A DNA stretch of 64,000 nt, taken from contig NZ_CP016443.1 in the NCBI RefSeq assembly GCF_001742165.1, forward strand, positions 1,550,001 to 1,614,000. Direction: 5' to 3'. A model generated the notes under the pieces. The model searched no databases and was not told the DNA's origin. It saw only the letters and a program-made list of their open reading frames with translations. The DNA comes from Burkholderia stabilis. GTDB taxonomy: Bacteria; Pseudomonadota; Gammaproteobacteria; Burkholderiales; Burkholderiaceae. Position 1 is the first letter of the stretch. The number at the start of each line of letters is the position of its first letter. Of this stretch, positions 1 to 64,000 are shown piece after piece. The translations under genes were made by a program, and so were the position numbers.

Positions 1-1670
1 CGCAGCGCCGCCGCGTGTTGCGCGACGTGGCGATACGTGCGCGCGCCCTGCGCGTCGATCACGACCGGCGCATCGGGCGTACGCAACGCCTGCACGGCGA
101 AACCGGCTGCGATATGCGTATCCGCATCCGGATGCGCGAGCGCGACCGGCACAGCCGACGGCAGCACGATGTCGCCCGCGCGCGACCAGCATTCGGCATC
201 GTCGGCGAGACGGCCCAGCAGCGCGACGTATGCGTCGAACATCGCCGCGGGCATGCCGTCAGGAAACAAGTCGTCGCGAACGTCCCAGCCGATTTCCAGC
301 CCGCCGAACTGGTCGGTCACCTGGCAGTCGAGCCAGACCTGCGGCGTCTGGCTGATCATGTAGCGCGGCGGTTCCGCGCGCGTCGTTTGCTCGCCGAGCA
401 GGCGGCCGACGCTGCCGATGCCGCTCGTGAACACGACGGGCATCAGCGCCGCATCCTTGCCGCGCCGCCGCGCGAGTTCGCGCATCACGTCGACGCCGGT
501 AAACGCGCGGTGGTCGAGATCGTCGAACATCCGCGCGCCGATCGTGCGCGCGCGCTCGACGAAATCGCGCCCTTGCGTCGCATCGACGGCGAGCAGGCTC
601 AGTGCGGTGAAATCGCCGAGCACCGCGTCGATGCGCGGATGCACGGGCGGACGGTTCAGTACCGTCAGGTTCACGCAGAACGCCGGCGACTGGCTCCACC
701 GGCCGACGATTTCAGCGAACGCGGCCAGCGCGACGCTCGCCGCGCTCAACCCGAAGCGGCTCGCGCTGGCGCACAGCGCGGCCCATTGCGCGCGATCGAG
801 CCGCGCGTGCCGATGCGTGAAGCGCGGCTGCGCATCGCCGCCCGGTGCAGGCAGCACCGGCAGATCGGGACGCGCGGGCAGATCGTCGATGCGCGCGAGC
901 CACCACGCCTTGTCGCGCGCATGATCGGCGCGCTCGCAGGCATGCGCTTCATGGACGACGTAGTCGCGAAACGTCGCGTCGAGCGGCGCGGGACGCCATT
1001 GCGGATCGTCATAACGACGCCGCCACTCGGCGAGCAGCAATTGCAGGCTCGCGTAGTCGATCAGCGTGAAATCGACGGACAGGTGCAGTACCGCACCGTC
1101 CGGCCCGAGGCTCACTTCCGGCTGCAGCACCGGCCAGTGGTCGAGCGCATGCACCGCATGATCGAGGCGCTCGCGTACGCGGCTGATATGTGCGTCGAAT
1201 GCGGTTGCGTCGGCATCGCGCAAATCGTGCACCGCGAGCGGCTGCCACGGCACGTCGGGCAGCACGCGTTGCCATGCGTTGTCCTCGACGATCGCGCGCA
1301 GCATCGGATGCCGCGCGACGCACGCGTTCCATGCAGCCTCGAAACGCACGCAGTCGAGATCGGCAGGCTCGCCGTATTCGACGTACAGATGGCAGGCATT
1401 GCCGCCGAACTCGAACGATTCGTGCCGGCCGAGCACATAAGCGGCCTGCACCGGCGTCAACGCGAAGCGTTCATGCTGGCGCACCGGATCGCTGCGCCAC
1501 GTGCCTTCCTGCAGGAAGCGGACGAACGCGTCGCGTTCGGCCTTGATGCGTGCGGCCAGATCCGCGTCGAGCGCGCCGGCCGGCGCGCGATAGCGCAACT
1601 GGCCGCCGTCGTCGCACCACAGTTCGATTTGTCGTTCGCGGCAGAGGTCGAGTACGTCGTCGAAGCTCAC
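1..1670 (-). CDS. pchF: Pyochelin synthetase PchF, N-terminal part (runs off left edge)
   Basis: PchF is the second NRPS of pyochelin assembly; it condenses and cyclises the second cysteine onto the PchE-bound intermediate. The minus-strand frame is open from a GTG at 1670 to the window edge, about 556 codons. After a short N-terminal segment the translation reads as a condensation/heterocyclisation (Cy) domain: LTPVQAAYVLGRHESFEFGG near the start, then a DxxxxD-type motif in SVDFTLIDYASL, then ISQTPQVWLD. The same ISQTPQVWLD core occurs in the Cy domain of PchE. The GTG start overlaps the pchE stop (CTGTGAGC), so the two synthetases are translationally coupled. The adenylation, methyltransferase, carrier and thioesterase domains expected of PchF lie outside the window. 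Confidence 0.9.
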   Translation of the reverse strand, partial: MSFDDVLDLCRERQIELWCDDGGQLRYRAPAGALDADLAARIKAERDAFVRFLQEGTWRSDPVRQHERFALTPVQAAYVLGRHESFEFGGNACHLYVEYGEPADLDCVRFEAAWNACVARHPMLRAIVEDNAWQRVLPDVPWQPLAVHDLRDADATAFDAHISRVRERLDHAVHALDHWPVLQPEVSLGPDGAVLHLSVDFTLIDYASLQLLLAEWRRRYDDPQWRPAPLDATFRDYVVHEAHACERADHARDKAWWLARIDDLPARPDLPVLPAPGGDAQPRFTHRHARLDRAQWAALCASASRFGLSAASVALAAFAEIVGRWSQSPAFCVNLTVLNRPPVHPRIDAVLGDFTALSLLAVDATQGRDFVERARTIGARMFDDLDHRAFTGVDVMRELARRRGKDAALMPVVFTSGIGSVGRLLGEQTTRAEPPRYMISQTPQVWLDCQVTDQFGGLEIGWDVRDDLFPDGMPAAMFDAYVALLGRLADDAECWSRAGDIVLPSAVPVALAHPDADTHIAAGFAVQALRTPDAPVVIDAQGARTYRHVAQHAAAL

Positions 1671-4600
1671 AGCACGCCCTCCTCGATCGTCGCGACTTTG
1701 GCGTCGCCGTCGGCTGGTGCTGCGGGCACGGCTTCCGCCTCATCGAGCTGCGCTGCGAGACCGGCCAGCGTCGGCTGACGGTAGAACGCGGCCATCCCGA
1801 TCCGCACGCCGAGCCGTTCACGCAGTTGCGCGAGCAGGCGCGTCGCGAGCAGGCTGTCGCCACCGAGTGCGAAGAACGTCGCGTCGCGCGCGTTCGCCGC
1901 ATGGCCGAGCGCTTGCTCCCAGCAGGCAAGCAACGTCGCCTGTCGCTCGTCGGCAGGCACGAATGCGTCGTGTGCGGCCGGGGCGTCACCGAGCGCACGC
2001 GCGAGCGCGTCGCCCACCGCACGGCGGTCGATCTTGCCGTTGCCGTTGAGCGGCCAGCGCGGCATGAACCACAGCGCGTCGGGACGCATTGCGTCGGGCA
2101 GCCGGTCGCGCAGCCAGTCGGCCAGCGTCGTTTGCGCGGCCGGTTCGTCGATACGACGCGCGTCGATGCACGCGAATGCGGCCGAACGCCAGCTCCGGGC
2201 ATCGAGCGAAAAGCCGCACGCTTGCGCAGCCGCCGCGAGTGCATCGTCCTCGAACGGGCGCGGCAGCGACGCATCACCGGTCAGCCCCGCGACGAGTTCA
2301 CGCAACGGCGAATCGCGCAGCACGTCTGCGAGCAGCAAGCGGCCGTCATGCTCGAGCAACGCCGCAGCGATCCTGAACGTGTCGCGCGGATCATCGCGCA
2401 GGTGCGCCGCCGCGAAGCTGATCACGCAGTCGAACCGGTCGAGATGGCGTGCGGGAAGCAAGCCTTCCTGCATCGTCTGCAATGCAGGCGTCGTATGCGT
2501 GAAGCGCGCCTGCGCGCTACGCAGCAGGCCCGGCGACACGTCGAACAGCGTCACGTCGAAACGCGGATCGTCGAGCACGCCGAGCCCCGCGTCGAACCAT
2601 TGCCCGGCCCGCGCGTCGAGCACCGCGACCCGCAATGCGCCCATATGTGCTGCGGCCAGTGTTTGCAGCGCGTCACCGAACTGGCGCAGCGCGCGTGCAC
2701 CATCCGGCAAGCGCGTCGCGAACGCGAGCGGCGCCACGCGCGAATCGAGCTGTACGCGTTGTGCGGCAGTGTCCGGATCGACGGCGAGCGCGCCCAACGA
2801 TGCCGTCAGATCGTCGAGATCGGTGGCATCCCAGTCGAGCAGGTCGAGCGCGCGATCGATCGGGATCGACGTGCCCGCCGGTGCATGCCTTGCATCAAGA
2901 TGCGTGCGCAACGATTGCGAGATACCCGCATCGCGGTCGAGCAGCCGGTCGGCGATCGCACGCGCAACTGCCGCTTCCGCCTGCGCCGTATCGACGAGAT
3001 TCGCCTGTGCAAGCGCGCGTGGCGGCGGCGTTTCGCTCGATGCCGGATCAGCCGGCACGAACGCCGCGACGATGCGCGCCGCTTCGCCGCTCACGACGCT
3101 CGCGCACGCGCCGTCTATCCGGGGATGCGCGGCCAGCGCCGCCTCAATCTCGCCAAGCTCGATCCGATGCCCGCGCACCTTCACCTGCCGGTCCTCGCGT
3201 CCGAGAAATTCGAGCGTCCCGTCGGGCCAGTAGCGGCCGCGATCTCCGGTGCGATACCAGCGGCCCGACGCGTGCTGCACGAAACGCTGCGCGGTCAACT
3301 CGGGATCGTTCCGGTAGCCGCGCGCGAGACTGTCGCCGCCGATCAGCAGTTCGCCCGGCACGTAATCGGGCACGTCGCGGCCATCGGCATCGACGACGCG
3401 ATACGCCTGCCCCGCCAACGGCCGGCCATACGGAATCGAACGCCAGTGCGGCGGCACATCGCGCACCGTCTGCACGTTCGACCAGATGCCGGCCTCGGTC
3501 GCGCCGCCAAGCGCATGGAACGCGCACGCATCACCGCATCGTTCGCGCAGGCGCGCCGGCAGGTCGAGCGCGATCCAGTCGCCGGACAGCAGCGCCGCAC
3601 GCACGCTGCGGCACGTGTCGCGCGCGGCCGGCACGGCGAGCGCCATTTCGAGCAGTGCAGGCGCGGAATTCCACAGCGTCACGCGATGCTGCGCGATCAG
3701 CTCGATCCAGCGCGCCGCGTCGCGCGCATCGTCCTGGGTCGGCAACACGAGTTCGGCCCCTGCGCCGAGCACGCCGAACAGGTCGTACACCGACAGATCG
3801 AAATCGAGCGCGGAAACCGCGAGCAGCCGGTCTTGCGCATTCACGCCAAGCAGCGCGTCGACCGCATCGATCGTGTTGATCGCCGCTGCATGCGTCATCT
3901 CGACGCCCTTCGGCACGCCCGTCGAACCGGACGTGTAGATCACGTAAGCAGTGGCCTGCGGTGCAACCGCGAGCGGCGCGGCCAGCGGTGCATGCCGCAT
4001 GAGCGCCGCGACGCCGAAATGCGGCAGCGGCGCATCGGCGAGCGCCGCGTCGCCGATCACGGCCTTCACGCCCGCCGCGCGCTCGATCAGCATCTTGCGC
4101 GCGACCGGCTGCGCGATGTCGATCGGCACGTAGCACGCGCCGGCGGCGAGTACGCCGAACACCGCGGCAACCTGCGCCGGCCCGCGCGGCAGGCTGATCT
4201 CGACGGCATCGCCGTGCCCGATGCCGGCCGAGCGCAAACCACCCGCGATCGCGAGCGCCTGCGCAGCGAGTTCGCCGCGCGTCACCCGATGCTCGCCGCA
4301 TCGCAGCGCGACAGCGTCCGGCTCGCGCGCAGCCAATGCGAAGAAATCGTCGTGCAGCACGCGCGGCCGGCCGGATGCGGGCAGCGCATTGAGCGCGTCG
4401 CGCACGCGGCGCTGCGCGGACGGCAGCTCGACCGCGATCGGCAGCCGCCAGTCGCGGTCGCACAACGCCTGCACGAGCGCGACATACGCGCCGAACATCG
4501 CGTCGAGTATCCCGTCCGGAAACAGCCCGTCGACGCTGTCCCACGCGAGCAGCGCGCCGTCCGGCACGCGATAGAGCTGATGGTCGAGCCACACCTGAGG

Positions 4601-6061
4601 CGTCTGCGAAATCATGTCGTGCAGATCGCCGAACGCGCGCGCAAACGCATCGGGAATGAACGGCGCGTCGCCGAGATTGCACGAGAACACCACCGGCGCC
4701 GCGCGCGGCGAGCCTTGCCGGCGCGCGTCGCGCAGCACGTCGAGCGCCGGGTACGCGGCCTGCGCGATCGCGCCGTGCAAACGCTGCTGGAATGCGCGCA
4801 CCGTGTCGGCCGCGCTCGCATCGGCGCGCACGTCGCATTCGACGAGCAGCAGCGTCGTGAAATCGGCGATCACGTCGGCGAGATCGGGCGCATCGCCATG
4901 CCGGTCGAACAGCGGCACGTTGAGCAGGAACGCCTGCCGGCCGCTCCAGCGCGCGAGCACCGCCGCGAACGCGGCGCCGAACACCGACGACAGCGTGACG
5001 CCGTGCCGCGCGGCCTGCGCATGCAGGCGCGCGAGTTCGGCCGTGCTCAACGTGTGTGAAATGCGGCTGAAGCGCGGCGCGCGGATCGTTTCCGGCGCGC
5101 AGGCCAGCGGCAGCGCCGGCCCTGCCGGCAGATCGGCAAGACGCGCATGCCACGCATCGCGCGCCGCGGCCCGCGCGTCGCGCGTATCGGCCGCGCGACG
5201 CGCGAGCCAGGCCGGGAACCACGTAGACGGCGCATCGGGCAGCGCCGACGGTTCCGCATAAGCAACGCCGATCTCCTTCATCAGCAGCCGCAAGCTGTCC
5301 ACGTCGGCCGCGAGCAGGTCGACGCTCAGCCACACGCGATCTTCGCCGCCGGGCATCTGCACGAGCCCCATCATGAACACTTGCGCGTGCTCGACGTCGA
5401 GACATTCATGCGACCGGAACGCGCGCATCGACGCCCATTCCGCTTCGGCATCGGCGGCGCTCCGGTCGCGCCAGTCCGCATGCGAAAACACCGGCGCGTC
5501 CGGCGCTTCGACGATCTGCTGCCGGCCGCCGGTGAAGCGCGCACGCAGCATCGGATGACGCTCGCGCACACGTCGGCAGGCCGCATCGAGGCGAACGGGA
5601 TCGATCGCGCGGCTGCGGAATTCCAGGAACGCGTGACAGCTCACATTGCCGAGCACTTCGCCATCGCCGCGGCCGAGCCAGTACGCCTGCTGCACCGCGG
5701 ACAAATCGAACGGCGCATGCACGTCGACGTCGGCGGTCACCCCGGCATCAGGCGTCGCGTACGCAACGCGCGGCGCATTCGCGAGCAGCGTGACCCAGGC
5801 GTCGAGCGTGGGCGTGCGCGCGAACGCATCGAACGTCAGCGCGTATCCGAGCCGGTTCACGCGCGTCTGCAGATACATCAGCCGGATCGAATCGAGCCCA
5901 CAACTCAGCAGGTCCTCGTCATCGTCGAGCGACGCGATCTCGTCGACGGATTCGTCGAGCAGCTCCGCAATCAGCGCGACGAGCTGCGAGCGAAAAACAA
6001 TGGGGGAAGAACGGGAAGGATCGGAATGGTCGACACGGGCATCGACAACGGTCTGGCTCAT
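1667..6061 (-). CDS. pchE: Dihydroaeruginoic acid synthetase PchE (NRPS)
   Basis: PchE loads salicylate and cysteine and forms hydroxyphenyl-thiazoline. The product is 1464 aa if the ATG at 6061 is used (MSQTVVDARVD); an open extension reaches 6112 but lacks a convincing start. Domains in order: an N-terminal aryl carrier with GLDSIRLM around residue 75; a Cy domain with LSVDLLAADVDSLRL and ISQTPQVWLDHQLY; an adenylation domain with AYVIYTSGSTGVPKG, GELLIGGD and YRTGDRGRYWPDG; a methyltransferase-like fold inserted in the A domain (VLDARAGQ...FDVSPGLLRSA), which in this family acts as the epimerase; and a C-terminal peptidyl carrier with ALGGDSLLATRLL. Domain order and size match the P. aeruginosa protein. 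It lies downstream of pchR and overlaps pchF. Confidence 0.95.
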   Translation of the reverse strand: MSQTVVDARVDHSDPSRSSPIVFRSQLVALIAELLDESVDEIASLDDDEDLLSCGLDSIRLMYLQTRVNRLGYALTFDAFARTPTLDAWVTLLANAPRVAYATPDAGVTADVDVHAPFDLSAVQQAYWLGRGDGEVLGNVSCHAFLEFRSRAIDPVRLDAACRRVRERHPMLRARFTGGRQQIVEAPDAPVFSHADWRDRSAADAEAEWASMRAFRSHECLDVEHAQVFMMGLVQMPGGEDRVWLSVDLLAADVDSLRLLMKEIGVAYAEPSALPDAPSTWFPAWLARRAADTRDARAAARDAWHARLADLPAGPALPLACAPETIRAPRFSRISHTLSTAELARLHAQAARHGVTLSSVFGAAFAAVLARWSGRQAFLLNVPLFDRHGDAPDLADVIADFTTLLLVECDVRADASAADTVRAFQQRLHGAIAQAAYPALDVLRDARRQGSPRAAPVVFSCNLGDAPFIPDAFARAFGDLHDMISQTPQVWLDHQLYRVPDGALLAWDSVDGLFPDGILDAMFGAYVALVQALCDRDWRLPIAVELPSAQRRVRDALNALPASGRPRVLHDDFFALAAREPDAVALRCGEHRVTRGELAAQALAIAGGLRSAGIGHGDAVEISLPRGPAQVAAVFGVLAAGACYVPIDIAQPVARKMLIERAAGVKAVIGDAALADAPLPHFGVAALMRHAPLAAPLAVAPQATAYVIYTSGSTGVPKGVEMTHAAAINTIDAVDALLGVNAQDRLLAVSALDFDLSVYDLFGVLGAGAELVLPTQDDARDAARWIELIAQHRVTLWNSAPALLEMALAVPAARDTCRSVRAALLSGDWIALDLPARLRERCGDACAFHALGGATEAGIWSNVQTVRDVPPHWRSIPYGRPLAGQAYRVVDADGRDVPDYVPGELLIGGDSLARGYRNDPELTAQRFVQHASGRWYRTGDRGRYWPDGTLEFLGREDRQVKVRGHRIELGEIEAALAAHPRIDGACASVVSGEAARIVAAFVPADPASSETPPPRALAQANLVDTAQAEAAVARAIADRLLDRDAGISQSLRTHLDARHAPAGTSIPIDRALDLLDWDATDLDDLTASLGALAVDPDTAAQRVQLDSRVAPLAFATRLPDGARALRQFGDALQTLAAAHMGALRVAVLDARAGQWFDAGLGVLDDPRFDVTLFDVSPGLLRSAQARFTHTTPALQTMQEGLLPARHLDRFDCVISFAAAHLRDDPRDTFRIAAALLEHDGRLLLADVLRDSPLRELVAGLTGDASLPRPFEDDALAAAAQACGFSLDARSWRSAAFACIDARRIDEPAAQTTLADWLRDRLPDAMRPDALWFMPRWPLNGNGKIDRRAVGDALARALGDAPAAHDAFVPADERQATLLACWEQALGHAANARDATFFALGGDSLLATRLLAQLRERLGVRIGMAAFYRQPTLAGLAAQLDEAEAVPAAPADGDAKVATIEEGVL

Positions 6062-6114
6062 GGGCACGCCTTGTATGGGTCGTTCAATGGCGGTCCGCGC
6101 GGCGGCGGCCACCG

Positions 6115-6139
6115 GTTAATGAGAATCTATCTCATTAAC
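6115..6139. promoter_or_regulatory. Fur-box-like palindrome upstream of pchE
   Basis: GTTAATGAGA and TCTCATTAAC form perfect 10-bp arms around a 5-base spacer. The AT-rich dyad with GAGAAT/ATCTC cores resembles the Fur consensus and lies 54 bp upstream of the pchE start, between pchR and pchE. It would give iron repression of pchEF. PchR could also bind here; sequence alone cannot separate the two. Confidence 0.7.
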
Positions 6140-6183
6140 TCCCATGAGCCCGGTCGATTGCTTTAGGCTGCCGGTCAGTTGTT

Positions 6184-7125
6184 TTAGATCGCCGCGCTCG
6201 CCATCTCTTCGTCGTCGATCGCATTCGACGACGCACGGATATCGCTCGGCGAAATGCCGTAGCGCTTGCGGAATGCGATCGAGAAATGCGCGGGGCTGTA
6301 GCCGACGCGATACGCGACGGTCGACACGTTCGCGTCCTCCGCGCACAGCATCGCGTGCGCGGTCCGCAGCCGGTATTCCTGCAGATACGCGTACACGCTC
6401 GTGCCGAACACCTTGCGAAAACCGGCCGTCAGCTTGCGCGAATTCATCCCGACGCGGCCCGCGAGTGCGTCGAGCGTCGGCGGCTGCTGAAGCTCGCGCG
6501 TCAGGATGTCGCTCGCCGCGTACACGCGCTCGACATCCGACGACGTCACGCGCACGTCGGCAGGCGTTGCCTGCCGCTGCGTCGCCAGCAACTGCGCGCT
6601 CAGCGCGGTCAACTCGAATGCCTTCGCCTTCAGGTAGTACTCGCGCACCGCGCCTTCGAACGGGCACGTCGCGATCTGCACGGCGAGCGCCTGCAACGCT
6701 TTCGACGCCGGGCAACTGACGATCCGCGGATCGCCGCCCGTCGGCGCGAGCATCTTCTCCGGCAGCAGGTTCAGGTTGCGGTCGAGCGCGTCGAGGCCGA
6801 GTTGCACGATCGTGTAGCGCAGCGGCACGTCGCGGTCGTAGATCTGGTGCGTCGTGAATTCGCCGTCGTTGGCGATCACGCACAGGCCCGGCCCCTTGAT
6901 GCATTGCTCGGGCTGGCCCGGCACGCGGCAGCGCAACTGCCCGCTCTGCACGAGGACGAGCTTCAGCCCTTTTTCGAGCGGCTCCTCGTACCAGTCGCGG
7001 CTGTCCGAGCACAGCGTGCCGCTCATGAGTTTCATGCCCGCGTCGATGTGCACCACGCCCGGATGGTTGCCGGGCACGAGCACCGGCGGGTGACGTCGTG
7101 ACGAAGCGAAGGAAGTCGATCTCAT
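6184..7125 (-). CDS. pchR: AraC-family pyochelin regulator PchR
   Basis: PchR activates pyochelin biosynthesis and uptake genes when pyochelin is bound. The C-terminal about 100 residues are a clear AraC/XylS double helix-turn-helix (LDALAGRVGMNSRKLTAGFR, then STVAYRVGYSPAHFSIAFRK followed by YGISPSDIR). The N-terminal half is the ligand-sensing region (SGTLCSDSRDWYEEPLEKGL). The ATG at 7125 (MRSTSF) is chosen; an upstream GTG at 7149 is possible. The gene lies divergently from pchD and directly upstream of pchE on the same strand, as expected for a pyochelin cluster regulator. Confidence 0.9.
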   Translation of the reverse strand: MRSTSFASSRRHPPVLVPGNHPGVVHIDAGMKLMSGTLCSDSRDWYEEPLEKGLKLVLVQSGQLRCRVPGQPEQCIKGPGLCVIANDGEFTTHQIYDRDVPLRYTIVQLGLDALDRNLNLLPEKMLAPTGGDPRIVSCPASKALQALAVQIATCPFEGAVREYYLKAKAFELTALSAQLLATQRQATPADVRVTSSDVERVYAASDILTRELQQPPTLDALAGRVGMNSRKLTAGFRKVFGTSVYAYLQEYRLRTAHAMLCAEDANVSTVAYRVGYSPAHFSIAFRKRYGISPSDIRASSNAIDDEEMASAAI

Positions 7126-7282
7126 CGGAGGTCCGTTGGTTGGCGGCACGCGCGGACCGGCGCGCGCCGGCGGCAGCCGGCCGATTGTCGGGCCGGGCCG
7201 GGCGAGCGCCCCGCGACAGGCGCCCGATCGAATGAAATTGCCGCGATATCAAAAGAAACGGCGCCATCGCGGCGCACTTTCC

Positions 7283-7303
7283 AAATGATAATACCTCTCA
7301 TTT
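7283..7303. promoter_or_regulatory. Fur-box-like site upstream of pchD
   Basis: AAATGATAATACCTCTCATTT is an imperfect dyad (AAATGA/TCATTT arms) with the GATAAT core typical of Fur boxes. It is about 40 bp before the pchD ATG, in the pchR-pchD intergenic region, and would give iron repression of pchDCBA. It shares the TCTCATT half-site with the palindrome before pchE. Confidence 0.65.
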
Positions 7304-7341
7304 ACATTTTCTGACAACTTGCCGGAACCCAAGGTCAGCGC

Positions 7342-8994
7342 ATGACTTCCACCCTTTTTTCCCCGGCGCCGGCCATGCCGGCCGACGCGCCCGACTGGCC
7401 CGACGACTTCGCGCGCCGCTATCGCGACGCCGGCTACTGGCAGGACACGACGTTCTTCGACGCGCTCGATGCGTGCGCGCAGCGTGATCCCGATGCGATT
7501 GCGATCGTCGACGGCGCATGCCGCCTGAGCTATCGCGACCTGCTGGCGCGCGTCCGGCGGCTCGCGGGCGGCCTCGCGCGCCTCGGCCTCGCGCGCGGCG
7601 ACGCGGTCGTCGTCCATTTGCCGAACGGCGCGCGCTTCATCGAGACGTGCTTCGCGCTGTTCCAGCTCGGCGTGCGGCCGGTGCTCGCGCTGCCCGCGCA
7701 CCGTCACTACGAGATCGGCGCGTTCTGCCGCTTCGCCGATGCGCGGGCGTACCTGTGCGCGTCCACGCTCGGCGATTTCGACTGCCGGCCGCTCGCGGCC
7801 GCGTTGCAGGCCGACTGCCCGGCGCTCGAACACGTCGTGATGGCCGGCGACGATCACGCGTTCACACCGTTCGACGCGCTGTACGACGCGCCGCCCCTGC
7901 ACGAATGCGCGGCGCGCGCCGACGACATCGCGTGCTTCCAGCTGTCGGGCGGCACGACCGGCACACCGAAACTGATTCCGCGCCGCCATCGCGAATACCT
8001 GTACAACGTGCGCGCGTGCAGCGCCGCAAGCGGCTTCGACGCCGACACCGTGTATCTCGCCGCGCTGCCGATGGCGCACAACTTCACGCTGTGCTGCCCC
8101 GGCACGATCGGCGCGCTGCTCGCGGGCGGCCGCGTCGTCACGACGATGCGGCCCGAGCCCGAACAGAGCTTCGCGCTGATCGCACAGGAACGCGTCACGC
8201 ATACCGCGCTCGTGCCGCCGCTCGCGCTGCTGTGGCTCGACGAGCAACCGCAGCGGCAGGCCGACCTGTCGAGCCTGCGCGTGCTGCAGGTCGGCGGTGC
8301 GCGATTGATGGATCACGCAGCGGCGCGCGTGACGCCCGTGCTCGGCTGCCGGTTGCAGCAGGTGTTCGGCATGGCCGAAGGGCTCATCTGCTGCACGCGG
8401 CTCGACGATTCGCCGGAGCGCATCGCGCATACGCAGGGCCGCCCGGTGTCGGACGCAGACGAAGTGCGGATCGTCGACGACGCCGGCGAACCGGTCGCGC
8501 CCGGCGAGATCGGCGAGTTGCAGGTGCGCGGCCCGTACACGATACGCGGCTACTACCGGCTCGCCGAACACGACGCGACGGCTTTCACGGCCGACGGCTT
8601 CTACCGCAGCGGCGACCGCGTGCGGCGCACCGCGGACGGCGACCTCGTCGTCGAAGGACGCGACAAGGACCAGATCAACCGCGGCGGCGAGAAGGTGTCG
8701 GCCGAGGAAGTGGAAAACCTGTTGCTTGCGCATCCGCAGGTGCACGACGCGGCGGTGGTCGCGATGCCCGACGCGCTGCTCGGCGAGCGCACGTGCGCGT
8801 TCGTCGTCGCACGCACGCCCGCGCCGACGCGGCTGGTGCTGAAGCGGTACCTGCGCGACCGCGGGCTCGCCGCCTTCAAGATTCCTGATCGCATCGAGTT
8901 CATGCCGCGCTTTCCGGAAACCGGCATCGGCAAGACCAGCAAGAAATCGCTGCGCGACCTGCTGCGCCGCCAGTTGCAGGCGGCCGCCGCATGA
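7342..8994 (+). CDS. pchD: Salicylyl-AMP ligase PchD
   Basis: PchD adenylates salicylate and transfers it to the aryl carrier of PchE. The 550-aa protein is a stand-alone ANL-family adenylation enzyme: FQLSGGTTGTPKLIPRRHRE is the phosphate-binding loop (about residues 195-215), VFGMAEGLICCTRLDD covers the substrate region, and YRSGDRVRRTADGDLVVEGR with DQINRGGEKVSAEEVE covers the hinge and C-terminal subdomain; GIGKTSKKSL holds the catalytic lysine. It opens the pchDCBA operon. Its stop overlaps the pchC start (ATGA), so the genes are probably translationally coupled. The length and RDK-type C-terminus agree with PchD and DhbE homologues. Confidence 0.95.
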   Translation: MTSTLFSPAPAMPADAPDWPDDFARRYRDAGYWQDTTFFDALDACAQRDPDAIAIVDGACRLSYRDLLARVRRLAGGLARLGLARGDAVVVHLPNGARFIETCFALFQLGVRPVLALPAHRHYEIGAFCRFADARAYLCASTLGDFDCRPLAAALQADCPALEHVVMAGDDHAFTPFDALYDAPPLHECAARADDIACFQLSGGTTGTPKLIPRRHREYLYNVRACSAASGFDADTVYLAALPMAHNFTLCCPGTIGALLAGGRVVTTMRPEPEQSFALIAQERVTHTALVPPLALLWLDEQPQRQADLSSLRVLQVGGARLMDHAAARVTPVLGCRLQQVFGMAEGLICCTRLDDSPERIAHTQGRPVSDADEVRIVDDAGEPVAPGEIGELQVRGPYTIRGYYRLAEHDATAFTADGFYRSGDRVRRTADGDLVVEGRDKDQINRGGEKVSAEEVENLLLAHPQVHDAAVVAMPDALLGERTCAFVVARTPAPTRLVLKRYLRDRGLAAFKIPDRIEFMPRFPETGIGKTSKKSLRDLLRRQLQAAAA

Positions 8995-9764
8995 ACGCGC
9001 GTACTTCCGAGTCGAACTGGGTCCGGGAACTGCGCCTGTCGCCCTGCCCGCGCGCGCAACTCGTGTGCTTCCCGCACGCCGGCGGCACCGCGAACTTCTT
9101 TCGCGGCTGGAGCCGCGCGCTGCCGTGGGACATCGATCTGCTCGCGCTTCAGTATCCGGGCCGTGACGAGCGGTTCGGCGAGCCGTGCCTGTCGTCGATC
9201 GACGCGCTCGCCGGCCCCGCCGCCGACGCGCTGCAACGCTACGCGCACGCCCCGCTCGTGCTGTTCGGGCACAGCCTCGGCGCGGCGCTCGCGTACGAGG
9301 TCGCGTTGCGGCTCGAAGCGCGCGGCAACGCGCCGATTTACGTGGCCGTCTCCGCACTGCCGCCGCCGCATCGCCAGCGTTTGTCGGACCTGCACCTGCA
9401 ACCCGACGACGCACTGCTCGGCGACGTCGCGCGGCTGTCCGGCGAGCACGCCGCGCTGCTCGCCGATCCGGAAATGCGCGCGATCTACCTGCCGATGATC
9501 CGCCACGACTATCGCGCGATCGAGACGTATCGCCGCGACCGGCCGCCGCGGCTCGACACGCCGCTCGGCGTGATGCTGCCGCTCGCCGATTCCGAACTCG
9601 ACAACGACGAGGCGCATGCGTGGCAGGACGTCGCGTCGCGCCCGATCCGCATCGCGACGTTCGACGGCGACCACTTCTACCTGCGGCACCAGTACCCGGC
9701 GCTGATCGCCCATCTGGTCGAACGGATCGACCATTCCCTCCGTTACGGAAAGGAGTTCACATGA
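8991..9764 (+). CDS. pchC: Type II thioesterase PchC
   Basis: PchC is an external thioesterase that removes wrongly loaded acyl groups from the PchE and PchF carrier domains. The 257-aa protein is an alpha/beta hydrolase of the TE-II family: LVCFPHAGGTANFFRGW near the N-terminus, the nucleophile elbow LFGHSLGAALAYE (Ser of GHSLG, about residue 100) and a C-terminal catalytic-His region GDHFYLRHQ. It overlaps pchD by four bases and pchB by four bases. Confidence 0.93.
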   Translation: MNARTSESNWVRELRLSPCPRAQLVCFPHAGGTANFFRGWSRALPWDIDLLALQYPGRDERFGEPCLSSIDALAGPAADALQRYAHAPLVLFGHSLGAALAYEVALRLEARGNAPIYVAVSALPPPHRQRLSDLHLQPDDALLGDVARLSGEHAALLADPEMRAIYLPMIRHDYRAIETYRRDRPPRLDTPLGVMLPLADSELDNDEAHAWQDVASRPIRIATFDGDHFYLRHQYPALIAHLVERIDHSLRYGKEFT

Positions 9765-10066
9765 AGACACCGGACGCCTGCACGGGGCTCGCCGACATTC
9801 GCGAAGCCATCGATCGCCTGGACGCCGACCTCGTCGAAACACTCGGCCTGCGCATGCAGTACGTGAAGGCCGCCTCGCGCTTCAAGCCCGACGAAGCGAG
9901 CATCGCCGCGCCGGAACGCGTGGCCGCGATGCTGCCTGACCGGCGCCGCTGGGCCGAACAGGCCGGCCTCGATGCCGACTACGTCGAGACGCTGTTCGCA
10001 AACCTGATCGCGTGGTACATCGCGCAGCAAACGCAGTACTGGCGACGTCAACGGGGGCTCGCATGA
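9761..10066 (+). CDS. pchB: Isochorismate pyruvate lyase PchB
   Basis: PchB eliminates pyruvate from isochorismate to give salicylate. The 101-aa protein has the AroQ-type chorismate mutase fold: GLADIREAIDRLDADLVETL opens helix 1, followed by LRMQYVKAASRFK and VAAMLPDRRRWAEQAGLD, then an Ile/Trp-rich last helix. The ATG at 9761 is preceded by AAAGGAG and overlaps the pchC stop (ATGA). A longer same-frame reading exists upstream but lies inside pchC. The downstream pchA start also overlaps (ATGA). Confidence 0.95.
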   Translation: MKTPDACTGLADIREAIDRLDADLVETLGLRMQYVKAASRFKPDEASIAAPERVAAMLPDRRRWAEQAGLDADYVETLFANLIAWYIAQQTQYWRRQRGLA

Positions 10067-11490
10067 ACGCCGGCCTGCCGCTGCTGCACGATACGTTCGC
10101 GCGTGCGGCCCGCCGCGCCGCCGACACCGGCGAGCCGACGCTCGCGTCGGTGTCGGTGCCGCTGAGGCCGCTGGACTTTTTCGACCTGATCGCCGCGTGG
10201 GACGACGACGTCACGCCGTGGTTCTTCCACGAAGCGGGCGATGCCTCCGTCGCGCTGTTCGGCTGGGACTGCGCGCTCGAACTGACCGCGACCGGCGACA
10301 CGCGCTTCGCGCAGATCGACGCGCGCTGGCGCACGCTCACCCGCCACGCCGTCACGGCCGGCCCGCAGCCGCCGCGCCTCGTCGGCGGCTTCCGGTTCGA
10401 TTCGGGCGGCTCGCGCAGCGCGCACTGGGCGCCGTTTCCCGACGCGAGCATGACGCTCGCCAGGCTGCTGATCGTGCGCGAAGGCGATGCGCACTGGGCC
10501 GTCTGTCAGCACGTCGTCGCCGCGCATGACGATCCGGCCGCGCTCGCGCATGCGTGTCTCGCACGCATCGAATCGCTCGGCGCACTCGCGCCGGCAACCG
10601 ACGACGAAGCGCCGCATCTGTTGCATACGCAAGCACTTCAGGCGAGCGAATGGCAGCACGAAGTCAAGCGCGCGGTGGATGCGATTCATGGCGGCGCATT
10701 CGGCAAGGTCGTGCTCGCGCGCGACGTGCTCGAACAATACGCGCGGCCCATCGCGATCGCGCCGCTGCTGCGCCGGCTTCGGCGGCGCGACGCGCATGCG
10801 CACCTGTTCGCCGTGAGCCGCGCGGGCGCCTGCTTCGTCGGCGCGACGCCGGAACGGCTCGCGCGCGTTGCGGCCGGCGACGTCCGTACGCATGCACTGG
10901 CCGGCACGATCCGGCGCGGCGCGACGCCCGACGACGACCGCGCACTCGGCGAGGCGCTGATGGCGTCGTCGAAGGAACGGCTCGAACACGCGCTCGTCGT
11001 CGACGCGATCCGCGCCGCGCTCGCGCCGCTGTCGCGCGCGCTCGACGTGCCTGCTCAGCCGTCGCTGCACCGGCTGCCGAAGCTTCAACACCTGAGCACG
11101 CCGATCCGCGCGACGCTGAATGCGGACGCAACGCTGCTGCAGGTCGTCGCCGCGCTGCATCCGACGCCGGCGGTGGCCGGCCATCCGCGCAGTGCCGCGC
11201 TCGCCCACATCCGCGCGCATGAAGGCTTCGATCGCGGCTGGTATGCGGCGCCCATCGGCTGGATCGACGCGCACGGTAACGGCGACTTCGTCGTCGCGCT
11301 GCGCTCCGCGCTGGTCGCAGGCGGCGCTTGCAGGCTGTTCGCGGGCTGCGGCATCGTCGCCGATTCGGAGCCGGTCAACGAATATCAGGAAACCGAACTG
11401 AAGCTGTCGGGCATGCAGGCGGCGATCCGGGTGCGCGATGCGGCAGCGGATGCGCATGCGAAAGTGTCGGCCTCGACGATGGCCGACTGA
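10063..11490 (+). CDS. pchA: Isochorismate synthase PchA
   Basis: PchA converts chorismate to isochorismate, the first step to salicylate. The 475-aa product is a member of the chorismate-utilising enzyme family (MenF/EntC/PchA). The conserved C-terminal block is visible: AFGKVVLARDVLE, FVGATPERLARV, THALAGTIRRG, SSKERLEHALVVDAIR, LPKLQHLSTPIRA, LHPTPAVAGHPR, GWYAAPIGWID and FAGCGIVADSEP...EYQETELKL. It is the last gene of pchDCBA and ends 28 bp before the convergent dgdR gene. Confidence 0.95.
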   Translation: MNAGLPLLHDTFARAARRAADTGEPTLASVSVPLRPLDFFDLIAAWDDDVTPWFFHEAGDASVALFGWDCALELTATGDTRFAQIDARWRTLTRHAVTAGPQPPRLVGGFRFDSGGSRSAHWAPFPDASMTLARLLIVREGDAHWAVCQHVVAAHDDPAALAHACLARIESLGALAPATDDEAPHLLHTQALQASEWQHEVKRAVDAIHGGAFGKVVLARDVLEQYARPIAIAPLLRRLRRRDAHAHLFAVSRAGACFVGATPERLARVAAGDVRTHALAGTIRRGATPDDDRALGEALMASSKERLEHALVVDAIRAALAPLSRALDVPAQPSLHRLPKLQHLSTPIRATLNADATLLQVVAALHPTPAVAGHPRSAALAHIRAHEGFDRGWYAAPIGWIDAHGNGDFVVALRSALVAGGACRLFAGCGIVADSEPVNEYQETELKLSGMQAAIRVRDAAADAHAKVSASTMAD

Positions 11491-11518
11491 TGCGACGCCG
11501 CCGTGGCGGCCATACCCA

Positions 11519-12400
11519 TCACAGCAACGGCAGCGTGAGCCGGATATGCTCGGCGAACGCCGCCGTCAGATGCGACGGCCGTTTCCGGTCGAACTTCAGC
11601 GTAATGCCCACCGCCGGCAACGGCGGCAACCTCGGATCGCCGTTGACGATCGCCAGATCGGACGGCACCGCCGTCTGCGTCATCACGGCAAACGCCTGCC
11701 CCGAACGCACCAGCGCGATCAGCCCCGCGAGGCTGCTGCTCGCATACGCGACGCGGTAATCGCGGCCGGCACGATCCAGCGCATCGCAGGCGGCGATGTG
11801 ATCGAGCGTGTCGCGATCGGAAAGCGCGAGCGGCAGCGGATCGAAATGCGCGGGCTCCAGCCCCGGATAACCGATCCACACCAGTTGCTCACGCCGAATG
11901 ATGTCGTCGCTCGAACCGTCCGGCAGCGAAATCATCGCGAGATCGACCGCGCGCTTGTCGAGCTGTTCGAGCAGCCGCGGCGTCGGCCCGCACACGACTT
12001 CGACGATCGCCTGCGGATGCTGGCTCGAAAACTGCCGCAACAGCGACGGCAAAAACACCTCGGCGTAATCGTCCGGGCAGCCGAACCGGATGGTCCCCGA
12101 CAAACCCGTACCGCACAGGTCGGCCATCGCCTCGTCATGCAGCCGCAGGATGCGCTGCGCATGCACGAGCAGCCGCTCGCCCGGATGGGTCAGCACCACG
12201 CCGCGCCCGGTGCGCTGGAACAGCGGCTGGTCGACGACTTCCTCGAGCCGCTTCATCTGCTGGCTGAGCGCGGATTGCGTGCGGCCGACGCGCGCGGCCG
12301 CGCGGCTCAACGCGCGCATCTCGGCGATCACGACGAACGAACGCAGCAGGTCGATTTCGAGCGACAGACCCAAGGTATTAGCCCCTTTTCTAGCTTGCAT
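11519..12400 (-). CDS. dgdR: LysR-type regulator DgdR
   Basis: This LysR-family protein of up to 293 aa (LRSFVVIAEMRALSRAAARV, TQSALSQQMKRLEEVVDQPL, then a PBP2-type effector domain) lies divergently from dgdA with a 78-bp gap. That arrangement matches the dgdR-dgdA locus described in Burkholderia cepacia, where DgdR represses decarboxylase synthesis until a dialkylglycine is present. The start is uncertain: the ATG at 12400 has no clear ribosome site, whereas a TTG nine codons inside is preceded by AAAAGGGG. The name rests on position next to dgdA and the family match. Confidence 0.85.
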   Translation of the reverse strand: MQARKGANTLGLSLEIDLLRSFVVIAEMRALSRAAARVGRTQSALSQQMKRLEEVVDQPLFQRTGRGVVLTHPGERLLVHAQRILRLHDEAMADLCGTGLSGTIRFGCPDDYAEVFLPSLLRQFSSQHPQAIVEVVCGPTPRLLEQLDKRAVDLAMISLPDGSSDDIIRREQLVWIGYPGLEPAHFDPLPLALSDRDTLDHIAACDALDRAGRDYRVAYASSSLAGLIALVRSGQAFAVMTQTAVPSDLAIVNGDPRLPPLPAVGITLKFDRKRPSHLTAAFAEHIRLTLPLL

Positions 12401-12439
12401 AAGAACTATTCGTTTCCATCAAACCAGACGCGCGCCTAG

Positions 12440-13780
<1,341 letters not shown>

Positions 13781-13805
13781 CGGGCCTTCGCAACTTCACG
13801 TGACC

Positions 13806-13836
13806 CGTCGCGCCGGTTCAGCCAACCGGCGCGACG
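13806..13836. terminator. Bidirectional stem-loop between dgdA and the SDR gene
   Basis: CGTCGCGCCGGTT and AACCGGCGCGACG form a perfect 13-bp stem with a 5-base loop between two convergent genes. There is no long T-run, so it may be a processing or strong-stem terminator rather than a textbook intrinsic one. Confidence 0.7.
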
Positions 13837-13855
13837 CATCAGGAACCCGGAGCGA

Positions 13856-14605
13856 TCAGCGCGCTTCGGCCGCCCACGCTTCGGCATCGGCGCCGGCCGG
13901 GATACGCATCGGGCTCGACGGATCGGTCGCCGCGCGCCACACCGCTTCGGCGACATCCTGCGCATGGGTGACCGGCCCCGCCCCGTCGAGCATGCGTGCG
14001 ACGGCCTTCCCGGCGAATTCCGCATACGCCTCGTGTTCGAAGCCGTACATGTGCGCACGCGCGTTGTCGCCGAAACGCGTGTCGGGCGCGCGACCCGGCA
14101 GCACCAGATGCACGCGCACGCCGAACGGTTCGAGTTCGACCGCCATCGATTCGGTGAATGCATTGGCGGCCGCCTTGCTGGCCCGGTACGCGCTGACCAG
14201 CGGCAACACCTTCAGCGTGACGCTCGACGTGACGTTCACGACCACGCCGGCCCCGCGCCGGCGAAACTGCGGCAGCACGGCTTGCGTGACGGCGATCGTA
14301 CCGATCGTGTTGGTTTCGAACAGCGCGCGCACCGTATCGAGCGGCGTGAGCTCGGCCGGCGCGGCCGCGCCGAAACCCGCGTTGTTGACGAGCACGTCGA
14401 TCGGGCCGGCCGCGTCGATCGCAGCGCGGATGCTGTCCTCGTTCGTCACGTCGAGCGCCAGCACGCGCAGGCGCTCCGACGGCGGCAACACGTCTTCGCG
14501 CGGCGTGCGCATCGTCGCGACGACCTGCCAGTCGCGCGCCAGAAAATGGCGCGCGATCTCGAGGCCGAAGCCGGAGGAACAGCCGGTAATCAATACGGTT
14601 TTCAT
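13856..14605 (-). CDS. Short-chain dehydrogenase/reductase
   Basis: This is a classical SDR of 249 aa and an NAD(P)-dependent oxidoreductase of unknown substrate. The cofactor motif is TGCSSGFG at residues 8-15 (TGxxxGxG), followed by NNAGFG (about 90) and the catalytic SSVT...YRASKAAANAF (Ser, then Tyr-x-x-x-Lys at about 155-159). The C-terminal extension is short. It lies divergently from an AraC regulator 101 bp away; AraC-SDR pairs of this kind are common in Burkholderia and the regulator probably controls it. It converges on dgdA. Confidence 0.88.
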   Translation of the reverse strand: MKTVLITGCSSGFGLEIARHFLARDWQVVATMRTPREDVLPPSERLRVLALDVTNEDSIRAAIDAAGPIDVLVNNAGFGAAAPAELTPLDTVRALFETNTIGTIAVTQAVLPQFRRRGAGVVVNVTSSVTLKVLPLVSAYRASKAAANAFTESMAVELEPFGVRVHLVLPGRAPDTRFGDNARAHMYGFEHEAYAEFAGKAVARMLDGAGPVTHAQDVAEAVWRAATDPSSPMRIPAGADAEAWAAEAR

Positions 14606-14706
14606 GCGAACTCCTGGGGTGTGTTGGGCATGTGTCCGTACGATAGATGGCCGGCTCCGTATTCGCTACAATCGAAAATCCGATTTTCTTTTGCGAGCGT
14701 CCGGCG

Positions 14707-15624
14707 ATGACCGACCCGCTGACCGAAGTCGTGACGCTGCTGCAACCGGGCGCGCGGCACTCCAAGACCGTTCAAGGCGCGAGCCCCTGGTCCGTCAACC
14801 GCACGGTCGCCGGCGAGCCGTTCTATTGCGCGATCCTCGACGGCGGGTGCCGGATCGCGATCGACGGGCACGCGCCGATCGAGCTGCGGTCCGGCGATTT
14901 CATGCTGATTCCGGCGGCCTACGGCGTCGCGATGTCGAGCTTCGAACCGCAGCCGCCGGGCGTCGAAACGGGGCCGCCGGTCGTGCTCGACACCGGCGAA
15001 TTCCGGGTCGGCGAGCCGGGCAACCCGGTCGATACGCGGATGATGGTCGGCAACTGCAGCTTCGGTTCGCCCGACGCCGCGCTGCTGGTGTCGCTACTGC
15101 CCCAATTCGTGCACGTGCGCGGCGAACCGCGGCTCACCACGCTCGTGCAACTGGTGCGCGACGAATCACGCGCGCAGCGGCCCGCGCGCGAGATCGTGCT
15201 GGCGCGGCTGCTGGAAGTGCTGCTGATCGAGGCGCTGCGGTTCACGACCGAGACGAACGCATCGCCCGGCCTCGTGCGCGGGCTCGCCGATATCCGGCTC
15301 GCGGCCGCGATCCGCCGGATGCACGAACGCCCCGCGCATCCGTGGACGATCGTCGAACTGGCGAAGGAAGCGGCGCTGTCGCGCTCGACTTTCTTCGAAC
15401 GCTTCAGCCGCGCGGTCGGCGTCGCGCCGATGGAATACCTGCTCACGTGGCGCATGGCGCTCGCGAAGGACCTGCTCCGCCGCAACGAAGGTCGCATCGC
15501 CGAGATTGCCGGGCGCGTCGGCTACAGCTCCGCGAGCACATTCAGCGTCGCGTTCACGCGGCACGTCGGGCGGCCGCCGGCGCAGTATGCGCGGGACGAA
15601 CGCGCGGCGGTGAGCGAAGCATGA
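14707..15624 (+). CDS. AraC-family transcriptional regulator
   Basis: The product is 305 aa from the ATG at 14707 (MTDPLTEVV); an open extension reaches 14647. The N-terminal half is a cupin-like sensor (AILDGGCRIAIDGHAPIELR, SGDFMLIPAAYG), the AraC_N type seen in regulators that sit next to SDR genes. The C-terminal half is a paired helix-turn-helix (WTIVELAKEAALSRSTFFER; IAEIAGRVGYSSASTFSVAF, then GRPPAQYAR). It is divergent from the SDR gene and is its likely activator. The ligand is not predictable. Confidence 0.88.
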   Translation: MTDPLTEVVTLLQPGARHSKTVQGASPWSVNRTVAGEPFYCAILDGGCRIAIDGHAPIELRSGDFMLIPAAYGVAMSSFEPQPPGVETGPPVVLDTGEFRVGEPGNPVDTRMMVGNCSFGSPDAALLVSLLPQFVHVRGEPRLTTLVQLVRDESRAQRPAREIVLARLLEVLLIEALRFTTETNASPGLVRGLADIRLAAAIRRMHERPAHPWTIVELAKEAALSRSTFFERFSRAVGVAPMEYLLTWRMALAKDLLRRNEGRIAEIAGRVGYSSASTFSVAFTRHVGRPPAQYARDERAAVSEA

Positions 15625-15697
15625 ACCGCGCACGCAACCGGCATCGCGCGGCCTGCCTGCACGGCCGGTCACGCATCGACGACGCTCGAGGCACGCG

Positions 15698-16555
15698 ATG
15701 ACGACCACGGCCAGGGACATCGCCACGAACGACCACTGGCTCGTCGCGCGGCGCGATCAGGAAACCGGCATCGAAAGCCTGCATGCGCATTTCAATGGCC
15801 ATGCATACGATGCGCACGATCACGACGACATGCTGGTCGGCTTCACCGAACAGGGCGTGCAGCAATTCCAGTGTCACCGGTCGCTGCATACGAGCGTGCC
15901 GGGTCGCGCGATCCTGATCGAGCCGGGTGCGCTGCACGACGGCCATGCACCCGAAGCCGGCGGCTTCACCTACGGGATGCTGTACCTGCCGCAAGCGTGG
16001 GTCGAGCGCGCCGCGCGCCGGCTCGACCTGCCGGGCCTCGGCGGCGTCGAAGCCGCGTTCGGCCACACGCTCGTCGACGATCGCGGCCTTGTCGATGCGA
16101 TCCGGCATGCGTTTTTCGCGATTCACGGCAACGAAGGCAGGCTCGCGCGCGACCAGACGCTCGACCGCCTGCTGACGCGCCTCGGCGGCGAACTGCGCGG
16201 CCCGCTCGTGCTGGAAAGCGGCGTCGTGCCGCCCGCGATCGTGCGCGTGCGCGACCTGCTTCACGCGCAGATGGACGGCAACCTCGGGCTCGACGAGCTG
16301 GCCAGCGTCGCCGGAATCGACCGGTTCCGGCTCACGCGGATGTTCCAGCGCGCGTTCGGCACGTCGCCGCATGCATACCTGGTGCGCTTGCGGCTGCGCG
16401 CCGCGCGCCGATTGCTGGCGGCCGGCCGCACGCCCGCGCAGGCCGCCGCGGACGTCGGTTTCGCCGACCAGAGCCACTTGGGCCGCTGGTTCCGCCGCGC
16501 GTACCGGATCACGCCGGCCGCGTACCGGCAACTGTGCACAAACGTTCCAGACTGA
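15698..16555 (+). CDS. AraC-family transcriptional regulator (cupin N-terminus)
   Basis: This 285-aa regulator has an N-terminal metal-cupin-like sensor rich in histidine (HAHFNGHAYDAHDHDDMLVG) and a C-terminal AraC double helix-turn-helix (LGLDELASVAGIDRFRLTRM; PAQAAADVGFADQSHLGRWF). It is in the same direction as, and 44 bp upstream of, a DUF2000-family gene. Pairs of an AraC regulator with a DUF2000 protein occur in other proteobacteria. The role of the pair is unknown. Confidence 0.85.
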   Translation: MTTTARDIATNDHWLVARRDQETGIESLHAHFNGHAYDAHDHDDMLVGFTEQGVQQFQCHRSLHTSVPGRAILIEPGALHDGHAPEAGGFTYGMLYLPQAWVERAARRLDLPGLGGVEAAFGHTLVDDRGLVDAIRHAFFAIHGNEGRLARDQTLDRLLTRLGGELRGPLVLESGVVPPAIVRVRDLLHAQMDGNLGLDELASVAGIDRFRLTRMFQRAFGTSPHAYLVRLRLRAARRLLAAGRTPAQAAADVGFADQSHLGRWFRRAYRITPAAYRQLCTNVPD

Positions 16556-16599
16556 TCGCGCGCGGCATCCGATCATGCGTGCTTCAACGAGGAGCAATC

Positions 16600-17007
16600 A
16601 TGTTCGATACCAAGGTGGCGCTGATCGTGCGCGACGATCTCGCAGCGTGGCAGAAACTCAATGTCGTCGCGTTTCTCGCGACGGGCGTCGCGGCCGGCGC
16701 GCCCGAGGCGCTCGGCGAGCCTTACGAGGATGCGGCCGGAAATCGCTACGGCAGGATGTTGGGCCAGCCGATGCTGGTGTTCGCGGCCGACTTGAACGGC
16801 TTGCAGGCCGCGCACCGGCAGGCGCTGTCGCGCGAACTCACGATCGTGCCTTACGTGCGCGCGATGTTCTCGACCGGGCACGACGCGGCCAACCGCGAAG
16901 CGTTTCGCGCCGAAGATGCGGCGAATCCTGATTGGGTCGGCCTTGCGTTGCACGGGCCGAAAAAGGCCGTGGACAAGGCCGTGAAGGGGCTGGCGTTGCA
17001 TGCGTGA
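16600..17007 (+). CDS. DUF2000-family protein
   Basis: This 135-aa cytoplasmic protein (FDTKVALIVRDDLAAWQKLN; ASGxP-like MLGQPMLVFAAD; LTIVPYVRAMFSTGHDAANR) resembles the DUF2000 family, whose biochemical function is not established. The ATG at 16600 has a strong ribosome site (GAGGAG). The gene follows the AraC regulator and is probably transcribed with it. It ends 30 bp before the convergent glyoxalase-fold gene. Confidence 0.7.
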   Translation: MFDTKVALIVRDDLAAWQKLNVVAFLATGVAAGAPEALGEPYEDAAGNRYGRMLGQPMLVFAADLNGLQAAHRQALSRELTIVPYVRAMFSTGHDAANREAFRAEDAANPDWVGLALHGPKKAVDKAVKGLALHA

Positions 17008-17037
17008 AGCCGGGGCCGCGCATGCCGCCACTGCGCG

Positions 17038-17388
17038 TCAAAGATGCGCGAGCACGTTGACCAGTTTGCCGAACGGATCGCGCACGTAAAACCGCCGGAC
17101 GCCCCACGGCTCGTCGGCCGGGCCGTATTCGACGGGAATGCCGGCCGCATGAACCCGCGCAAGCGCTTCGTCGAGATCGTCGACCTCGATCGACAGATCC
17201 GGCGTCGGCGTGCCCGATCCGCCCTGCGATGCGAAGCTGATCTGCACATCCATTTGCTCGGCATTGCCGTAGGTCGCGATCCAGCCGTGGTCCATCAGCA
17301 GGTCGAGATCGAAGATCCGTTGGTAGAAGCGTTTCGCGTCGTCGACCGAATGAGTATCGACGTTGGCGACGATCCGTTTGACCTTCAT
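17038..17388 (-). CDS. VOC/glyoxalase-fold protein
   Basis: This 116-aa protein belongs to the vicinal oxygen chelate superfamily (glyoxalase, bleomycin resistance or dioxygenase fold). It has the two-module beta-alpha-beta-beta-beta pattern: VKRIVANVDTHSVDDAKRFY near the N-terminus and a C-terminal module with GVRRFYVRDPFGKLVNVLAH, where DPFGKLVN is typical of the family. The start is the ATG at 17388 (MKVKRIVANV) rather than the upstream methionine at 17424. Substrate and metal are not predictable. Confidence 0.85.
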   Translation of the reverse strand: MKVKRIVANVDTHSVDDAKRFYQRIFDLDLLMDHGWIATYGNAEQMDVQISFASQGGSGTPTPDLSIEVDDLDEALARVHAAGIPVEYGPADEPWGVRRFYVRDPFGKLVNVLAHL

Positions 17389-17478
17389 CGGTTTCCTCTG
17401 CAAATCGTGTCGTGTGACGAGCATTGCCCGAGATCGCCGTCGAAGTCCTGGTACGACGGCTCGTCAGAACCGCCGCGG

Positions 17479-17926
17479 CTATTGCGCTTCCAGCAACTCG
17501 GGTTTGTTCGCCGCCAACCACGCCTTCACGTCGGCCATGAGCGCAGTCGCACTGGCAAAACACTCATTGACCGCGGACGCTTGAACCACGTCTCCGGAGT
17601 AATCGGACAGATTGCGCTGCTTGCGCAGCGCGTCGAGCACGATCATGCGAGGAGTCGGCAAACCGATCGTCTGAGGAAGCGTCTGGATCGCTGTCTGGTG
17701 GTGTCCGGGCCGGCTCGTCATCGTCCGAAAACCGGTTCGCATGCAACGCCAGCATCGCAAGTTGCATGACTGCCTTGTAGGCCGCGTCAAAGCGATTTTC
17801 GTTGCTCAATCCTGCGAGTTGCGCATCGGCGAGATTTCGCTCCGCGGCAGCCAGCAGCCGCATCGCTTGTTCCCGGTCCGGCTGAACCGTATCGAGGCTA
17901 AGGCCCAGCAAGTTCTGCAAGGTCAT
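17479..17926 (-). pseudogene. HEPN-domain protein gene, frameshifted
   Basis: Two frames together encode one HEPN-type helical protein. Frame 1 (from 17926) gives MTLQNLLGLSLDT...LAMLALHAN; frame 2 (ending 17479) continues as GFRTMTSRPGHHQT...MIVLDALRKQRNLSDYSGD...ANKPELLEAQ. The join is at AACCGG near 17734, where one extra C breaks the frame. HEPN proteins next to MNT nucleotidyltransferases are usually the toxin or RNase of a type VII-like toxin-antitoxin pair. As written the gene makes a truncated product with an unrelated tail. It overlaps the upstream nucleotidyltransferase gene by 29 bases. A sequencing error is the main alternative. Confidence 0.7.
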
Positions 17927-18497
17927 GGTCGCTACCGATCAAGAAAATCTTGGGTTTTCCAAGCACGTCCCGCAAGAACGCGTCTTGCCTGCCGACACCC
18001 TCACGAAACTCGTCGGGCGACAGTACCTGGGGATTGATATCCCGCCCCAACGTTGCCTGGGCGTCGTAAAGCACCTGGACCACCGTTGCGAAACCGACCG
18101 AACCGATCACCATCACGTCGACATCGCTGCCCGCCGTCTCCTGACCACGTGCGACCGAACCGAACACGAACGCAACGGCAATTTGCCCGGCGCAAGGGAG
18201 CAGCGCTTCAGACAGCACGTCGGCCATGCCCGAGGTCTTTCGCATGATCGAGGCCAGCTCCTCGTAGATCGGGCAGCTTCGATCGGCGCGATAGACCACC
18301 TGATTGCCCTGCCGGTCCCGGCTCAGGATGCCGGCTTCGGCCAGCTTGCTCAGTTCCTTGTGCAAGGTGCCCGGTGTGGTGCCCGTCAAACGGGCGATTT
18401 CGCGGACGTGCAACGCCTGGTCGGGCCGCAACAACAGCAGGCCCAGCACGCGGCGCCGGTAGTCACTAAATAGGGTCGAGGCGAGGGATCGTAGCAT
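17898..18497 (-). CDS. Winged-helix MNT-type nucleotidyltransferase
   Basis: This 199-aa protein joins an N-terminal winged helix-turn-helix (about residues 15-75: LHVREIARLTGTTPGTLHKE) to a minimal nucleotidyltransferase domain. VFGSVARGQETAGSDVDVMV carries the GS...DxD signature (about residues 113-130). In MNT/HEPN pairs the nucleotidyltransferase neutralises the HEPN toxin by modifying it. The wHTH suggests autoregulation, supported by GTAGCC-type dyads immediately upstream. The ATG at 18497 lies at the edge of the first dyad. The downstream HEPN gene is frameshifted, so the pair may be inactive. Confidence 0.8.
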   Translation of the reverse strand: MLRSLASTLFSDYRRRVLGLLLLRPDQALHVREIARLTGTTPGTLHKELSKLAEAGILSRDRQGNQVVYRADRSCPIYEELASIMRKTSGMADVLSEALLPCAGQIAVAFVFGSVARGQETAGSDVDVMVIGSVGFATVVQVLYDAQATLGRDINPQVLSPDEFREGVGRQDAFLRDVLGKPKIFLIGSDHDLAELAGP

Positions 18498-18501
18498 GAT
18501 T

Positions 18502-18617
18502 GGCTACGATTGTAGCCGAATTGGCTACAAGGCATAGTGCCGCCGAACCCTCATATCGATCCGGACCGGTAAACTGAATGTAGCCGTTTTAGCTACGATC
18601 GAAGCTGAAACGGCTAC
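18502..18617. promoter_or_regulatory. Clustered GTAGCC dyads upstream of the nucleotidyltransferase gene
   Basis: Repeated half-sites GTAGCC/GGCTAC occur as overlapping dyads: GGCTAC-GATT-GTAGCC at 18502-18517, TGTAGCC-GAATT-GGCTACA at 18511-18529, GTAGC-N6-GCTAC at 18580-18595 and a weaker GAAGCTGAAACGGCTAC at 18601-18617. The cluster spans the expected promoter and RBS of the wHTH nucleotidyltransferase gene and is a good candidate for its autoregulatory operator. Confidence 0.65.
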
Positions 18618-18675
18618 AGATTTTGCAACATGCCGGATACGCCGCCGATCCCGCCCGGATCGGCGGCGTTCGACG

Positions 18676-19376
<701 letters not shown>

Positions 19377-19377
<1 letters not shown>

Positions 19378-20150
19378 CACTCTTCCCCCAGATACGCCTT
19401 GATCACGCGCGGGTCGTTGCGGACCGCTTCCGGCGTGCCGATCACGATCGGCCGGCCGTGCTCCATCACGAGGATGCGGTCCGACACGCCCATCACGAGG
19501 CTCATGTCGTGTTCGATCAACAGCACCGACACGCCGAACTCGCGGCGCAGCTTGTCGATCAGGTGCTGCAGCTCGATCTTTTCCTGCGGGTTGAGGCCGG
19601 CCGCCGGCTCGTCGAGCATCAACAGACGCGGCTCGGTAATCATGCAGCGCGCGATTTCCAGACGCCGCTGATGCCCGTACGACAGCGTGCCCGCCGGCCG
19701 GTTGGCGACCGACTTCAGCCCCATCCGGTCGAGCCACACGGCCGCGCGTTCGAGCGCTTCCTTCTCCGCGCGGCGATACGCGGGCGTCGAGAACAGGCCG
19801 GGCAGCAGCCCCGCCTTCACCTTGCGATGCTGCGCGACGAGCAGGTTCTCGACGACGGTCAGCGACTTGAACAGGCGAATGTTCTGGAACGTGCGCACCA
19901 ACCCCTTCAGCGCGATCTTGTGGCTCGGCAGCCCGGCGATCTGGTGACCGTCGAGTTCGACCGCGCCGGAAGTCGGCTTGTAAAAGCCGCCGACGCAGTT
20001 GAACACCGTGGTCTTGCCCGCGCCGTTCGGCCCGATGATCGCGAACACCTCATCGCGGCGCACGTCGAAATCGATGCCGTCCACCGCGAGCAACCCGCCG
20101 AAGCGCATCTGCAGCCCGGCGACCTTCAACAGTTCTGCATTCGCGCTCAT
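19377..20150 (-). CDS. livG: Branched-chain amino acid ABC transporter ATPase LivG
   Basis: This second ATPase of the importer is 257 aa from the ATG at 20150 ([13 protein letters not shown]). Walker A is [13 protein letters not shown], signature [15 protein letters not shown], Walker [12 protein letters not shown] and the H-loop [11 protein letters not shown]. LivG-specific insertions ([20 protein letters not shown]) are present. Its start overlaps the livM stop by four bases (ATGA). An upstream open extension to 20204 lies inside livM and is not used. Confidence 0.93.
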
Positions 20151-21418
20151 TGCGGCAGCTCCACGTGGGGACGGCTCGCGGGCAACAGGCCCTGCGGACG
20201 CCACATCATCATCAACACCATCACGAGACCGAAGATCAGCATCCGGTACTCGGCGAAGCCGCGCGCGACTTCCGGCAGCACGGTCAGCAGGATCGCCGCG
20301 AGAATCACGCCGAGCTGCGAGCCCATCCCGCCGAGCACGACGATCGCGAGGATCAGCGCCGACTCGATGAAGGTGAACGATTCAGGATTCACGAGGCCCT
20401 GGCGCGCCGCGAAGAACGCGCCGCCGAGGCCCGCGAACGACGCGCCGAGCGTGAACGCCGACAGCTTGATGCGCGTCGGGTTCAGCCCGAGCGAACGGCA
20501 GGCGATCTCGTCGTCGCGCAGCGCTTCCCACGCGCGGCCCATCGGCATGCGGATCAGACGGCTCGTCACGAACAGCGTAAAGCCGACCAAGAGCAGCGCG
20601 ATCAGGTACAGGAAGATCACCATGTGCTCGCCGCTGTATTCCAGCCCGATCAGTTCATGGAAAGTCTTCGCGCCTTCGACGCTCGCCGAGCGCGCCATCT
20701 CGAAGCCGAACACCGTCGGCTTCGAGATGCCCGAGATGCCGTCCGGGCCGCCGGTGAGGCTCGTCAGGTTGTTCGCGAGCAGGCGGATGATTTCGCCGAA
20801 GCCGAGCGTGACGATCGCGAGATAGTCGCCGCGCAGGCGCAGCACCGGGAAGCCGAGCAGGAAACCGAACGTCGCCGCCGCGATCGCGGCGAGCGGCAGG
20901 CACTCCCAGAACGACAGCCCGAAATACTGGTTCAGCATCGCGTACGTATAACCGCCGACCGCGTAGAACCCGACATACCCGAGATCGAGCAGCCCCGCGA
21001 AACCGACGACGATGTTCAGCCCGAGACCGAGGATCACGTAGATCAGCGCGAGCGTCGCCACGTCGACCGCACCGCGCGAACCGAAGAACGGCCACACGAG
21101 CCCGACCGCGAGCAGCACCCACACGACCACGCGCTGCTGCTGCGCGCCCATCGCGGGCATCGCCGGCAGCTTCACCGCCGATTTCGCGCGCACGAGCCAC
21201 GGCTTGAACAACTGGAACAGGAACACGGCCGCGACCGCGATCCACACCGGCCGCCAGTGCGGCGTGAGCACGACCTGGTAGCCGTCGAGCTTCAACTGCA
21301 GGCCGAGCACCGGGATCGTGAGGATCGCCGTCAGGAGCGCGGCGGCCACGGCATTTTTCAGCGCCTGGCCGAACGAAGCGTCGGCGGCCGGGCGGCGAAC
21401 GGAAATGACTGTACTCAT
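20147..21418 (-). CDS. livM: Branched-chain amino acid ABC transporter permease LivM
   Basis: This permease subunit is 423 aa from the ATG at 21418, which is preceded by GAGGGAGAC. It has multiple hydrophobic helices and the LivM-type loop [20 protein letters not shown] followed by [18 protein letters not shown]. The N-terminal about 100 residues form an extension with two helices, as in other proteobacterial LivM proteins. It is four bases from overlap with livG and 11 bp after livH. Confidence 0.92.
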
Positions 21419-21429
21419 CTGCGTCTCCC

Positions 21430-22356
<927 letters not shown>

Positions 22357-22489
22357 GTGCGGGAAGCTCCCGGTGGCGTCGCGCCGCGCGCCGCAGCCGG
22401 ATCACGGTTGCGGCCGCGCGCGATGCACGGTGTCGTCTCGATCCGCCCTCTTTGGCCGCTCACGGGGAATGCGCGGCCAAATGCGCACG

Positions 22490-22516
22490 CGCCCCGTCCG
22501 GGTCTCGGACAGGGCG
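22490..22516. terminator. Intercistronic stem-loop between livK and livH
   Basis: CGCCCCGTCCG and CGGACAGGGCG form an 11-bp stem with one mismatch and a 5-base loop just after the livK stop. Without a following T-run it is more likely an attenuating or mRNA-stabilising hairpin than a full terminator, allowing higher expression of the binding protein than of the permease genes. Confidence 0.5.
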
Positions 22517-22539
22517 GGCGCGCGGGCGGGTACTCCGTA

Positions 22540-23658
22540 TTACTTGGCGGCGGTCTTCGTCGCGTCCTTGTGCCACGTGTACACGACGAACTTGAACGCC
22601 TTCAGGTCGCCCTGGGCGTCATACGCGACCTTGCCGATCGGCGTGTCGAACGTCGTCTTGTGCATGTACGCGGCGACCTTGGTCGGATCGGTCGACTTCG
22701 CTCCTGCGATCGAGTCGGCGATGATCTTCACCGCTGCGTACGACGGCATCTGGAACGGGCCGTTCGGGTCGCGCTTCTTGTCCGCGAACGCCTTCACGAG
22801 CGCCGCGTTGGCCGGATCGGCCGAGAAGTCGGCCGGCAGCGTGACGAGCATGCCTTCCGAAGCCGGGCCGGCGATCGCCGTCACGTCCTTGTTGCCCACG
22901 CCTTCAGGCCCCATGAACGTGGCCTTCACGCCCTGCTCGCGCGCCTGGCGCATCAGCAGGCCCATTTCCGGGTGGTAGCCGCCGAAGTGGACGAAATCGA
23001 CGCCTTGCGACTTCAGCTTCGTGATGATCGCCGAGTAATCCGAATCGCCGGCGTTGATGCCTTCGAACAGGACGACCGGGATCTTCGCGGCTTCGAGGTC
23101 CTTCTTCACCGACGACGCGATGCCCTGGCCGTACGACTGCTTGTCGTGCAGGACGGCAACCTTCTTCGGCTTCACGTTGTTGATGATGTAGTGCGCGGCG
23201 GCCGGGCCTTGCTGGTCGTCACGGCCGATCGTGCGGAAGATGAAGTGACGCTTCTTGCCTTCGGTCAGCTGCGGCGCGGTGGCCGACGGCGTGACCATCA
23301 CGATGCCTTCGTTCTCGTAGATGTCCGATGCGGGGATCGTCGAACCCGAGCACACGTGGCCGATCACGTACTTGATCTTCTGGCTGACGATCTTGTTGGC
23401 GACGGCGACGGCCTGCTTCGGCTCGCACGCGTCGTCCATCAGCACGACTTCGAACTTGTTGCCGCCCGCACCGCCGGCCGCATTGATCTGCTCGATCGCG
23501 GTCAGCGCGCCGGCCTTCACCATGTCGCCGTACTGGGCGACCGAGCCGCTCATCGGACCAGCGATGGCGATCTTCACGGTTTCCGCTTGCGCGGTGGCGG
23601 CGCCGGCGGCGAACAGCACGGCGGCGACGGAAATGGACGTAAGACGGGACAGCGTCAT
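22540..23658 (-). CDS. livK: Branched-chain amino acid-binding periplasmic protein LivK
   Basis: This 372-aa solute-binding protein has a Sec signal peptide (MTLSRLTSISVAAVLFAAGA, cleavage after AQA) followed by the type I periplasmic-binding fold (VKIAIAGPMSGSVAQYGDMV; VVLMDDACEPKQAVAVANKI; GHVCSGSTIPASDIYENEGI). The conserved Cys pair around DDACEP and GHVCSG matches LIV-binding proteins. It is the first gene of livKHMGF, and the promoter should lie in the long upstream region. Confidence 0.93.
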   Translation of the reverse strand: MTLSRLTSISVAAVLFAAGAATAQAETVKIAIAGPMSGSVAQYGDMVKAGALTAIEQINAAGGAGGNKFEVVLMDDACEPKQAVAVANKIVSQKIKYVIGHVCSGSTIPASDIYENEGIVMVTPSATAPQLTEGKKRHFIFRTIGRDDQQGPAAAHYIINNVKPKKVAVLHDKQSYGQGIASSVKKDLEAAKIPVVLFEGINAGDSDYSAIITKLKSQGVDFVHFGGYHPEMGLLMRQAREQGVKATFMGPEGVGNKDVTAIAGPASEGMLVTLPADFSADPANAALVKAFADKKRDPNGPFQMPSYAAVKIIADSIAGAKSTDPTKVAAYMHKTTFDTPIGKVAYDAQGDLKAFKFVVYTWHKDATKTAAK

Positions 23659-24472
23659 CTGGGAGCTCCTCGATGTTGTTTAGTCATACGGGCAAAGGCG
23701 GCATGACTTGCGCAATCGAACAGCACCCGGGGCGAGGACATGGAACACGCCCGAGACACATAGAAGACGGAACTCCGGCGGAATGTTGCGTAGCGGGGCC
23801 CGGCTCTTGCAGTCCCCGAAGGGGACGTCTGGTTCGGAAAGACATCGTGATGCGTCTTGCATTGCGCAAGCGTTTCGCCTGCCCCGCTTGCCAAACCGCT
23901 TGATCGGAGGGATGGTCCGACAGCCGTTGGCAAGGCAGTCGAAATTATATGGGCGTTTTTAAATCGTCTGTCAAAAATGCCGGTCGACCAAGGGAAAACA
24001 CGGAGAACCTGTGTTGCGCTGCGGTAGCTATTGCGGCGCAACCGGGCGGGGGCGAGAACGTTTGCCGGGAGTGCAATCGGGTTGCTATGGCGGGGCGTTG
24101 ATTGGTGGGGTGCCTTGCTGTGTATGGCGTTTGGAGATCGGTGTTGGTGGACGGCGTTGTTTTGGGTTGCCAAGGGTCTGATCGTCGGAAGTCAATCGAC
24201 TGATGATTGTGGTGATACGCACCAAGGCGGAGCGCTCGATCCGGTCGGTCAATCCTGCTGTTTACCGACAAATCTAAACACTTGGAAAGCTTCTTGTTAT
24301 TTATATGAAATAATACGAATTCGCCTCTGCAATCCAGCCAGCCTTCCCGCGAACCGCGCCCGCCGCACTTCGCCGTCGCTTCAGGGCCGCTTAGACGCCC
24401 GTCCGTCGCTCAGTCTCGCCAGCCAGTGATCTGCCGTTTTCCTCAATGCACATCACCTGATTTGGATCGCTG
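23659..24472. other. Intergenic region upstream of livK and the exported protein gene
   Basis: These 814 bp contain no convincing gene. They must hold the leftward livK promoter and the rightward promoter of the exported protein at 24473. An AT-rich stretch (24280-24320) is the most promoter-like part for the rightward gene. Short open frames here overlap on both strands and have no family signal. Confidence 0.6.
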
Positions 24473-25093
24473 ATGAATCATCCCTTCCGTCTTTCTTCCG
24501 CTGCCGCGCTTGCGTGTGCGTTTTCTGTTTCTGCTGTCGATGCGGCGAGCCGCGATACGCTGGCCGATCGTTCTGTGGGTGCCAATGTGTTTCGTGCGGA
24601 ACGTGGTGCTGTGGCTCGTGATGATGGGCATGCGGCGCGTGTCGATCGACGCGCGAAGTACGTCGCGCCCGCTGAACGCAGCCCATTCGATACGCCTGAT
24701 ACGCGGCCGTTGCGTGTGTCGGGGGACACGCTCGAAGCGCAATCTCCGTCTGAACATGAAGCTGATTTTGTGTTGCCAGAGAACCGCGTCGCGCTCGGCG
24801 CGGGTGGCCGCGACAGTCTTGGTCGTGCGTTGCCCGGATATGAACAGCGCGCGCAGAACTGGAATGAATACCTGCGAGCCAATGGCACGCGGACGGCTGG
24901 CGGCGGCGGTGGCTCGTATGCGCCGACGCGGCCGTTCGATGCCGCGCGTGGCCCGCACGGTACGCCGAATCCGTTTGATCCGTCGGTGCCGCAACCGGAG
25001 ACTCGGACGTTCTTCGACAACGGCGCGGGGACGCATTGCACCGCTACAGGTGGCGCAGGGACGTCGCGGTCGTCTTGCAATATCGCTTGGTGA
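24473..25093 (+). CDS. Small exported protein of unknown function
   Basis: A 206-aa protein that I do not recognise. The N-terminus is a Sec signal peptide (MNHPFRLSSAAALACAFSVS, cleavage near VDA-AS). The mature part is hydrophilic and rich in Gly, Pro, Arg and Asn, with a central YEQRAQNWNEYLRANGTRTA, a poly-Gly run (AGGGGGSYAP) and a C-terminus with two cysteines (THCTATGG...SSCNIAW) that could form a disulfide. No membrane helix follows. It stands alone between two oppositely oriented genes. Confidence 0.6.
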   Translation: MNHPFRLSSAAALACAFSVSAVDAASRDTLADRSVGANVFRAERGAVARDDGHAARVDRRAKYVAPAERSPFDTPDTRPLRVSGDTLEAQSPSEHEADFVLPENRVALGAGGRDSLGRALPGYEQRAQNWNEYLRANGTRTAGGGGGSYAPTRPFDAARGPHGTPNPFDPSVPQPETRTFFDNGAGTHCTATGGAGTSRSSCNIAW

Positions 25094-25178
25094 TGCGCGG
25101 GGGCGGCTGATAGCGGCTGCCCTACCCGGCGCGCTGCGCGACGTCGCGCAGCGCGGCCGCATCGTGCGGCGTTGCCCG

Positions 25179-25400
25179 TTACAGCTGCGTGATGATCAGC
25201 CTGCCAGGCTCAATCGTGATCTGCACCTTTCGGCCCGGTTCGAAACACGCATCGTTGATCAGCCACATTCCGCCGATCTTCATATACGGATAAAACGTAT
25301 CCGGTCTGTCATACATGCGTTTCGGCACACCCCAGGATTCCTGGATCGTCACGAAGCGTTCCGTGATCGGGGGACGTGCTTTATCATTCGGCTTAGCCAT
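25179..25400 (-). CDS. SymE-like type I toxin
   Basis: A 73-aa protein ending in MKIGGMWLINDACFEPGRKV followed by QITIEPGRLIITQL. This is the SymE-type C-terminal module (AbrB/MazE-like fold; LxGxWLxxAGFxxGxxxxVxxxxGxLxI). SymE in E. coli is an SOS-induced toxin with nucleic-acid activity, kept off by an antisense RNA (SymR). The start is the ATG at 25400 with GAGAG upstream; a TTG at 25406 is possible. No antisense RNA could be confirmed by eye; the opposite strand at the 5' end is the place to look. Confidence 0.75.
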   Translation of the reverse strand: MAKPNDKARPPITERFVTIQESWGVPKRMYDRPDTFYPYMKIGGMWLINDACFEPGRKVQITIEPGRLIITQL

Positions 25401-25852
25401 GGGCAACTCTCTCGTAGTTGGCTGTGGTTAGCGGGTCGTGAGTGTTCCTAGCACTTGCGGCCCGCGCTCGTTTACCGCGGTGTTTTGATTTCTCGGATTC
25501 CTCCTTTGTTGGTTGTTCGGTGAAGCCACGGCTGCGGTGCGTAAACCGTGACCTGCCGCGTATCCGTTCACGCGCGCGATTATTACTGGCTGGACAGTGT
25601 CCATTAGACCGCATTTGTTGCTTGGATACACGTTAGCCGTTAGTTATAGACACACAATCGATTCAACTCTCATAGCAACTTAAAGCATTGATCACGCAGC
25701 AAAAAATAATCAGCACAACCATCGCCCTGTCGCAACGAGCCGAAACCTAAATTTGACGATTCGAAACAATTCAAATAAATCAATTCAACCATGCCAGCAT
25801 TAGCCCAAAGAATTCGACACATCAACCACAAAATCTCGCCCACCACCTTTAA
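25401..25852. other. Gene-free stretch upstream of the SymE-like gene
   Basis: These 452 bp hold the SymE-like gene's promoter region. Base composition falls sharply toward low G+C from about 25640 to 25850, marking the edge of a foreign segment. Overlapping short frames at 25393-25636 show no family signal. No tRNA or clear attachment site was seen. Confidence 0.5.
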
Positions 25853-26356
25853 TTAGAACACCAAGTCCGGAGCTCTCTCCCGAACCTTCGGTATGACATG
25901 ACTCAAAAAACACTCCACAAGTCCAAATATACTAATTGTTGTCTCCGGGAATTTGTCCGTTTCAACTTTTATATAAGTTACGATCAAATTAGATTCGGCT
26001 TGAATAAATATCTTTCGATGGTCCGCACTTGCATACCCCAACACGAAAGACCTCATGTGCATCAGTGCATTCAACGCATGACGATAGCTTTCCTCCCAGT
26101 TCCCAGGATCGCCTTCCGATATGTTTATGATTTTGTTATTTATTGAAGGAAATTTTTCATTCGTAATATCACAGAATTCATTCACCTTCCTTGCGTGAAA
26201 TCCGAATTCAAGCAAATCCGGCACGACAACTTCGCCCCAATTGCCGCTCCATTCTCCCGGGAAAACGGCTCCAGTGAATGCAACTAAACGTAGCGCATGC
26301 GACCGAGCTCGCTCAATGTGTATCTCGGTAAGTCTTCTGCGACTGCTCACCACCAT
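25853..26356 (-). CDS. Hypothetical protein in low-G+C island
   Basis: A 167-aa protein that I do not recognise. The ATG at 26356 has AGAGG five bases upstream, better than the GTG two codons earlier. It looks soluble, with no signal peptide. Visible features are a basic N-terminus (SSRRRLTEIHIERARSHALR), ALNALMHMRSFVLGYASADH and a C-terminal KVRERAPDLVF. Codon use is clearly AT-richer than the pyochelin and liv genes, suggesting horizontal transfer. It lies directly downstream of the NACHT/nuclease gene in the same orientation and could belong to the same accessory unit. Confidence 0.6.
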   Translation of the reverse strand: MVVSSRRRLTEIHIERARSHALRLVAFTGAVFPGEWSGNWGEVVVPDLLEFGFHARKVNEFCDITNEKFPSINNKIINISEGDPGNWEESYRHALNALMHMRSFVLGYASADHRKIFIQAESNLIVTYIKVETDKFPETTISIFGLVECFLSHVIPKVRERAPDLVF

Positions 26357-26552
26357 CTTCACCTCTATAAATTCTTATAATACGCCAAACGATTTAATTA
26401 ATTCACGTCGCGAGATGAAATCTCTTCAAACAAAGCTTCAATATTGATTCAGCGCCAGCCAGACTTGAATCAGCCCCCTTATCGCGCGTAGGCGATCACA
26501 CCCAATGCTACAGAGGGTTGCCTTAAGTTCATCAAACACGATAGCAAATACA

Positions 26553-29267
26553 TCACACTCGCGGCACAGTCTTCGCTTCCGTAGCAAGACGTGGCCGGAG
26601 ATCAAGCACCTTAGCAGTGACTCGCAAGCACCCACCCATATCGTGGATTATTCTAGTAGCCTCCTCATCAAGCATCGCTTGTAGCTCATCGACTCCTATC
26701 AACGTTCCAGTTTCCGGATGCTCCCATTTTCTTTCACCGGACACAGTCACGAGGAGACAACCGGAACGACTATTTTCCGCAGCCATATATTTGATAACGA
26801 GTTGATTTTTTATCGTATCACGCAGCTCACGACCAGACCATTTCTCACCAATCTTAAGTTCGATTGTGCTTTGCTGCCCTGACGAAGCCGCTCGAAGCCG
26901 AATATCGGTTTCCTTCTCATCCGCCGTGACTGCCTCTTGATCAACCGTATAAACGCTGTTCGACATGTTTTGTAACTCGTGTGCGATCAGTTGACGCATC
27001 ACCTTTTCTTCTTGGATCTGCGCCCACCCCGCCCGTGGTGAAACGTCCTGGAGAAGCAGATCGTCAAGATCATCCAATCGATCGAGGAGCAGCGAAAACA
27101 TGTCATCACGCGTCGTCGGTGACGCCTCCCCATGTAAATTTAATCCGGCTACACCCAACTCGGTAAATATGGCATCGTCCGCCTCTTCTGCTGCCTTTTC
27201 GCGAGCTAACGCCTCGACCCGATCGCTGAAATGAGCGAAAAGTGGGTCTGCCGACATCTCCAATTTCGCCACCCATGCGTCAGAGCCTTTCGCGTCGAGA
27301 ATTGCACCAAGCAATGCACTTCGCCCTGTCTGTGCGTCATCACGAGGTCCCGGAGAATAGGCTCCCTTGTGAAAAATATCGTCAGATGGCGGCACGTACT
27401 GATAGGCAAGTCGGACTAGACGCAAGAGCAAAGCCGGCGTAAATCTTGAGTTCTTCAAGTCAACTTGCAAACCACCGTTTCGGTCGCCAAACATGACGCC
27501 TATAAAGTTGATAGCAGCACCGGTAGCAACCGGCTCCAGTGTCGATAAGAGCCGTTCGAGAATATCGGTTCCAGCCGGTGGATCAATCTGCATCATGGTT
27601 GCCAGCCACATCTGATTTAGCGGGCGATCGTCAGCCACTTCCAATTGCCTCTCGGCTATGGCTCGAATATGCCCCAGCGATTTGTTATCACTATGCTTGA
27701 GCAGGATTTCAAGCACCCGTCCGAGTCGCCTCTGTGCCGCAACCTCGTCTTCGCCGTCACGAAGCTTGCTGGAATAGGAATCAAGCCAAACTCGCAGGCG
27801 CGGTAGGAACAGTTGCATGACGACGGCCGGCGCATGACTCACGGCCTGAAGAATAACGTCGAAGGTATGTTGCCCTGCAATCCTTTCGAGTTCGGCCGCT
27901 AGTTCAGGCCCCAACGTTCGTTCCACGGCAACCGGATGCTCGCTTGCGAGCGCCTCAAGCCATACGGGAAAGCCGTTCAATTCTATTGGCGCGTATCGGG
28001 TCGCCAACTCCGCTTCTTCGACAGTCAGCTTGCGCACCCAGCCAATATCCTCAGACTCCGCAGCGATCGCCGCCAAGCCGAGTTGCCACCGAATAAGGAT
28101 TGTGTTCCGTTCGTCGACAGGTCTTTCATACGGAAGCGTCGGACGGTCATTACGCCAAATCGTTTGCATACTAATACGCAAGCGATCAGCCACCTCCTTA
28201 CCAAAATACTGCTCAATGAAGCGCCGACTCCAACCAGACGCACGACTTTCGCCCCCAGATCGGCGCATTGCCTGCCATAGATTCCATGCAGTATTACCTG
28301 CTCGATCAGGACTGAAGGCGGTCTGCGGATCATCGGCGACCATACGCCAAAACGCCACCCATGATGCATGCCCCTTGGCCTTCCGAGCTTCCGCGACTTG
28401 ACTCTGTCGCTTGATCCTAGCTTCAAGTCTAGCCTCCTCAGGATCGATATTGCGAGGAGCAAGACGGCGATCGATGAGTATCGTCAGCTCTGGTCTGTCG
28501 ACGACATACTGTCTGAGATGTTCAATTTGCTCGTGTGGGGCACCTATACCATCCGAGATACCGCGCATTGATATCTCAAGCATCATCGTTCGCTCTAATA
28601 GTGAGCGATTCGAATCAGCCAGTATACGTCGCACCCAACTACCATCCTGCCTAAAACTAAGGCTGAGTGGACCTTCATGCAAAGCACGAACCAACCTCAA
28701 CCACGGATCTGCTTCCTCTCGCAGACCCGCCATAAAGGAATCGTCGGCCCAAAAAACCTTCTCGCGCAGTGGCGGATGCAACTCCGCGAGCGCTTCACGC
28801 AAGCTTTTCGATGGATTGTTATAAGAATATTCGTCGTTGTTAAGACGTAGCGAAATGACAGAGGAGCGCAGAATTTCGTCGCTCGTCTTACCGAAGTGGA
28901 TCAACTGAAGACATACTTCAGCGAGAAGAGGGACGAGATGAGCTCGCCCACTAATAAGATGCGGCCATTCTTTTCTCCAATTTAGATTATCAACAATGAG
29001 ATCTGTAATTCCAGGTAGTATGGCCTCCAAGTAATCAGGGGTAGTTTTCTTTTCACTTATCGGAAGAATCCATTCAATTTCGTCAATCTCCTCTCCAGAC
29101 TTCTGGTTGCACTTTAATACCTCACATAGTTGACCTGGCGTGATGTGATGCGGGAACAATCGCATGACTGCTCCGCGCACAAGCTCATCGGGCCATCGTG
29201 TCGAAGTACCAATTAGCGACTGCGCAAGTGTCTCAAGACGCGAATCGCCTAGGGAAACGCTGATCAA
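26553..29267 (-). pseudogene. C-terminal part of NACHT/nuclease gene, cut off by an IS element
   Basis: This 904-codon frame is the distal part of a gene interrupted by the IS at 29253-30462. Residues 1-6 come from IS-end sequence; genuine sequence starts at GDSRLETLAQ. Most of it is a long helical region with no repeat I can name. The last about 120 residues carry a PD-(D/E)XK nuclease pattern: D788 in ETDIRLRA, E803-L-K805 in STIELKIGEKWSG and a Q822-containing helix KNQLVIKY, like the Q/Y helix of RecB-type nucleases. Without the ATPase part it is probably not expressed correctly. G+C is lower than in flanking core genes. Confidence 0.75.
29253..29264. repeat. IS terminal inverted repeat (left)
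   Basis: GGAAACGCTGAT; its exact reverse complement ends the element at 30451-30462. It directly abuts the CTAG duplication at 29249-29252. Confidence 0.9.
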
Positions 29268-29383
29268 TGGACCAACTTCCGAAGTTGCAGGCGAGATGGC
29301 TTCAAATTTTCTGGATGACGAAGCGAATCGGCGCTCAATTCAGTGAATTTGGCGCGTAAGCGAGCCTCCCCTGCTCGCATTTT

Positions 29384-30376
29384 TCATACGCATGACGGAC
29401 TGCTCCCATGGACCGATCGCAACAGATTTCGCGCAATCACCAGATTCGCCAGAGCGAACAGGCTGAACAGTTGCGCGGTGTTCTTGGCCAAGCCCTTGTA
29501 TCGGGTCTTGCGATGCTGAAACAGATTCTTGACGATATGAAACGGATGCTCAACCCGCGAACGGATCTGCGCCTTGGTTCGCTCGAGCGCGATCACCAGG
29601 TCCTTCAGCGCTCCTTCTTGCATCGCCTTGATCTTTCCCCGCCTGGCAGCGACGTGCCACTTCACGGCCTTGCCCGCCATTTCCTCGCGCTTGTCGACGC
29701 CAATGTAGCCCGCGTCGGCGAACACCTGCTCTTCATGCCCGTGCAGCAGGGCATGAGCTTGCGATACATCCGACACGTTGGCCGCCGTGCCAACCACACT
29801 GTGAATCAGGCCCGAGTCGGCGTCGACGCCAATGTGGGCTTTCATGCCAAAGTGCCATTCGTTGCCCTTCTTCGTTTGATGCATTTCCGGGTCACGGCTC
29901 TTCCCGGCATTCTTGGTCGACGGCGGCGCTTCAATGATCGTCGCGTCAACCAGCGTGCCTTCCTTCATCATCAGCCCACGCTCGCACAGCGAGATGCCAA
30001 TCTCGTCGAACAACTTCCGTGTCAGTTCGTGTTCGATCAGCAGGCGCCGGAACTTCAACAGCGTGGTTGCATCAGGCACGTTCTCGATCGCCAGATCGAT
30101 GCCGGCGAAGGCTCGCAGCGTGATGCTGTCATACAGCGCGTCTTCCAGTCCTTCGTCCGACAGTCCGTACCACTGTTGCACGAAGTAGATTCGCAGCATC
30201 CGCTCAAGGCCAATCGGCGGGCGACCTCGCGTGCCCTTCGGATAGTGCGGTTCGATGGCCGACAGCAAGCGCTGCCACGGAACGACCTTCTCCATCTCTT
30301 CCAGGAAGCGTTGGCGCCTCGTCACTCGCTTCTTGCCTGCAATTTCCGCTTCCGCGAAGCCGATCTGCCTCTTCAT
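29384..30376 (-). CDS. IS5-family transposase
   Basis: A 330-aa DDE transposase. The N-terminal DUF772-like DNA-binding part (PHYPKGTRGRPPIGLERMLR, YFVQQWYGLSDEGLEDALYD) is followed by the catalytic domain with EGTLVDATIIEAPPS (first Asp), VFADAGYIGVDKREE (second Asp) and RSRVEHPFHIVKNLF (Glu in the Y/R...E region). Length and motifs match IS5-group transposases. The gene is intact within a complete element with intact ends, so the copy may still be mobile. Confidence 0.95.
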   Translation of the reverse strand: MKRQIGFAEAEIAGKKRVTRRQRFLEEMEKVVPWQRLLSAIEPHYPKGTRGRPPIGLERMLRIYFVQQWYGLSDEGLEDALYDSITLRAFAGIDLAIENVPDATTLLKFRRLLIEHELTRKLFDEIGISLCERGLMMKEGTLVDATIIEAPPSTKNAGKSRDPEMHQTKKGNEWHFGMKAHIGVDADSGLIHSVVGTAANVSDVSQAHALLHGHEEQVFADAGYIGVDKREEMAGKAVKWHVAARRGKIKAMQEGALKDLVIALERTKAQIRSRVEHPFHIVKNLFQHRKTRYKGLAKNTAQLFSLFALANLVIARNLLRSVHGSSPSCV

Positions 30377-30450
30377 CGTCGTGGGTCCGTTCCGTGAGCT
30401 GTCTTCTAAACGTCCTCGGCTACGTCTGCGATGACCGCCGAGCCGAATAA

Positions 30451-30462
30451 ATCAGCGTTTCC
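30451..30462. repeat. IS terminal inverted repeat (right)
   Basis: ATCAGCGTTTCC, the exact reverse complement of the left terminus, next to the CTAG duplication at 30463-30466. Confidence 0.9.
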
Positions 30463-32152
30463 CTAGGCTGACCAACGCATCAATCGCACCGAGACGCTCG
30501 CCGTTCGTAGCCAACTCATCAATTACAACATTGTGAGCAATATCAGCACACTTCGCCATTAATCCTGCGCCAATTAGATCAAGTAGCAACTCGCGCACTT
30601 CAGCATTCTCGATTCCCGTACCCCATAGGTCCCTGACCGCATCAGCCAAATCAGCAGACGCAAATCGACGTACTTGTACATGGGGAGTGTTCAGGCCGCG
30701 CCAGCCCCCTTGTCCGTAGACGCATACGAAGCGGCTCAATGCATCGACGCGCTGCTGGAGGCTTAATGACTCTGGATCGCCATAAGCCAATAGCACCCCA
30801 GGCTCGCGGTCGCGAACCTCAGAGAAGACACTTTGATTAGACGCAGCAAGCCACGCTGCTACTGGACGCATATTTGGTCGGACCACCTTTATGCCGTGAG
30901 ATGTTTCCGTAAGCAGTAGACGCTTGACTGCCTTAATCGGCATGCCGTGATTCAAGCGATTCGCGAGACGGTGCGCCGCTAAAAATTCAACCACGGAGCG
31001 GTGATGAAAGCGTACCCGCCCATAGCTTGCAAACCCAAACAACGCTCTTTCCAGCAGCGTTTCACGCTCCTCTGGAAGCCAATCATGCAGCACGATGTCT
31101 GGATCTAGCGCGCTACCGGTTTCTCCTCCACGATCAGCGTCAACACTCAGTCTGATTGTCAGTTTTCGAGTCAGTAGCGCCGCGAGGGCGAGCCGACTCG
31201 CTCCTTCCAGTGCCTTGTCGGGTGACAGTTGCGCCGGTTCTCGACGGTCAACAGCGGGTTTGAGCTTGACGCGAATGTTCTGGTCCACTTGCTCGCGGTG
31301 CGTCCGGATGCGGCGATGTTCACGCCAGTCCGCACACAACTCGATGAGATCTTGTGGACGGCGCGCAAAATCCTCTGCATTACGCACCCGGATATCAGTG
31401 AGCAAAGCGTCCGCATCCTCGATACCTTCGGCTGCCGCCATCTCCCGGATTTGCTCATCTGAAAGCGGCATCAGTGCGACGGTACGCCAAACCGGTGTAA
31501 TGTCTTCTTTCGTTTGACGAGAATGCTGTTTTATGTGTCCCGTCGCGATATCGGCAAACGCATCACCGCTCGCAACGAACTCTACCGGATCCGGTACTGG
31601 CAGATATTCCCGGATAAGCTGCGAATCCACTGAAATCGGCCGCGTCGTAATGACGATCCGTATACGGCCAAGTTGGCCGGAAACGGCCTTACTGAGCCGC
31701 TTTAATGCTGTCTCGAATGAGCCTTGGGAGAGCTTAAGCTCATCAATCGAATCGAGAAAGAACGTAGCGACATCCGACTGCGCAGCGACCCATGCATCGA
31801 GCCTGCTCTCTTCCTCCATCGACAACAGATCACGCAAGTTATTAGTCGAGAGCTGCGCCAAATCCAGGTAGAACGCAGGCTCCCCCTGCTTCCACAACCT
31901 CCTTTGCTGACTACGGCATTCATGTGTCTTTCCCGCACCAGCTTCAGAGACAATCAAAATTCGTTGCGATTTGAGTAGTTTTTCCCAACCATAGGCTCCT
32001 GACCAGCCCGTGCGGGCCAGCATCAACACACGTTCGATATCCGCAGATTCGTCCTGGGAAAGATCTCCGAACGTTCGCTGAACACTACGCTCGGACTCGT
32101 CCAACGATTTGATTGTCATCATATATGGCATGGGCAGCAAAGGATTGATCAA
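30452..32152 (-). pseudogene. N-terminal part of NACHT/STAND ATPase gene, cut off by an IS element
   Basis: A 566-codon frame whose last residues (KR-stop) come from the IS end; genuine sequence stops at ALVSLG. It carries a NACHT-type NTPase: Walker A IVSEAGAGKTHE (about residues 67-78), Walker B with acidic tail ATFFLDSIDELK (about 129-140) and sensor RIRIVITTRPISV with Arg171. A helical region with RFHHRSVVEFLAAHRLANRL, typical of the winged-helix end of NACHT modules, follows. Joined to the frame at 26553-29248 it gives a 1461-aa protein. NACHT proteins of this kind are often anti-phage sensors. The start is uncertain: TTG at 32152 or ATG at 32131, 32122 or 32119, none with a clear ribosome site. 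Confidence 0.8.
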
Positions 32153-32450
32153 TACTATACTGATTCAACCCTTCATCGTTGAACGCTCAAGCTCATAGTG
32201 CGCCATCACATCTTGGAAACTGCAAAGTATTACTTAAATTCTTATTTTCCAATACCCACTTCGAGCCACATCTCAGAATGTCAATCAGCGATCCGGTTAC
32301 TACATTGAGCACCTGCGGCACTTCCCCCTCTAGGCAAACGCCAGTATCCGTGCAGCACAGAACGGACGGGGTTACGTGATAGCGAACGACCACGTGTAAT
32401 CACTGTCCACACATGCATGGTTTTTTGCGCTCCCCAATCTTCACGTCGAT
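32153..32450. other. Non-coding stretch between the NACHT gene and yfiB
   Basis: About 300 bp of mixed composition. It must hold the leftward promoter of the NACHT/nuclease gene. Short frames on both strands overlap each other and show no family signal. It marks the switch back from low-G+C accessory DNA to high-G+C core DNA. Confidence 0.45.
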
Positions 32451-32960
32451 TTACCTCGGCGAAACCACAATCGCCGCCCTCCGATTCTGCGCCCTCCCCC
32501 CCGGCGTCTTGTTATCCCCTACCGGATCACTCTTCCCCTTCCCGAGAACCGTAATCCGCTTCGCATCCAGCCCGATATCCACCAGCTCGATCGCCACCAC
32601 CTCGGCCCGCCTTCTGGACAACTCGAAGTCATAGTCATCCACACCTTCTCCGTCCGAATAACCATAAACCCGCACCCCGTTAATCCCCGCCGACTTGAGC
32701 GTGCGCCCGATCCTTTCGACGATCCGCCGCACATCCGGCTTGAGGTTATACCGATCGAAGTCGAACAGAATCGGCCCGGTCGACCCGAACTCGAACCCCG
32801 CTCCAGTCTCCTGGAACCCGGCCGACTTGAGCGCCGTGACCTGCGTCTGCGTCAACCCACGGTGAAGCGGCGGCGTCTTGCAGCCGCCAAGCAGCATGCA
32901 CAGCAGCAGCGCGCTGCCGATGCACATCCGCCCAATGCTCACAGGAAACGAGTTTTCCAT
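32451..32960 (-). CDS. yfiB: OmpA-family lipoprotein, YfiB-like
   Basis: A 169-aa outer-membrane lipoprotein: signal peptide with lipobox LLGGC (CMLLGGCKTPP) followed by an OmpA-like peptidoglycan-binding domain (ILFDFDRYNLKPDVRRIVER; VYGYSDGEGVDDYDFELSRR; VLGKGKSDPVGDNKTPGGRA; NRRAAIVV). In the P. aeruginosa YfiBNR system YfiB sequesters YfiR and so releases the cyclase YfiN. It lies downstream of the yfiN-like and yfiR-like genes in the same order. The ATG at 32960 fits the AAGGGG ribosome site better than the one at 32963. Confidence 0.85.
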   Translation of the reverse strand: MENSFPVSIGRMCIGSALLLCMLLGGCKTPPLHRGLTQTQVTALKSAGFQETGAGFEFGSTGPILFDFDRYNLKPDVRRIVERIGRTLKSAGINGVRVYGYSDGEGVDDYDFELSRRRAEVVAIELVDIGLDAKRITVLGKGKSDPVGDNKTPGGRAQNRRAAIVVSPR

Positions 32961-33044
32961 CATGTACCCCTTCGAGTGCGCCCGTGTCGCGAGCGCATTG
33001 TTATCGTCTGCCGCGGCCTCGCCCGCAGCGCGAAACGATAGCCA

Positions 33045-34313
33045 TCAAGCCGATCCTGCAACGCCTTCAGCCAACTGCCAGGAACCCGGCCGCGCTCGCT
33101 TGGCGCGGTACATCGCGGCATCCGCCGCGCGCAGCAGGCCGCTCGCGTCCGACGCGTGATCGGGATACAGCGCAACGCCGGCACTCATTATGGTGGCCAC
33201 CATGCGGCCGTCGGACAACTCGATCGACAGCGCCATGCCGGACAAAATCTCGTCGGCGACACGGCAGACGGTGCCCGCTTCGCGCACCCCCGCCAGCATC
33301 ACCGCGAATTCGTCGCCGCCGAGGCGAGCGACCAGATCGGCCTCGCGCACCTGCGTGCGCAGCCGCGCCGCGATGCCGATCAGCACCGCATCGCCGGCGT
33401 CGTGGCCGAGACAATCGTTGATCTCCTTGAAGCGGTCGCAGTCCAGATACAGAATGCCGACCCGCTGGCCCGTCACCCCGGCGTCGCAGAGCGCGAGCGC
33501 GAGGCGCGCCTCGAACTGCACGCGATTGGGCAGGCCCGTGAGCGCATCGTGCGTCGCCTTGTGTTCGAGCGACGCGTTTTCGTCGCGCAGCGTGTTCTGC
33601 CAGTCTTCGAATTCGTCGAGCAACGCATTGAAGTCGTCGCCGAGCTCGTTCAGTTCGGCGATCGCGACGGGCTCCACCCGTTGCGCGAACGCCCGCTCGC
33701 GACGCACCGCGTGGGCCACGCCGGCCAGCGCGCGCAGCGGCGAAACGATGTTGCGCAGCAGACGCTTCGAGCTGACATACGCGCCGAACACGCTGACGGC
33801 CAGGCAGCCGAGAATGCCGCTGACGCCGCCGAGCAGGAAGCCGAAGAACTGGTGCCCGCGGCCGCGCACGACGACGTTGCCGACGATGATGCCGTCGTGC
33901 ATCACCGGGACGGTCACGGGCCCGGGCAGCGCAAGGTCGGCGACGGCGCGCTCGAGCCGGGCGATCCCGCCGCCGGCGGGCAACTGCCACGTCGCGAACG
34001 GCTGGCCCTTGCTATCCGTGACCACCACCTGCGCGACGTCCTCCTCGCTGGCGATCAACCCGATCGCCTCGTTCGCCGCGACGCGATCGCCGAACACGAG
34101 CGCCGCCTCGACGGTATAACCGAGCGAGCGGGCCAGCAGGTTCAGGTTGTTGCCGGCATACGCGCGCAACGCGATCACGGCGACGACGATCAACGACACG
34201 GCGGCCATCGTCACGGCGACGAACGCGAGCCGCAGGTGCGCGCGGCGCAACACGCTTTGCAGCGTCGGGCGCGCCACGCGCGAAGGGGAAACGTGAGGCG
34301 CGAACCGTGTCAT
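33045..34313 (-). CDS. yfiN: Membrane diguanylate cyclase, YfiN/TpbB-like
   Basis: A 422-aa inner-membrane diguanylate cyclase. An N-terminal helix (LAFVAVTMAAVSLIVVAVIA) is followed by a periplasmic sensor of about 120 residues, a second helix (FGFLLGGVSGILGCLAVSVF), a HAMP-like linker (SPLRALAGVAHAVRRERAFA) and a GGDEF domain with THDALTGLPNR, ILYLDCDRFKEIND and an intact active site VARLGGDEFAVML. It is translationally coupled to the upstream yfiR-like gene (ATGA overlap). In this system YfiR binds the periplasmic part and inhibits cyclase activity. Confidence 0.88.
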   Translation of the reverse strand: MTRFAPHVSPSRVARPTLQSVLRRAHLRLAFVAVTMAAVSLIVVAVIALRAYAGNNLNLLARSLGYTVEAALVFGDRVAANEAIGLIASEEDVAQVVVTDSKGQPFATWQLPAGGGIARLERAVADLALPGPVTVPVMHDGIIVGNVVVRGRGHQFFGFLLGGVSGILGCLAVSVFGAYVSSKRLLRNIVSPLRALAGVAHAVRRERAFAQRVEPVAIAELNELGDDFNALLDEFEDWQNTLRDENASLEHKATHDALTGLPNRVQFEARLALALCDAGVTGQRVGILYLDCDRFKEINDCLGHDAGDAVLIGIAARLRTQVREADLVARLGGDEFAVMLAGVREAGTVCRVADEILSGMALSIELSDGRMVATIMSAGVALYPDHASDASGLLRAADAAMYRAKRARPGSWQLAEGVAGSA

Positions 34314-34912
34314 GACGCCCCCGGCCGCCGCGCAAGATTGAGCACGTTCGGGTGCACTCGCACGCCGCTGCGCGCCACGGCGTCGAGATTGATGTCGAAC
34401 GACACGCGTTCGCCGTCGACATTGAGGCAGAACATACCGCCCGCGGTGCAAGACGGATCGTGTTCCGCGATCGTCAGGACCGGATGGCCGGCTACCGCGG
34501 CTCGCACCCGCGATCGCTCGTCGTCGCTCAGGGTGCCGAGATAGACGACGTCGCAGGCCATGCCGAGCGACGGATCGTCGAAGCGGACGCGCTGCACGTC
34601 GAGCAGCGTCGAGCCGGCCTGCAGCGTGTCGGTCAGGCCGCGCGCGTAGTCGGCTCGGCCCGTGACGCAGAGATGCAGACGGACGGGCGTCGTCGGCCAG
34701 CGCGTGAAGCTGATGATGCCCAGCACGACCTGACGCACGGCGGTGTCGTGTGAAGAAATGGAGGGGTCGGTGCTGCTGGGGGTGCTGCTTGCGGGGCTGA
34801 CGATGCGGACTGCGTCGATCGGATCGTCCGTGTTGGCGGGGGCGCCGGCGAGCACGGCGGGCACCGCGCCCAGCGCGCAAACGATTGCCAGAAGAGCGTG
34901 GCGCAGTGACAT
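34310..34912 (-). CDS. yfiR: YfiR-family periplasmic repressor of YfiN
   Basis: A 200-aa periplasmic protein from the ATG at 34912 (signal peptide MSLRHALLAIVCALGAVPAV, then LAG). The YfiR-family core is visible: SFTRWP near the start of the mature domain, LHLCVTGRADYA, LGMACDVVYLG, a SCTAGGMFCLN hairpin and VSFDINLDAVARSGVRVHPN with LNLAR at the end. Four cysteines are spaced as two disulfide pairs, as known for P. aeruginosa YfiR. The open frame extends to 35020, but the internal start gives the signal peptide. It is the first gene of yfiR-yfiN-yfiB. Confidence 0.87.
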   Translation of the reverse strand: MSLRHALLAIVCALGAVPAVLAGAPANTDDPIDAVRIVSPASSTPSSTDPSISSHDTAVRQVVLGIISFTRWPTTPVRLHLCVTGRADYARGLTDTLQAGSTLLDVQRVRFDDPSLGMACDVVYLGTLSDDERSRVRAAVAGHPVLTIAEHDPSCTAGGMFCLNVDGERVSFDINLDAVARSGVRVHPNVLNLARRPGAS

Positions 34913-35344
34913 GCCGCGGCCAGGTCGGCCGGACATCGTCCGCGCGGCGATTGCCGCCGCGCCAGTCGGCGTCGTTGCAGTCGCAAGACTGGCAGCCGAC
35001 GCGCACACTTTCGCAACCATGATGGAAACATCCGCTGGCGTCGGTTCCGGCGCTGCCTGCTATCACCAGCCATGCGCGTGCAGGCACCGTATCACGCGCA
35101 TGATTCCTTCATCTTAGGTACAAAGCCGCGTGGGGAACCAGTGGGAAACACCCGTGAAGGATGTTGATTTGTAAGGGGAATTGGCGGGGGTGCGTGACTA
35201 TGCCGACGACCTTCTTTCGCGTCGCTTTGTCAGTCTTCGCGCTTGGGAATTGATCTGCGGATTGGGTGGGCGGGCGCTTCAAACTTCATACGTTCTTCAC
35301 CGATGCCGGACCGTGCTCCGAACTTTTGCGCCTGCCATGCTGAG
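34913..35344. other. Intergenic region upstream of yfiR
   Basis: These 432 bp hold the yfiR promoter region and the end of the CDI array's last immunity candidate. Short open frames show no family signal. Confidence 0.45.
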
Positions 35345-35623
35345 TCAGCTTCGGGGGCTGAATAGATAAATGCCTGCTGCGACGACCACGAACATCAGCA
35401 AGATCACGAGAAGCAGATTTCGCCAGCCCTTGCGGGTGCTTGGAAGATCAGTTGCGCCCGCTCCTCCGCTGAGAACCTCGAGAGCGACGAGCGCCAGGAA
35501 GACGACAGCCATCGTCGCTTTCGCTAGCGTTCCGAAGAACAGTTCCAAGAAGCGATAGGGCCACGTTGACCGACGAGGTCCGACAGTCGGACGGCGGAAT
35601 TCTGGGTTCTTTTTGGAAAACAT
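35345..35623 (-). CDS. Small two-helix membrane protein, candidate orphan CDI immunity protein
   Basis: A 92-aa protein with two hydrophobic segments, ELFFGTLAKATMAVVFLALV and NLLLVILLMFVVVAAGIYLF, and a basic N-terminus (MFSKKNPEFRRPTVGPRRST). Its ATG lies 6 bp after the stop of a degraded CdiA C-terminal fragment, and AAAGG overlaps that stop, so it was translated with the fragment. Other members of the array show the same arrangement, which suggests an immunity protein against a membrane-acting toxin. No homologue family is recognised. Confidence 0.6.
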   Translation of the reverse strand: MFSKKNPEFRRPTVGPRRSTWPYRFLELFFGTLAKATMAVVFLALVALEVLSGGAGATDLPSTRKGWRNLLLVILLMFVVVAAGIYLFSPRS

Positions 35624-35629
35624 TTGCCT

Positions 35630-35936
35630 TTACGCTGGTCCACCGGCACTTTGATCCGTTGGCGCTTGAGCATCAAGTGTAGTCAACGCGCTCGAATCGC
35701 ACCTTTCGTCCATCCCTGCGCCTACGATGTGCATCTGATCTTCGATCTGCTTCAACGAATTTATTGCCCGCTCCCATCCGCGATCTGCTTCGCCAGTTTT
35801 TTTCTTCTTGATGCAACTGCCGGTTGAACCGGATCACCACTACCGCATCGCCAATCGCGACATGACCGAACAGGAGATTCAGGATCGCATCCACCACGAC
35901 GAACAATTCGCCGCTGAACGACAGGCGCGACGGCAA
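35630..35936 (-). pseudogene. Degraded orphan CdiA C-terminal fragment (module 4)
   Basis: The reading VIRFNRQLHQEEK matches the junction DRFNRQLHPQEK of the full cdiA. It then shifts frame at a run of seven A's (35797-35803) and again about 30 bases later. Restored, it continues as KLAKQIADG and SLKQIEDQMHIVGAGMDERC, the same QI(E/K)(D/N)QM block seen in modules 1-3, and ends at 35630. The toxin core is absent. It is followed directly by the two-helix immunity candidate at 35345-35623. Confidence 0.6.
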
Positions 35937-35961
35937 CAGCGACTACACGCGAATTCTGTAT

Positions 35962-35997
35962 AAAAACCGAGCCCGGCAACAGCCGGGCTCGGTTTTT
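35962..35997. terminator. Perfect stem-loop terminator after immunity candidate 3
   Basis: AAAAACCGAGCCCGGC, loop AACA, GCCGGGCTCGGTTTTT: a perfect 16-bp stem flanked by A- and T-runs, usable on both strands. It overlaps the stop of the 40-codon gene at 35996-36118. A related, partly decayed copy lies after the 44-codon gene at about 38911-38934. Confidence 0.85.
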
Positions 35998-36118
35998 AGC
36001 TAAAGAAGATGTTCTTCAACACCACATACACGATGAAGCCCATCAGCACGGTGAAGACAATAACCCCAACTATCTTTTGCCCACGTGTTTTAGGAGCCGA
36101 GCCTGGAATTCCAACCAT
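35996..36118 (-). CDS. 40-residue membrane peptide, candidate CDI immunity protein (module 3)
   Basis: A 40-aa protein too short for most gene finders: a short basic N-terminus (PKTRGQK) and one hydrophobic helix (IVGVIVFTVLMGFIVYVVL), ending KNIFFS. The ATG is 2 bp after the stop of orphan CdiA tip 3 and has AGGTGG upstream. It ends inside the perfect terminator. The tight coupling to the toxin-like tip and the matching arrangement after cdiA itself suggest an immunity function. No homology could be checked. Confidence 0.6.
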   Translation of the reverse strand: MVGIPGSAPKTRGQKIVGVIVFTVLMGFIVYVVLKNIFFS

Positions 36119-36120
36119 AT

Positions 36121-36873
36121 TTACCACCTAATCCCTGTCTTACCTTGATCATTACTGTACCCGCCACCGACACCACCAACGTTAGTGTTCTTCCCGGCGC
36201 TAACCCCACCAACACCAATAATGGTCGCAGTTCCATTACCCGGCGAATTCATGATGCCTGTGCCAAATATGCCGTAAGCACCGGTCATGCCACCGGCATA
36301 GCCTCCAGCAAAGTTATTTGTCTGGCCGGGAGCGACCCTCATTCGATTGAGCCAGCCGGCAGTAATACTTGCTGATGCCCGAACTGGATTGGGAAGCGCC
36401 ATATTGACACCAGTTCCGAAGAACGCATTTCCATCCCGCGTAAACGTTCCCCACACACTGCCCACGAAATAATCAATCTGGAAGTTCACAAAGTCCGGTG
36501 CACGGATCATCCCTGGATTCTTGCCCGTCGTCGTCGCCCGATACGAGAACCCGCTACCCTGCGCTCCCTTCAGAATATACGCCTGCAAATCAGGATCGCT
36601 CGGATCCAACGATTGCGCCCACACCGTCTGACCCGCCTTGTTCACGCCATACCGCGTCCACTCCGTCCCGTCCTGCGGCATCTCCCCTGACACTACTCGC
36701 ACATTGCCTGGCAACACCCCTCCATCACTCATCACCAGATCCATTTGCGCCATCTGGTCTTTAATCTGCAGCACCGTGTATTTCCCGTCGCTCTCCGATG
36801 CCAGCTTCTTCGACAGCGTCTGCTCCTTCGCCTTGGTGTCCTCGTGCAACTGCTGTTTTAACCGATCAGCACT
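36121..36873 (-). CDS. Orphan CdiA C-terminal tip (module 3), intact
   Basis: No proper start of its own: the open frame begins right after the immunity-2 stop with SADRLKQQLHEDTKAKEQTL, the same junction as in cdiA. It continues as LSKKLASESDGKYTVLQIKD, the linker MPQDGTEWTRYGVNKAGQTV and a Gly/Asn-rich tip (FVNFQIDYFVGSVWGTFTRD; GNAFFGTGVNMALPNPVRAS; YAGGMTGAYGIFGTGIM). The tip resembles the frameshifted tip of the main cdiA (same NxFxxGxGVxMAxP block). Such displaced tips are silent until recombined into cdiA. A TTG at 36849 may allow some translation. Confidence 0.65.
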   Translation of the reverse strand, partial: SADRLKQQLHEDTKAKEQTLSKKLASESDGKYTVLQIKDQMAQMDLVMSDGGVLPGNVRVVSGEMPQDGTEWTRYGVNKAGQTVWAQSLDPSDPDLQAYILKGAQGSGFSYRATTTGKNPGMIRAPDFVNFQIDYFVGSVWGTFTRDGNAFFGTGVNMALPNPVRASASITAGWLNRMRVAPGQTNNFAGGYAGGMTGAYGIFGTGIMNSPGNGTATIIGVGGVSAGKNTNVGGVGGGYSNDQGKTGIRW

Positions 36874-37332
36874 TTAATGACATTCTCTTATAGTCTTCAC
36901 ATCATAAACCATTGAAAATCCATAAATATTATGCGGAAATCCTAGAGAACCATCCTTTTCCGGAAAAAGATTGATCTTTGCAAGCATGCCGTCCTTACAA
37001 AGACGGATGAAATTCTCATTTGTCGATTTTTCAAGCCACCCACGACTCATCAAATCGAGTCGATAGGCTTTTGCCAAATCAATACTCCATGATTCAGATT
37101 TAATATTTTTTATCAATAATGCGCCACCAATTTTTGCATTAGAATATTCAGAGTCGACACTTTCACCCATTTTTAAAATAGAGTCCATATCCTCGATCAT
37201 CACCGTCAAATGCTTTTGTGAATCTGATTTTGATGGATTCTTAGTTATTACCATCAATCCCGCCACGACTCCAAAAATCACCACAAAAATCCAACCCATA
37301 GCCCTCCAAAATCTAGCCACCTTATTCTTCAT
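36874..37332 (-). CDS. Candidate CDI immunity protein with one membrane helix (module 2)
   Basis: A 152-aa protein from the ATG at 37332: basic start (MKNKVARFWRAMG), one membrane helix (WIFVVIFGVVAGLMVITKNP) and a soluble domain containing DSQKHLTVMIEDMDSILKMG, SRGWLEKSTNENFIRLCKDG and MLAKINLFPEKDGSLGF. The pseudogene at 37736-38185 is its paralogue (same helix-ISRNP start, same MxxDxDxxL, WxFxSExxxxxxMCKxGM layout). It lies between orphan tips 2 and 3. The domain is not one I recognise. Confidence 0.65.
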   Translation of the reverse strand: MKNKVARFWRAMGWIFVVIFGVVAGLMVITKNPSKSDSQKHLTVMIEDMDSILKMGESVDSEYSNAKIGGALLIKNIKSESWSIDLAKAYRLDLMSRGWLEKSTNENFIRLCKDGMLAKINLFPEKDGSLGFPHNIYGFSMVYDVKTIRECH

Positions 37333-37342
37333 TTTAAAATTC

Positions 37343-37748
37343 TCAATCAACCTTTGTAAGCGGCCCCGTCGCCTTGAATCCCTGCCCATTACTTCCAGGT
37401 CGATCGTAGGTGAACTGGCTTGGCACCTGCGAATTCGTCACCAAGTTCGCATTCGCAATGATGTACTGCTGTAACTCCGGATTCGCCTGCACAGACTGCT
37501 GCGTCCAGATCGGGTTTCCGTCCGCCGTTATACCTCCTGGAATCCACTTCGCCCGAGAATCTTTCAGCATTTCACCTACCAACGTAGTCGGCGCACTCGA
37601 CTCATACTTCACGTTCACCGACATCTCCATCAACCGCATCTGATTTTCGATTTGAGCCTGTGTATACTTACGTCCGCCTCAGCCACTTTCTTAGCAGGCG
37701 TTTTCTCTTCCTGATGTAACTACAGATTAAGCCGGTCAGCGCATTCTC
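37343..37748 (-). pseudogene. Orphan CdiA C-terminal fragment (module 2), broken
   Basis: The reading DRLNL-stop-LHQEEKTPAKKVAEAD matches the CdiA junction (DRFNRQLHPQEKTAAQKI) but has an in-frame TAG. A frameshift follows, after which the open frame reads GRKYTQAQIENQMRLMEMSV, then GEMLKDSRAKWIPGGITADG and ends FKATGPLTKVD. The tip is short and lacks an obvious toxin core. It precedes immunity candidate 2 by 10 bp. Confidence 0.6.
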
Positions 37749-38185
37749 CGACGGCAAAAATCCTCAGTTCCCGCATTGAACTCCATGCTTACCGAAAAAG
37801 AGCACCTTTCCGATTCGTTCAGAGCAAACTTGCCAGACACTTTAGAAATAGAAAACTTCATCCCGCTCTTGCACATCACGTATGCGCGATCATCTTCACT
37901 CACGAATACCCATCCCTTTTCTTCAAGATAATTCTTAAAAATTCTAATTTTTTCGTCATCAAAATTTGACTCGTCCACATCATAAAGAGCAAGGGCAGCT
38001 CCCGGTTTTGCATTCTCACGCCGATATATAATTTTTTAATTATTTAACAAATAATCCAGATCTTTAATCGCAACATCTAACTTCTCCCTCGCGGTGGAAC
38101 CAGTCGGATTTCTTGAAATCACCCAGACCGCCAACACTATCCACAAGACAAAAATAATAACTTTCTTTGTCGAAGTTTCCCTCAT
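37736..38185 (-). pseudogene. Immunity-2 paralogue with in-frame stop (module 1)
   Basis: From the ATG at 38185 the frame reads MRETSTKKVIIFVLWIVLAV, WVISRNPTGSTAREKLDV and AIKDLDYLLNN, then a TAA at 38036-38038, then continues in the same frame as KIIYRRENAKPGAALALYDV to GFHxR-type end DFCRRRMR. It aligns over its length with the intact protein at 36874-37332. One nonsense change therefore inactivates it. It directly follows, in frame, the truncated CdiA tip of module 1. Confidence 0.65.
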
Positions 38186-38547
38186 TCTGATACTCTGCGC
38201 TCCCTTCACAATATACGCCTGCAAATCAGGAACGCTCGGACCCAACGATTGCGTTCACACCGTCTGACCTGCCTTGTTCATGCCATACCGCATCCACTCC
38301 GTCCCGCCCTGCGGCATCTGCCCTGACACTACTCGCACATTGCCCTCTCCATCGCTCATCACCAGCTTCATTTGCGCCATCTGGTCTCGAATCTGCTGCA
38401 CCATGTATTCTTCGTGGCTCTCCGATGCCAGCTTCTTCGCCAGCGTCTGCCCCTTCGCCTTGCTGTCCTCGTGCAACTGCTGATTAAACCGGATCACAAC
38501 TGCCGAAATCATGACGACATCCAATCCAACAATTAAAAATCCAACCC
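38186..38547 (-). pseudogene. Orphan CdiA C-terminal fragment (module 1), toxin core deleted
   Basis: Reads ISAVVIRFNQQLHEDSKAKG, QTLAKKLASESHEEYMVQQI, RDQMAQMKLVMSDGEG and RYGMNKAGQTV, then a TGA where module 3 has TGG, then TQSLGPSVPDLQAYIVKGAQ. It matches module 3 closely up to KGAQ, where module 3 goes on into its tip but this copy runs straight into the immunity pseudogene. The toxin tip has therefore been deleted. Confidence 0.6.
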
Positions 38548-38629
38548 AACCAAAAACATCTCCATCAACGACGATTTTATATTCATATCATTGGGAGCTT
38601 CCAACCAATCCCTGTACATCCCTTTTGAA

Positions 38630-38857
38630 TCACTCCCTTGCCAGCTGTGTCTGCGAACCATTACTCGTTACGCCGCCAAATTCGTTGATTATTGGCACTG
38701 CCAGCGGATATTTTCCGACCATCTCCTCGGTTATTTTATCTATCTCAGCTGACACGCAGCAATCACCAAAGTCAGGACTAGCTATCTGCTGGATACCAAT
38801 CAAGAGTCACAAACCTACTGATGAAATAATCACTATTTCCTCAACAGACAACTCCAT
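38630..38857 (-). pseudogene. Small immunity-like gene with in-frame TGA
   Basis: From an ATG at 38857 the frame reads MELSVEEIVIISSVGL, a TGA at 38807-38809, then LLIGIQQIASPDFGDCCVSA, EIDKITEEMVGKYPLAVPII and ends TQLARE at 38630. Restoring TGA to a Trp codon gives a 75-residue protein with an N-terminal hydrophobic segment, similar in plan to the other immunity candidates. It lies between immunity candidate 0 and module 1. Its function and reality are uncertain. Confidence 0.4.
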
Positions 38858-38931
38858 CGCCGACAGGCGCGACGGCAAAAACGAGCGAAGTCAGCATAAA
38901 CAATGAACCGGCAACAGCCGGGCTCGGTGTT

Positions 38932-39066
38932 TCAACCGAGCCAATTTTTTATCAATAATCCAACAATAAATGCGCTAGCTGCTGCTACACAAATCCAGTA
39001 GCTGATCTTCTGCGCCCTCGACATCTTCGCCCATTGTTCCGGGCTAGGTCCCCCACCCACCGCCAT
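38932..39066 (-). CDS. 44-residue membrane peptide, candidate cognate immunity protein CdiI
   Basis: A 44-aa protein just downstream of cdiA, shorter than usual gene-calling limits. The ATG at 39066 has a perfect AGGAGG. The sequence has a polar N-terminus (GGGPSPEQWAKMSRAQKISY) and one membrane helix (WICVAAASAFIVGLLI) ending KNWLG. The ribosome site overlaps the stop of the cdiA tip frame (39075-39077), so it is translationally coupled to the toxin tip. Position fits CdiI; the family is not recognised. Confidence 0.62.
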   Translation of the reverse strand: MAVGGGPSPEQWAKMSRAQKISYWICVAAASAFIVGLLIKNWLG

Positions 39067-39074
39067 ATATCCTC

Positions 39075-39512
39075 CTATTTCGTCTTGTCAGTTACTTGCT
39101 TCGTATGTCCCCAAGGAAGTATTCCGAAGGTGATTGAGCCAGGCTGCCCGACACCGAACTCAATTGCCGTGGCCCCACCATACGCATGTGTAATCGCAGC
39201 AATCGCGTTAAAACCAAATGGCGTCGGAATAGAAACAAATCCTTGTGCACCATCTCCGGCCAAGAAATTACGCGCTGCTTGCGCGCTATTTGCTCCGATG
39301 ATATATCCAACCGTACCACTCACTCCAGGCCTGAATGTGACCGAGGACGGATTAGCCATTACAACGCCTCCGCCGACATAGAAGGAATTATCGTAGAGAT
39401 TAATTGCTCCCGTTGCATTCGCAGATAGTGAACCAACGTTTACGGTCGCATAATCTCCCGCCACCCCACGGCCTGCCGTTCCAAGTCCAGCCGAATAATC
39501 CCCGTGTTCCAA
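39075..39512 (-). pseudogene. CdiA toxin tip, out of frame with the rest of cdiA
   Basis: This frame encodes the apparent true end of CdiA: GDYSAGLGTAGRGVAGDYAT, VNVGSLSANATGAINLYDNS, FYVGGGVVMANPSSVTFRPG and PFGFNAIAAITHAYGGATAI, ending GHTKQVTDKTK. It joins the main frame at GWNTG if one G is added to the GGGG run at 39500-39503 (plus-strand CCCC). As it stands the main frame ends 60 bases later with unrelated residues. The tip resembles orphan tip 3. The small immunity candidate follows by 8 bp. Confidence 0.65.
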
Positions 39513-42500
39513 CCCGGAGCAAACGGATCCGCAGGAAGTGTTGGTGTCGAGTTTGCCTGTGCCGCTTCTGGAGACTGCACATTCCAGCTGTAGGGCGAGT
39601 TCGTCCCACCGGTGTTCTGCTGAATCAGATCCATCACCGTCTGCGACGGAGGCGTCAACATCGACGGATCTTGGACCAGATAGCTTTTACCAGCACCGTC
39701 GTTGGTCACTTTCATGCCCGTCGAGTCGTACACTGCGCTCGCAGATGTGTTCACATTCAGCGGCACAATCATGCCAGTTGTGATCGATTCACCATATTGG
39801 CTATTGTTCGCCGAGCGCATCGCGTTTTCAATCTGATTAACTGTAATCGACGAACCATCCGGGTTCGTAATGCCTCGAGCCTTCGCGGTGTCGACAATCT
39901 TTTGTGCGGCTGTCTTTTCCTGCGGATGAAGTTGCCGATTAAACCGATCCACCCCCGCCCCACCCAACGCGCCAGCCCCACCACCAACCAACCCACCCAC
40001 ACCACCCGCCAACACATTTGCGGTCAAATTCCCCAACAGTTCATCGACATTCTTGTTCCCCGTCGGCCCGGCATCCTTGATCGACTTGGCGATCTCATTC
40101 AGTTCCGGCGCGAGCTTCGCCGACAGACCAGCCCCGGCCGCTCCCCCAAACGCCCCCAACCCGCCACCCGTCAACCCACCCGTCAAAGCCCCACCCGCAG
40201 CATGCAACCCGACGCGATTCGCACCACCTTCCGCCCACGCATTGGCTTCTAGCTCGTACTGCGCCTTCAGCTCCGGATCACTCGCCTTGCCCGCCGCCTC
40301 ACGCGCCGCCTTCTCCTTGCCATCCGCATAGTTGCCAATCTGCTTCGCAACCGCCTCAGCCGCCGCCTGCGCCGCATTGATCAAATCCGACTGACTGCCC
40401 AAAACCTGCTGCAAATCCGGCGTCTTGCTCACCGCACCATTCAGATTCGACGTATCCCGCTCCAGCGCCGCCAGATCCTGCTTCTGATTCGCCCGATCCG
40501 TGATCTCGATCCCGCCCGCACTGATCGCACTCTTCGTCGTCGCATCACTGCTGCCGCTCTCGCTCACATAAAGCGGCAACGCGCCGCCCGTGTTCTTCCC
40601 GCTCGTCGCCCCATGCGTCGCGTAGTTGTTGCCGCCATTGCCGACCCCACCGCCCGCACTGACCCCGAAGCTGCTCGCGTCGTATTCGGAATGGTTCTGA
40701 ATATCCGAGAACGTCAGCGTCCCGGTCGTCAGCCGGTTTTTGTCCGGCGTCGCGGTGCTCGCGATATACGCGCCCTTCAGGTCCGTATTGCCCTTGACCG
40801 TGATATCGAAACCACCGTCTCCGGCCTGAATGCCCGACTGCTCGTTCACGCCCGCATAGCTGCCGCTCGCGCGACCGTTCTGCATGCTGACGCTGGCACT
40901 CGCACCGCCCATGCTCGCGCTGAGCCCGCCGCCCGCGCTGCTTTGATGGGCCGCGCTCGTGCTCGTATCCTGCACCGACGCAAGATTCAGATCGCCGCCG
41001 ATATCCGCGAGCACCTTCTTCGCACTGACGTTCGCGCCGACGATATGGGTATCGCCGCCGCTGACGATCCTCACGGTGTCGCTTGCATTGACGTGCGTGT
41101 TGTTCTGCGTGGCCGCATCCGAATTCGCATCGCCATGCGCCCGCGACATCGACGCCGACACGCCAAACCCGCCCGTGCCGTATGACACGCCCACGCCCGC
41201 GCTCTTCGACGCGTTCGTACTGCGCGTGCTGTCGGTATCCGTGCTGTTGACCAGATTGACCTTGTCCGTCGCCTTCAGCAGCACGTCCTTTGCCGTGACG
41301 TTCGATCCCTGGATCGTCACGTTGCCCTGGCCGTCGTTCTTGTCACCCGTTGCCACGAACGCGGCCGTGCCGCCGGCCCTCACGCTACTGCCGTTGTTTT
41401 GCGTACTGCGTTCGGTGAACGTCGTCTTGCTATGCGACGAGCCGAAGCTCAGTTCAACTTTGGCGTCGACCTTGCCCTTCGGATCGTTCAGCGCCTTCGT
41501 CATGCGCCCTGTCGCGTCGACCAGATCGGCCATGCCGCCCGCCGCCGCAATCGCATGCAGTGCCACGGCCCGTCCGTCCTGGCTGCCGCCTGCGCCCTGT
41601 GCCTGCTGATTCACGTTCTGGATCGCATCGATCGTCGGCGACTTCACCGCCAGCGTGAAACCCGAACTCTTCACTTCGCGGGTTTCTTCGTGACGGCGAT
41701 CCGTCTGCGACGCGTCGATCGTCACTTCCTTCGCCACACCCGTCACATGCTGGCCCGCGACGATGTCCGAGCCCGTCACATGAAGCTTGTTGCCGGCCCG
41801 CATCGAAACACTGCCATCCACGCTGCCGATCAGGCTGCCCTGCGAACCCTTCACCGTATCGCGGCTGGTATCGATCGTCTGGTTCGTGCCATACGAGATC
41901 CCGGCGCCCGCGCTGCCGAGGCCGGACTTCTTCACGTCCTGGTAGTGAGATTCGCTCGAGGCCGTGTCTGCGGTCGTGATTCTCAGATCATGGCCAGCCA
42001 CGAGACTGACGTCTCCGGTGGCGGCAATCGTCGCCGCCTTCGCCGTCAGGTCGTTGCCGGCCGCCACATCGACCGTATGACCCGACAACGTCGTGCCAAC
42101 CGCGCGCGTGTAGCTGCTCGAATCGATCGTGTGCGTCGATTTCGACGACAGGAAGCCGCTCTCCTTCCGATAGTGCTCGTCGTTCGCGCTCGCGCTTTGC
42201 TCACCGGCGTTCAGGTTGACGTCGCGTCCGGCACTCACGCCGAGCGCGCGTTGCGCGTTCGCATAAGCGGCCGTCGCATTCACGTCGCGGCCGGCCACGA
42301 TCGCGAGGTTGCCACCTGATGCGATCTGCGTGCCCGTATCGATCGACGCGGAATGCTCCGCATGGTTGCGGTCGTCCCACTTCACCGCGTCCCGGCTGCT
42401 CTGGCGAACCGCGTTCAGATTGACGTCGTTGTCCGCGGCCAGCACCGCATGGCCGGCAGCCGCAACGACGGCAGCATTGGCGTTCAGATCGCGGCCGGCA

Positions 42501-45500
42501 ACCGCCTGCAGCGTGCCGGCATTGATCGTCGATACGCGATCGATACCCGTTGCGCTGCCGTTCTTCGCCGTCGCCGAGCTTGTGGTGCTCGTCAGGTTGA
42601 TGTCGCGCCCGGCCGACAGCGCCACCGTATTGCCCTGGATCAACCCGCCAAGATTGTTCAGATCCTGGTTCGCCCGCGCGATCACCGCGCCGCCCGACAC
42701 CGTGCCGCGGTTATCGATCGAATCGGTGCGGATGATCGTGACGTTGCGGCTCGCGATCGTGCCCGAGTTCTCGTACGCGCCGTCCGCTTCGATCGTCACG
42801 TTCCTGCCGGACAGGATCGTGCCTTCGCCGGTCACATCCGCGGCATTCGTGTGCAAATACACCTGCGGCGCCAGCACCGTCTGCCGGCTGCCATCCGGCA
42901 GCGTCACGGTCTGGTTCACGAGCCAGACGATGTCGCTCGTCAGCGCGGCCATTTGCGCATCGGTCAGCGCCGTGCCGACGTTCAGCCCGAACTGCCGCGA
43001 CGCCTTCACGCCGCTCGCCATCAGCGCTTCGTATTCGCGCTGGTTGTCGGTGTAGTCGCCGATGAACCGCTGCCCGGCCGCCTGGATGATCTGTTGCTGA
43101 ATCAGCTGCTGCTCGTAGAAGCCATCGCCGATTCGCTTAAGGACCGTATTCGGCTCGACCTTGAGCGCGGCCAGCATCGTGTCGCTCGACAGCCATTTCC
43201 GGTAATCGGTAAAGCGCGGGTCCGTCTCGATCAGGAAGCGGCTGCCCGGGTCGGTCGTCACCCGATACAACGCGTTGTTCGGTACGCGCGTGTTCGGCGT
43301 CACCGTTCGCACGACGACTCCGCCCACGTTCGCCTTCACCGCCGACACGGTCTCGCCGCCGACGCCCGCCATGCCCGCGCCGATCGACACCTGATCGCCG
43401 ATCTCCTTGCCGGCGACCGGCGTCACCCCCGTGCCGGTCGTGCCTTGCGCGGCAGAAGCGGCGGTCGCCACGCTCTTGACCGGACTGGACGGCGTGCCCG
43501 GATCGGTCAGCACCACCGGCAGATCGATCGTTTGCGGCGGAATGGCCGGCGAGTAGTCGGCCGCCGACGATTTGCGCTCGTCGCCGTGGAATGCACCGGC
43601 CGACTGCACCCATGTGTATATCGCCTTCCCCGATCCCGTGAACGTTTCGGTGCCGGTCGCACCGATGTTCTGCACGTTGCCTGGTTTGTTACCGTCGCCG
43701 GCGACGATCTGGCTCTTGTCGTTGATGCCGGAACGCGTATCGATCGTGATATGGCGGCCCGCGGTGATCGTGCCGGGGCGCGATGCGGCGACGACATCCC
43801 TGGTCGATTTCACGTCGACCGAATAGACCGTGTAGGTCTCCACGAGCCGGCCCGACACGTCGCCGTTATACGCGGAGACCGCCTGGTTGAGGTTCTGGTA
43901 GGCGGTGACGGTCGCCTTGAACCACTGCTGGAACGGTGCACACGCCGCATGGGTCGAGGTCATGCACGACGGGCTCTTCGGCCCGAAGATCGGCGGCTTT
44001 TCTCCGGTCATGTCGGCTTCGGTCGGCGGCTTGACGGCGAACCAGTCGTTGCCGACGCCCCGCCTGCCGGACCATATGGACCCGGCTATCGACATCATGA
44101 ACGGCCCTTGGGCAATCCACACCGGGTTCGCGTCCGGCGGCGGCGCGACGCCGAACTGCGTCCAGATATCCGCCGGTACGTTCCGATATGTGCCGGTCTG
44201 AAATGCGATGGTTTCCGAGCTGAAGCGATTGGCCGGATAAGCCGTCTCGTCGATCTTGCCCGCGACGCCGTTCATCGTGAATCGCGCGTACTCGTCGAAC
44301 GGATAGGTCGGCGACGGCAGCAGAATGAATTTCTGATCGTCGTCCAGCGCCCACTGGTATTCCGTGCCCGGACGGATCTCGTGGCTGTTCTTCTGATACA
44401 GGTAGACGGTCGACGGGTCGATCTTTTCCGTCGAGCCCGGCATCTGATACCACAACTGCTTGCCGCTGTCGGTCGTGACCGTCGACGTCCGGAAGTCGGC
44501 GTTCAGGTTCTCGAACCGGTTTGCGTCGATCGTGATGTCGCGTCCGCTGTCGATCTGCGCGCCATCGTTCGTCACGGTCTGCGCGGCGGCGGTCGCCTGA
44601 CGATTCGCATCCAGCGCGCCGCCGATGCGGATATCGTTGCCCGCGTAGATCAGCGCATCGTTCCGGTTCGTCAGCGTCTGCGCGCCGATGTCGAGATCGA
44701 CGCGCGATGCGATGACGCCGCCGGTGCCTTGCTCGTTCCGGTCGTTGATCACCGTGTTGGCGCCCACTGCTACGGTATCGCCGAAGATGCGGCCGCCTGC
44801 GTTCGTGACAGTATCGCCGGCCGTCACCGTCGTTTTGCCGCCGTCGATCAAACCCTCGTTCGTTATCGATTGGTCCGCGTGAATGTCGGCAGCGTTGCCG
44901 CCGAAAATCTCGCCGGTCGCACGGTTCCGGATGGAAACCGCAGCCACATTCGCAGCGTTGCCCGCCGACAGCGTTCCGCTGTTGTCGAGCACACCGCCAG
45001 CCGTGGCCGTGAGATCGTGACCCGCGACGATCTGGCCGCTGTTGGCCAGATCACCTTGCGTCGTCACGCTGACGTCGCCAGCCGACTGGAGTTTTCCGTC
45101 GTTGTCGAGTGCGACCGCCGAGACTGTCAGTTGCCGGCCGCCGTTGATGTCGCCGTGACGATTGACCAGCGTATTCGACGCAACCAGCGTTGCCGCGCCC
45201 TTCGACTGGATGCTGCCCGACGTGTTGTCGATTGTCGGCGCGGTCAGTTTCGCATCCTGGTCGGTGCGAATCGAGCCGCCGGTATTGTCGAGCGCCTGGC
45301 TTGCGACGACGGCGACGCTCGCGCCTTCCATCCCTGCGATCAAGCCGGGCACGCCTGCCGTGGTAGGCAGCGTCGCATTGCCGGTCTGCGCATTGCGGAT
45401 CGTATCGCCCGTGACCGACAGCACACCACCCGCGTGCATGGCCCCGCGCGTGTTGTCGACGGTCGTACCGGACACGGTTACGTTGTCGTTGCCGCCGATC

Positions 45501-48500
45501 TGGCCGGCGACGTTCGACATCGTGTCGACACTCCGCACGGTCAATGCGCCGTTTGCGACGACCGAACCCGCGTCATTGGTCACGGATGTCGCATCGATCG
45601 TCGCCGCGTCACTCGATGAAATCGCGCCGCCGCTGTTGTTCAGAGCGCCCGTCGTCAGCGAGACGCCGTTGCCAAGAACTTGACCGCCCGTGGATTGCTC
45701 CGCCAATACGCTGTTGTCGAACGCGTGGCCGTGCGTGTCGATATCGGTCGCCGCCGCAGCCTGTACCCGCCCGGACCGGTTGTCGAACGCGCCCGAGCGG
45801 CTCGTCAGCGATTGGCTTGCCGCGATGTTCCCGAGTGGGTTGTCGATCGAACCTTGTCCGGATACGAGGTTGACGTTCGCCCCCGTGATCGTGCCGCCTG
45901 CGTTCAGCAGCCCCGTGTTGGTCAGGGTTGTATCGCCCAACGCCAGCAGCTTGCCGCCCGCGTTGTCGGTCGTACCCGACGTCGTGACCGACAACGCGCC
46001 CGAGACGGAGCCGAGCGTGCCATCGTGGTTCGAGACGGCCCGTGCGGTCACGGTTGTGTCGCGCGTCGTTGCGATCGTTCCGCCTGTGTTCGTCAATGCG
46101 CCTGCTACAGCGAGCTTCGCGGCATCCGCCGAAACGGTGCCCTGCGTATTGTCTAAAGCACCGGCCTGCGCGTTCAGCGCGCCGGCAGAAGCGATCTTGC
46201 CGAGCGTATTGTCGAGTGCCTGCGAGACAGTCAACGTCATCGCGCCGGCGGACGTGCCGATCTCGCCCGCGCGATTGCTCAGCGCGGCGGCGGTTGCCGA
46301 CAGACCGGTTGCCCCGACCAACTTTCCGCCGACATTCGAAACCATGCGGGTTGCAGTCAGCGACAACGCATCCGACGACGAACCAATCTGTCCGCCCGCG
46401 TTGACGAGATCGCCCACCAAGATTTGCGCACTGCGCACGGCCGTAATGCTGCCGTTCGCGTTGTCGATGCTGTCGCTCGCAATGGTGAGCCCATTGCCCG
46501 AACTCACCGTGCCGCCCGCGTTCTTCAGTGATTGCGTCGCACGCAGCGTCGTGTCGCCGGCGACCGATCCGATCGTGCCCGCTGCGTTGCCGATACTGTC
46601 CGCCGTCAACGACACGCCATTGCCGCCGACAATGTCACCCTCTTGATTCGACACCGCACCCGACGCCATCACGGTCAATGCATCAGTGGTTCCGATGCGG
46701 CCACCGGCATTCACGATGTCGGTGGCGTCGATCTGCGCGGTGTGCGCGCCGATCGATCCGGCCGAGTTGTCGACATGCGCCGCGTGGACGATCAGAGCGT
46801 CGCCGGATGCAATCTTGCCGCTCGCGTTGTCGAGCGATTGCTTAACGTCGAGCGACGTATCGCCCGCCACGGAACCCATCTGCCCATGCGCGTTGGAAAT
46901 CGTGTTTGCAGTCAGCGTGAGGCCGTTTTCACCTGTGATCTTCCCGTCGTCGTTCGACACGTGCCCGGCCGACGTCAGTCTCGTCTCGCCCGTCGAGCTA
47001 CCAATCTCGCCCATTACGTTCGTGATATCGATTGCAGCGACTTGCACGGTACGAGCAGCAATTTTCCCGCCGGTATTGTCGAGCGCTCCTGTCGAGTTCA
47101 GCGACAGCGCATCCGCGACCAACGTGCCCGACCGGTTCGAAACCGATTGCGCCGTCACGTTCGCGAGATTGTCGGAGGCGATCGTGCCGGCATCGTTCAC
47201 CAGCCGGCCGGCATTCAGCGTCAGGTTCCGGCCGCTCATCGAACCAGCAACATTCGACAGCGTGCCGTTCGCCTCAACGTTCACTGCGCGCAACGCATTC
47301 ACCGTCCCGTGATCGAGCGTGACGTCGTGCGCGGACAGATTGATGTTGTCGCCTGCCGCCAGCGTGCCGCTGTTCGTCACGGTAGCCGCGCGCGCAGTAA
47401 TGGAACCGCCACCGACCAGATCGCCCGCCGTATCGGCACCCGCATAGATGCGACCGCTGTTACGGAGCGAGGCCCCCGCAGTCACGGCCGTGTTGTTTAC
47501 CGACGAGATCGTTCCGGCGTTCGACAGCGCATCCGAAGCATTCAAATCCGTCGCCTGTGCACTGATGATCGTGCCGTGCTGAGCAATGTTGGCGCCGTCG
47601 ATGTGCGTGTTCGCTGCCGATTGCAGACGCGCGGTCGGTGCGATCGTCACGTCGCCGTTGTTCGACACGTGAATATCGCCCGTCAACGATGTGACGGCTC
47701 CCGCATCCCGCACGCCTACGCCGGCCTCGGTCCCGATCATCCGCACGCTGTTGGCGAACATGCTGCCCAGCGCCTGCACATCGATCGCAACGCTCGGCGT
47801 TGTACCCGTACCAGCCTGGGCCTGCGCGGCGTTGTTCGCATAGTCGACCCGGTTTGCGCCGGCCACCGCATTGATCGAATCCGCCCACACCTGGCCGTTG
47901 ATCGTCATCGCCCGCGCAATCAAATCGATCGCGCTGCCATGCGCGTCCAGCCCCGCGCCATCGATGCCGATGTGCCCTTGCGTGACATTGAAGCCGGCCA
48001 GGGTTCCGTCCGGATTGAAGGCCGGCGCGCCGGTCGTCAGCGTCACGCGCGGCGCATTCAAAAACCCGCAGCCCGCACACGTGATGCCGGCCGGGTTGGC
48101 GATCACGAGATTCGCGCGATTGCCGGCGATTTCGGTCGGCCCGAGAAGCTGGCTGGGATTCCCCGACGTCACCTGGTTGACGATCACGCGCGCGGCGTTG
48201 TTGCCCAGGAACGGATTGCCCTGCACCCAGCCGGCGAGCTGCGTCTGCGAATTCCGGCCGCTGTTGACCAGCACGGCGCCTTTCGTCCCGACGTTGTATT
48301 GCGTGAAATTGTTCAGCGACACGCCGTTCTTCGGCGCGGTGATGTTGACGAGCGGTACGCCCGACGCCGATACGCCGACGACCGGATGCGTCGAGCCGCT
48401 ACGGTCGGGGGTGATCGGCAATGTAGCCTGCGCGTCGGCGACGAGCGGCTGCATGCCGAACGTACAAAGCGCGGCGAACGCGATCGCGCGCGCCGCGAAC

Positions 48501-48652
48501 CAGATCGAGATTCCGGAATCCTCCGGTGCGGAACGAACCGTTCGCCGAACGCGAGCGCGCTCGCCGCCCCCATGCGCCGACGCATGTTCGTCGACGGCCA
48601 CCCGCATGCCGCGCACGGCATTGAACACCAAGCGAAAGATTCCGGAATTCAT
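39440..48652 (-). CDS. cdiA: CDI exoprotein CdiA / filamentous haemagglutinin family (apparent frameshift near 3' end)
   Basis: A 3070-aa two-partner secretion exoprotein. The N-terminus has an extended signal peptide region (ESPR-like MNSGIFRLVFNAVRGMRVAV) and a hydrophobic stretch ending VADAQA. A TPS secretion domain follows (GVPLVNITAPKNGVSLNNFT; NPSQLLGPTEIAGNRANLVI; ANPAGITCAGCGFLNAPRVT). Residues about 350-1300 are degenerate haemagglutinin repeats (DNTGGKI/LTNTGGTI type). A central QLLYQ-like non-repetitive region and more repeats lead to a Gly/Ala-rich pretoxin region and the junction DRFNRQLHPQEKTAAQKI. It should deliver a toxin tip to neighbouring cells by contact. The tip appears frameshifted, so the toxin may be inactive. 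Confidence 0.9.
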   Translation of the reverse strand: MNSGIFRLVFNAVRGMRVAVDEHASAHGGGERARVRRTVRSAPEDSGISIWFAARAIAFAALCTFGMQPLVADAQATLPITPDRSGSTHPVVGVSASGVPLVNITAPKNGVSLNNFTQYNVGTKGAVLVNSGRNSQTQLAGWVQGNPFLGNNAARVIVNQVTSGNPSQLLGPTEIAGNRANLVIANPAGITCAGCGFLNAPRVTLTTGAPAFNPDGTLAGFNVTQGHIGIDGAGLDAHGSAIDLIARAMTINGQVWADSINAVAGANRVDYANNAAQAQAGTGTTPSVAIDVQALGSMFANSVRMIGTEAGVGVRDAGAVTSLTGDIHVSNNGDVTIAPTARLQSAANTHIDGANIAQHGTIISAQATDLNASDALSNAGTISSVNNTAVTAGASLRNSGRIYAGADTAGDLVGGGSITARAATVTNSGTLAAGDNINLSAHDVTLDHGTVNALRAVNVEANGTLSNVAGSMSGRNLTLNAGRLVNDAGTIASDNLANVTAQSVSNRSGTLVADALSLNSTGALDNTGGKIAARTVQVAAIDITNVMGEIGSSTGETRLTSAGHVSNDDGKITGENGLTLTANTISNAHGQMGSVAGDTSLDVKQSLDNASGKIASGDALIVHAAHVDNSAGSIGAHTAQIDATDIVNAGGRIGTTDALTVMASGAVSNQEGDIVGGNGVSLTADSIGNAAGTIGSVAGDTTLRATQSLKNAGGTVSSGNGLTIASDSIDNANGSITAVRSAQILVGDLVNAGGQIGSSSDALSLTATRMVSNVGGKLVGATGLSATAAALSNRAGEIGTSAGAMTLTVSQALDNTLGKIASAGALNAQAGALDNTQGTVSADAAKLAVAGALTNTGGTIATTRDTTVTARAVSNHDGTLGSVSGALSVTTSGTTDNAGGKLLALGDTTLTNTGLLNAGGTITGANVNLVSGQGSIDNPLGNIAASQSLTSRSGAFDNRSGRVQAAAATDIDTHGHAFDNSVLAEQSTGGQVLGNGVSLTTGALNNSGGAISSSDAATIDATSVTNDAGSVVANGALTVRSVDTMSNVAGQIGGNDNVTVSGTTVDNTRGAMHAGGVLSVTGDTIRNAQTGNATLPTTAGVPGLIAGMEGASVAVVASQALDNTGGSIRTDQDAKLTAPTIDNTSGSIQSKGAATLVASNTLVNRHGDINGGRQLTVSAVALDNDGKLQSAGDVSVTTQGDLANSGQIVAGHDLTATAGGVLDNSGTLSAGNAANVAAVSIRNRATGEIFGGNAADIHADQSITNEGLIDGGKTTVTAGDTVTNAGGRIFGDTVAVGANTVINDRNEQGTGGVIASRVDLDIGAQTLTNRNDALIYAGNDIRIGGALDANRQATAAAQTVTNDGAQIDSGRDITIDANRFENLNADFRTSTVTTDSGKQLWYQMPGSTEKIDPSTVYLYQKNSHEIRPGTEYQWALDDDQKFILLPSPTYPFDEYARFTMNGVAGKIDETAYPANRFSSETIAFQTGTYRNVPADIWTQFGVAPPPDANPVWIAQGPFMMSIAGSIWSGRRGVGNDWFAVKPPTEADMTGEKPPIFGPKSPSCMTSTHAACAPFQQWFKATVTAYQNLNQAVSAYNGDVSGRLVETYTVYSVDVKSTRDVVAASRPGTITAGRHITIDTRSGINDKSQIVAGDGNKPGNVQNIGATGTETFTGSGKAIYTWVQSAGAFHGDERKSSAADYSPAIPPQTIDLPVVLTDPGTPSSPVKSVATAASAAQGTTGTGVTPVAGKEIGDQVSIGAGMAGVGGETVSAVKANVGGVVVRTVTPNTRVPNNALYRVTTDPGSRFLIETDPRFTDYRKWLSSDTMLAALKVEPNTVLKRIGDGFYEQQLIQQQIIQAAGQRFIGDYTDNQREYEALMASGVKASRQFGLNVGTALTDAQMAALTSDIVWLVNQTVTLPDGSRQTVLAPQVYLHTNAADVTGEGTILSGRNVTIEADGAYENSGTIASRNVTIIRTDSIDNRGTVSGGAVIARANQDLNNLGGLIQGNTVALSAGRDINLTSTTSSATAKNGSATGIDRVSTINAGTLQAVAGRDLNANAAVVAAAGHAVLAADNDVNLNAVRQSSRDAVKWDDRNHAEHSASIDTGTQIASGGNLAIVAGRDVNATAAYANAQRALGVSAGRDVNLNAGEQSASANDEHYRKESGFLSSKSTHTIDSSSYTRAVGTTLSGHTVDVAAGNDLTAKAATIAATGDVSLVAGHDLRITTADTASSESHYQDVKKSGLGSAGAGISYGTNQTIDTSRDTVKGSQGSLIGSVDGSVSMRAGNKLHVTGSDIVAGQHVTGVAKEVTIDASQTDRRHEETREVKSSGFTLAVKSPTIDAIQNVNQQAQGAGGSQDGRAVALHAIAAAGGMADLVDATGRMTKALNDPKGKVDAKVELSFGSSHSKTTFTERSTQNNGSSVRAGGTAAFVATGDKNDGQGNVTIQGSNVTAKDVLLKATDKVNLVNSTDTDSTRSTNASKSAGVGVSYGTGGFGVSASMSRAHGDANSDAATQNNTHVNASDTVRIVSGGDTHIVGANVSAKKVLADIGGDLNLASVQDTSTSAAHQSSAGGGLSASMGGASASVSMQNGRASGSYAGVNEQSGIQAGDGGFDITVKGNTDLKGAYIASTATPDKNRLTTGTLTFSDIQNHSEYDASSFGVSAGGGVGNGGNNYATHGATSGKNTGGALPLYVSESGSSDATTKSAISAGGIEITDRANQKQDLAALERDTSNLNGAVSKTPDLQQVLGSQSDLINAAQAAAEAVAKQIGNYADGKEKAAREAAGKASDPELKAQYELEANAWAEGGANRVGLHAAGGALTGGLTGGGLGAFGGAAGAGLSAKLAPELNEIAKSIKDAGPTGNKNVDELLGNLTANVLAGGVGGLVGGGAGALGGAGVDRFNRQLHPQEKTAAQKIVDTAKARGITNPDGSSITVNQIENAMRSANNSQYGESITTGMIVPLNVNTSASAVYDSTGMKVTNDGAGKSYLVQDPSMLTPPSQTVMDLIQQNTGGTNSPYSWNVQSPEAAQANSTPTLPADPFAPGWNTGIIRLDLERQAVGWREIMRP

Positions 48653-48718
48653 GATCGTTTTCTTCTTGAACAGACTCGGGCCGGCGGCATCGTCGTTGCC
48701 GCCGGCAACGCGTGCGCG

Positions 48719-49594
48719 TTACTTGCAGCTCAGCACGGCCAGGCCGTTGATGCCGCCTGTCGTCGGGGCGAGAACGCCGTACGACACGACGAGGTACGGC
48801 GTCGATGCGCTCGGCCCCATGAACTTGGTGAGCAGCGACGCCTTCGTCTTAACCGACGTATGCATCGAACCGACCTGCGTGTCACTGACGAACGTCTGAT
48901 TCGTGTCCGCACCGATCGAGTACTGCAACGTCAAATCAGCGCTCGTGAACAATTTGCCGAACGAATCCGTTTTGACGGTCACGACAGCCGTCGCGTCGTG
49001 CAGCAATCCGGGCGCGGTATTGCCGTCGGTTGCGGTGGGACGCGTGGCGGCGGCCAGCGAGCACGTCAATTCCGGCTGATCGTCCGCATTGACCGTCAGC
49101 GGCGCACCGACCGCCCATGTCTGCCCCTGATTGACGTTGTACGCATGGCCAGCGGAATCGCTGCCCGCTGCCCAGCGGCCGATCGCGAAGTCGCCATTGC
49201 CGGCGATGTCGGTCACGACGCCAGTCGACAGGCTGAGCACCTTGCCGATTTGCGGCAGCGTCGTATAGGCGCCCGGCGCTTGCGACTTGAGTTGCGACGC
49301 GTAGATTTCGTTGACCGACAGCGTGAGATTCTCGCCCGGGACCGATCCGTCCGCGTTCCACGCCACCGGCGGAGTCAGCACGGTCACCGTCATCCGGCTG
49401 CTCGACAACGCTTGCGACTGACCTTCGACACGAATCGAAGACGCCCCGCCAGCCGACGCATCGTTCGAAGCGGCCGCACTGCTGCTGCCGCCATCGTCAC
49501 CGCCGCCACAGCCGCTCAGGCAGAGCGCGGCCACCACCGCAAACGTTGCCGTCGCGGCTTGCAGGATGCCGCGCTTCTTGTACATGAATTGCAT
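48719..49594 (-). CDS. Lipoprotein encoded between cdiB and cdiA
   Basis: A 291-aa lipoprotein from the ATG at 49594: signal peptide with lipobox LSGC (Cys29, ALCLSGCGGG), then a Ser/Ala/Gly-rich linker (SSSAAASNDASAGGASS) and a domain containing RMTVTVLTPPVAWNADGSVP, QIGKVLSLSTGVVTDIAGNG and a C-terminal YLVVSYGVLAPTTGGINGLA. Cys occurs again at the very end (LSCK). It shares direction and spacing with cdiB and cdiA and is probably co-transcribed. Burkholderia bcp loci have a lipoprotein gene bcpO, but that is a smaller protein placed elsewhere, so equivalence is not assumed. Confidence 0.7.
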   Translation of the reverse strand: MQFMYKKRGILQAATATFAVVAALCLSGCGGGDDGGSSSAAASNDASAGGASSIRVEGQSQALSSSRMTVTVLTPPVAWNADGSVPGENLTLSVNEIYASQLKSQAPGAYTTLPQIGKVLSLSTGVVTDIAGNGDFAIGRWAAGSDSAGHAYNVNQGQTWAVGAPLTVNADDQPELTCSLAAATRPTATDGNTAPGLLHDATAVVTVKTDSFGKLFTSADLTLQYSIGADTNQTFVSDTQVGSMHTSVKTKASLLTKFMGPSASTPYLVVSYGVLAPTTGGINGLAVLSCK

Positions 49595-49673
49595 GGATCT
49601 TCTTTCCCTCAATTGACGATCAAAAAAAACCGGGACGTGATTCCGCACGTCGCCCGGCTCGCTACCACTGCGC

Positions 49674-51380
49674 TTAGAAAAATGTGCTGACCTGAAACAA
49701 CAGCGTCGGCGAGCTCGTCTGGAAGCCGTCCGGCTTCGACAGCGGGAAGCCGAGCGAAACGTCGTAGTTCAGCGCCGCACCGAGGACGTTTCTCGGCGCG
49801 AGATTGCCGCGCATCCCGACGACGGCGCCGACGAGCGCCTCCCCGATCAGGTACTGCGCGGCCGGCCCGCGCACACGCCCGGCATCGACGCCGGCATACA
49901 GCGCCTGCGTGCCGACGGGCGTCGGCACGTACCACGCGAATTCGTTGGAAATCACCCAGCCGCTCTCGGCGGCCAGCGTCAGTTGCTGGTCGAAGCCGCG
50001 CACGGCGTAGCGCGTGCCGATCGTGAAATAGTCGGAAGGGGTCAGCGGCGTGCGCGCGTTCTGCATGTTCCAGCCGAGCTGGTACGAGAACGTCTGACCG
50101 CCGATCCTGAAAGGCACCTGGGCGCCGAAGCTCGCCAGTTCGACCTGCGTGTTGCCGTCGAAGTCCGGCGCGCCCACCACCGTGCCGGATTGGCTGGACA
50201 AGCCCGGTAGCGATGCGCGCCACGCGAGCGCACCATCGAGCACGATGCTGCCGATGGTGTGCCGATGCGCCAGACCCAGTTCGTAGCCGATGACGTCGCG
50301 ATGCTGGACCGGAAGATCGATGCCATCGATCGCGTTGCGGCTGATCTTGTGGAACAGGTTGCCGTGAATTTCGGTACGCGCGCGTGCGCTCCGGTAGATC
50401 ACGCCGGACAGCCCCGCTTGAAGCTGCGATTGAACGCCGCTGTATTCGATCGGCTCGCCGAAGCCGGCGACGGTCTGCTTGTAGCGCGAGCGGCTCGCGT
50501 TCGCCGTCAACATCGCATAGCCGATCGGCACGCTGTAGTTGGCGGACACCGACTGGTTGCCCCTGTCGGATGCGCCGAAGTTCGCGTTCGTCGTGCCGGC
50601 GATTTGCAGCTGATCGTAGAGATGAAACGGCGAATCGAACGTGACGGAGCCGGACAGTTCGTATTTGCCCGTCGAATCGAGACCGGCGTTGTCCGCGCCG
50701 ATGACGGCGTGCCAGCGCTTGCCGGTGCCGGGATGCAGGACGAGTTCCGAGTCGCCCGGATTCAGGCCGGGCGCGATGTCGAACGTGGCATCCGACTGGG
50801 ACTGAAGACGCCGCAGGTTCTCCAGCCCCTGATCGATGTCGCGCTGGTTCAGCAGCGCACCACGGGAAGTCGGCAACGCCGCGCGCAACCAGCCGATCGT
50901 GGATCGCTCTGCCCGCACGTCGCTGATGCGTCCCGGCACGACATGCAGCGTCAACCTCCCCGATTGCAGCGATTGATGCGGCACGAGCATGCGCGCCGTC
51001 ACGTAGCCGCGCTCGATCAGCGCGTTGTTGGCGGCGTCCTGAATCTGCTTGAGCGCGGTCTTGCCGACGCACTGCCCGACGATCGGCTGGAGAAAGCGCG
51101 GCAGCCAGCCGAATGCGTTGCCTTCAAGCGCGATTTGCCTGACCGGAAAGCACGGGTTATCGGTCGGCAGGTTTGCGATGCCGGCTTTCGACGGCTTTTC
51201 CCCGGACGGCGTCAGCACGGTCGCGCGCGGATTCAACGCCTTCGTTGCGTCGAGTTGCTGTTGCTGCAAACGCTGGATTTGCGGGCCGGAGGTTATTTCA
51301 GGCGACGGATTGACTTGCGCGAATGCGGAAATACTCGCCAGCGCAGAAATCAACGCTGCCGAAGTATTTCGATTCTTCAC
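49674..51380 (-). CDS. cdiB: CdiB/ShlB/FhaC-family outer-membrane transporter
   Basis: A 568-aa TpsB transporter that exports CdiA across the outer membrane. It has a short signal peptide (MKNRNTSAALISALASISAF), a linker with RLQQQQLDATKALNPRATV, two POTRA domains (PCFPVRQIALEGNAFGWLPR; YVTARMLVPHQSLQSGRLTL with HVVPGRISDV) and a 16-strand barrel. The conserved motif TRYAVRGFDQQ (VRGF) and C-terminal aromatic ending FQVSTFF are present. It is the first gene of the CDI operon, with a 463-bp AT-rich region upstream. Confidence 0.93.
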   Translation of the reverse strand: MKNRNTSAALISALASISAFAQVNPSPEITSGPQIQRLQQQQLDATKALNPRATVLTPSGEKPSKAGIANLPTDNPCFPVRQIALEGNAFGWLPRFLQPIVGQCVGKTALKQIQDAANNALIERGYVTARMLVPHQSLQSGRLTLHVVPGRISDVRAERSTIGWLRAALPTSRGALLNQRDIDQGLENLRRLQSQSDATFDIAPGLNPGDSELVLHPGTGKRWHAVIGADNAGLDSTGKYELSGSVTFDSPFHLYDQLQIAGTTNANFGASDRGNQSVSANYSVPIGYAMLTANASRSRYKQTVAGFGEPIEYSGVQSQLQAGLSGVIYRSARARTEIHGNLFHKISRNAIDGIDLPVQHRDVIGYELGLAHRHTIGSIVLDGALAWRASLPGLSSQSGTVVGAPDFDGNTQVELASFGAQVPFRIGGQTFSYQLGWNMQNARTPLTPSDYFTIGTRYAVRGFDQQLTLAAESGWVISNEFAWYVPTPVGTQALYAGVDAGRVRGPAAQYLIGEALVGAVVGMRGNLAPRNVLGAALNYDVSLGFPLSKPDGFQTSSPTLLFQVSTFF

Positions 51381-51843
51381 GGATTAGCGGCGTAATGATT
51401 GGTCCGCCTCATCGTAATTCAAAGAAACTTCGATCGAAGCCCCGCCGAATTTATTGATAAACGCGACCCACGGTGTCCTAACGCGTCATCTAGGTCACGT
51501 CTTATATCTATCCGGGAATATTATCCTTCCAATCTCGGCACTTATCGCTCATTTTTTACATTCCGAAAACTTTTGACGCGACTATTTTCAAATCCCTCAA
51601 AATTCCCCATCACCGAAACACTGATCAAACTCTTCTTTAAAAAGACTTAAAACGAAAAATAACAATCCATTGGATTGACTTTCAGAAGTCTCGTTTCTGT
51701 CCATTTTCACGATGGAACGAATGAGACCTGTACGAACGCCACGTGTCGCACACTTACAACAGAAGCGCGGACCTCGCAGGCCCGCCTGCGCCGCATGAAT
51801 TGCGCAATCCGATGCGGCGTCAGGCGAGCACGATGCGGCCGCC
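51381..51843. other. AT-rich promoter region upstream of cdiB
   Basis: These 463 bp between cdiB and the downstream-ending molybdenum hydroxylase gene contain no convincing gene. The part next to cdiB (about 51400-51660) is markedly AT-rich and is the likely CDI operon promoter. No specific operator could be named. Confidence 0.5.
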
Positions 51844-54090
51844 CTACACCACCGCCGACAAATCGAACGGCGTCTCCCTCAACCGTTTCCCCGTCAGCCT
51901 GAACACCGCATTCGCGATCGCCGGCGTCACAGCCGGGCTCGACAACTCGCCCACCCCGCCCGGCTTCGCCGGATCACCCTGCACGATATGGATGTCGGTG
52001 TCGGGCATGTCGCTCATCCGCATCACGCGATACGTATCGAAGTTCGACTGCTGCACGCGGCCATGCCTGAAATCGATCCGATCGGACGTTGCGTGGCCCA
52101 GCCCCCACATCAGCCCGCCATACAGTTGCTCCTCGACGCCGCCCGGCGACACCGCGATCCCGCAATCCGCCACGCACGTGAGCTTCTCGACGCGCACCGC
52201 GCCATCCTTGCGCACGACGCGCGCGACCACCGCGACATAGCTGTCGTACGCCTGGTTCGTCGCGATGCCGAGCGCGACGCCATCCGGCAACGGCTGCCCC
52301 CACCCCGCGCGCTGCGCAGCTTCGCGCAACACGGCCGCATGACGCGGCCGGTCACGCATGTGTGCGAGCCGGAACTCGACCGGGTCGCGTCGTGCCGCAT
52401 GCGCGGCCTCGTCCATCACCGATTCGACCGCGAACACGTTCGGGATATAGCTGACCGCGCGATACCACCCCGTCGGCACGCCCGTCTCCATCCGAATCCA
52501 GCCGATGTCGCGATGCGGCGCCGCATACGCGAACTCCCACTTCGTGATCGCTTCGGTCGTGCTGAAATCCATCCGGTCGGTGCGCTCCAGATAACCGGGC
52601 TCCCACTGCTGCGGCGACGCGGGCATCACGCCGCGCAGCCACAACGAAGCGAGATTTCCTTGCGCATCGAGCACGGCGCGTGCGCGGTGGTAACTCGCCG
52701 CGTGATAGAACAGCGCGCGCATCTCGTCCTCGCGGCTGTTCATCAGCTTCACCGGCTTGCCCGTCTTCACCGCGAGCCACGTCGCTTCGAACAGCCAGTA
52801 TTTCGATTCGCGCGCGCCGAAGCTGCCGCCCGACACGAGTTCGTGCAGCGTCACGCGATGCGCGGGAATGCCGCCGATTACGTCGGCCGCTTCCATCGCC
52901 GTGGACGGCACCTGCAGCCCGCCCCAGTATTCGATCCCGCCGTTGCGCGCCCATACGGTGACGTTGACCGGCTCCAGCGGGTTCGCAGCCTTGTGCGGCA
53001 TCGAATACGACGCTTCGATCGTGCGCGCCCCCGCTGCTGTCGCTTTCGCCGGATCGCCGTCGGCAATCGTCGGCACGACACGCGCGGCGGAATCGTCGAC
53101 CCACGCGGCCTGGCGCGCGGCGAGCGTGCTGCTGTCGAACGTCTCGAACAGGCTGTCCTCCCATTCGATCGTCAGCGCGGCCTGCCCGCGATGCGCGGAC
53201 CAGTAGTCGTCCGCGAGCACCGCGACGCCGGCCTGGTTGCCGCCGAGTATGTCGGGACGCGCCGGGATCTGCAGCACGTCGCGCACGCCGGGAATCGCGA
53301 GCGCGGCTTTCGTATCGACGCTGCGCACGCGGCCGTCGATCACCGGCGCGCGCGTCACCACGGCGACCAGCATCCCCGGCAATGACACGTCGATGCTGTA
53401 CGGAAACGAACCGTCCGCCTTCTGCGCGGCGCCGCGCTTCTTGCGCAGCTTGCCGATGTAGCGAAACTGCGAGGGGTCTTTCAGCGCGACCTGCTTCGGC
53501 GCGGGCAACTGCGCGGCCGCCGACGCAAGCGAACCATACGTCGCACGACGCCCGCTCGCCGTATGCGACACGACACCATCAGCCGCCGTGCACGACGATA
53601 TCGGCACGCTCCATTGCTGCGCGGCCGCTTCGACGAGCATCGCGCGCGCGGTCGCGCCCGCGTGGCGCAGCCGGTCGTATTCCATCGCGACGCTCGTGCT
53701 GCCGCCGGTCGAAAACACTTTCCACAACGGATGGATGTAGTCGGCGAAAAATGGATCTTCGGGCGTAATCACGTCGACCTTGAACGGATCGACGTCGAGT
53801 TCCTCGGCCACCACCGCCGCGAGCGCGGTGCGCGTGCCGGTGCCCGAATCGTGCTTGTGCACGACGAGCTTGATCGTGTCGTCGGGCAGCACGCGCACCC
53901 ACGCGTTCGGTTCGAATTCGCCGGCCGACGGATGAGGATCGCCACTCGCGCTCTTGCCGGCCGCCATTGCGTCGGGCAGCCGGAAGCCGATCGCGATGCC
54001 TGCCGCGAGCAATGCGGAACTCTGCTTGAGGAAACGGCGGCGCGGCGAGCCGTCGGTATGTTGGGCATCCGGTGCGTGATCGTCGCGCAT
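51844..54090 (-). CDS. Molybdopterin-binding subunit of an isoquinoline oxidoreductase-like hydroxylase
   Basis: A 748-aa large subunit of the xanthine dehydrogenase superfamily, IorB/aldehyde-dehydrogenase type. It begins with a twin-arginine signal (SPRRRFLKQSSALLAAGIAI), so the complex is probably periplasmic. Molybdenum-cofactor motifs include VNVTVWARNGGIEYWGGLQV, LHELVSGGSFGARESKYWLF and GGVEEQLYGGLMWGLGHATS; the C-terminal GVGELSSPAVTPAIANAVF carries the catalytic-glutamate region (GVGE). It is 1 bp after the [2Fe-2S] subunit gene. The family hydroxylates N-heterocycles or oxidises aldehydes; the actual substrate is unknown. Confidence 0.88.
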   Translation of the reverse strand: MRDDHAPDAQHTDGSPRRRFLKQSSALLAAGIAIGFRLPDAMAAGKSASGDPHPSAGEFEPNAWVRVLPDDTIKLVVHKHDSGTGTRTALAAVVAEELDVDPFKVDVITPEDPFFADYIHPLWKVFSTGGSTSVAMEYDRLRHAGATARAMLVEAAAQQWSVPISSCTAADGVVSHTASGRRATYGSLASAAAQLPAPKQVALKDPSQFRYIGKLRKKRGAAQKADGSFPYSIDVSLPGMLVAVVTRAPVIDGRVRSVDTKAALAIPGVRDVLQIPARPDILGGNQAGVAVLADDYWSAHRGQAALTIEWEDSLFETFDSSTLAARQAAWVDDSAARVVPTIADGDPAKATAAGARTIEASYSMPHKAANPLEPVNVTVWARNGGIEYWGGLQVPSTAMEAADVIGGIPAHRVTLHELVSGGSFGARESKYWLFEATWLAVKTGKPVKLMNSREDEMRALFYHAASYHRARAVLDAQGNLASLWLRGVMPASPQQWEPGYLERTDRMDFSTTEAITKWEFAYAAPHRDIGWIRMETGVPTGWYRAVSYIPNVFAVESVMDEAAHAARRDPVEFRLAHMRDRPRHAAVLREAAQRAGWGQPLPDGVALGIATNQAYDSYVAVVARVVRKDGAVRVEKLTCVADCGIAVSPGGVEEQLYGGLMWGLGHATSDRIDFRHGRVQQSNFDTYRVMRMSDMPDTDIHIVQGDPAKPGGVGELSSPAVTPAIANAVFRLTGKRLRETPFDLSAVV

Positions 54091-54091
54091 G

Positions 54092-54586
54092 TCACGCCTC
54101 CTTCGCGGGTTCGGCCGCGGCCTTTAGCGCCGGATCACCCGACGCGGCACGCTTGATCGCGCGATGAATCCGCGCATACGTACCGCACCGGCAGATATTG
54201 CCCGACATCGCCGACACGATCGCCGCATCGTCGACCGGCTGCCCGCCCTTGAGCAGCGCGGCGGCCTGCATCAGTTGCCCCGGCTGGCAGTAGCCGCATT
54301 GCGGCACGTCCTCCGCGACCCACGCGAGCTGCAGCGGATGGCGCCCGTCCGGCGACAGCCCTTCGATCGTCGTCACGTGCCGCCCGTTCGCGGCGACGGC
54401 CGGGATCAGGCACGCGCGCACGGCCTGCCCTTCGAGATGCACGGTGCACGCGCCGCACAGCCCCTTGCCGCAGCCGAACTTCGTGCCGGTGAGCTTGAGC
54501 CGGTCGCGCAGCACCCAGAGCAGCGGCATATCCTCGGGTACATTCTCGAGCGAATGGCGTGTATCGTTCACGACGATGTCGATCAT
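54092..54586 (-). CDS. [2Fe-2S] subunit of the molybdenum hydroxylase (IorA-like)
   Basis: A 164-aa electron-transfer subunit with two [2Fe-2S] clusters: plant-type [20 protein letters not shown] (first cluster, about residues 38-60) and a C-terminal helical cluster [14 protein letters not shown]...[12 protein letters not shown]. It forms a complex with the Tat-exported large subunit and lacks its own signal, so it is expected to be carried across by its partner. It is the first gene of the pair, divergent from a LysR regulator 128 bp away. Confidence 0.92.
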
Positions 54587-54714
54587 GCGCTGTCTCCTGA
54601 TTCGTATTCATGGGGTCGGCCCGCGCACGTGGCGCGGTTCGCAGCATTATCGAAACGCGATGCGCAGGCGCGCCAGCGATCATTTCGTCGATTCCCTGTC
54701 AGTCGGACTAACAG

Positions 54715-55608
54715 ATGCTCAAGCGATACCCTTCGATCCAGTCGATGCAGGCGTTTCTGCAGGCTGCGCGGGTCGGCAGCTTTTCCAGCGCGGCGCGCCA
54801 GCTCGCGCTCACGCACAGCGCGATCAGCCAGCAGATCCGCTCGCTCGAGGAATTCATCGGCCAGCCGCTGTTCGCGCGCGCCGGCGGCCGCGTGATCCTG
54901 ACCGACGCGGGCACGCTGTTCGCGAACCAGTTGTCGGACGGCCTCGAACAGATCGATCGCGCGCTGTCGTCGGTGAAGGGCCGCACGACCGGGCCATCGA
55001 TCCGGCTCGACGTCGATCCGGAACTGATGCAGGGCTGGCTGCCCGCGCGGCTGCCGGAACTGATGCGCACGCTCGACGGCGTGACGCTGACGGTGCTGTC
55101 GGCGCCGCGCCACGACCGCGATGCGTTCGATCGCGTCGATGTTGCGCTGCGTTATGGCTATGGGGAATGGGAAGGCGTCGACAGCGCGCTCGTTTGTCCC
55201 GACCGGCTGACCGCGATGGCCGCGCCGGCGCTGCTCGAACGTTACGGGCTGAAAGCGCCGCTCATGCCCGAGCAGGTGCTGGCGCTGCCGTTGCTCGGCT
55301 ATACGAAGCGTTCGTGGATTCCGTGGCTCGAAGCGGCCGGCCTCGAGCCGGTCGAGCCCGAGACGATCGCGGTGTTCGACAACGCGGCGGGACTCGTCGC
55401 GACGCTCGCGTCAGGGCTCGGCGCCGGGCTGGTGCGCGGCCTGCTCGCCGCCGACGCGCGCCGCGACGGCCACCTCGTCGAGCTTTGCACGATCGCGATT
55501 CCGACGCATTACAACCTCCATGCGATCTGGCCGCGCGAGCGGCATGCACGCGTGAAGCCGCTGATCGATGCAGTCGGCGCGCTGGTCGCGCAGTCGCTCG
55601 CGCGCTGA
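54715..55608 (+). CDS. LysR-type regulator next to the molybdenum hydroxylase genes
   Basis: A 297-aa LysR-family regulator: N-terminal wHTH (SMQAFLQAARVGSFSSAARQ, LALTHSAISQQIRSLEEFIG) and a PBP2 effector domain similar to GcvA-type regulators (DVALRYGYGEWEGVDSALVC; LPLLGYTKRSWIPWLEAAGL; NAAGLVATLASGLGAGLVRG). It is divergent from the [2Fe-2S] subunit gene and probably controls it. The effector is unknown. Confidence 0.87.
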   Translation: MLKRYPSIQSMQAFLQAARVGSFSSAARQLALTHSAISQQIRSLEEFIGQPLFARAGGRVILTDAGTLFANQLSDGLEQIDRALSSVKGRTTGPSIRLDVDPELMQGWLPARLPELMRTLDGVTLTVLSAPRHDRDAFDRVDVALRYGYGEWEGVDSALVCPDRLTAMAAPALLERYGLKAPLMPEQVLALPLLGYTKRSWIPWLEAAGLEPVEPETIAVFDNAAGLVATLASGLGAGLVRGLLAADARRDGHLVELCTIAIPTHYNLHAIWPRERHARVKPLIDAVGALVAQSLAR

Positions 55609-55645
55609 TTCATGCAGTGCGTCATGCACCACATCACGCACCGAA

Positions 55646-56536
55646 TCACGCACTGAACGCCGCCGCAACTTCACGCACGGTATCGAGAAACGCGCCGAGC
55701 ACGGCGGACGTATCATCCGCGCGGTAACGCGCCTGCAACGACACCTCCAGCGCCGGCGGCAACAGCGGCACGAACGCAACGCCGCCCGTCGAGATCTGCC
55801 GCGACGACGCCGGCAGCAGCGCGACGCCCAATCCCTCCCGCACCAGCGACAGCAGCGTGTGCACTTCGACGACCTCGTGCGCGATCTGCGGCGTGAAGCG
55901 CGCATCGACGCAACTCTGCTGCAGGAACCGCGCGAGCTGCGAATGCCGCAGGCCGAACGACACGAACTGCTCGCCCGCCAGCTCGCCGAGCGCGATCGCG
56001 TCGCGCGACGCGAGCCGATGGCCGGGCGGCAGCACGGCCACGGCCGTCTCGTGCACGACGATCTCGCTGCGGATCGACGGATCGTCCTGGAACAGCCGGA
56101 AGAAACACACGTCGAGCCGCTTCTCCTTCAGCGCGTCGATCTGCGCGGCGGGCGTCATTTCGTGCAGCGACCAGTGCACGTGCGGATGGCGTTCGGCGAA
56201 CACGCGCAACGCATGCGGGATCGGCGCGACCATCGCCGAGCTGATGATGCCGACCGCCAGGCGCCCCACTTCGCCGCGCCCCGCGCAGCGCGTGAGATCG
56301 ATCGCGCGATCGAACTGCGCGACGATCAGCGGCACTTGCTCCTTCAGTGTTTTCCCTGCCTCGGTCAGCTCGACGCGATGCTGCGAGCGCACGAACAGCG
56401 CGGTGCCGAGCTGCTCCTCGAGCAGCCGGATCTGCTGGCTCAGCGGCGGCTGCGAGATATGGAGCCGCGCGGCTGCGCGCCCGAAATGCAGTTCGTCGGC
56501 CAGCACCGCGAAGTACCGCAACACACGCATGTCCAT
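55646..56536 (-). CDS. LysR-type regulator divergent from the amidohydrolase/UbiD operon
   Basis: A 296-aa LysR regulator of the BenM/CatR-like group (MDMRVLRYFAVLADELHFGR; AAARLHISQPPLSQQIRLLE; effector domain with AFDRAID and SLVREGLGVALLPASSRQ). It converges on the previous LysR gene and is divergent from the amidohydrolase gene at 56780 with a 243-bp gap. By position it is the likely activator of the downstream operon. Confidence 0.88.
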   Translation of the reverse strand: MDMRVLRYFAVLADELHFGRAAARLHISQPPLSQQIRLLEEQLGTALFVRSQHRVELTEAGKTLKEQVPLIVAQFDRAIDLTRCAGRGEVGRLAVGIISSAMVAPIPHALRVFAERHPHVHWSLHEMTPAAQIDALKEKRLDVCFFRLFQDDPSIRSEIVVHETAVAVLPPGHRLASRDAIALGELAGEQFVSFGLRHSQLARFLQQSCVDARFTPQIAHEVVEVHTLLSLVREGLGVALLPASSRQISTGGVAFVPLLPPALEVSLQARYRADDTSAVLGAFLDTVREVAAAFSA

Positions 56537-56779
56537 ATCGCAAACGTATCAAGAGCGTCAGTAAAAAATATTGTACAGAGCACATTCGGCTGGTGACACT
56601 CGATCCCAAGCAGCAGTGCACGTCGCAGTGTGTCACTCGATGCCGGCGAGGGGAAGGCGCAAAAAATAATGCGCCTTGCAAAGGGCCGCATGAATCCGAC
56701 CGACACGGTCGCTTCATCGACGTGCCTGCCCGCGACCCGGCAACCGGCTTTTCCGGTTCCTCTCAAGGAGATCGAGTAG

Positions 56780-57682
56780 ATGATCATCGACACCAGCTGT
56801 TACCCGACGAATCTCGTCGACCTCGCGTGGCGTCACGACGGCCCGCCATTCACCGGCGAGCGCCTGATCGAGACGATGAACGGCCCGTTCCTCATCAACG
56901 GCAAGCCGCGCCGCGTCGACAAGGCGTTCATCCAGCCGCCGCAAGGCAACACCATCTATACGTATACCGACGGCGAGAAGACGGGCACCGAATCGATCGA
57001 CGCGTACATGGCGTACACGGTCGAGATGGTGCGCAAGCATCCCGACCGCTTCATCGGCTGCTTCGTCTACAACCCGCGCTGCGGCGTGGAGAACGGCGTG
57101 AACGCGATCGATCACTACGTGCGCAAGCTCGGCTTCAAGATGGTGCAGTTCCAGGCCAACATGCACGCGTATCGCCCCGACCGCGCGCTCGACTGGCTGC
57201 GCCCCGCGCTGAAGAAATGCGCGGAACTCGGCGTGCTCGTGAAGCTGCATACCGGCGACGGCCCGTACAGCATCCCGACCGAGTGGGTGCCGATGATCAA
57301 GGAATTCCCGACCGTCAATTTCATCATGGCGCACTTCGGCGTGCAGACGGGCGGCGTCTACTGCTTCGAGCCGTTCCAGCTCGCGATGGATCTGCCGAAC
57401 GTGTACTGCGAATCGGGCTGGTGCCTGCAGTCGCGCATCGTCGAATTCGCGAAGGTGCTGCCGAAGCACAAGATCCTGTTCGGCTCCGACACGCCGCCGA
57501 ACGAGCCGGGCATGTGGCTGCGCCTGCTCGAAGTGCTGTGCTTCGAGCCGCCGCAGGGGATGAATCTCGACGAGGACACGCTCGAGGATTACCTCGGCAA
57601 CAACACTGCGCGAATGATCGGCCTCGAACCGACGCCCGCGCCGCGCACCGTCGACGAAGCGAAAGCGTTGCTCGCCGCCTGA
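56780..57682 (+). CDS. Amidohydrolase-2 family protein lacking the N-terminal HxH metal motif
   Basis: A 300-aa TIM-barrel protein of the amidohydrolase_2 family (ACMSD, gamma-resorcylate and isoorotate decarboxylase relatives). Ser6 and Tyr8 replace the usual HxH (IIDTSCYPTNLVD), while the other metal or catalytic positions remain: His157 (VKLHTGDG), His185 (MAHFGVQ) and Asp237 (FGSDTPPNE). The next gene is a close paralogue that keeps H6xH8. It may be a non-catalytic partner or a metal-poor enzyme. It opens the operon with GGAG upstream. Confidence 0.82.
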   Translation: MIIDTSCYPTNLVDLAWRHDGPPFTGERLIETMNGPFLINGKPRRVDKAFIQPPQGNTIYTYTDGEKTGTESIDAYMAYTVEMVRKHPDRFIGCFVYNPRCGVENGVNAIDHYVRKLGFKMVQFQANMHAYRPDRALDWLRPALKKCAELGVLVKLHTGDGPYSIPTEWVPMIKEFPTVNFIMAHFGVQTGGVYCFEPFQLAMDLPNVYCESGWCLQSRIVEFAKVLPKHKILFGSDTPPNEPGMWLRLLEVLCFEPPQGMNLDEDTLEDYLGNNTARMIGLEPTPAPRTVDEAKALLAA

Positions 57683-57718
57683 CACCCGCGCCCCTCATTC
57701 CCGATTCCGGAGCATTGC

Positions 57719-58624
57719 ATGATCATCGATACGCACCTGCACCCGACCAACCTCGTCGACGAAGCGTGGCGCCACACCGGCGAACCGTTCACCGGCGAAC
57801 GCCTGCTGAAGATGATGGACGGCCCGTACATCATCAACGGCAAGCCGCGCCGCATCGACATGGGGTTCATCCAGCCGCCGCCGGGCAACACCGGCTATCG
57901 CGACGGCAACCGCCGCGGCCGCGACGGTATTCGCGACTACATGGCGTACATCGCCGAGCTCACGCAGAAATACCCCGACCGCTTCATCGGCAACTTCACG
58001 TACAACCCGCGCTGGGGCCCGGAAAACGGCGCGGCGGAACTCGAGTTCCACATCAAGGAGTACGGCTTCAAGATGGTGAAGCTGCACGCGAACATGCACG
58101 GCTACCGGCCCGATCGCGCGCTCGACTGGCTGCGCCCCGCGATGAAGGTCTGCGCGAAGTACAACATCGTCGTGCTGATTCACACCGGCGACGGGCCGTA
58201 CACGATCCCGACGCAGTTCTACCCGATCATCCGCGAATTCCCGATGGTGAACTTCATCATCGGTCACTTCGGCATCCAGACCGGCGGCAACTACTCGTTC
58301 GAGGCGTTCTGGATGGCGATGGATACGCCGAACGTGTATTGCGAATCGGGCTGGTGCTACCAGGCACGGATCGTCGAGTTCGCACGCGAGCTGCCGCGCA
58401 ACAAGATCGTGTTCGGCACCGATTCGCCGCCGAACGAGCCCGGCATGTGGCTGCGCGAGCTGGAAATGCTGTGCGGGCCCGCGCCGCAGGGGATGGATCT
58501 CGATGAAGACGGCCTCGAGGATTACATGGGCAACAACATCGCCCGCCTCGTCGGCATCGAGCCGACCAAGCCGCCGAAGGATCTCGACGAAGCGCAGAAA
58601 CGCCTGACGGCGACCTACGTGTAA
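57719..58624 (+). CDS. Amidohydrolase-2 family protein with complete metal motif
   Basis: A 301-aa paralogue of the previous gene product with the metal ligands intact: His6 and His8 (IIDTHLHPTNLVD), His155 (LIHTGDG), His183 (IGHFGIQ) and Asp235 (FGTDSPPNE). The family includes non-oxidative decarboxylases and hydrolases. It lies 36 bp after its paralogue and upstream of ubiD- and ubiX-like genes. A decarboxylase or ring-hydrolase role is plausible, but the substrate is unknown. Confidence 0.85.
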   Translation: MIIDTHLHPTNLVDEAWRHTGEPFTGERLLKMMDGPYIINGKPRRIDMGFIQPPPGNTGYRDGNRRGRDGIRDYMAYIAELTQKYPDRFIGNFTYNPRWGPENGAAELEFHIKEYGFKMVKLHANMHGYRPDRALDWLRPAMKVCAKYNIVVLIHTGDGPYTIPTQFYPIIREFPMVNFIIGHFGIQTGGNYSFEAFWMAMDTPNVYCESGWCYQARIVEFARELPRNKIVFGTDSPPNEPGMWLRELEMLCGPAPQGMDLDEDGLEDYMGNNIARLVGIEPTKPPKDLDEAQKRLTATYV

Positions 58625-58724
58625 CGCGCCGCCCGCCGGATCGCGCGCTGGCGCACGCACGTGCGCGGTCCGGCCTGTCGCGGCTGCCGTTTCCCTTCCC
58701 GTTCCGCTTCCGACGGAGTGCATC

Positions 58725-60119
58725 ATGGCGTCCAGTCTTTTCGCCGAGCAGCAGGATTTCCATCACTTCGCGAACGCGTATCGCGAACGTTTCCCGGACG
58801 ACGTGCTGACGATTGCCGAGCCGCTGTCCGCCGACCAGGACGTCACCGCCGTCGTCGCATCGCTCGCCGCGCGCGGCCGGCACGAGATGCTCGTCTGCGA
58901 GCGCGTCGACGGTCTTGCGACTCCGCTCGTCACCAATGTATTCGCGTCCCGCCCCCGTATCGGCCGGCTGTTCGGCGTCGATGCGAACGGCCTGTTCGAC
59001 GCATGGCAGCAGCGCGCGAACGCACCCGTCGCGCCGGTCGTCGTGCCGCACGGCCCGGTGCTCGATCATGTCGTCGAAGGCGATGCGGTCGATCTCGCGC
59101 AACTGCCGATGATCCGCCACTTCGAAACCGATCGCGGGCCATACGTCACCAACGCGGTGATCGTCGCCGAAGATCCGGTGACGGGCGTCGCGAACCTCAG
59201 TTACCACCGCTCGATGCCGCATGCGCGCAATGCGCTGGCGACGAGCCTGCATTCGCGCGGCCATCTGTGGCGGATGCTGCAAACCGCGAAGGCGCGCGGC
59301 GACACGCTCAAGGTTGCGATGGTGATCGGCGCGCATCCGCTGTTCATGCTCGCGGCCGCCGCGCGCGTGCCGTTCGGCGCCGACGAGCGCGCGATCGCCG
59401 GCGGCCTGTTCGGCGCGCCGTTGCAGCTCGTGCGCACGCCGCGCCACGGCATCGGCGTGCCGGCGGCGGCCGAGTTCGTGCTCGAAGGCACGATCGATCC
59501 CGACGCCCATGCCGAAGAAGGCCCGTTCGGCGAATTCACCGGCTATTCGTCGGACCGCTCGACCAACAACGTGCTGCGCATCGACGCGATGATGCGGCGC
59601 AACGATGCGTGGCTCGTCGACGTGGTCGGCGGCCCGTATGCGGAACATCTGACGCTCGCGCGGCTGCCGCGCGAAGCCGAGATGAGCGAGAAGCTGAAGG
59701 CGCGCTTTCCGGCCGTCACCGCGATCCACTATCCGAACTCCGGCACGCACTTCCACTGCTACGTCGCGCTGAAGCAGACGCGCGACGGCGAGGCGCGGCA
59801 GATCATGCTCGCGATGCTCGGCTGGGACCCGTACCTGAAGAACGTCGTCGCGGTCGACGCCGACGTCGACATCACCGACGACGCGCAGGTGCTGTGGGCG
59901 ATCGCCACGCACTTCCAGCCGCATCGCGACCTGTTCGTCGTCGACGGCCTGCCGGGCAGCCCGCTCGATCCTTCGTCGTCGGCCGACGGCACGACGTCGC
60001 GAATGGGCATCGACGCGACACGCGGCTCGCGCTTCGACGGCATACGCGCGCGCGTCGGCGACGCGGCGATGCAGCGCGCCGCGCACGTGATCGCGCAGCT
60101 TGGCGGAGCCGCGCGATGA
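58725..60119 (+). CDS. UbiD-family prenyl-FMN-dependent (de)carboxylase
   Basis: A 464-aa member of the UbiD family, which uses prenylated FMN to decarboxylate aromatic or alpha,beta-unsaturated acids. Recognisable parts: [70 protein letters not shown] (holding active-site Glu residues) and [16 protein letters not shown]. Its stop overlaps the next gene (ATGA), a UbiX-type prenyltransferase that makes its cofactor. The substrate cannot be assigned. Confidence 0.9.
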
Positions 60120-60730
60120 GCACGCGCCGGCTCGTGGTCGGCATCAGCGGCGCATCCGGCTTCGTGTACGGAATGCGGCTGCTCGCGCTGCTGCGCGAAC
60201 TCGACATCGAGACGCATGTGGTCGTGTCGCGCGCGGCCGCACTGACGATGGCGCACGAGACCGATTTCAAGCTGTCCGACGTCACGTCGCTCGCGAGCGC
60301 GCTGTACCGCAGCGACGACATCGCCGCGCCGATCTCGAGCGGCTCGTTCCGCACGCTCGGGATGATCGTCGCGCCGTGCTCGATGAAGACGCTCGCCGAG
60401 ATCGCGACCGGCTTGTCGTCCGGCCTGATCTCGCGCGCGGCCGACGTCGTGCTGAAGGAGCGCCGCCGGCTCGTGCTGCTCGCACGCGAAACGCCGTACA
60501 CGCTCACGCACCTGCGCAACATGGCCGCCGTCACCGAGATGGGCGCGATCGTCGCGCCGCCGGTGCCGGCGTTCTATGCGCGCCCCGCTTCGCTCGACCA
60601 GATGATCGACCACACGCTCGGCCGCGTGCTCGACCTGTTCGACCTCGATTCCCGCACCGTCCATCGCTGGAAAGAAAGCGAATCCCGGCCCAATCCGCAG
60701 CCCAACCGACTCAACGGAGACGCATCATGA
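60116..60730 (+). CDS. UbiX-family flavin prenyltransferase
   Basis: A 204-aa flavin prenyltransferase that makes prenyl-FMN for the adjacent UbiD-family enzyme. Family motifs: [20 protein letters not shown] (flavin site), [40 protein letters not shown] and [20 protein letters not shown] with [21 protein letters not shown] short tail ([14 protein letters not shown]) follows. It overlaps the upstream gene and the CobW gene (ATGA at both ends). Confidence 0.92.
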
Positions 60731-61842
60731 CCCACATCCACACCACCCACAGCGACGTCGAAAAGATTCCGGTCACCGTGCTCACGGGCTTTCTCGGCGC
60801 GGGCAAGACGACGCTGCTGAACTACATCCTGCGCGAGAAGCACGGCCGCAAGATCGCGGTGATCGAGAACGAGTTCGGCGAAATCGGCATCGACGGCGGC
60901 CTCGTGCTCGAATCGACCGAGGAAATCTACGAGATGACCAACGGCTGCGTGTGCTGCGTCGGCGCGGTGCGCGAGGATCTCGTGCGGATCGTGCGGATGC
61001 TCGTCGAGCGCCCCGACCGGCTCGATCACATCATCGTCGAGACGAGCGGCCTCGCCGATCCGTATCCGGTCGCGCAAACCTTCTTCCTCGACGATCCGAT
61101 CGCGAAGGAAGTCGCGCTCGACGCGGTCGTCACGATGGTCGATGCGAAGCATATCCGCGCGCACCTCGACGATCTCGTGCTCGACGGCCGCGACAACCAG
61201 GCGGTCGACCAGATCGTCTGCGCGGATCGCATCGTGATCAACAAGGTCGATCTCGTCGAGTCGCCGGACGTCGATTCGCTGACCGCGCGGCTGCGCGAGC
61301 TGAACACGACGGCCGAGATCGTCACGTCGAGCTATGCGCAGATCGATCTCGACCGGATTCTCGGCATCGGCGCGAACGAGTTCGCGCAGATCCTCGTCGA
61401 GAGCGACGGGCTGCACGCCGATACGCCGCATGCGGACGAGCACGGTCATGACGAGCACGACGACCCTGCGCACGCAGAACACGACGCGCACGCCCACGCT
61501 CACGACGAAGATCACGACCACCACGAGCACGACGAAAGCGTGTCGTCGGTCGGCATCGAAGTCGACGCCGACGTCGATCTCGACGCGCTCGAAGCGTGGC
61601 TCGGCGAACTGCGCAGCGCCGACACCGCGAACCTGTTCCGGATGAAGGGCATCCTCGCCGTGCAGGGCCGCGCGCAGCGCTACGTGCTGCAGGGCGTGCA
61701 CGGCGTGATCGAACTGCGCGCCGCGCAGGCGTGGGGGTGCGAGCCGCGCTCGTCGCGCATCGTTTTCATCGGCCGCGATCTCGATCGCGCCGCGCTGACC
61801 GACCGTTTCCATGCCTGTCTCGCCGCATCGGTCGCGGCCTGA
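60727..61842 (+). CDS. CobW/COG0523-family GTPase, candidate metallochaperone
   Basis: A 371-aa G3E GTPase: Walker [12 protein letters not shown] (residues 21-31), the family CxCC motif NGCVCC (Cys74-Val-Cys76-Cys77), DxxG-type VETSGLADP and NKVD for guanine recognition. A Zn-binding His/Asp-rich stretch (about residues 240-275: [20 protein letters not shown]) precedes a C-terminal CobW_C domain. COG0523 proteins deliver metals to client enzymes; the co-transcribed amidohydrolases are candidate clients. It overlaps the UbiX-like gene. Confidence 0.9.
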
Positions 61843-61900
61843 CGGGACGCCAGGCGGGCGCGATGCGCCCGCCCGATAACGAACATCAGGAGACACGCCC

Positions 61901-63274
61901 ATGAACTCTGCCTCACATCCCGTCGATCGGGTCCTGCCGCGCCGCCAGATGCTGACGCTCGGCCTGCAGCACATGCTCGTCGCCTATATCGGCGCGATCG
62001 CGGTGCCGCTGATCGTCGCGTCGGCCTTGAAGATGTCGCCCGCCGATACGACCGTGCTGATCAGCACCGCGCTGTTCTGTTCCGGCATCTCGACGATCCT
62101 GCAGACGGTCGGCGTCTGGAAGCTCGGCGTGCGCCTGCCGATCCTGCAGGGCGTCGCGTTCAGCAGCGTCGGCCCGGTGATCGCGATCGGCCTGACGCCG
62201 GGCGTGGGGTTCGCCGGCGTGTGCGGCGCGGTGATCGGCGCGGGCATCATCACGACCTTCGCGGCGCCGCTGGTCGGCCGGCTGCGCCGGCTGTTCCCGC
62301 CGGTCGTGACGGGCTGCATCGTCACCGTGATCGGGTTGCAGTTGTTTCCGGTCGCGTATCAGTGGGCCGGCGGCGGCGATGCGGCGAAGCTGCAGTTCGG
62401 CGAGCTGTCGTTCCTCGCGGTTGCGCTCGTCGTCGCGGTCGTGATCCTCGCGGTCAACCGTTTCGCGAACGCGTTCCTGCGCAACCTGTCGGTGCTGATC
62501 GGGCTCGTCGCGGGCAGCCTGCTCGCGATCGCGCTCGGAATGGGCAACTTCACCAACGTCGCGGCGGCGCCGTGGTTCACCGTGCCCTACCCGTTCCACT
62601 TCGGCACGCCGGTGTTCGCGATCGTGCCGGTGCTGACGATGGTCGTCGTGATGATCGTGCAGATGGTCGAGTCGATGGGCCTGTTCGTCGCGATCGGCGA
62701 CATCGTCGAGAAGCAGGTGAGCGAGGAGGACGTCGTGCGCGGGCTGCGCGCGAACGGTGTCGCGAGCGCGATCGCCGGCACGTTCGCCGCGTTCCCGTTC
62801 ATCGCGTTCATGGAGAACGTCGGGCTCGTGATCCTGACCGGCGTGCGCAGCCGCTGGATCGTCGCGGTCAGCGGCGTGCTGATGTGCGTCGTCGCGCTGG
62901 TGCCGAAGATCGGCGCGATCGTCGCGTCGACGCCGTCCGCCGCGCTCGGCGGCGCGGGTATCGCGATGTTCGGCGTGGTCGTCGCGGCCGGCGTGCAGAC
63001 GCTCGCGAAAGTCGACTTCGAAAACAACCGCTACAACGTGCTGATCGTCGGCTTCACGATCGCAACCGCGCTGATCCCGGTGATGGCGCCGAAGGTGTTC
63101 GCGCACATGCCCGACTGGACGCAACCGTTCCTGCACAGCGGCGTCGTGCTCGCGTGTCTCGTGTCGGTGCTGCTCAACGCGCTGCTCAACGGCGTGCCCG
63201 CGGCCGAACCGGTCGAATCGCACGCACACGCCGACGCCGCGCACCGCAGCCCGATGGCGCGCGAGTGCGACTGA
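61901..63274 (+). CDS. NCS2-family nucleobase/xanthine permease
   Basis: A 457-aa inner-membrane transporter of the NCS2 (uracil-xanthine permease) family with about 14 hydrophobic helices. Conserved blocks: QMLTLGLQHMLVAYIGAIAV, RLPILQGVAFSSVGPVIAIG, PPVVTGCIVTVIGLQLFPVA, VESMGLFVAIGDIVEKQVSE (holding the family Glu in helix 8) and PSAALGGAGIAMFGVVVAAG. It follows the CobW gene by 58 bp and precedes an amidohydrolase-type deaminase gene, suggesting uptake of the operon's heterocyclic substrate. Confidence 0.9.
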   Translation: MNSASHPVDRVLPRRQMLTLGLQHMLVAYIGAIAVPLIVASALKMSPADTTVLISTALFCSGISTILQTVGVWKLGVRLPILQGVAFSSVGPVIAIGLTPGVGFAGVCGAVIGAGIITTFAAPLVGRLRRLFPPVVTGCIVTVIGLQLFPVAYQWAGGGDAAKLQFGELSFLAVALVVAVVILAVNRFANAFLRNLSVLIGLVAGSLLAIALGMGNFTNVAAAPWFTVPYPFHFGTPVFAIVPVLTMVVVMIVQMVESMGLFVAIGDIVEKQVSEEDVVRGLRANGVASAIAGTFAAFPFIAFMENVGLVILTGVRSRWIVAVSGVLMCVVALVPKIGAIVASTPSAALGGAGIAMFGVVVAAGVQTLAKVDFENNRYNVLIVGFTIATALIPVMAPKVFAHMPDWTQPFLHSGVVLACLVSVLLNALLNGVPAAEPVESHAHADAAHRSPMARECD

Positions 63275-63356
63275 CCGGCCTTGCGCCGCGCGCGGCATCG
63301 TGCCTGCGAGCGGCGCATGACCGGGAACAATCATCCGAATCCGAGGAGACCCGACC

Positions 63357-64000
63357 ATGAGCCTTCCTTCTTCTTCGCTGCTGATCCGCAACCCGATCGC
63401 GGTCATGAGCGGCCGCGCCGGTGACGCCGCGCGGCTCGGCCAGGCCGACCTGCGCATCCGCGACGGCCGCATCGAATCGATCGCGCCCGGCCTTGCGCCG
63501 CTGCCCGGCGAGCGCGTGATCGACGCGAGCGACTGCGTCGTCTATCCGGGCTGGATCAACACGCACCATCACCTGTTCCAGAACCTGCTGAAAGGCGTGC
63601 CGGCCGGCATCAACGCCGATCTGCAGGAATGGCTCGCGGCCGTGCCGTATCCGCGCGTCGCGCGCTTCACGCCGGAACTCGCGCGCATCGCCGCGCGGCT
63701 CGGCTTCGCGGAACTGCTGCTGTCGGGCGTGACGACCTGCGCCGATCACCATTACCTGTATCACGCGGGCGGCACGACCGAAACGGGCGACCTGCTGTTC
63801 GACGAAGCGGCCGGCTTCGGCATGCGCTTCGTGCTGTGCCGCGGCGGCGCGTTGCAGGCGGCCGGCGATCATCCGGGTTTCGCCGGCACCGCGCTGCAGC
63901 CCGAAACGCTCGACCAGATGCTCGCGGACATCGAACGGCTGAAGGCGCGTTATCACGATGCCGGCAGCGCGTCGATGCGCCGCGTGGTCGTCGCGCCGAC
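63357..64000 (+). CDS. Amidohydrolase-1 family deaminase, N-terminal part (runs off right edge)
   Basis: The first about 214 codons of an amidohydrolase related to 8-oxoguanine deaminase and the AtzB/TrzN group. The N-terminal composite domain (LLIRNPIAVMSGRAGDAARL) leads to the metal motif YPGWINTHHHLFQNLLKGVP (NTHHH), then LLLSGVTTCADHHYLYHAGG. The ATG at 63357 has GAGGAG upstream. It follows the NCS2 permease by 82 bp, consistent with uptake and then deamination of a purine-like or triazine-like heterocycle. The rest of the catalytic residues lie outside the window. Confidence 0.85.
   Translation, partial: MSLPSSSLLIRNPIAVMSGRAGDAARLGQADLRIRDGRIESIAPGLAPLPGERVIDASDCVVYPGWINTHHHLFQNLLKGVPAGINADLQEWLAAVPYPRVARFTPELARIAARLGFAELLLSGVTTCADHHYLYHAGGTTETGDLLFDEAAGFGMRFVLCRGGALQAAGDHPGFAGTALQPETLDQMLADIERLKARYHDAGSASMRRVVVAP

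What the first reader, a model, noticed from the sequence alone, without database searches (positions are those of the whole stretch)
26553..32152. IS5-family element interrupts a 1461-aa NACHT/nuclease gene and its removal restores the frame exactly
The two flanking frames end and begin at the element ends. CTAG is duplicated at 29249-29252 and 30463-30466. Joining 30463 to 29248 reads SLGDSRLE in one frame and gives 4386 nt (1461 codons plus stop). The gene was therefore intact until a recent insertion, and an undisrupted homologue should exist. NACHT proteins are frequent anti-phage sensors, so this strain has probably lost a defence system.
Basis: seen in the sequence. Interest (0 to 1): 0.85.

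Follow-up and report, generated by a model that had tools for sequence, protein, structure and literature searches.

The report
Jumping gene breaks phage-defence gene hyoA
A common mobile element has recently landed inside the only copy of a known bacterial anti-phage gene in this genome and cut it in two, so this strain has very probably lost that defence; the event is real but of a familiar kind.

Summary
The element is ISBmu2 (IS5 family, 1210 bp, 100% identical), one of 16 full-length copies in an 8.5-Mb, three-contig, Burkholderia-type genome, and is flanked by a CTAG duplication. The two halves match the two parts of one NCBIfam family, HyoA (NF058534, 'NACHT domain-containing antiphage protein'). 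A natural uninterrupted protein exists (P0001, 1454 aa); the halves match its residues 1-556 and 558-1454 at 100%, so the insertion is recent. No other HyoA match was found in the genome, so the function has very probably been lost (inferred, not tested). The insertion parts the NACHT ATPase from most of a helical-repeat region and a C-terminal PD-(D/E)xK-like domain. IS knock-out of defence genes is published, so this is a new case of a known kind.

Two side results are more interesting. A B. glumae plasmid hyoA is interrupted in 19 of 20 records (two independent insertions), against 0 of 27 for an equal stretch nearby; a phylum survey does not show such a trend. In a HyoA-like branch (4 loci) the nuclease-like domain is missing and a Fic gene lies directly upstream.

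The parts
30463..32131 (-). N half of the interrupted hyoA: NACHT/STAND ATPase and the first helices of the repeat region (likely start ATG 32131; open frame begins at TTG 32152)
   Evidence: (712 bits, model 2-537)
26553..29248 (-). C half of the interrupted hyoA: helical-repeat region and C-terminal PD-(D/E)xK-like domain, ending in the native stop
   Evidence: (798.5 bits, model 544-1430)
29253..30462 (-). ISBmu2 insertion sequence, 1210 bp, transposase in the same direction as hyoA
   Evidence: 16 full-length copies; 100% to ISBmu2 in B. multivorans ATCC 17616 records
29384..30376 (-). IS5-family transposase, 330 aa
   Evidence: DDE_Tnp_1; NF033581, 359 bits, cut-off 140
29249..29252 (.). 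target-site duplication CTAG, one copy
30463..30466 (.). target-site duplication CTAG, other copy
29253..29264 (.). terminal inverted repeat of the element, one end
30451..30462 (.). terminal inverted repeat of the element, other end
31925..31948 (-). P-loop (Walker A) SEAGAGKT; G, G and K of the loop invariant in 54 of 54 aligned rows
31736..31762 (-). Walker B region FFLDSIDEL; the D residues invariant in 54 of 54 aligned rows
26556..27044 (-). C-terminal PD-(D/E)xK-like domain: D781, E796-x-K798, Q815 and Y820 of the C half invariant in 54 of 54 aligned rows
   Evidence: the name is inferred from motif and order of predicted strands and helices

Best explanation
A single-gene anti-phage system of the HyoA family was recently knocked out by transposition of ISBmu2. 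Shown: element identity, 4-base target duplication, frame arithmetic, a 100% identical uninterrupted allele elsewhere, family assignment of both halves, and no second HyoA match in the genome. Inferred: the intact protein is a STAND-type sensor and effector in one chain. The helical-repeat region detects infection, the N-terminal NACHT ATPase switches and oligomerises, and the C-terminal PD-(D/E)xK-like nuclease then attacks DNA. The insertion lies just after the ATPase module, so the ATPase is parted from most of the sensor and from the whole effector, and defence is lost.
For: Element and duplication. Family: both halves; intact allele above cut-off. Intact allele. Single-frame relatives: 12 of 28 matching Burkholderiaceae genomes; 11 of the 12 other matching genomes of the phylum sample; 5 of 6 loci. 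Only copy: and for the related EruA model. ATPase and domain order.
Against: No function was tested. Neither Pfam (at E 0.01) nor PADLOC recognises the gene. The nuclease assignment rests on invariant residues and predicted secondary structure; solved-structure searches with the C half gave only repeat proteins and none by sequence. The source strain of P0001 is not shown, so its locus could not be compared. A natural two-gene form exists in a side branch, so parting the ATPase from the rest need not always be fatal.
Confidence: 0.9

Rival explanations
1. The halves still work as a two-piece protein: the N half from the native start, the C half from transposase read-through and a TTG inside the element end, mimicking the natural two-gene form.
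For: Transposase and hyoA are co-directional. A TTG at 29267 in frame with the C half has GGAAG eight bases before it. Two genomes carry a NACHT gene and a repeat-region gene separately.
Against: No promoter-like site was found at 28900-32800 (0 found, 2.3 expected in shuffles). The natural split lies earlier in the protein (model about 460, against about 540 here) and comes with a Fic gene and without the nuclease-like domain. No expression data were seen.
Confidence: 0.04
2. The insertion is a reversible switch: the element leaves precisely in some cells, and the population keeps a working copy.
For: The duplication and both halves are undamaged.
Against: All 15 scored copies in the genome have both duplications in place, and nothing here shows excision; precise excision of such elements is generally rare (recalled, no call).
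Confidence: 0.02
3. Assembly error: one of 16 near-identical copies was misplaced here.
For: Multi-copy elements are a known source of misassembly (recalled).
Against: Matching 4-base flanks at this copy and at the other scored copies, and both neighbouring halves identical to one intact protein; a misjoin would not be expected to give this.
Confidence: 0.02
4. The two frames were always two genes and the element lies between them.
For: A two-gene form exists in a side branch and one locus (L015) lies in two frames.
Against: P0001 is one 1454-aa protein identical on both sides; most full-span relatives are single open frames.
Confidence: 0.005

Closest known systems
HyoA, NACHT domain-containing antiphage protein (NCBIfam NF058534)
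   Same: Both halves match it, together over model 2-537 and 544-1430; the intact allele exceeds the curated cut-off.
   Different: Here the gene is interrupted, and each half alone lies below the cut-off of 1200 bits. The founding paper was not found in the held library (one search listed 10 of 20 papers).
EruA, NACHT domain-containing antiphage protein (NCBIfam NF058535)
   Same: Partial match of the N half (96.7 bits) and of P0001 (147 bits).
   Different: Far below its cut-off of 1000 bits; a relative, not the family.
bNACHT and AVAST (Avs) STAND proteins
   Different: bNACHT proteins are described as effector-first and sensor-last (PMC12169576, passages); here the ATPase is near the N-terminus and the nuclease-like domain is last. 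No PADLOC match.
ISBmu2 (IS5 family)
   Same: 100% over 1210 bp. PMC3091744 (passages) gives 1210 bp, a 330-aa transposase, CTAA-type targets and nine copies in ATCC 17616, and cites Ohtsubo et al. 2005 (not held) for more transposition of ISs in that strain at high temperature.
   Different: 16 full-length copies here; CTAG is the commonest of the 15 scored duplications.
IS inactivation of defence genes (PMC10359306; outline with abstract, and section 14)
   Same: Natural IS insertions in cas genes, and IS1/IS10 insertions in 12 other defence gene clusters.
   Different: What I read there does not name HyoA or ISBmu2; the whole text was not read.

Membership tests
HyoA (NF058534) | whole protein above the curated score (1200 bits) | tested here: met
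   Met by the intact allele P0001 (1528.3 bits), not by the window's halves singly (712 and 798.5 bits)
HyoA (NF058534) | one uninterrupted gene | tested here: not met
   Interrupted by ISBmu2 in this genome; it is a broken member
HyoA (NF058534) | protects against phage | not testable with these tools
   Family name only
NACHT/STAND ATPase | Walker A and Walker B, NACHT fold | tested here: met
bNACHT / AVAST | N-terminal effector ahead of the NACHT module | tested here: inconclusive
   P-loop begins at residue 62 counted from the ATG at 32131, leaving little room for an effector domain; residues 1-15 of the model are of low confidence
PD-(D/E)xK nuclease | D ... ExK motif on the core strands | tested here: met
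   D781, E796 and K798 in 54 of 54 rows; strands 782-785 and 792-799 and helix 805-820 in the model
PD-(D/E)xK nuclease | match to a solved nuclease | tested here: inconclusive
   Whole-C-half searches were filled by repeat proteins; sequence search with the last 163 residues gave only E >= 0.81
IS5 family (ISBmu2) | DDE transposase of the IS5 type | tested here: met
   NF033581, 359 bits against cut-off 140
IS5 family (ISBmu2) | terminal inverted repeats and 4-bp YTAR-like duplication | tested here: met
   13 of 15 scored duplications fit YTAR, two are CAAR

The most novel reading that the evidence does not exclude
hyoA is a costly, self-harming defence gene that Burkholderia lineages repeatedly switch off with insertion sequences (ISBmu2 here; an ISNCY element and ISBugl2 in B. 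glumae plasmids), and the family is a sensor chassis whose killing part can be exchanged: a C-terminal nuclease in the same chain, or a separate Fic enzyme encoded just upstream.
Probability: 0.2. Interest if true: 0.55.

Novelty: new member of a known kind. Interest (0 to 1): 0.35.

Why it matters
It is a clean natural knock-out of a little-described antiphage NACHT protein, and an identical intact allele exists, so near-identical strains could show what the protein does. The B. glumae plasmids give a second natural series (one uninterrupted record, 19 interrupted) for asking whether such genes are costly to keep. The apparent swap of a nuclease-like domain for a Fic protein in a HyoA-like branch, if it holds over more loci, would point to the C-terminal domain as the effector.

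Tried and rejected
Literature for HyoA and EruA: no paper held HyoA with NACHT, or two of HyoA, EruA and antiphage; (Hyo with defence terms) gave none on it; one search found 20 papers with either word, of which the 10 listed hold no HyoA (the other 10 were not seen). EruA in PMC12839154 (listing only) is a differently named E. coli regulator. PMC13092281 (passages) does not hold 'Hyo' or 'Eru'. So the founding paper of HyoA was not seen.

Pfam and PADLOC gave nothing for either half or the 169-aa neighbour; NCBIfam did for the halves.

Idea that hyoA is commonly broken: not supported in general. Phylum sample: 13 of 398 genomes match at E <= 1e-60, this one included; of the other 12, 11 are full-length open frames, one (G1095) is partial, none is in two pieces. 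Burkholderiaceae sample: 28 of 398 match at E <= 1e-20: 12 full-length single frames; this genome in two pieces; G346 and G079 two-gene forms; G345 with stop codons and only to model 1161; G313 in three pieces; G088 and G316 C-terminal parts only; nine distant relatives matched over part of the model. The B. glumae excess rests on two insertion events, can be drift, and its plasmids carry an IS5 element in the intergenic stretch beside the control segment too. In 19 of the 20 B. glumae records one search counts a second, unlisted place, which I did not look at.

Idea that the locus is a pure defence hotspot: only partly. Of 11 cargo ORFs that I picked from many and scanned, one is OLD/GajA-like and one has a weak Mrr_cat match; the others are VgrG-like, RHS, AMP-binding, AAA or unassigned.

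(446-aa NACHT protein): 290 proteins among 7998 scored; 110 of the 120 listed have 440-450 aa, but fused proteins are outside that search's length limits, and neighbours were read at few loci only. In one search, 9 of 369 genomes match, this one included; the three best are fused forms.

Full report
OBSERVATION. The window is G000:C2:1550001-1614000 in an 8.53-Mb genome of three contigs. The genus is inferred to be Burkholderia: the element is 100% identical to ISBmu2 in B. multivorans ATCC 17616 records, and three large replicons (3.9, 3.3 and 1.3 Mb) fit; the tools name no organism for the genome. Two minus-strand open frames, 30452-32152 and 26553-29267, meet the element at 29253-30462. CTAG lies on both sides at the stated positions. 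Of 16 full-length copies in the genome, 15 could be scored and all 15 have matching 4-base flanks; 13 fit YTAR and two are CAAR. The coding lengths on either side, leaving out the element and one duplication, sum to 4386 nt, a multiple of three (arithmetic only).

WHAT THE GENE IS. Pfam at E 0.01 and PADLOC find nothing in either half. NCBIfam places both in one family, NF058534, 'NACHT domain-containing antiphage protein HyoA': 712 bits over model 2-537 for the N half and 798.5 bits over 544-1430 for the C half. A search with the C half alone returned 347 proteins with E <= 0.001 among 7995 scored candidates, 120 listed. The best, P0001, is an uninterrupted 1454-aa protein that scores 1528 bits against the cut-off of 1200. 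The N half matches its residues 1-556 and the C half 558-1454, each at 100%, leaving exactly the one residue whose codon is interrupted. So an intact allele exists and the insertion is recent. P0001's start corresponds to the ATG at 32131. No other HyoA match was reported for this genome, and the one EruA-model match is this same gene.

RELATIVES AND SETTING. In a Burkholderiaceae sample, 28 of 398 genomes match the model at E <= 1e-20, 12 of them as one full-length open frame (the other 16 are itemised under Tried and rejected). In a phylum sample, 13 of 398 match at E <= 1e-60, this genome included, and 11 of the other 12 are full-length open frames. Of 65 genomes of the genus, 5 match the N half, this one included; the other four are 24-33% identical. 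Six loci of other genera were found with the C half: five single frames and one, L015, in two overlapping frames. HyoA is therefore sporadic. That fits the low G+C of the segment (about 0.45-0.59 in 1-kb windows from 25.5 to 32.5 kb, against 0.64-0.70 in much of the flanks) and the variable interval in which it sits: between the genes at 22540-23658 and 33045-35020 the distance, taken by hand, is about 9.4 kb here and 2.2 to 19.4 kb in 14 of 18 same-genus relatives; the other four had the flanks on different contigs or no strong right-flank match.

COULD THE HALVES STILL WORK? The C half could in principle start at a TTG at 29267 inside the element end, with GGAAG eight bases before it, on read-through from the co-directional transposase gene. 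No promoter-like site was found in 28900-32800 (0, against 2.3 expected in shuffles). I give this 4%.

PARALLELS. IS inactivation of defence genes is known: PMC10359306 (abstract and section 14) reports natural insertions into cas genes and IS1/IS10 insertions in 12 other defence clusters. A second natural series turned up here. A B. glumae plasmid relative (L069 3601-7935), found through an interrupted copy that matches the HyoA model in two pieces (1194 and 365 bits), occurs in 20 plasmid records and is interrupted in 19. Seventeen are listed with an ISNCY transposase; I read two of these, L079 and L082, each with a 5-base duplication. One more, L080, holds an internal piece of the same element at the same point, so it very probably descends from the same event. 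One, L017, holds ISBugl2 with a 4-base duplication. The one uninterrupted record is NZ_CP100148.1. A control segment of equal length, about 1.7 kb away on the same plasmids, is in one piece in 27 of 27 records. This is suggestive, but it is two events, and the phylum survey shows no general trend.

SIDE RESULT. In G346 (L044) and G079 (L045) a HyoA-like protein is split into a 446-aa NACHT protein and a 790- or 791-aa repeat-region protein in genes overlapping by 4 bases, after a likewise overlapping Fic-like gene (408 and 407 aa) and without a match to the nuclease-like domain. The Fic-like protein of L044 matches the PADLOC model SoFic at 77 bits. Two Rhizobium plasmids have a 74-75% identical Fic gene followed by a fused NACHT and repeat-region protein, again without that domain. 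Four other loci related to the 446-aa protein (L083, L084, L085, L088) have the nuclease-like domain and no Fic match; the six loci with 10-kb flanks and two B. glumae loci have no Fic match either. The effector thus appears exchangeable, on 4 loci against 4. A paper search on NACHT with Fic domain listed none whose title or abstract start describes this (10 of 17 listed, none read for this).

VERDICT. The finding is correct and well read. It is a new instance of a known event in a known family. Interest is modest for the interruption itself and higher for the two leads it opened.

Noticed in passing
L044 201-5133; L045 2706-7638; L081 3817-8720; L087 3832-8717: A Fic-like gene overlaps by 4 bases a HyoA-like NACHT gene (split from its repeat-region gene in L044 and L045, fused in L081 and L087), and the C-terminal nuclease-like domain is not matched: an apparent effector swap.
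   Followed up: partly
L069 3601-7935; L017 3613-8864; L079 4501-10527; L080 4501-9836: A B. glumae plasmid hyoA relative is interrupted in 19 of 20 records (ISNCY lineage 18, ISBugl2 one) and uninterrupted in one; an equal control stretch is in one piece in 27 of 27.
   Followed up: partly
window 23658-33045: Variable interval between two conserved flanking genes: about 9.4 kb here, 2.2 to 19.4 kb in 14 relatives, with mixed cargo including an OLD/GajA-like gene and VgrG-like genes in some.
   Followed up: partly
G000:C3:1125787-1128209 (L028, L042): Two ISBmu2 copies lie head to tail, sharing one CTAG between them.
   Followed up: no
G000, seven places: A second element group, 83% identical to ISBmu2 over positions 91-1210, in seven copies; possibly ISBmu23, which is 83% identical in plasmid records (inferred).
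   Followed up: no
L015 8318-12707; L046 2436-5774: Other hyoA relatives not in one clean frame: two overlapping frames in L015 (Neisseriaceae bacterium TC5R-5); a stop near model 300 and no match beyond about 1123 in L046.
   Followed up: no
window 25853-26362, minus strand: A 169-aa ORF of low G+C just downstream of hyoA without a family match; passenger or partner unknown.
   Followed up: no
window 39440-48652, minus strand: A 3070-aa open frame, not examined.
   Followed up: no
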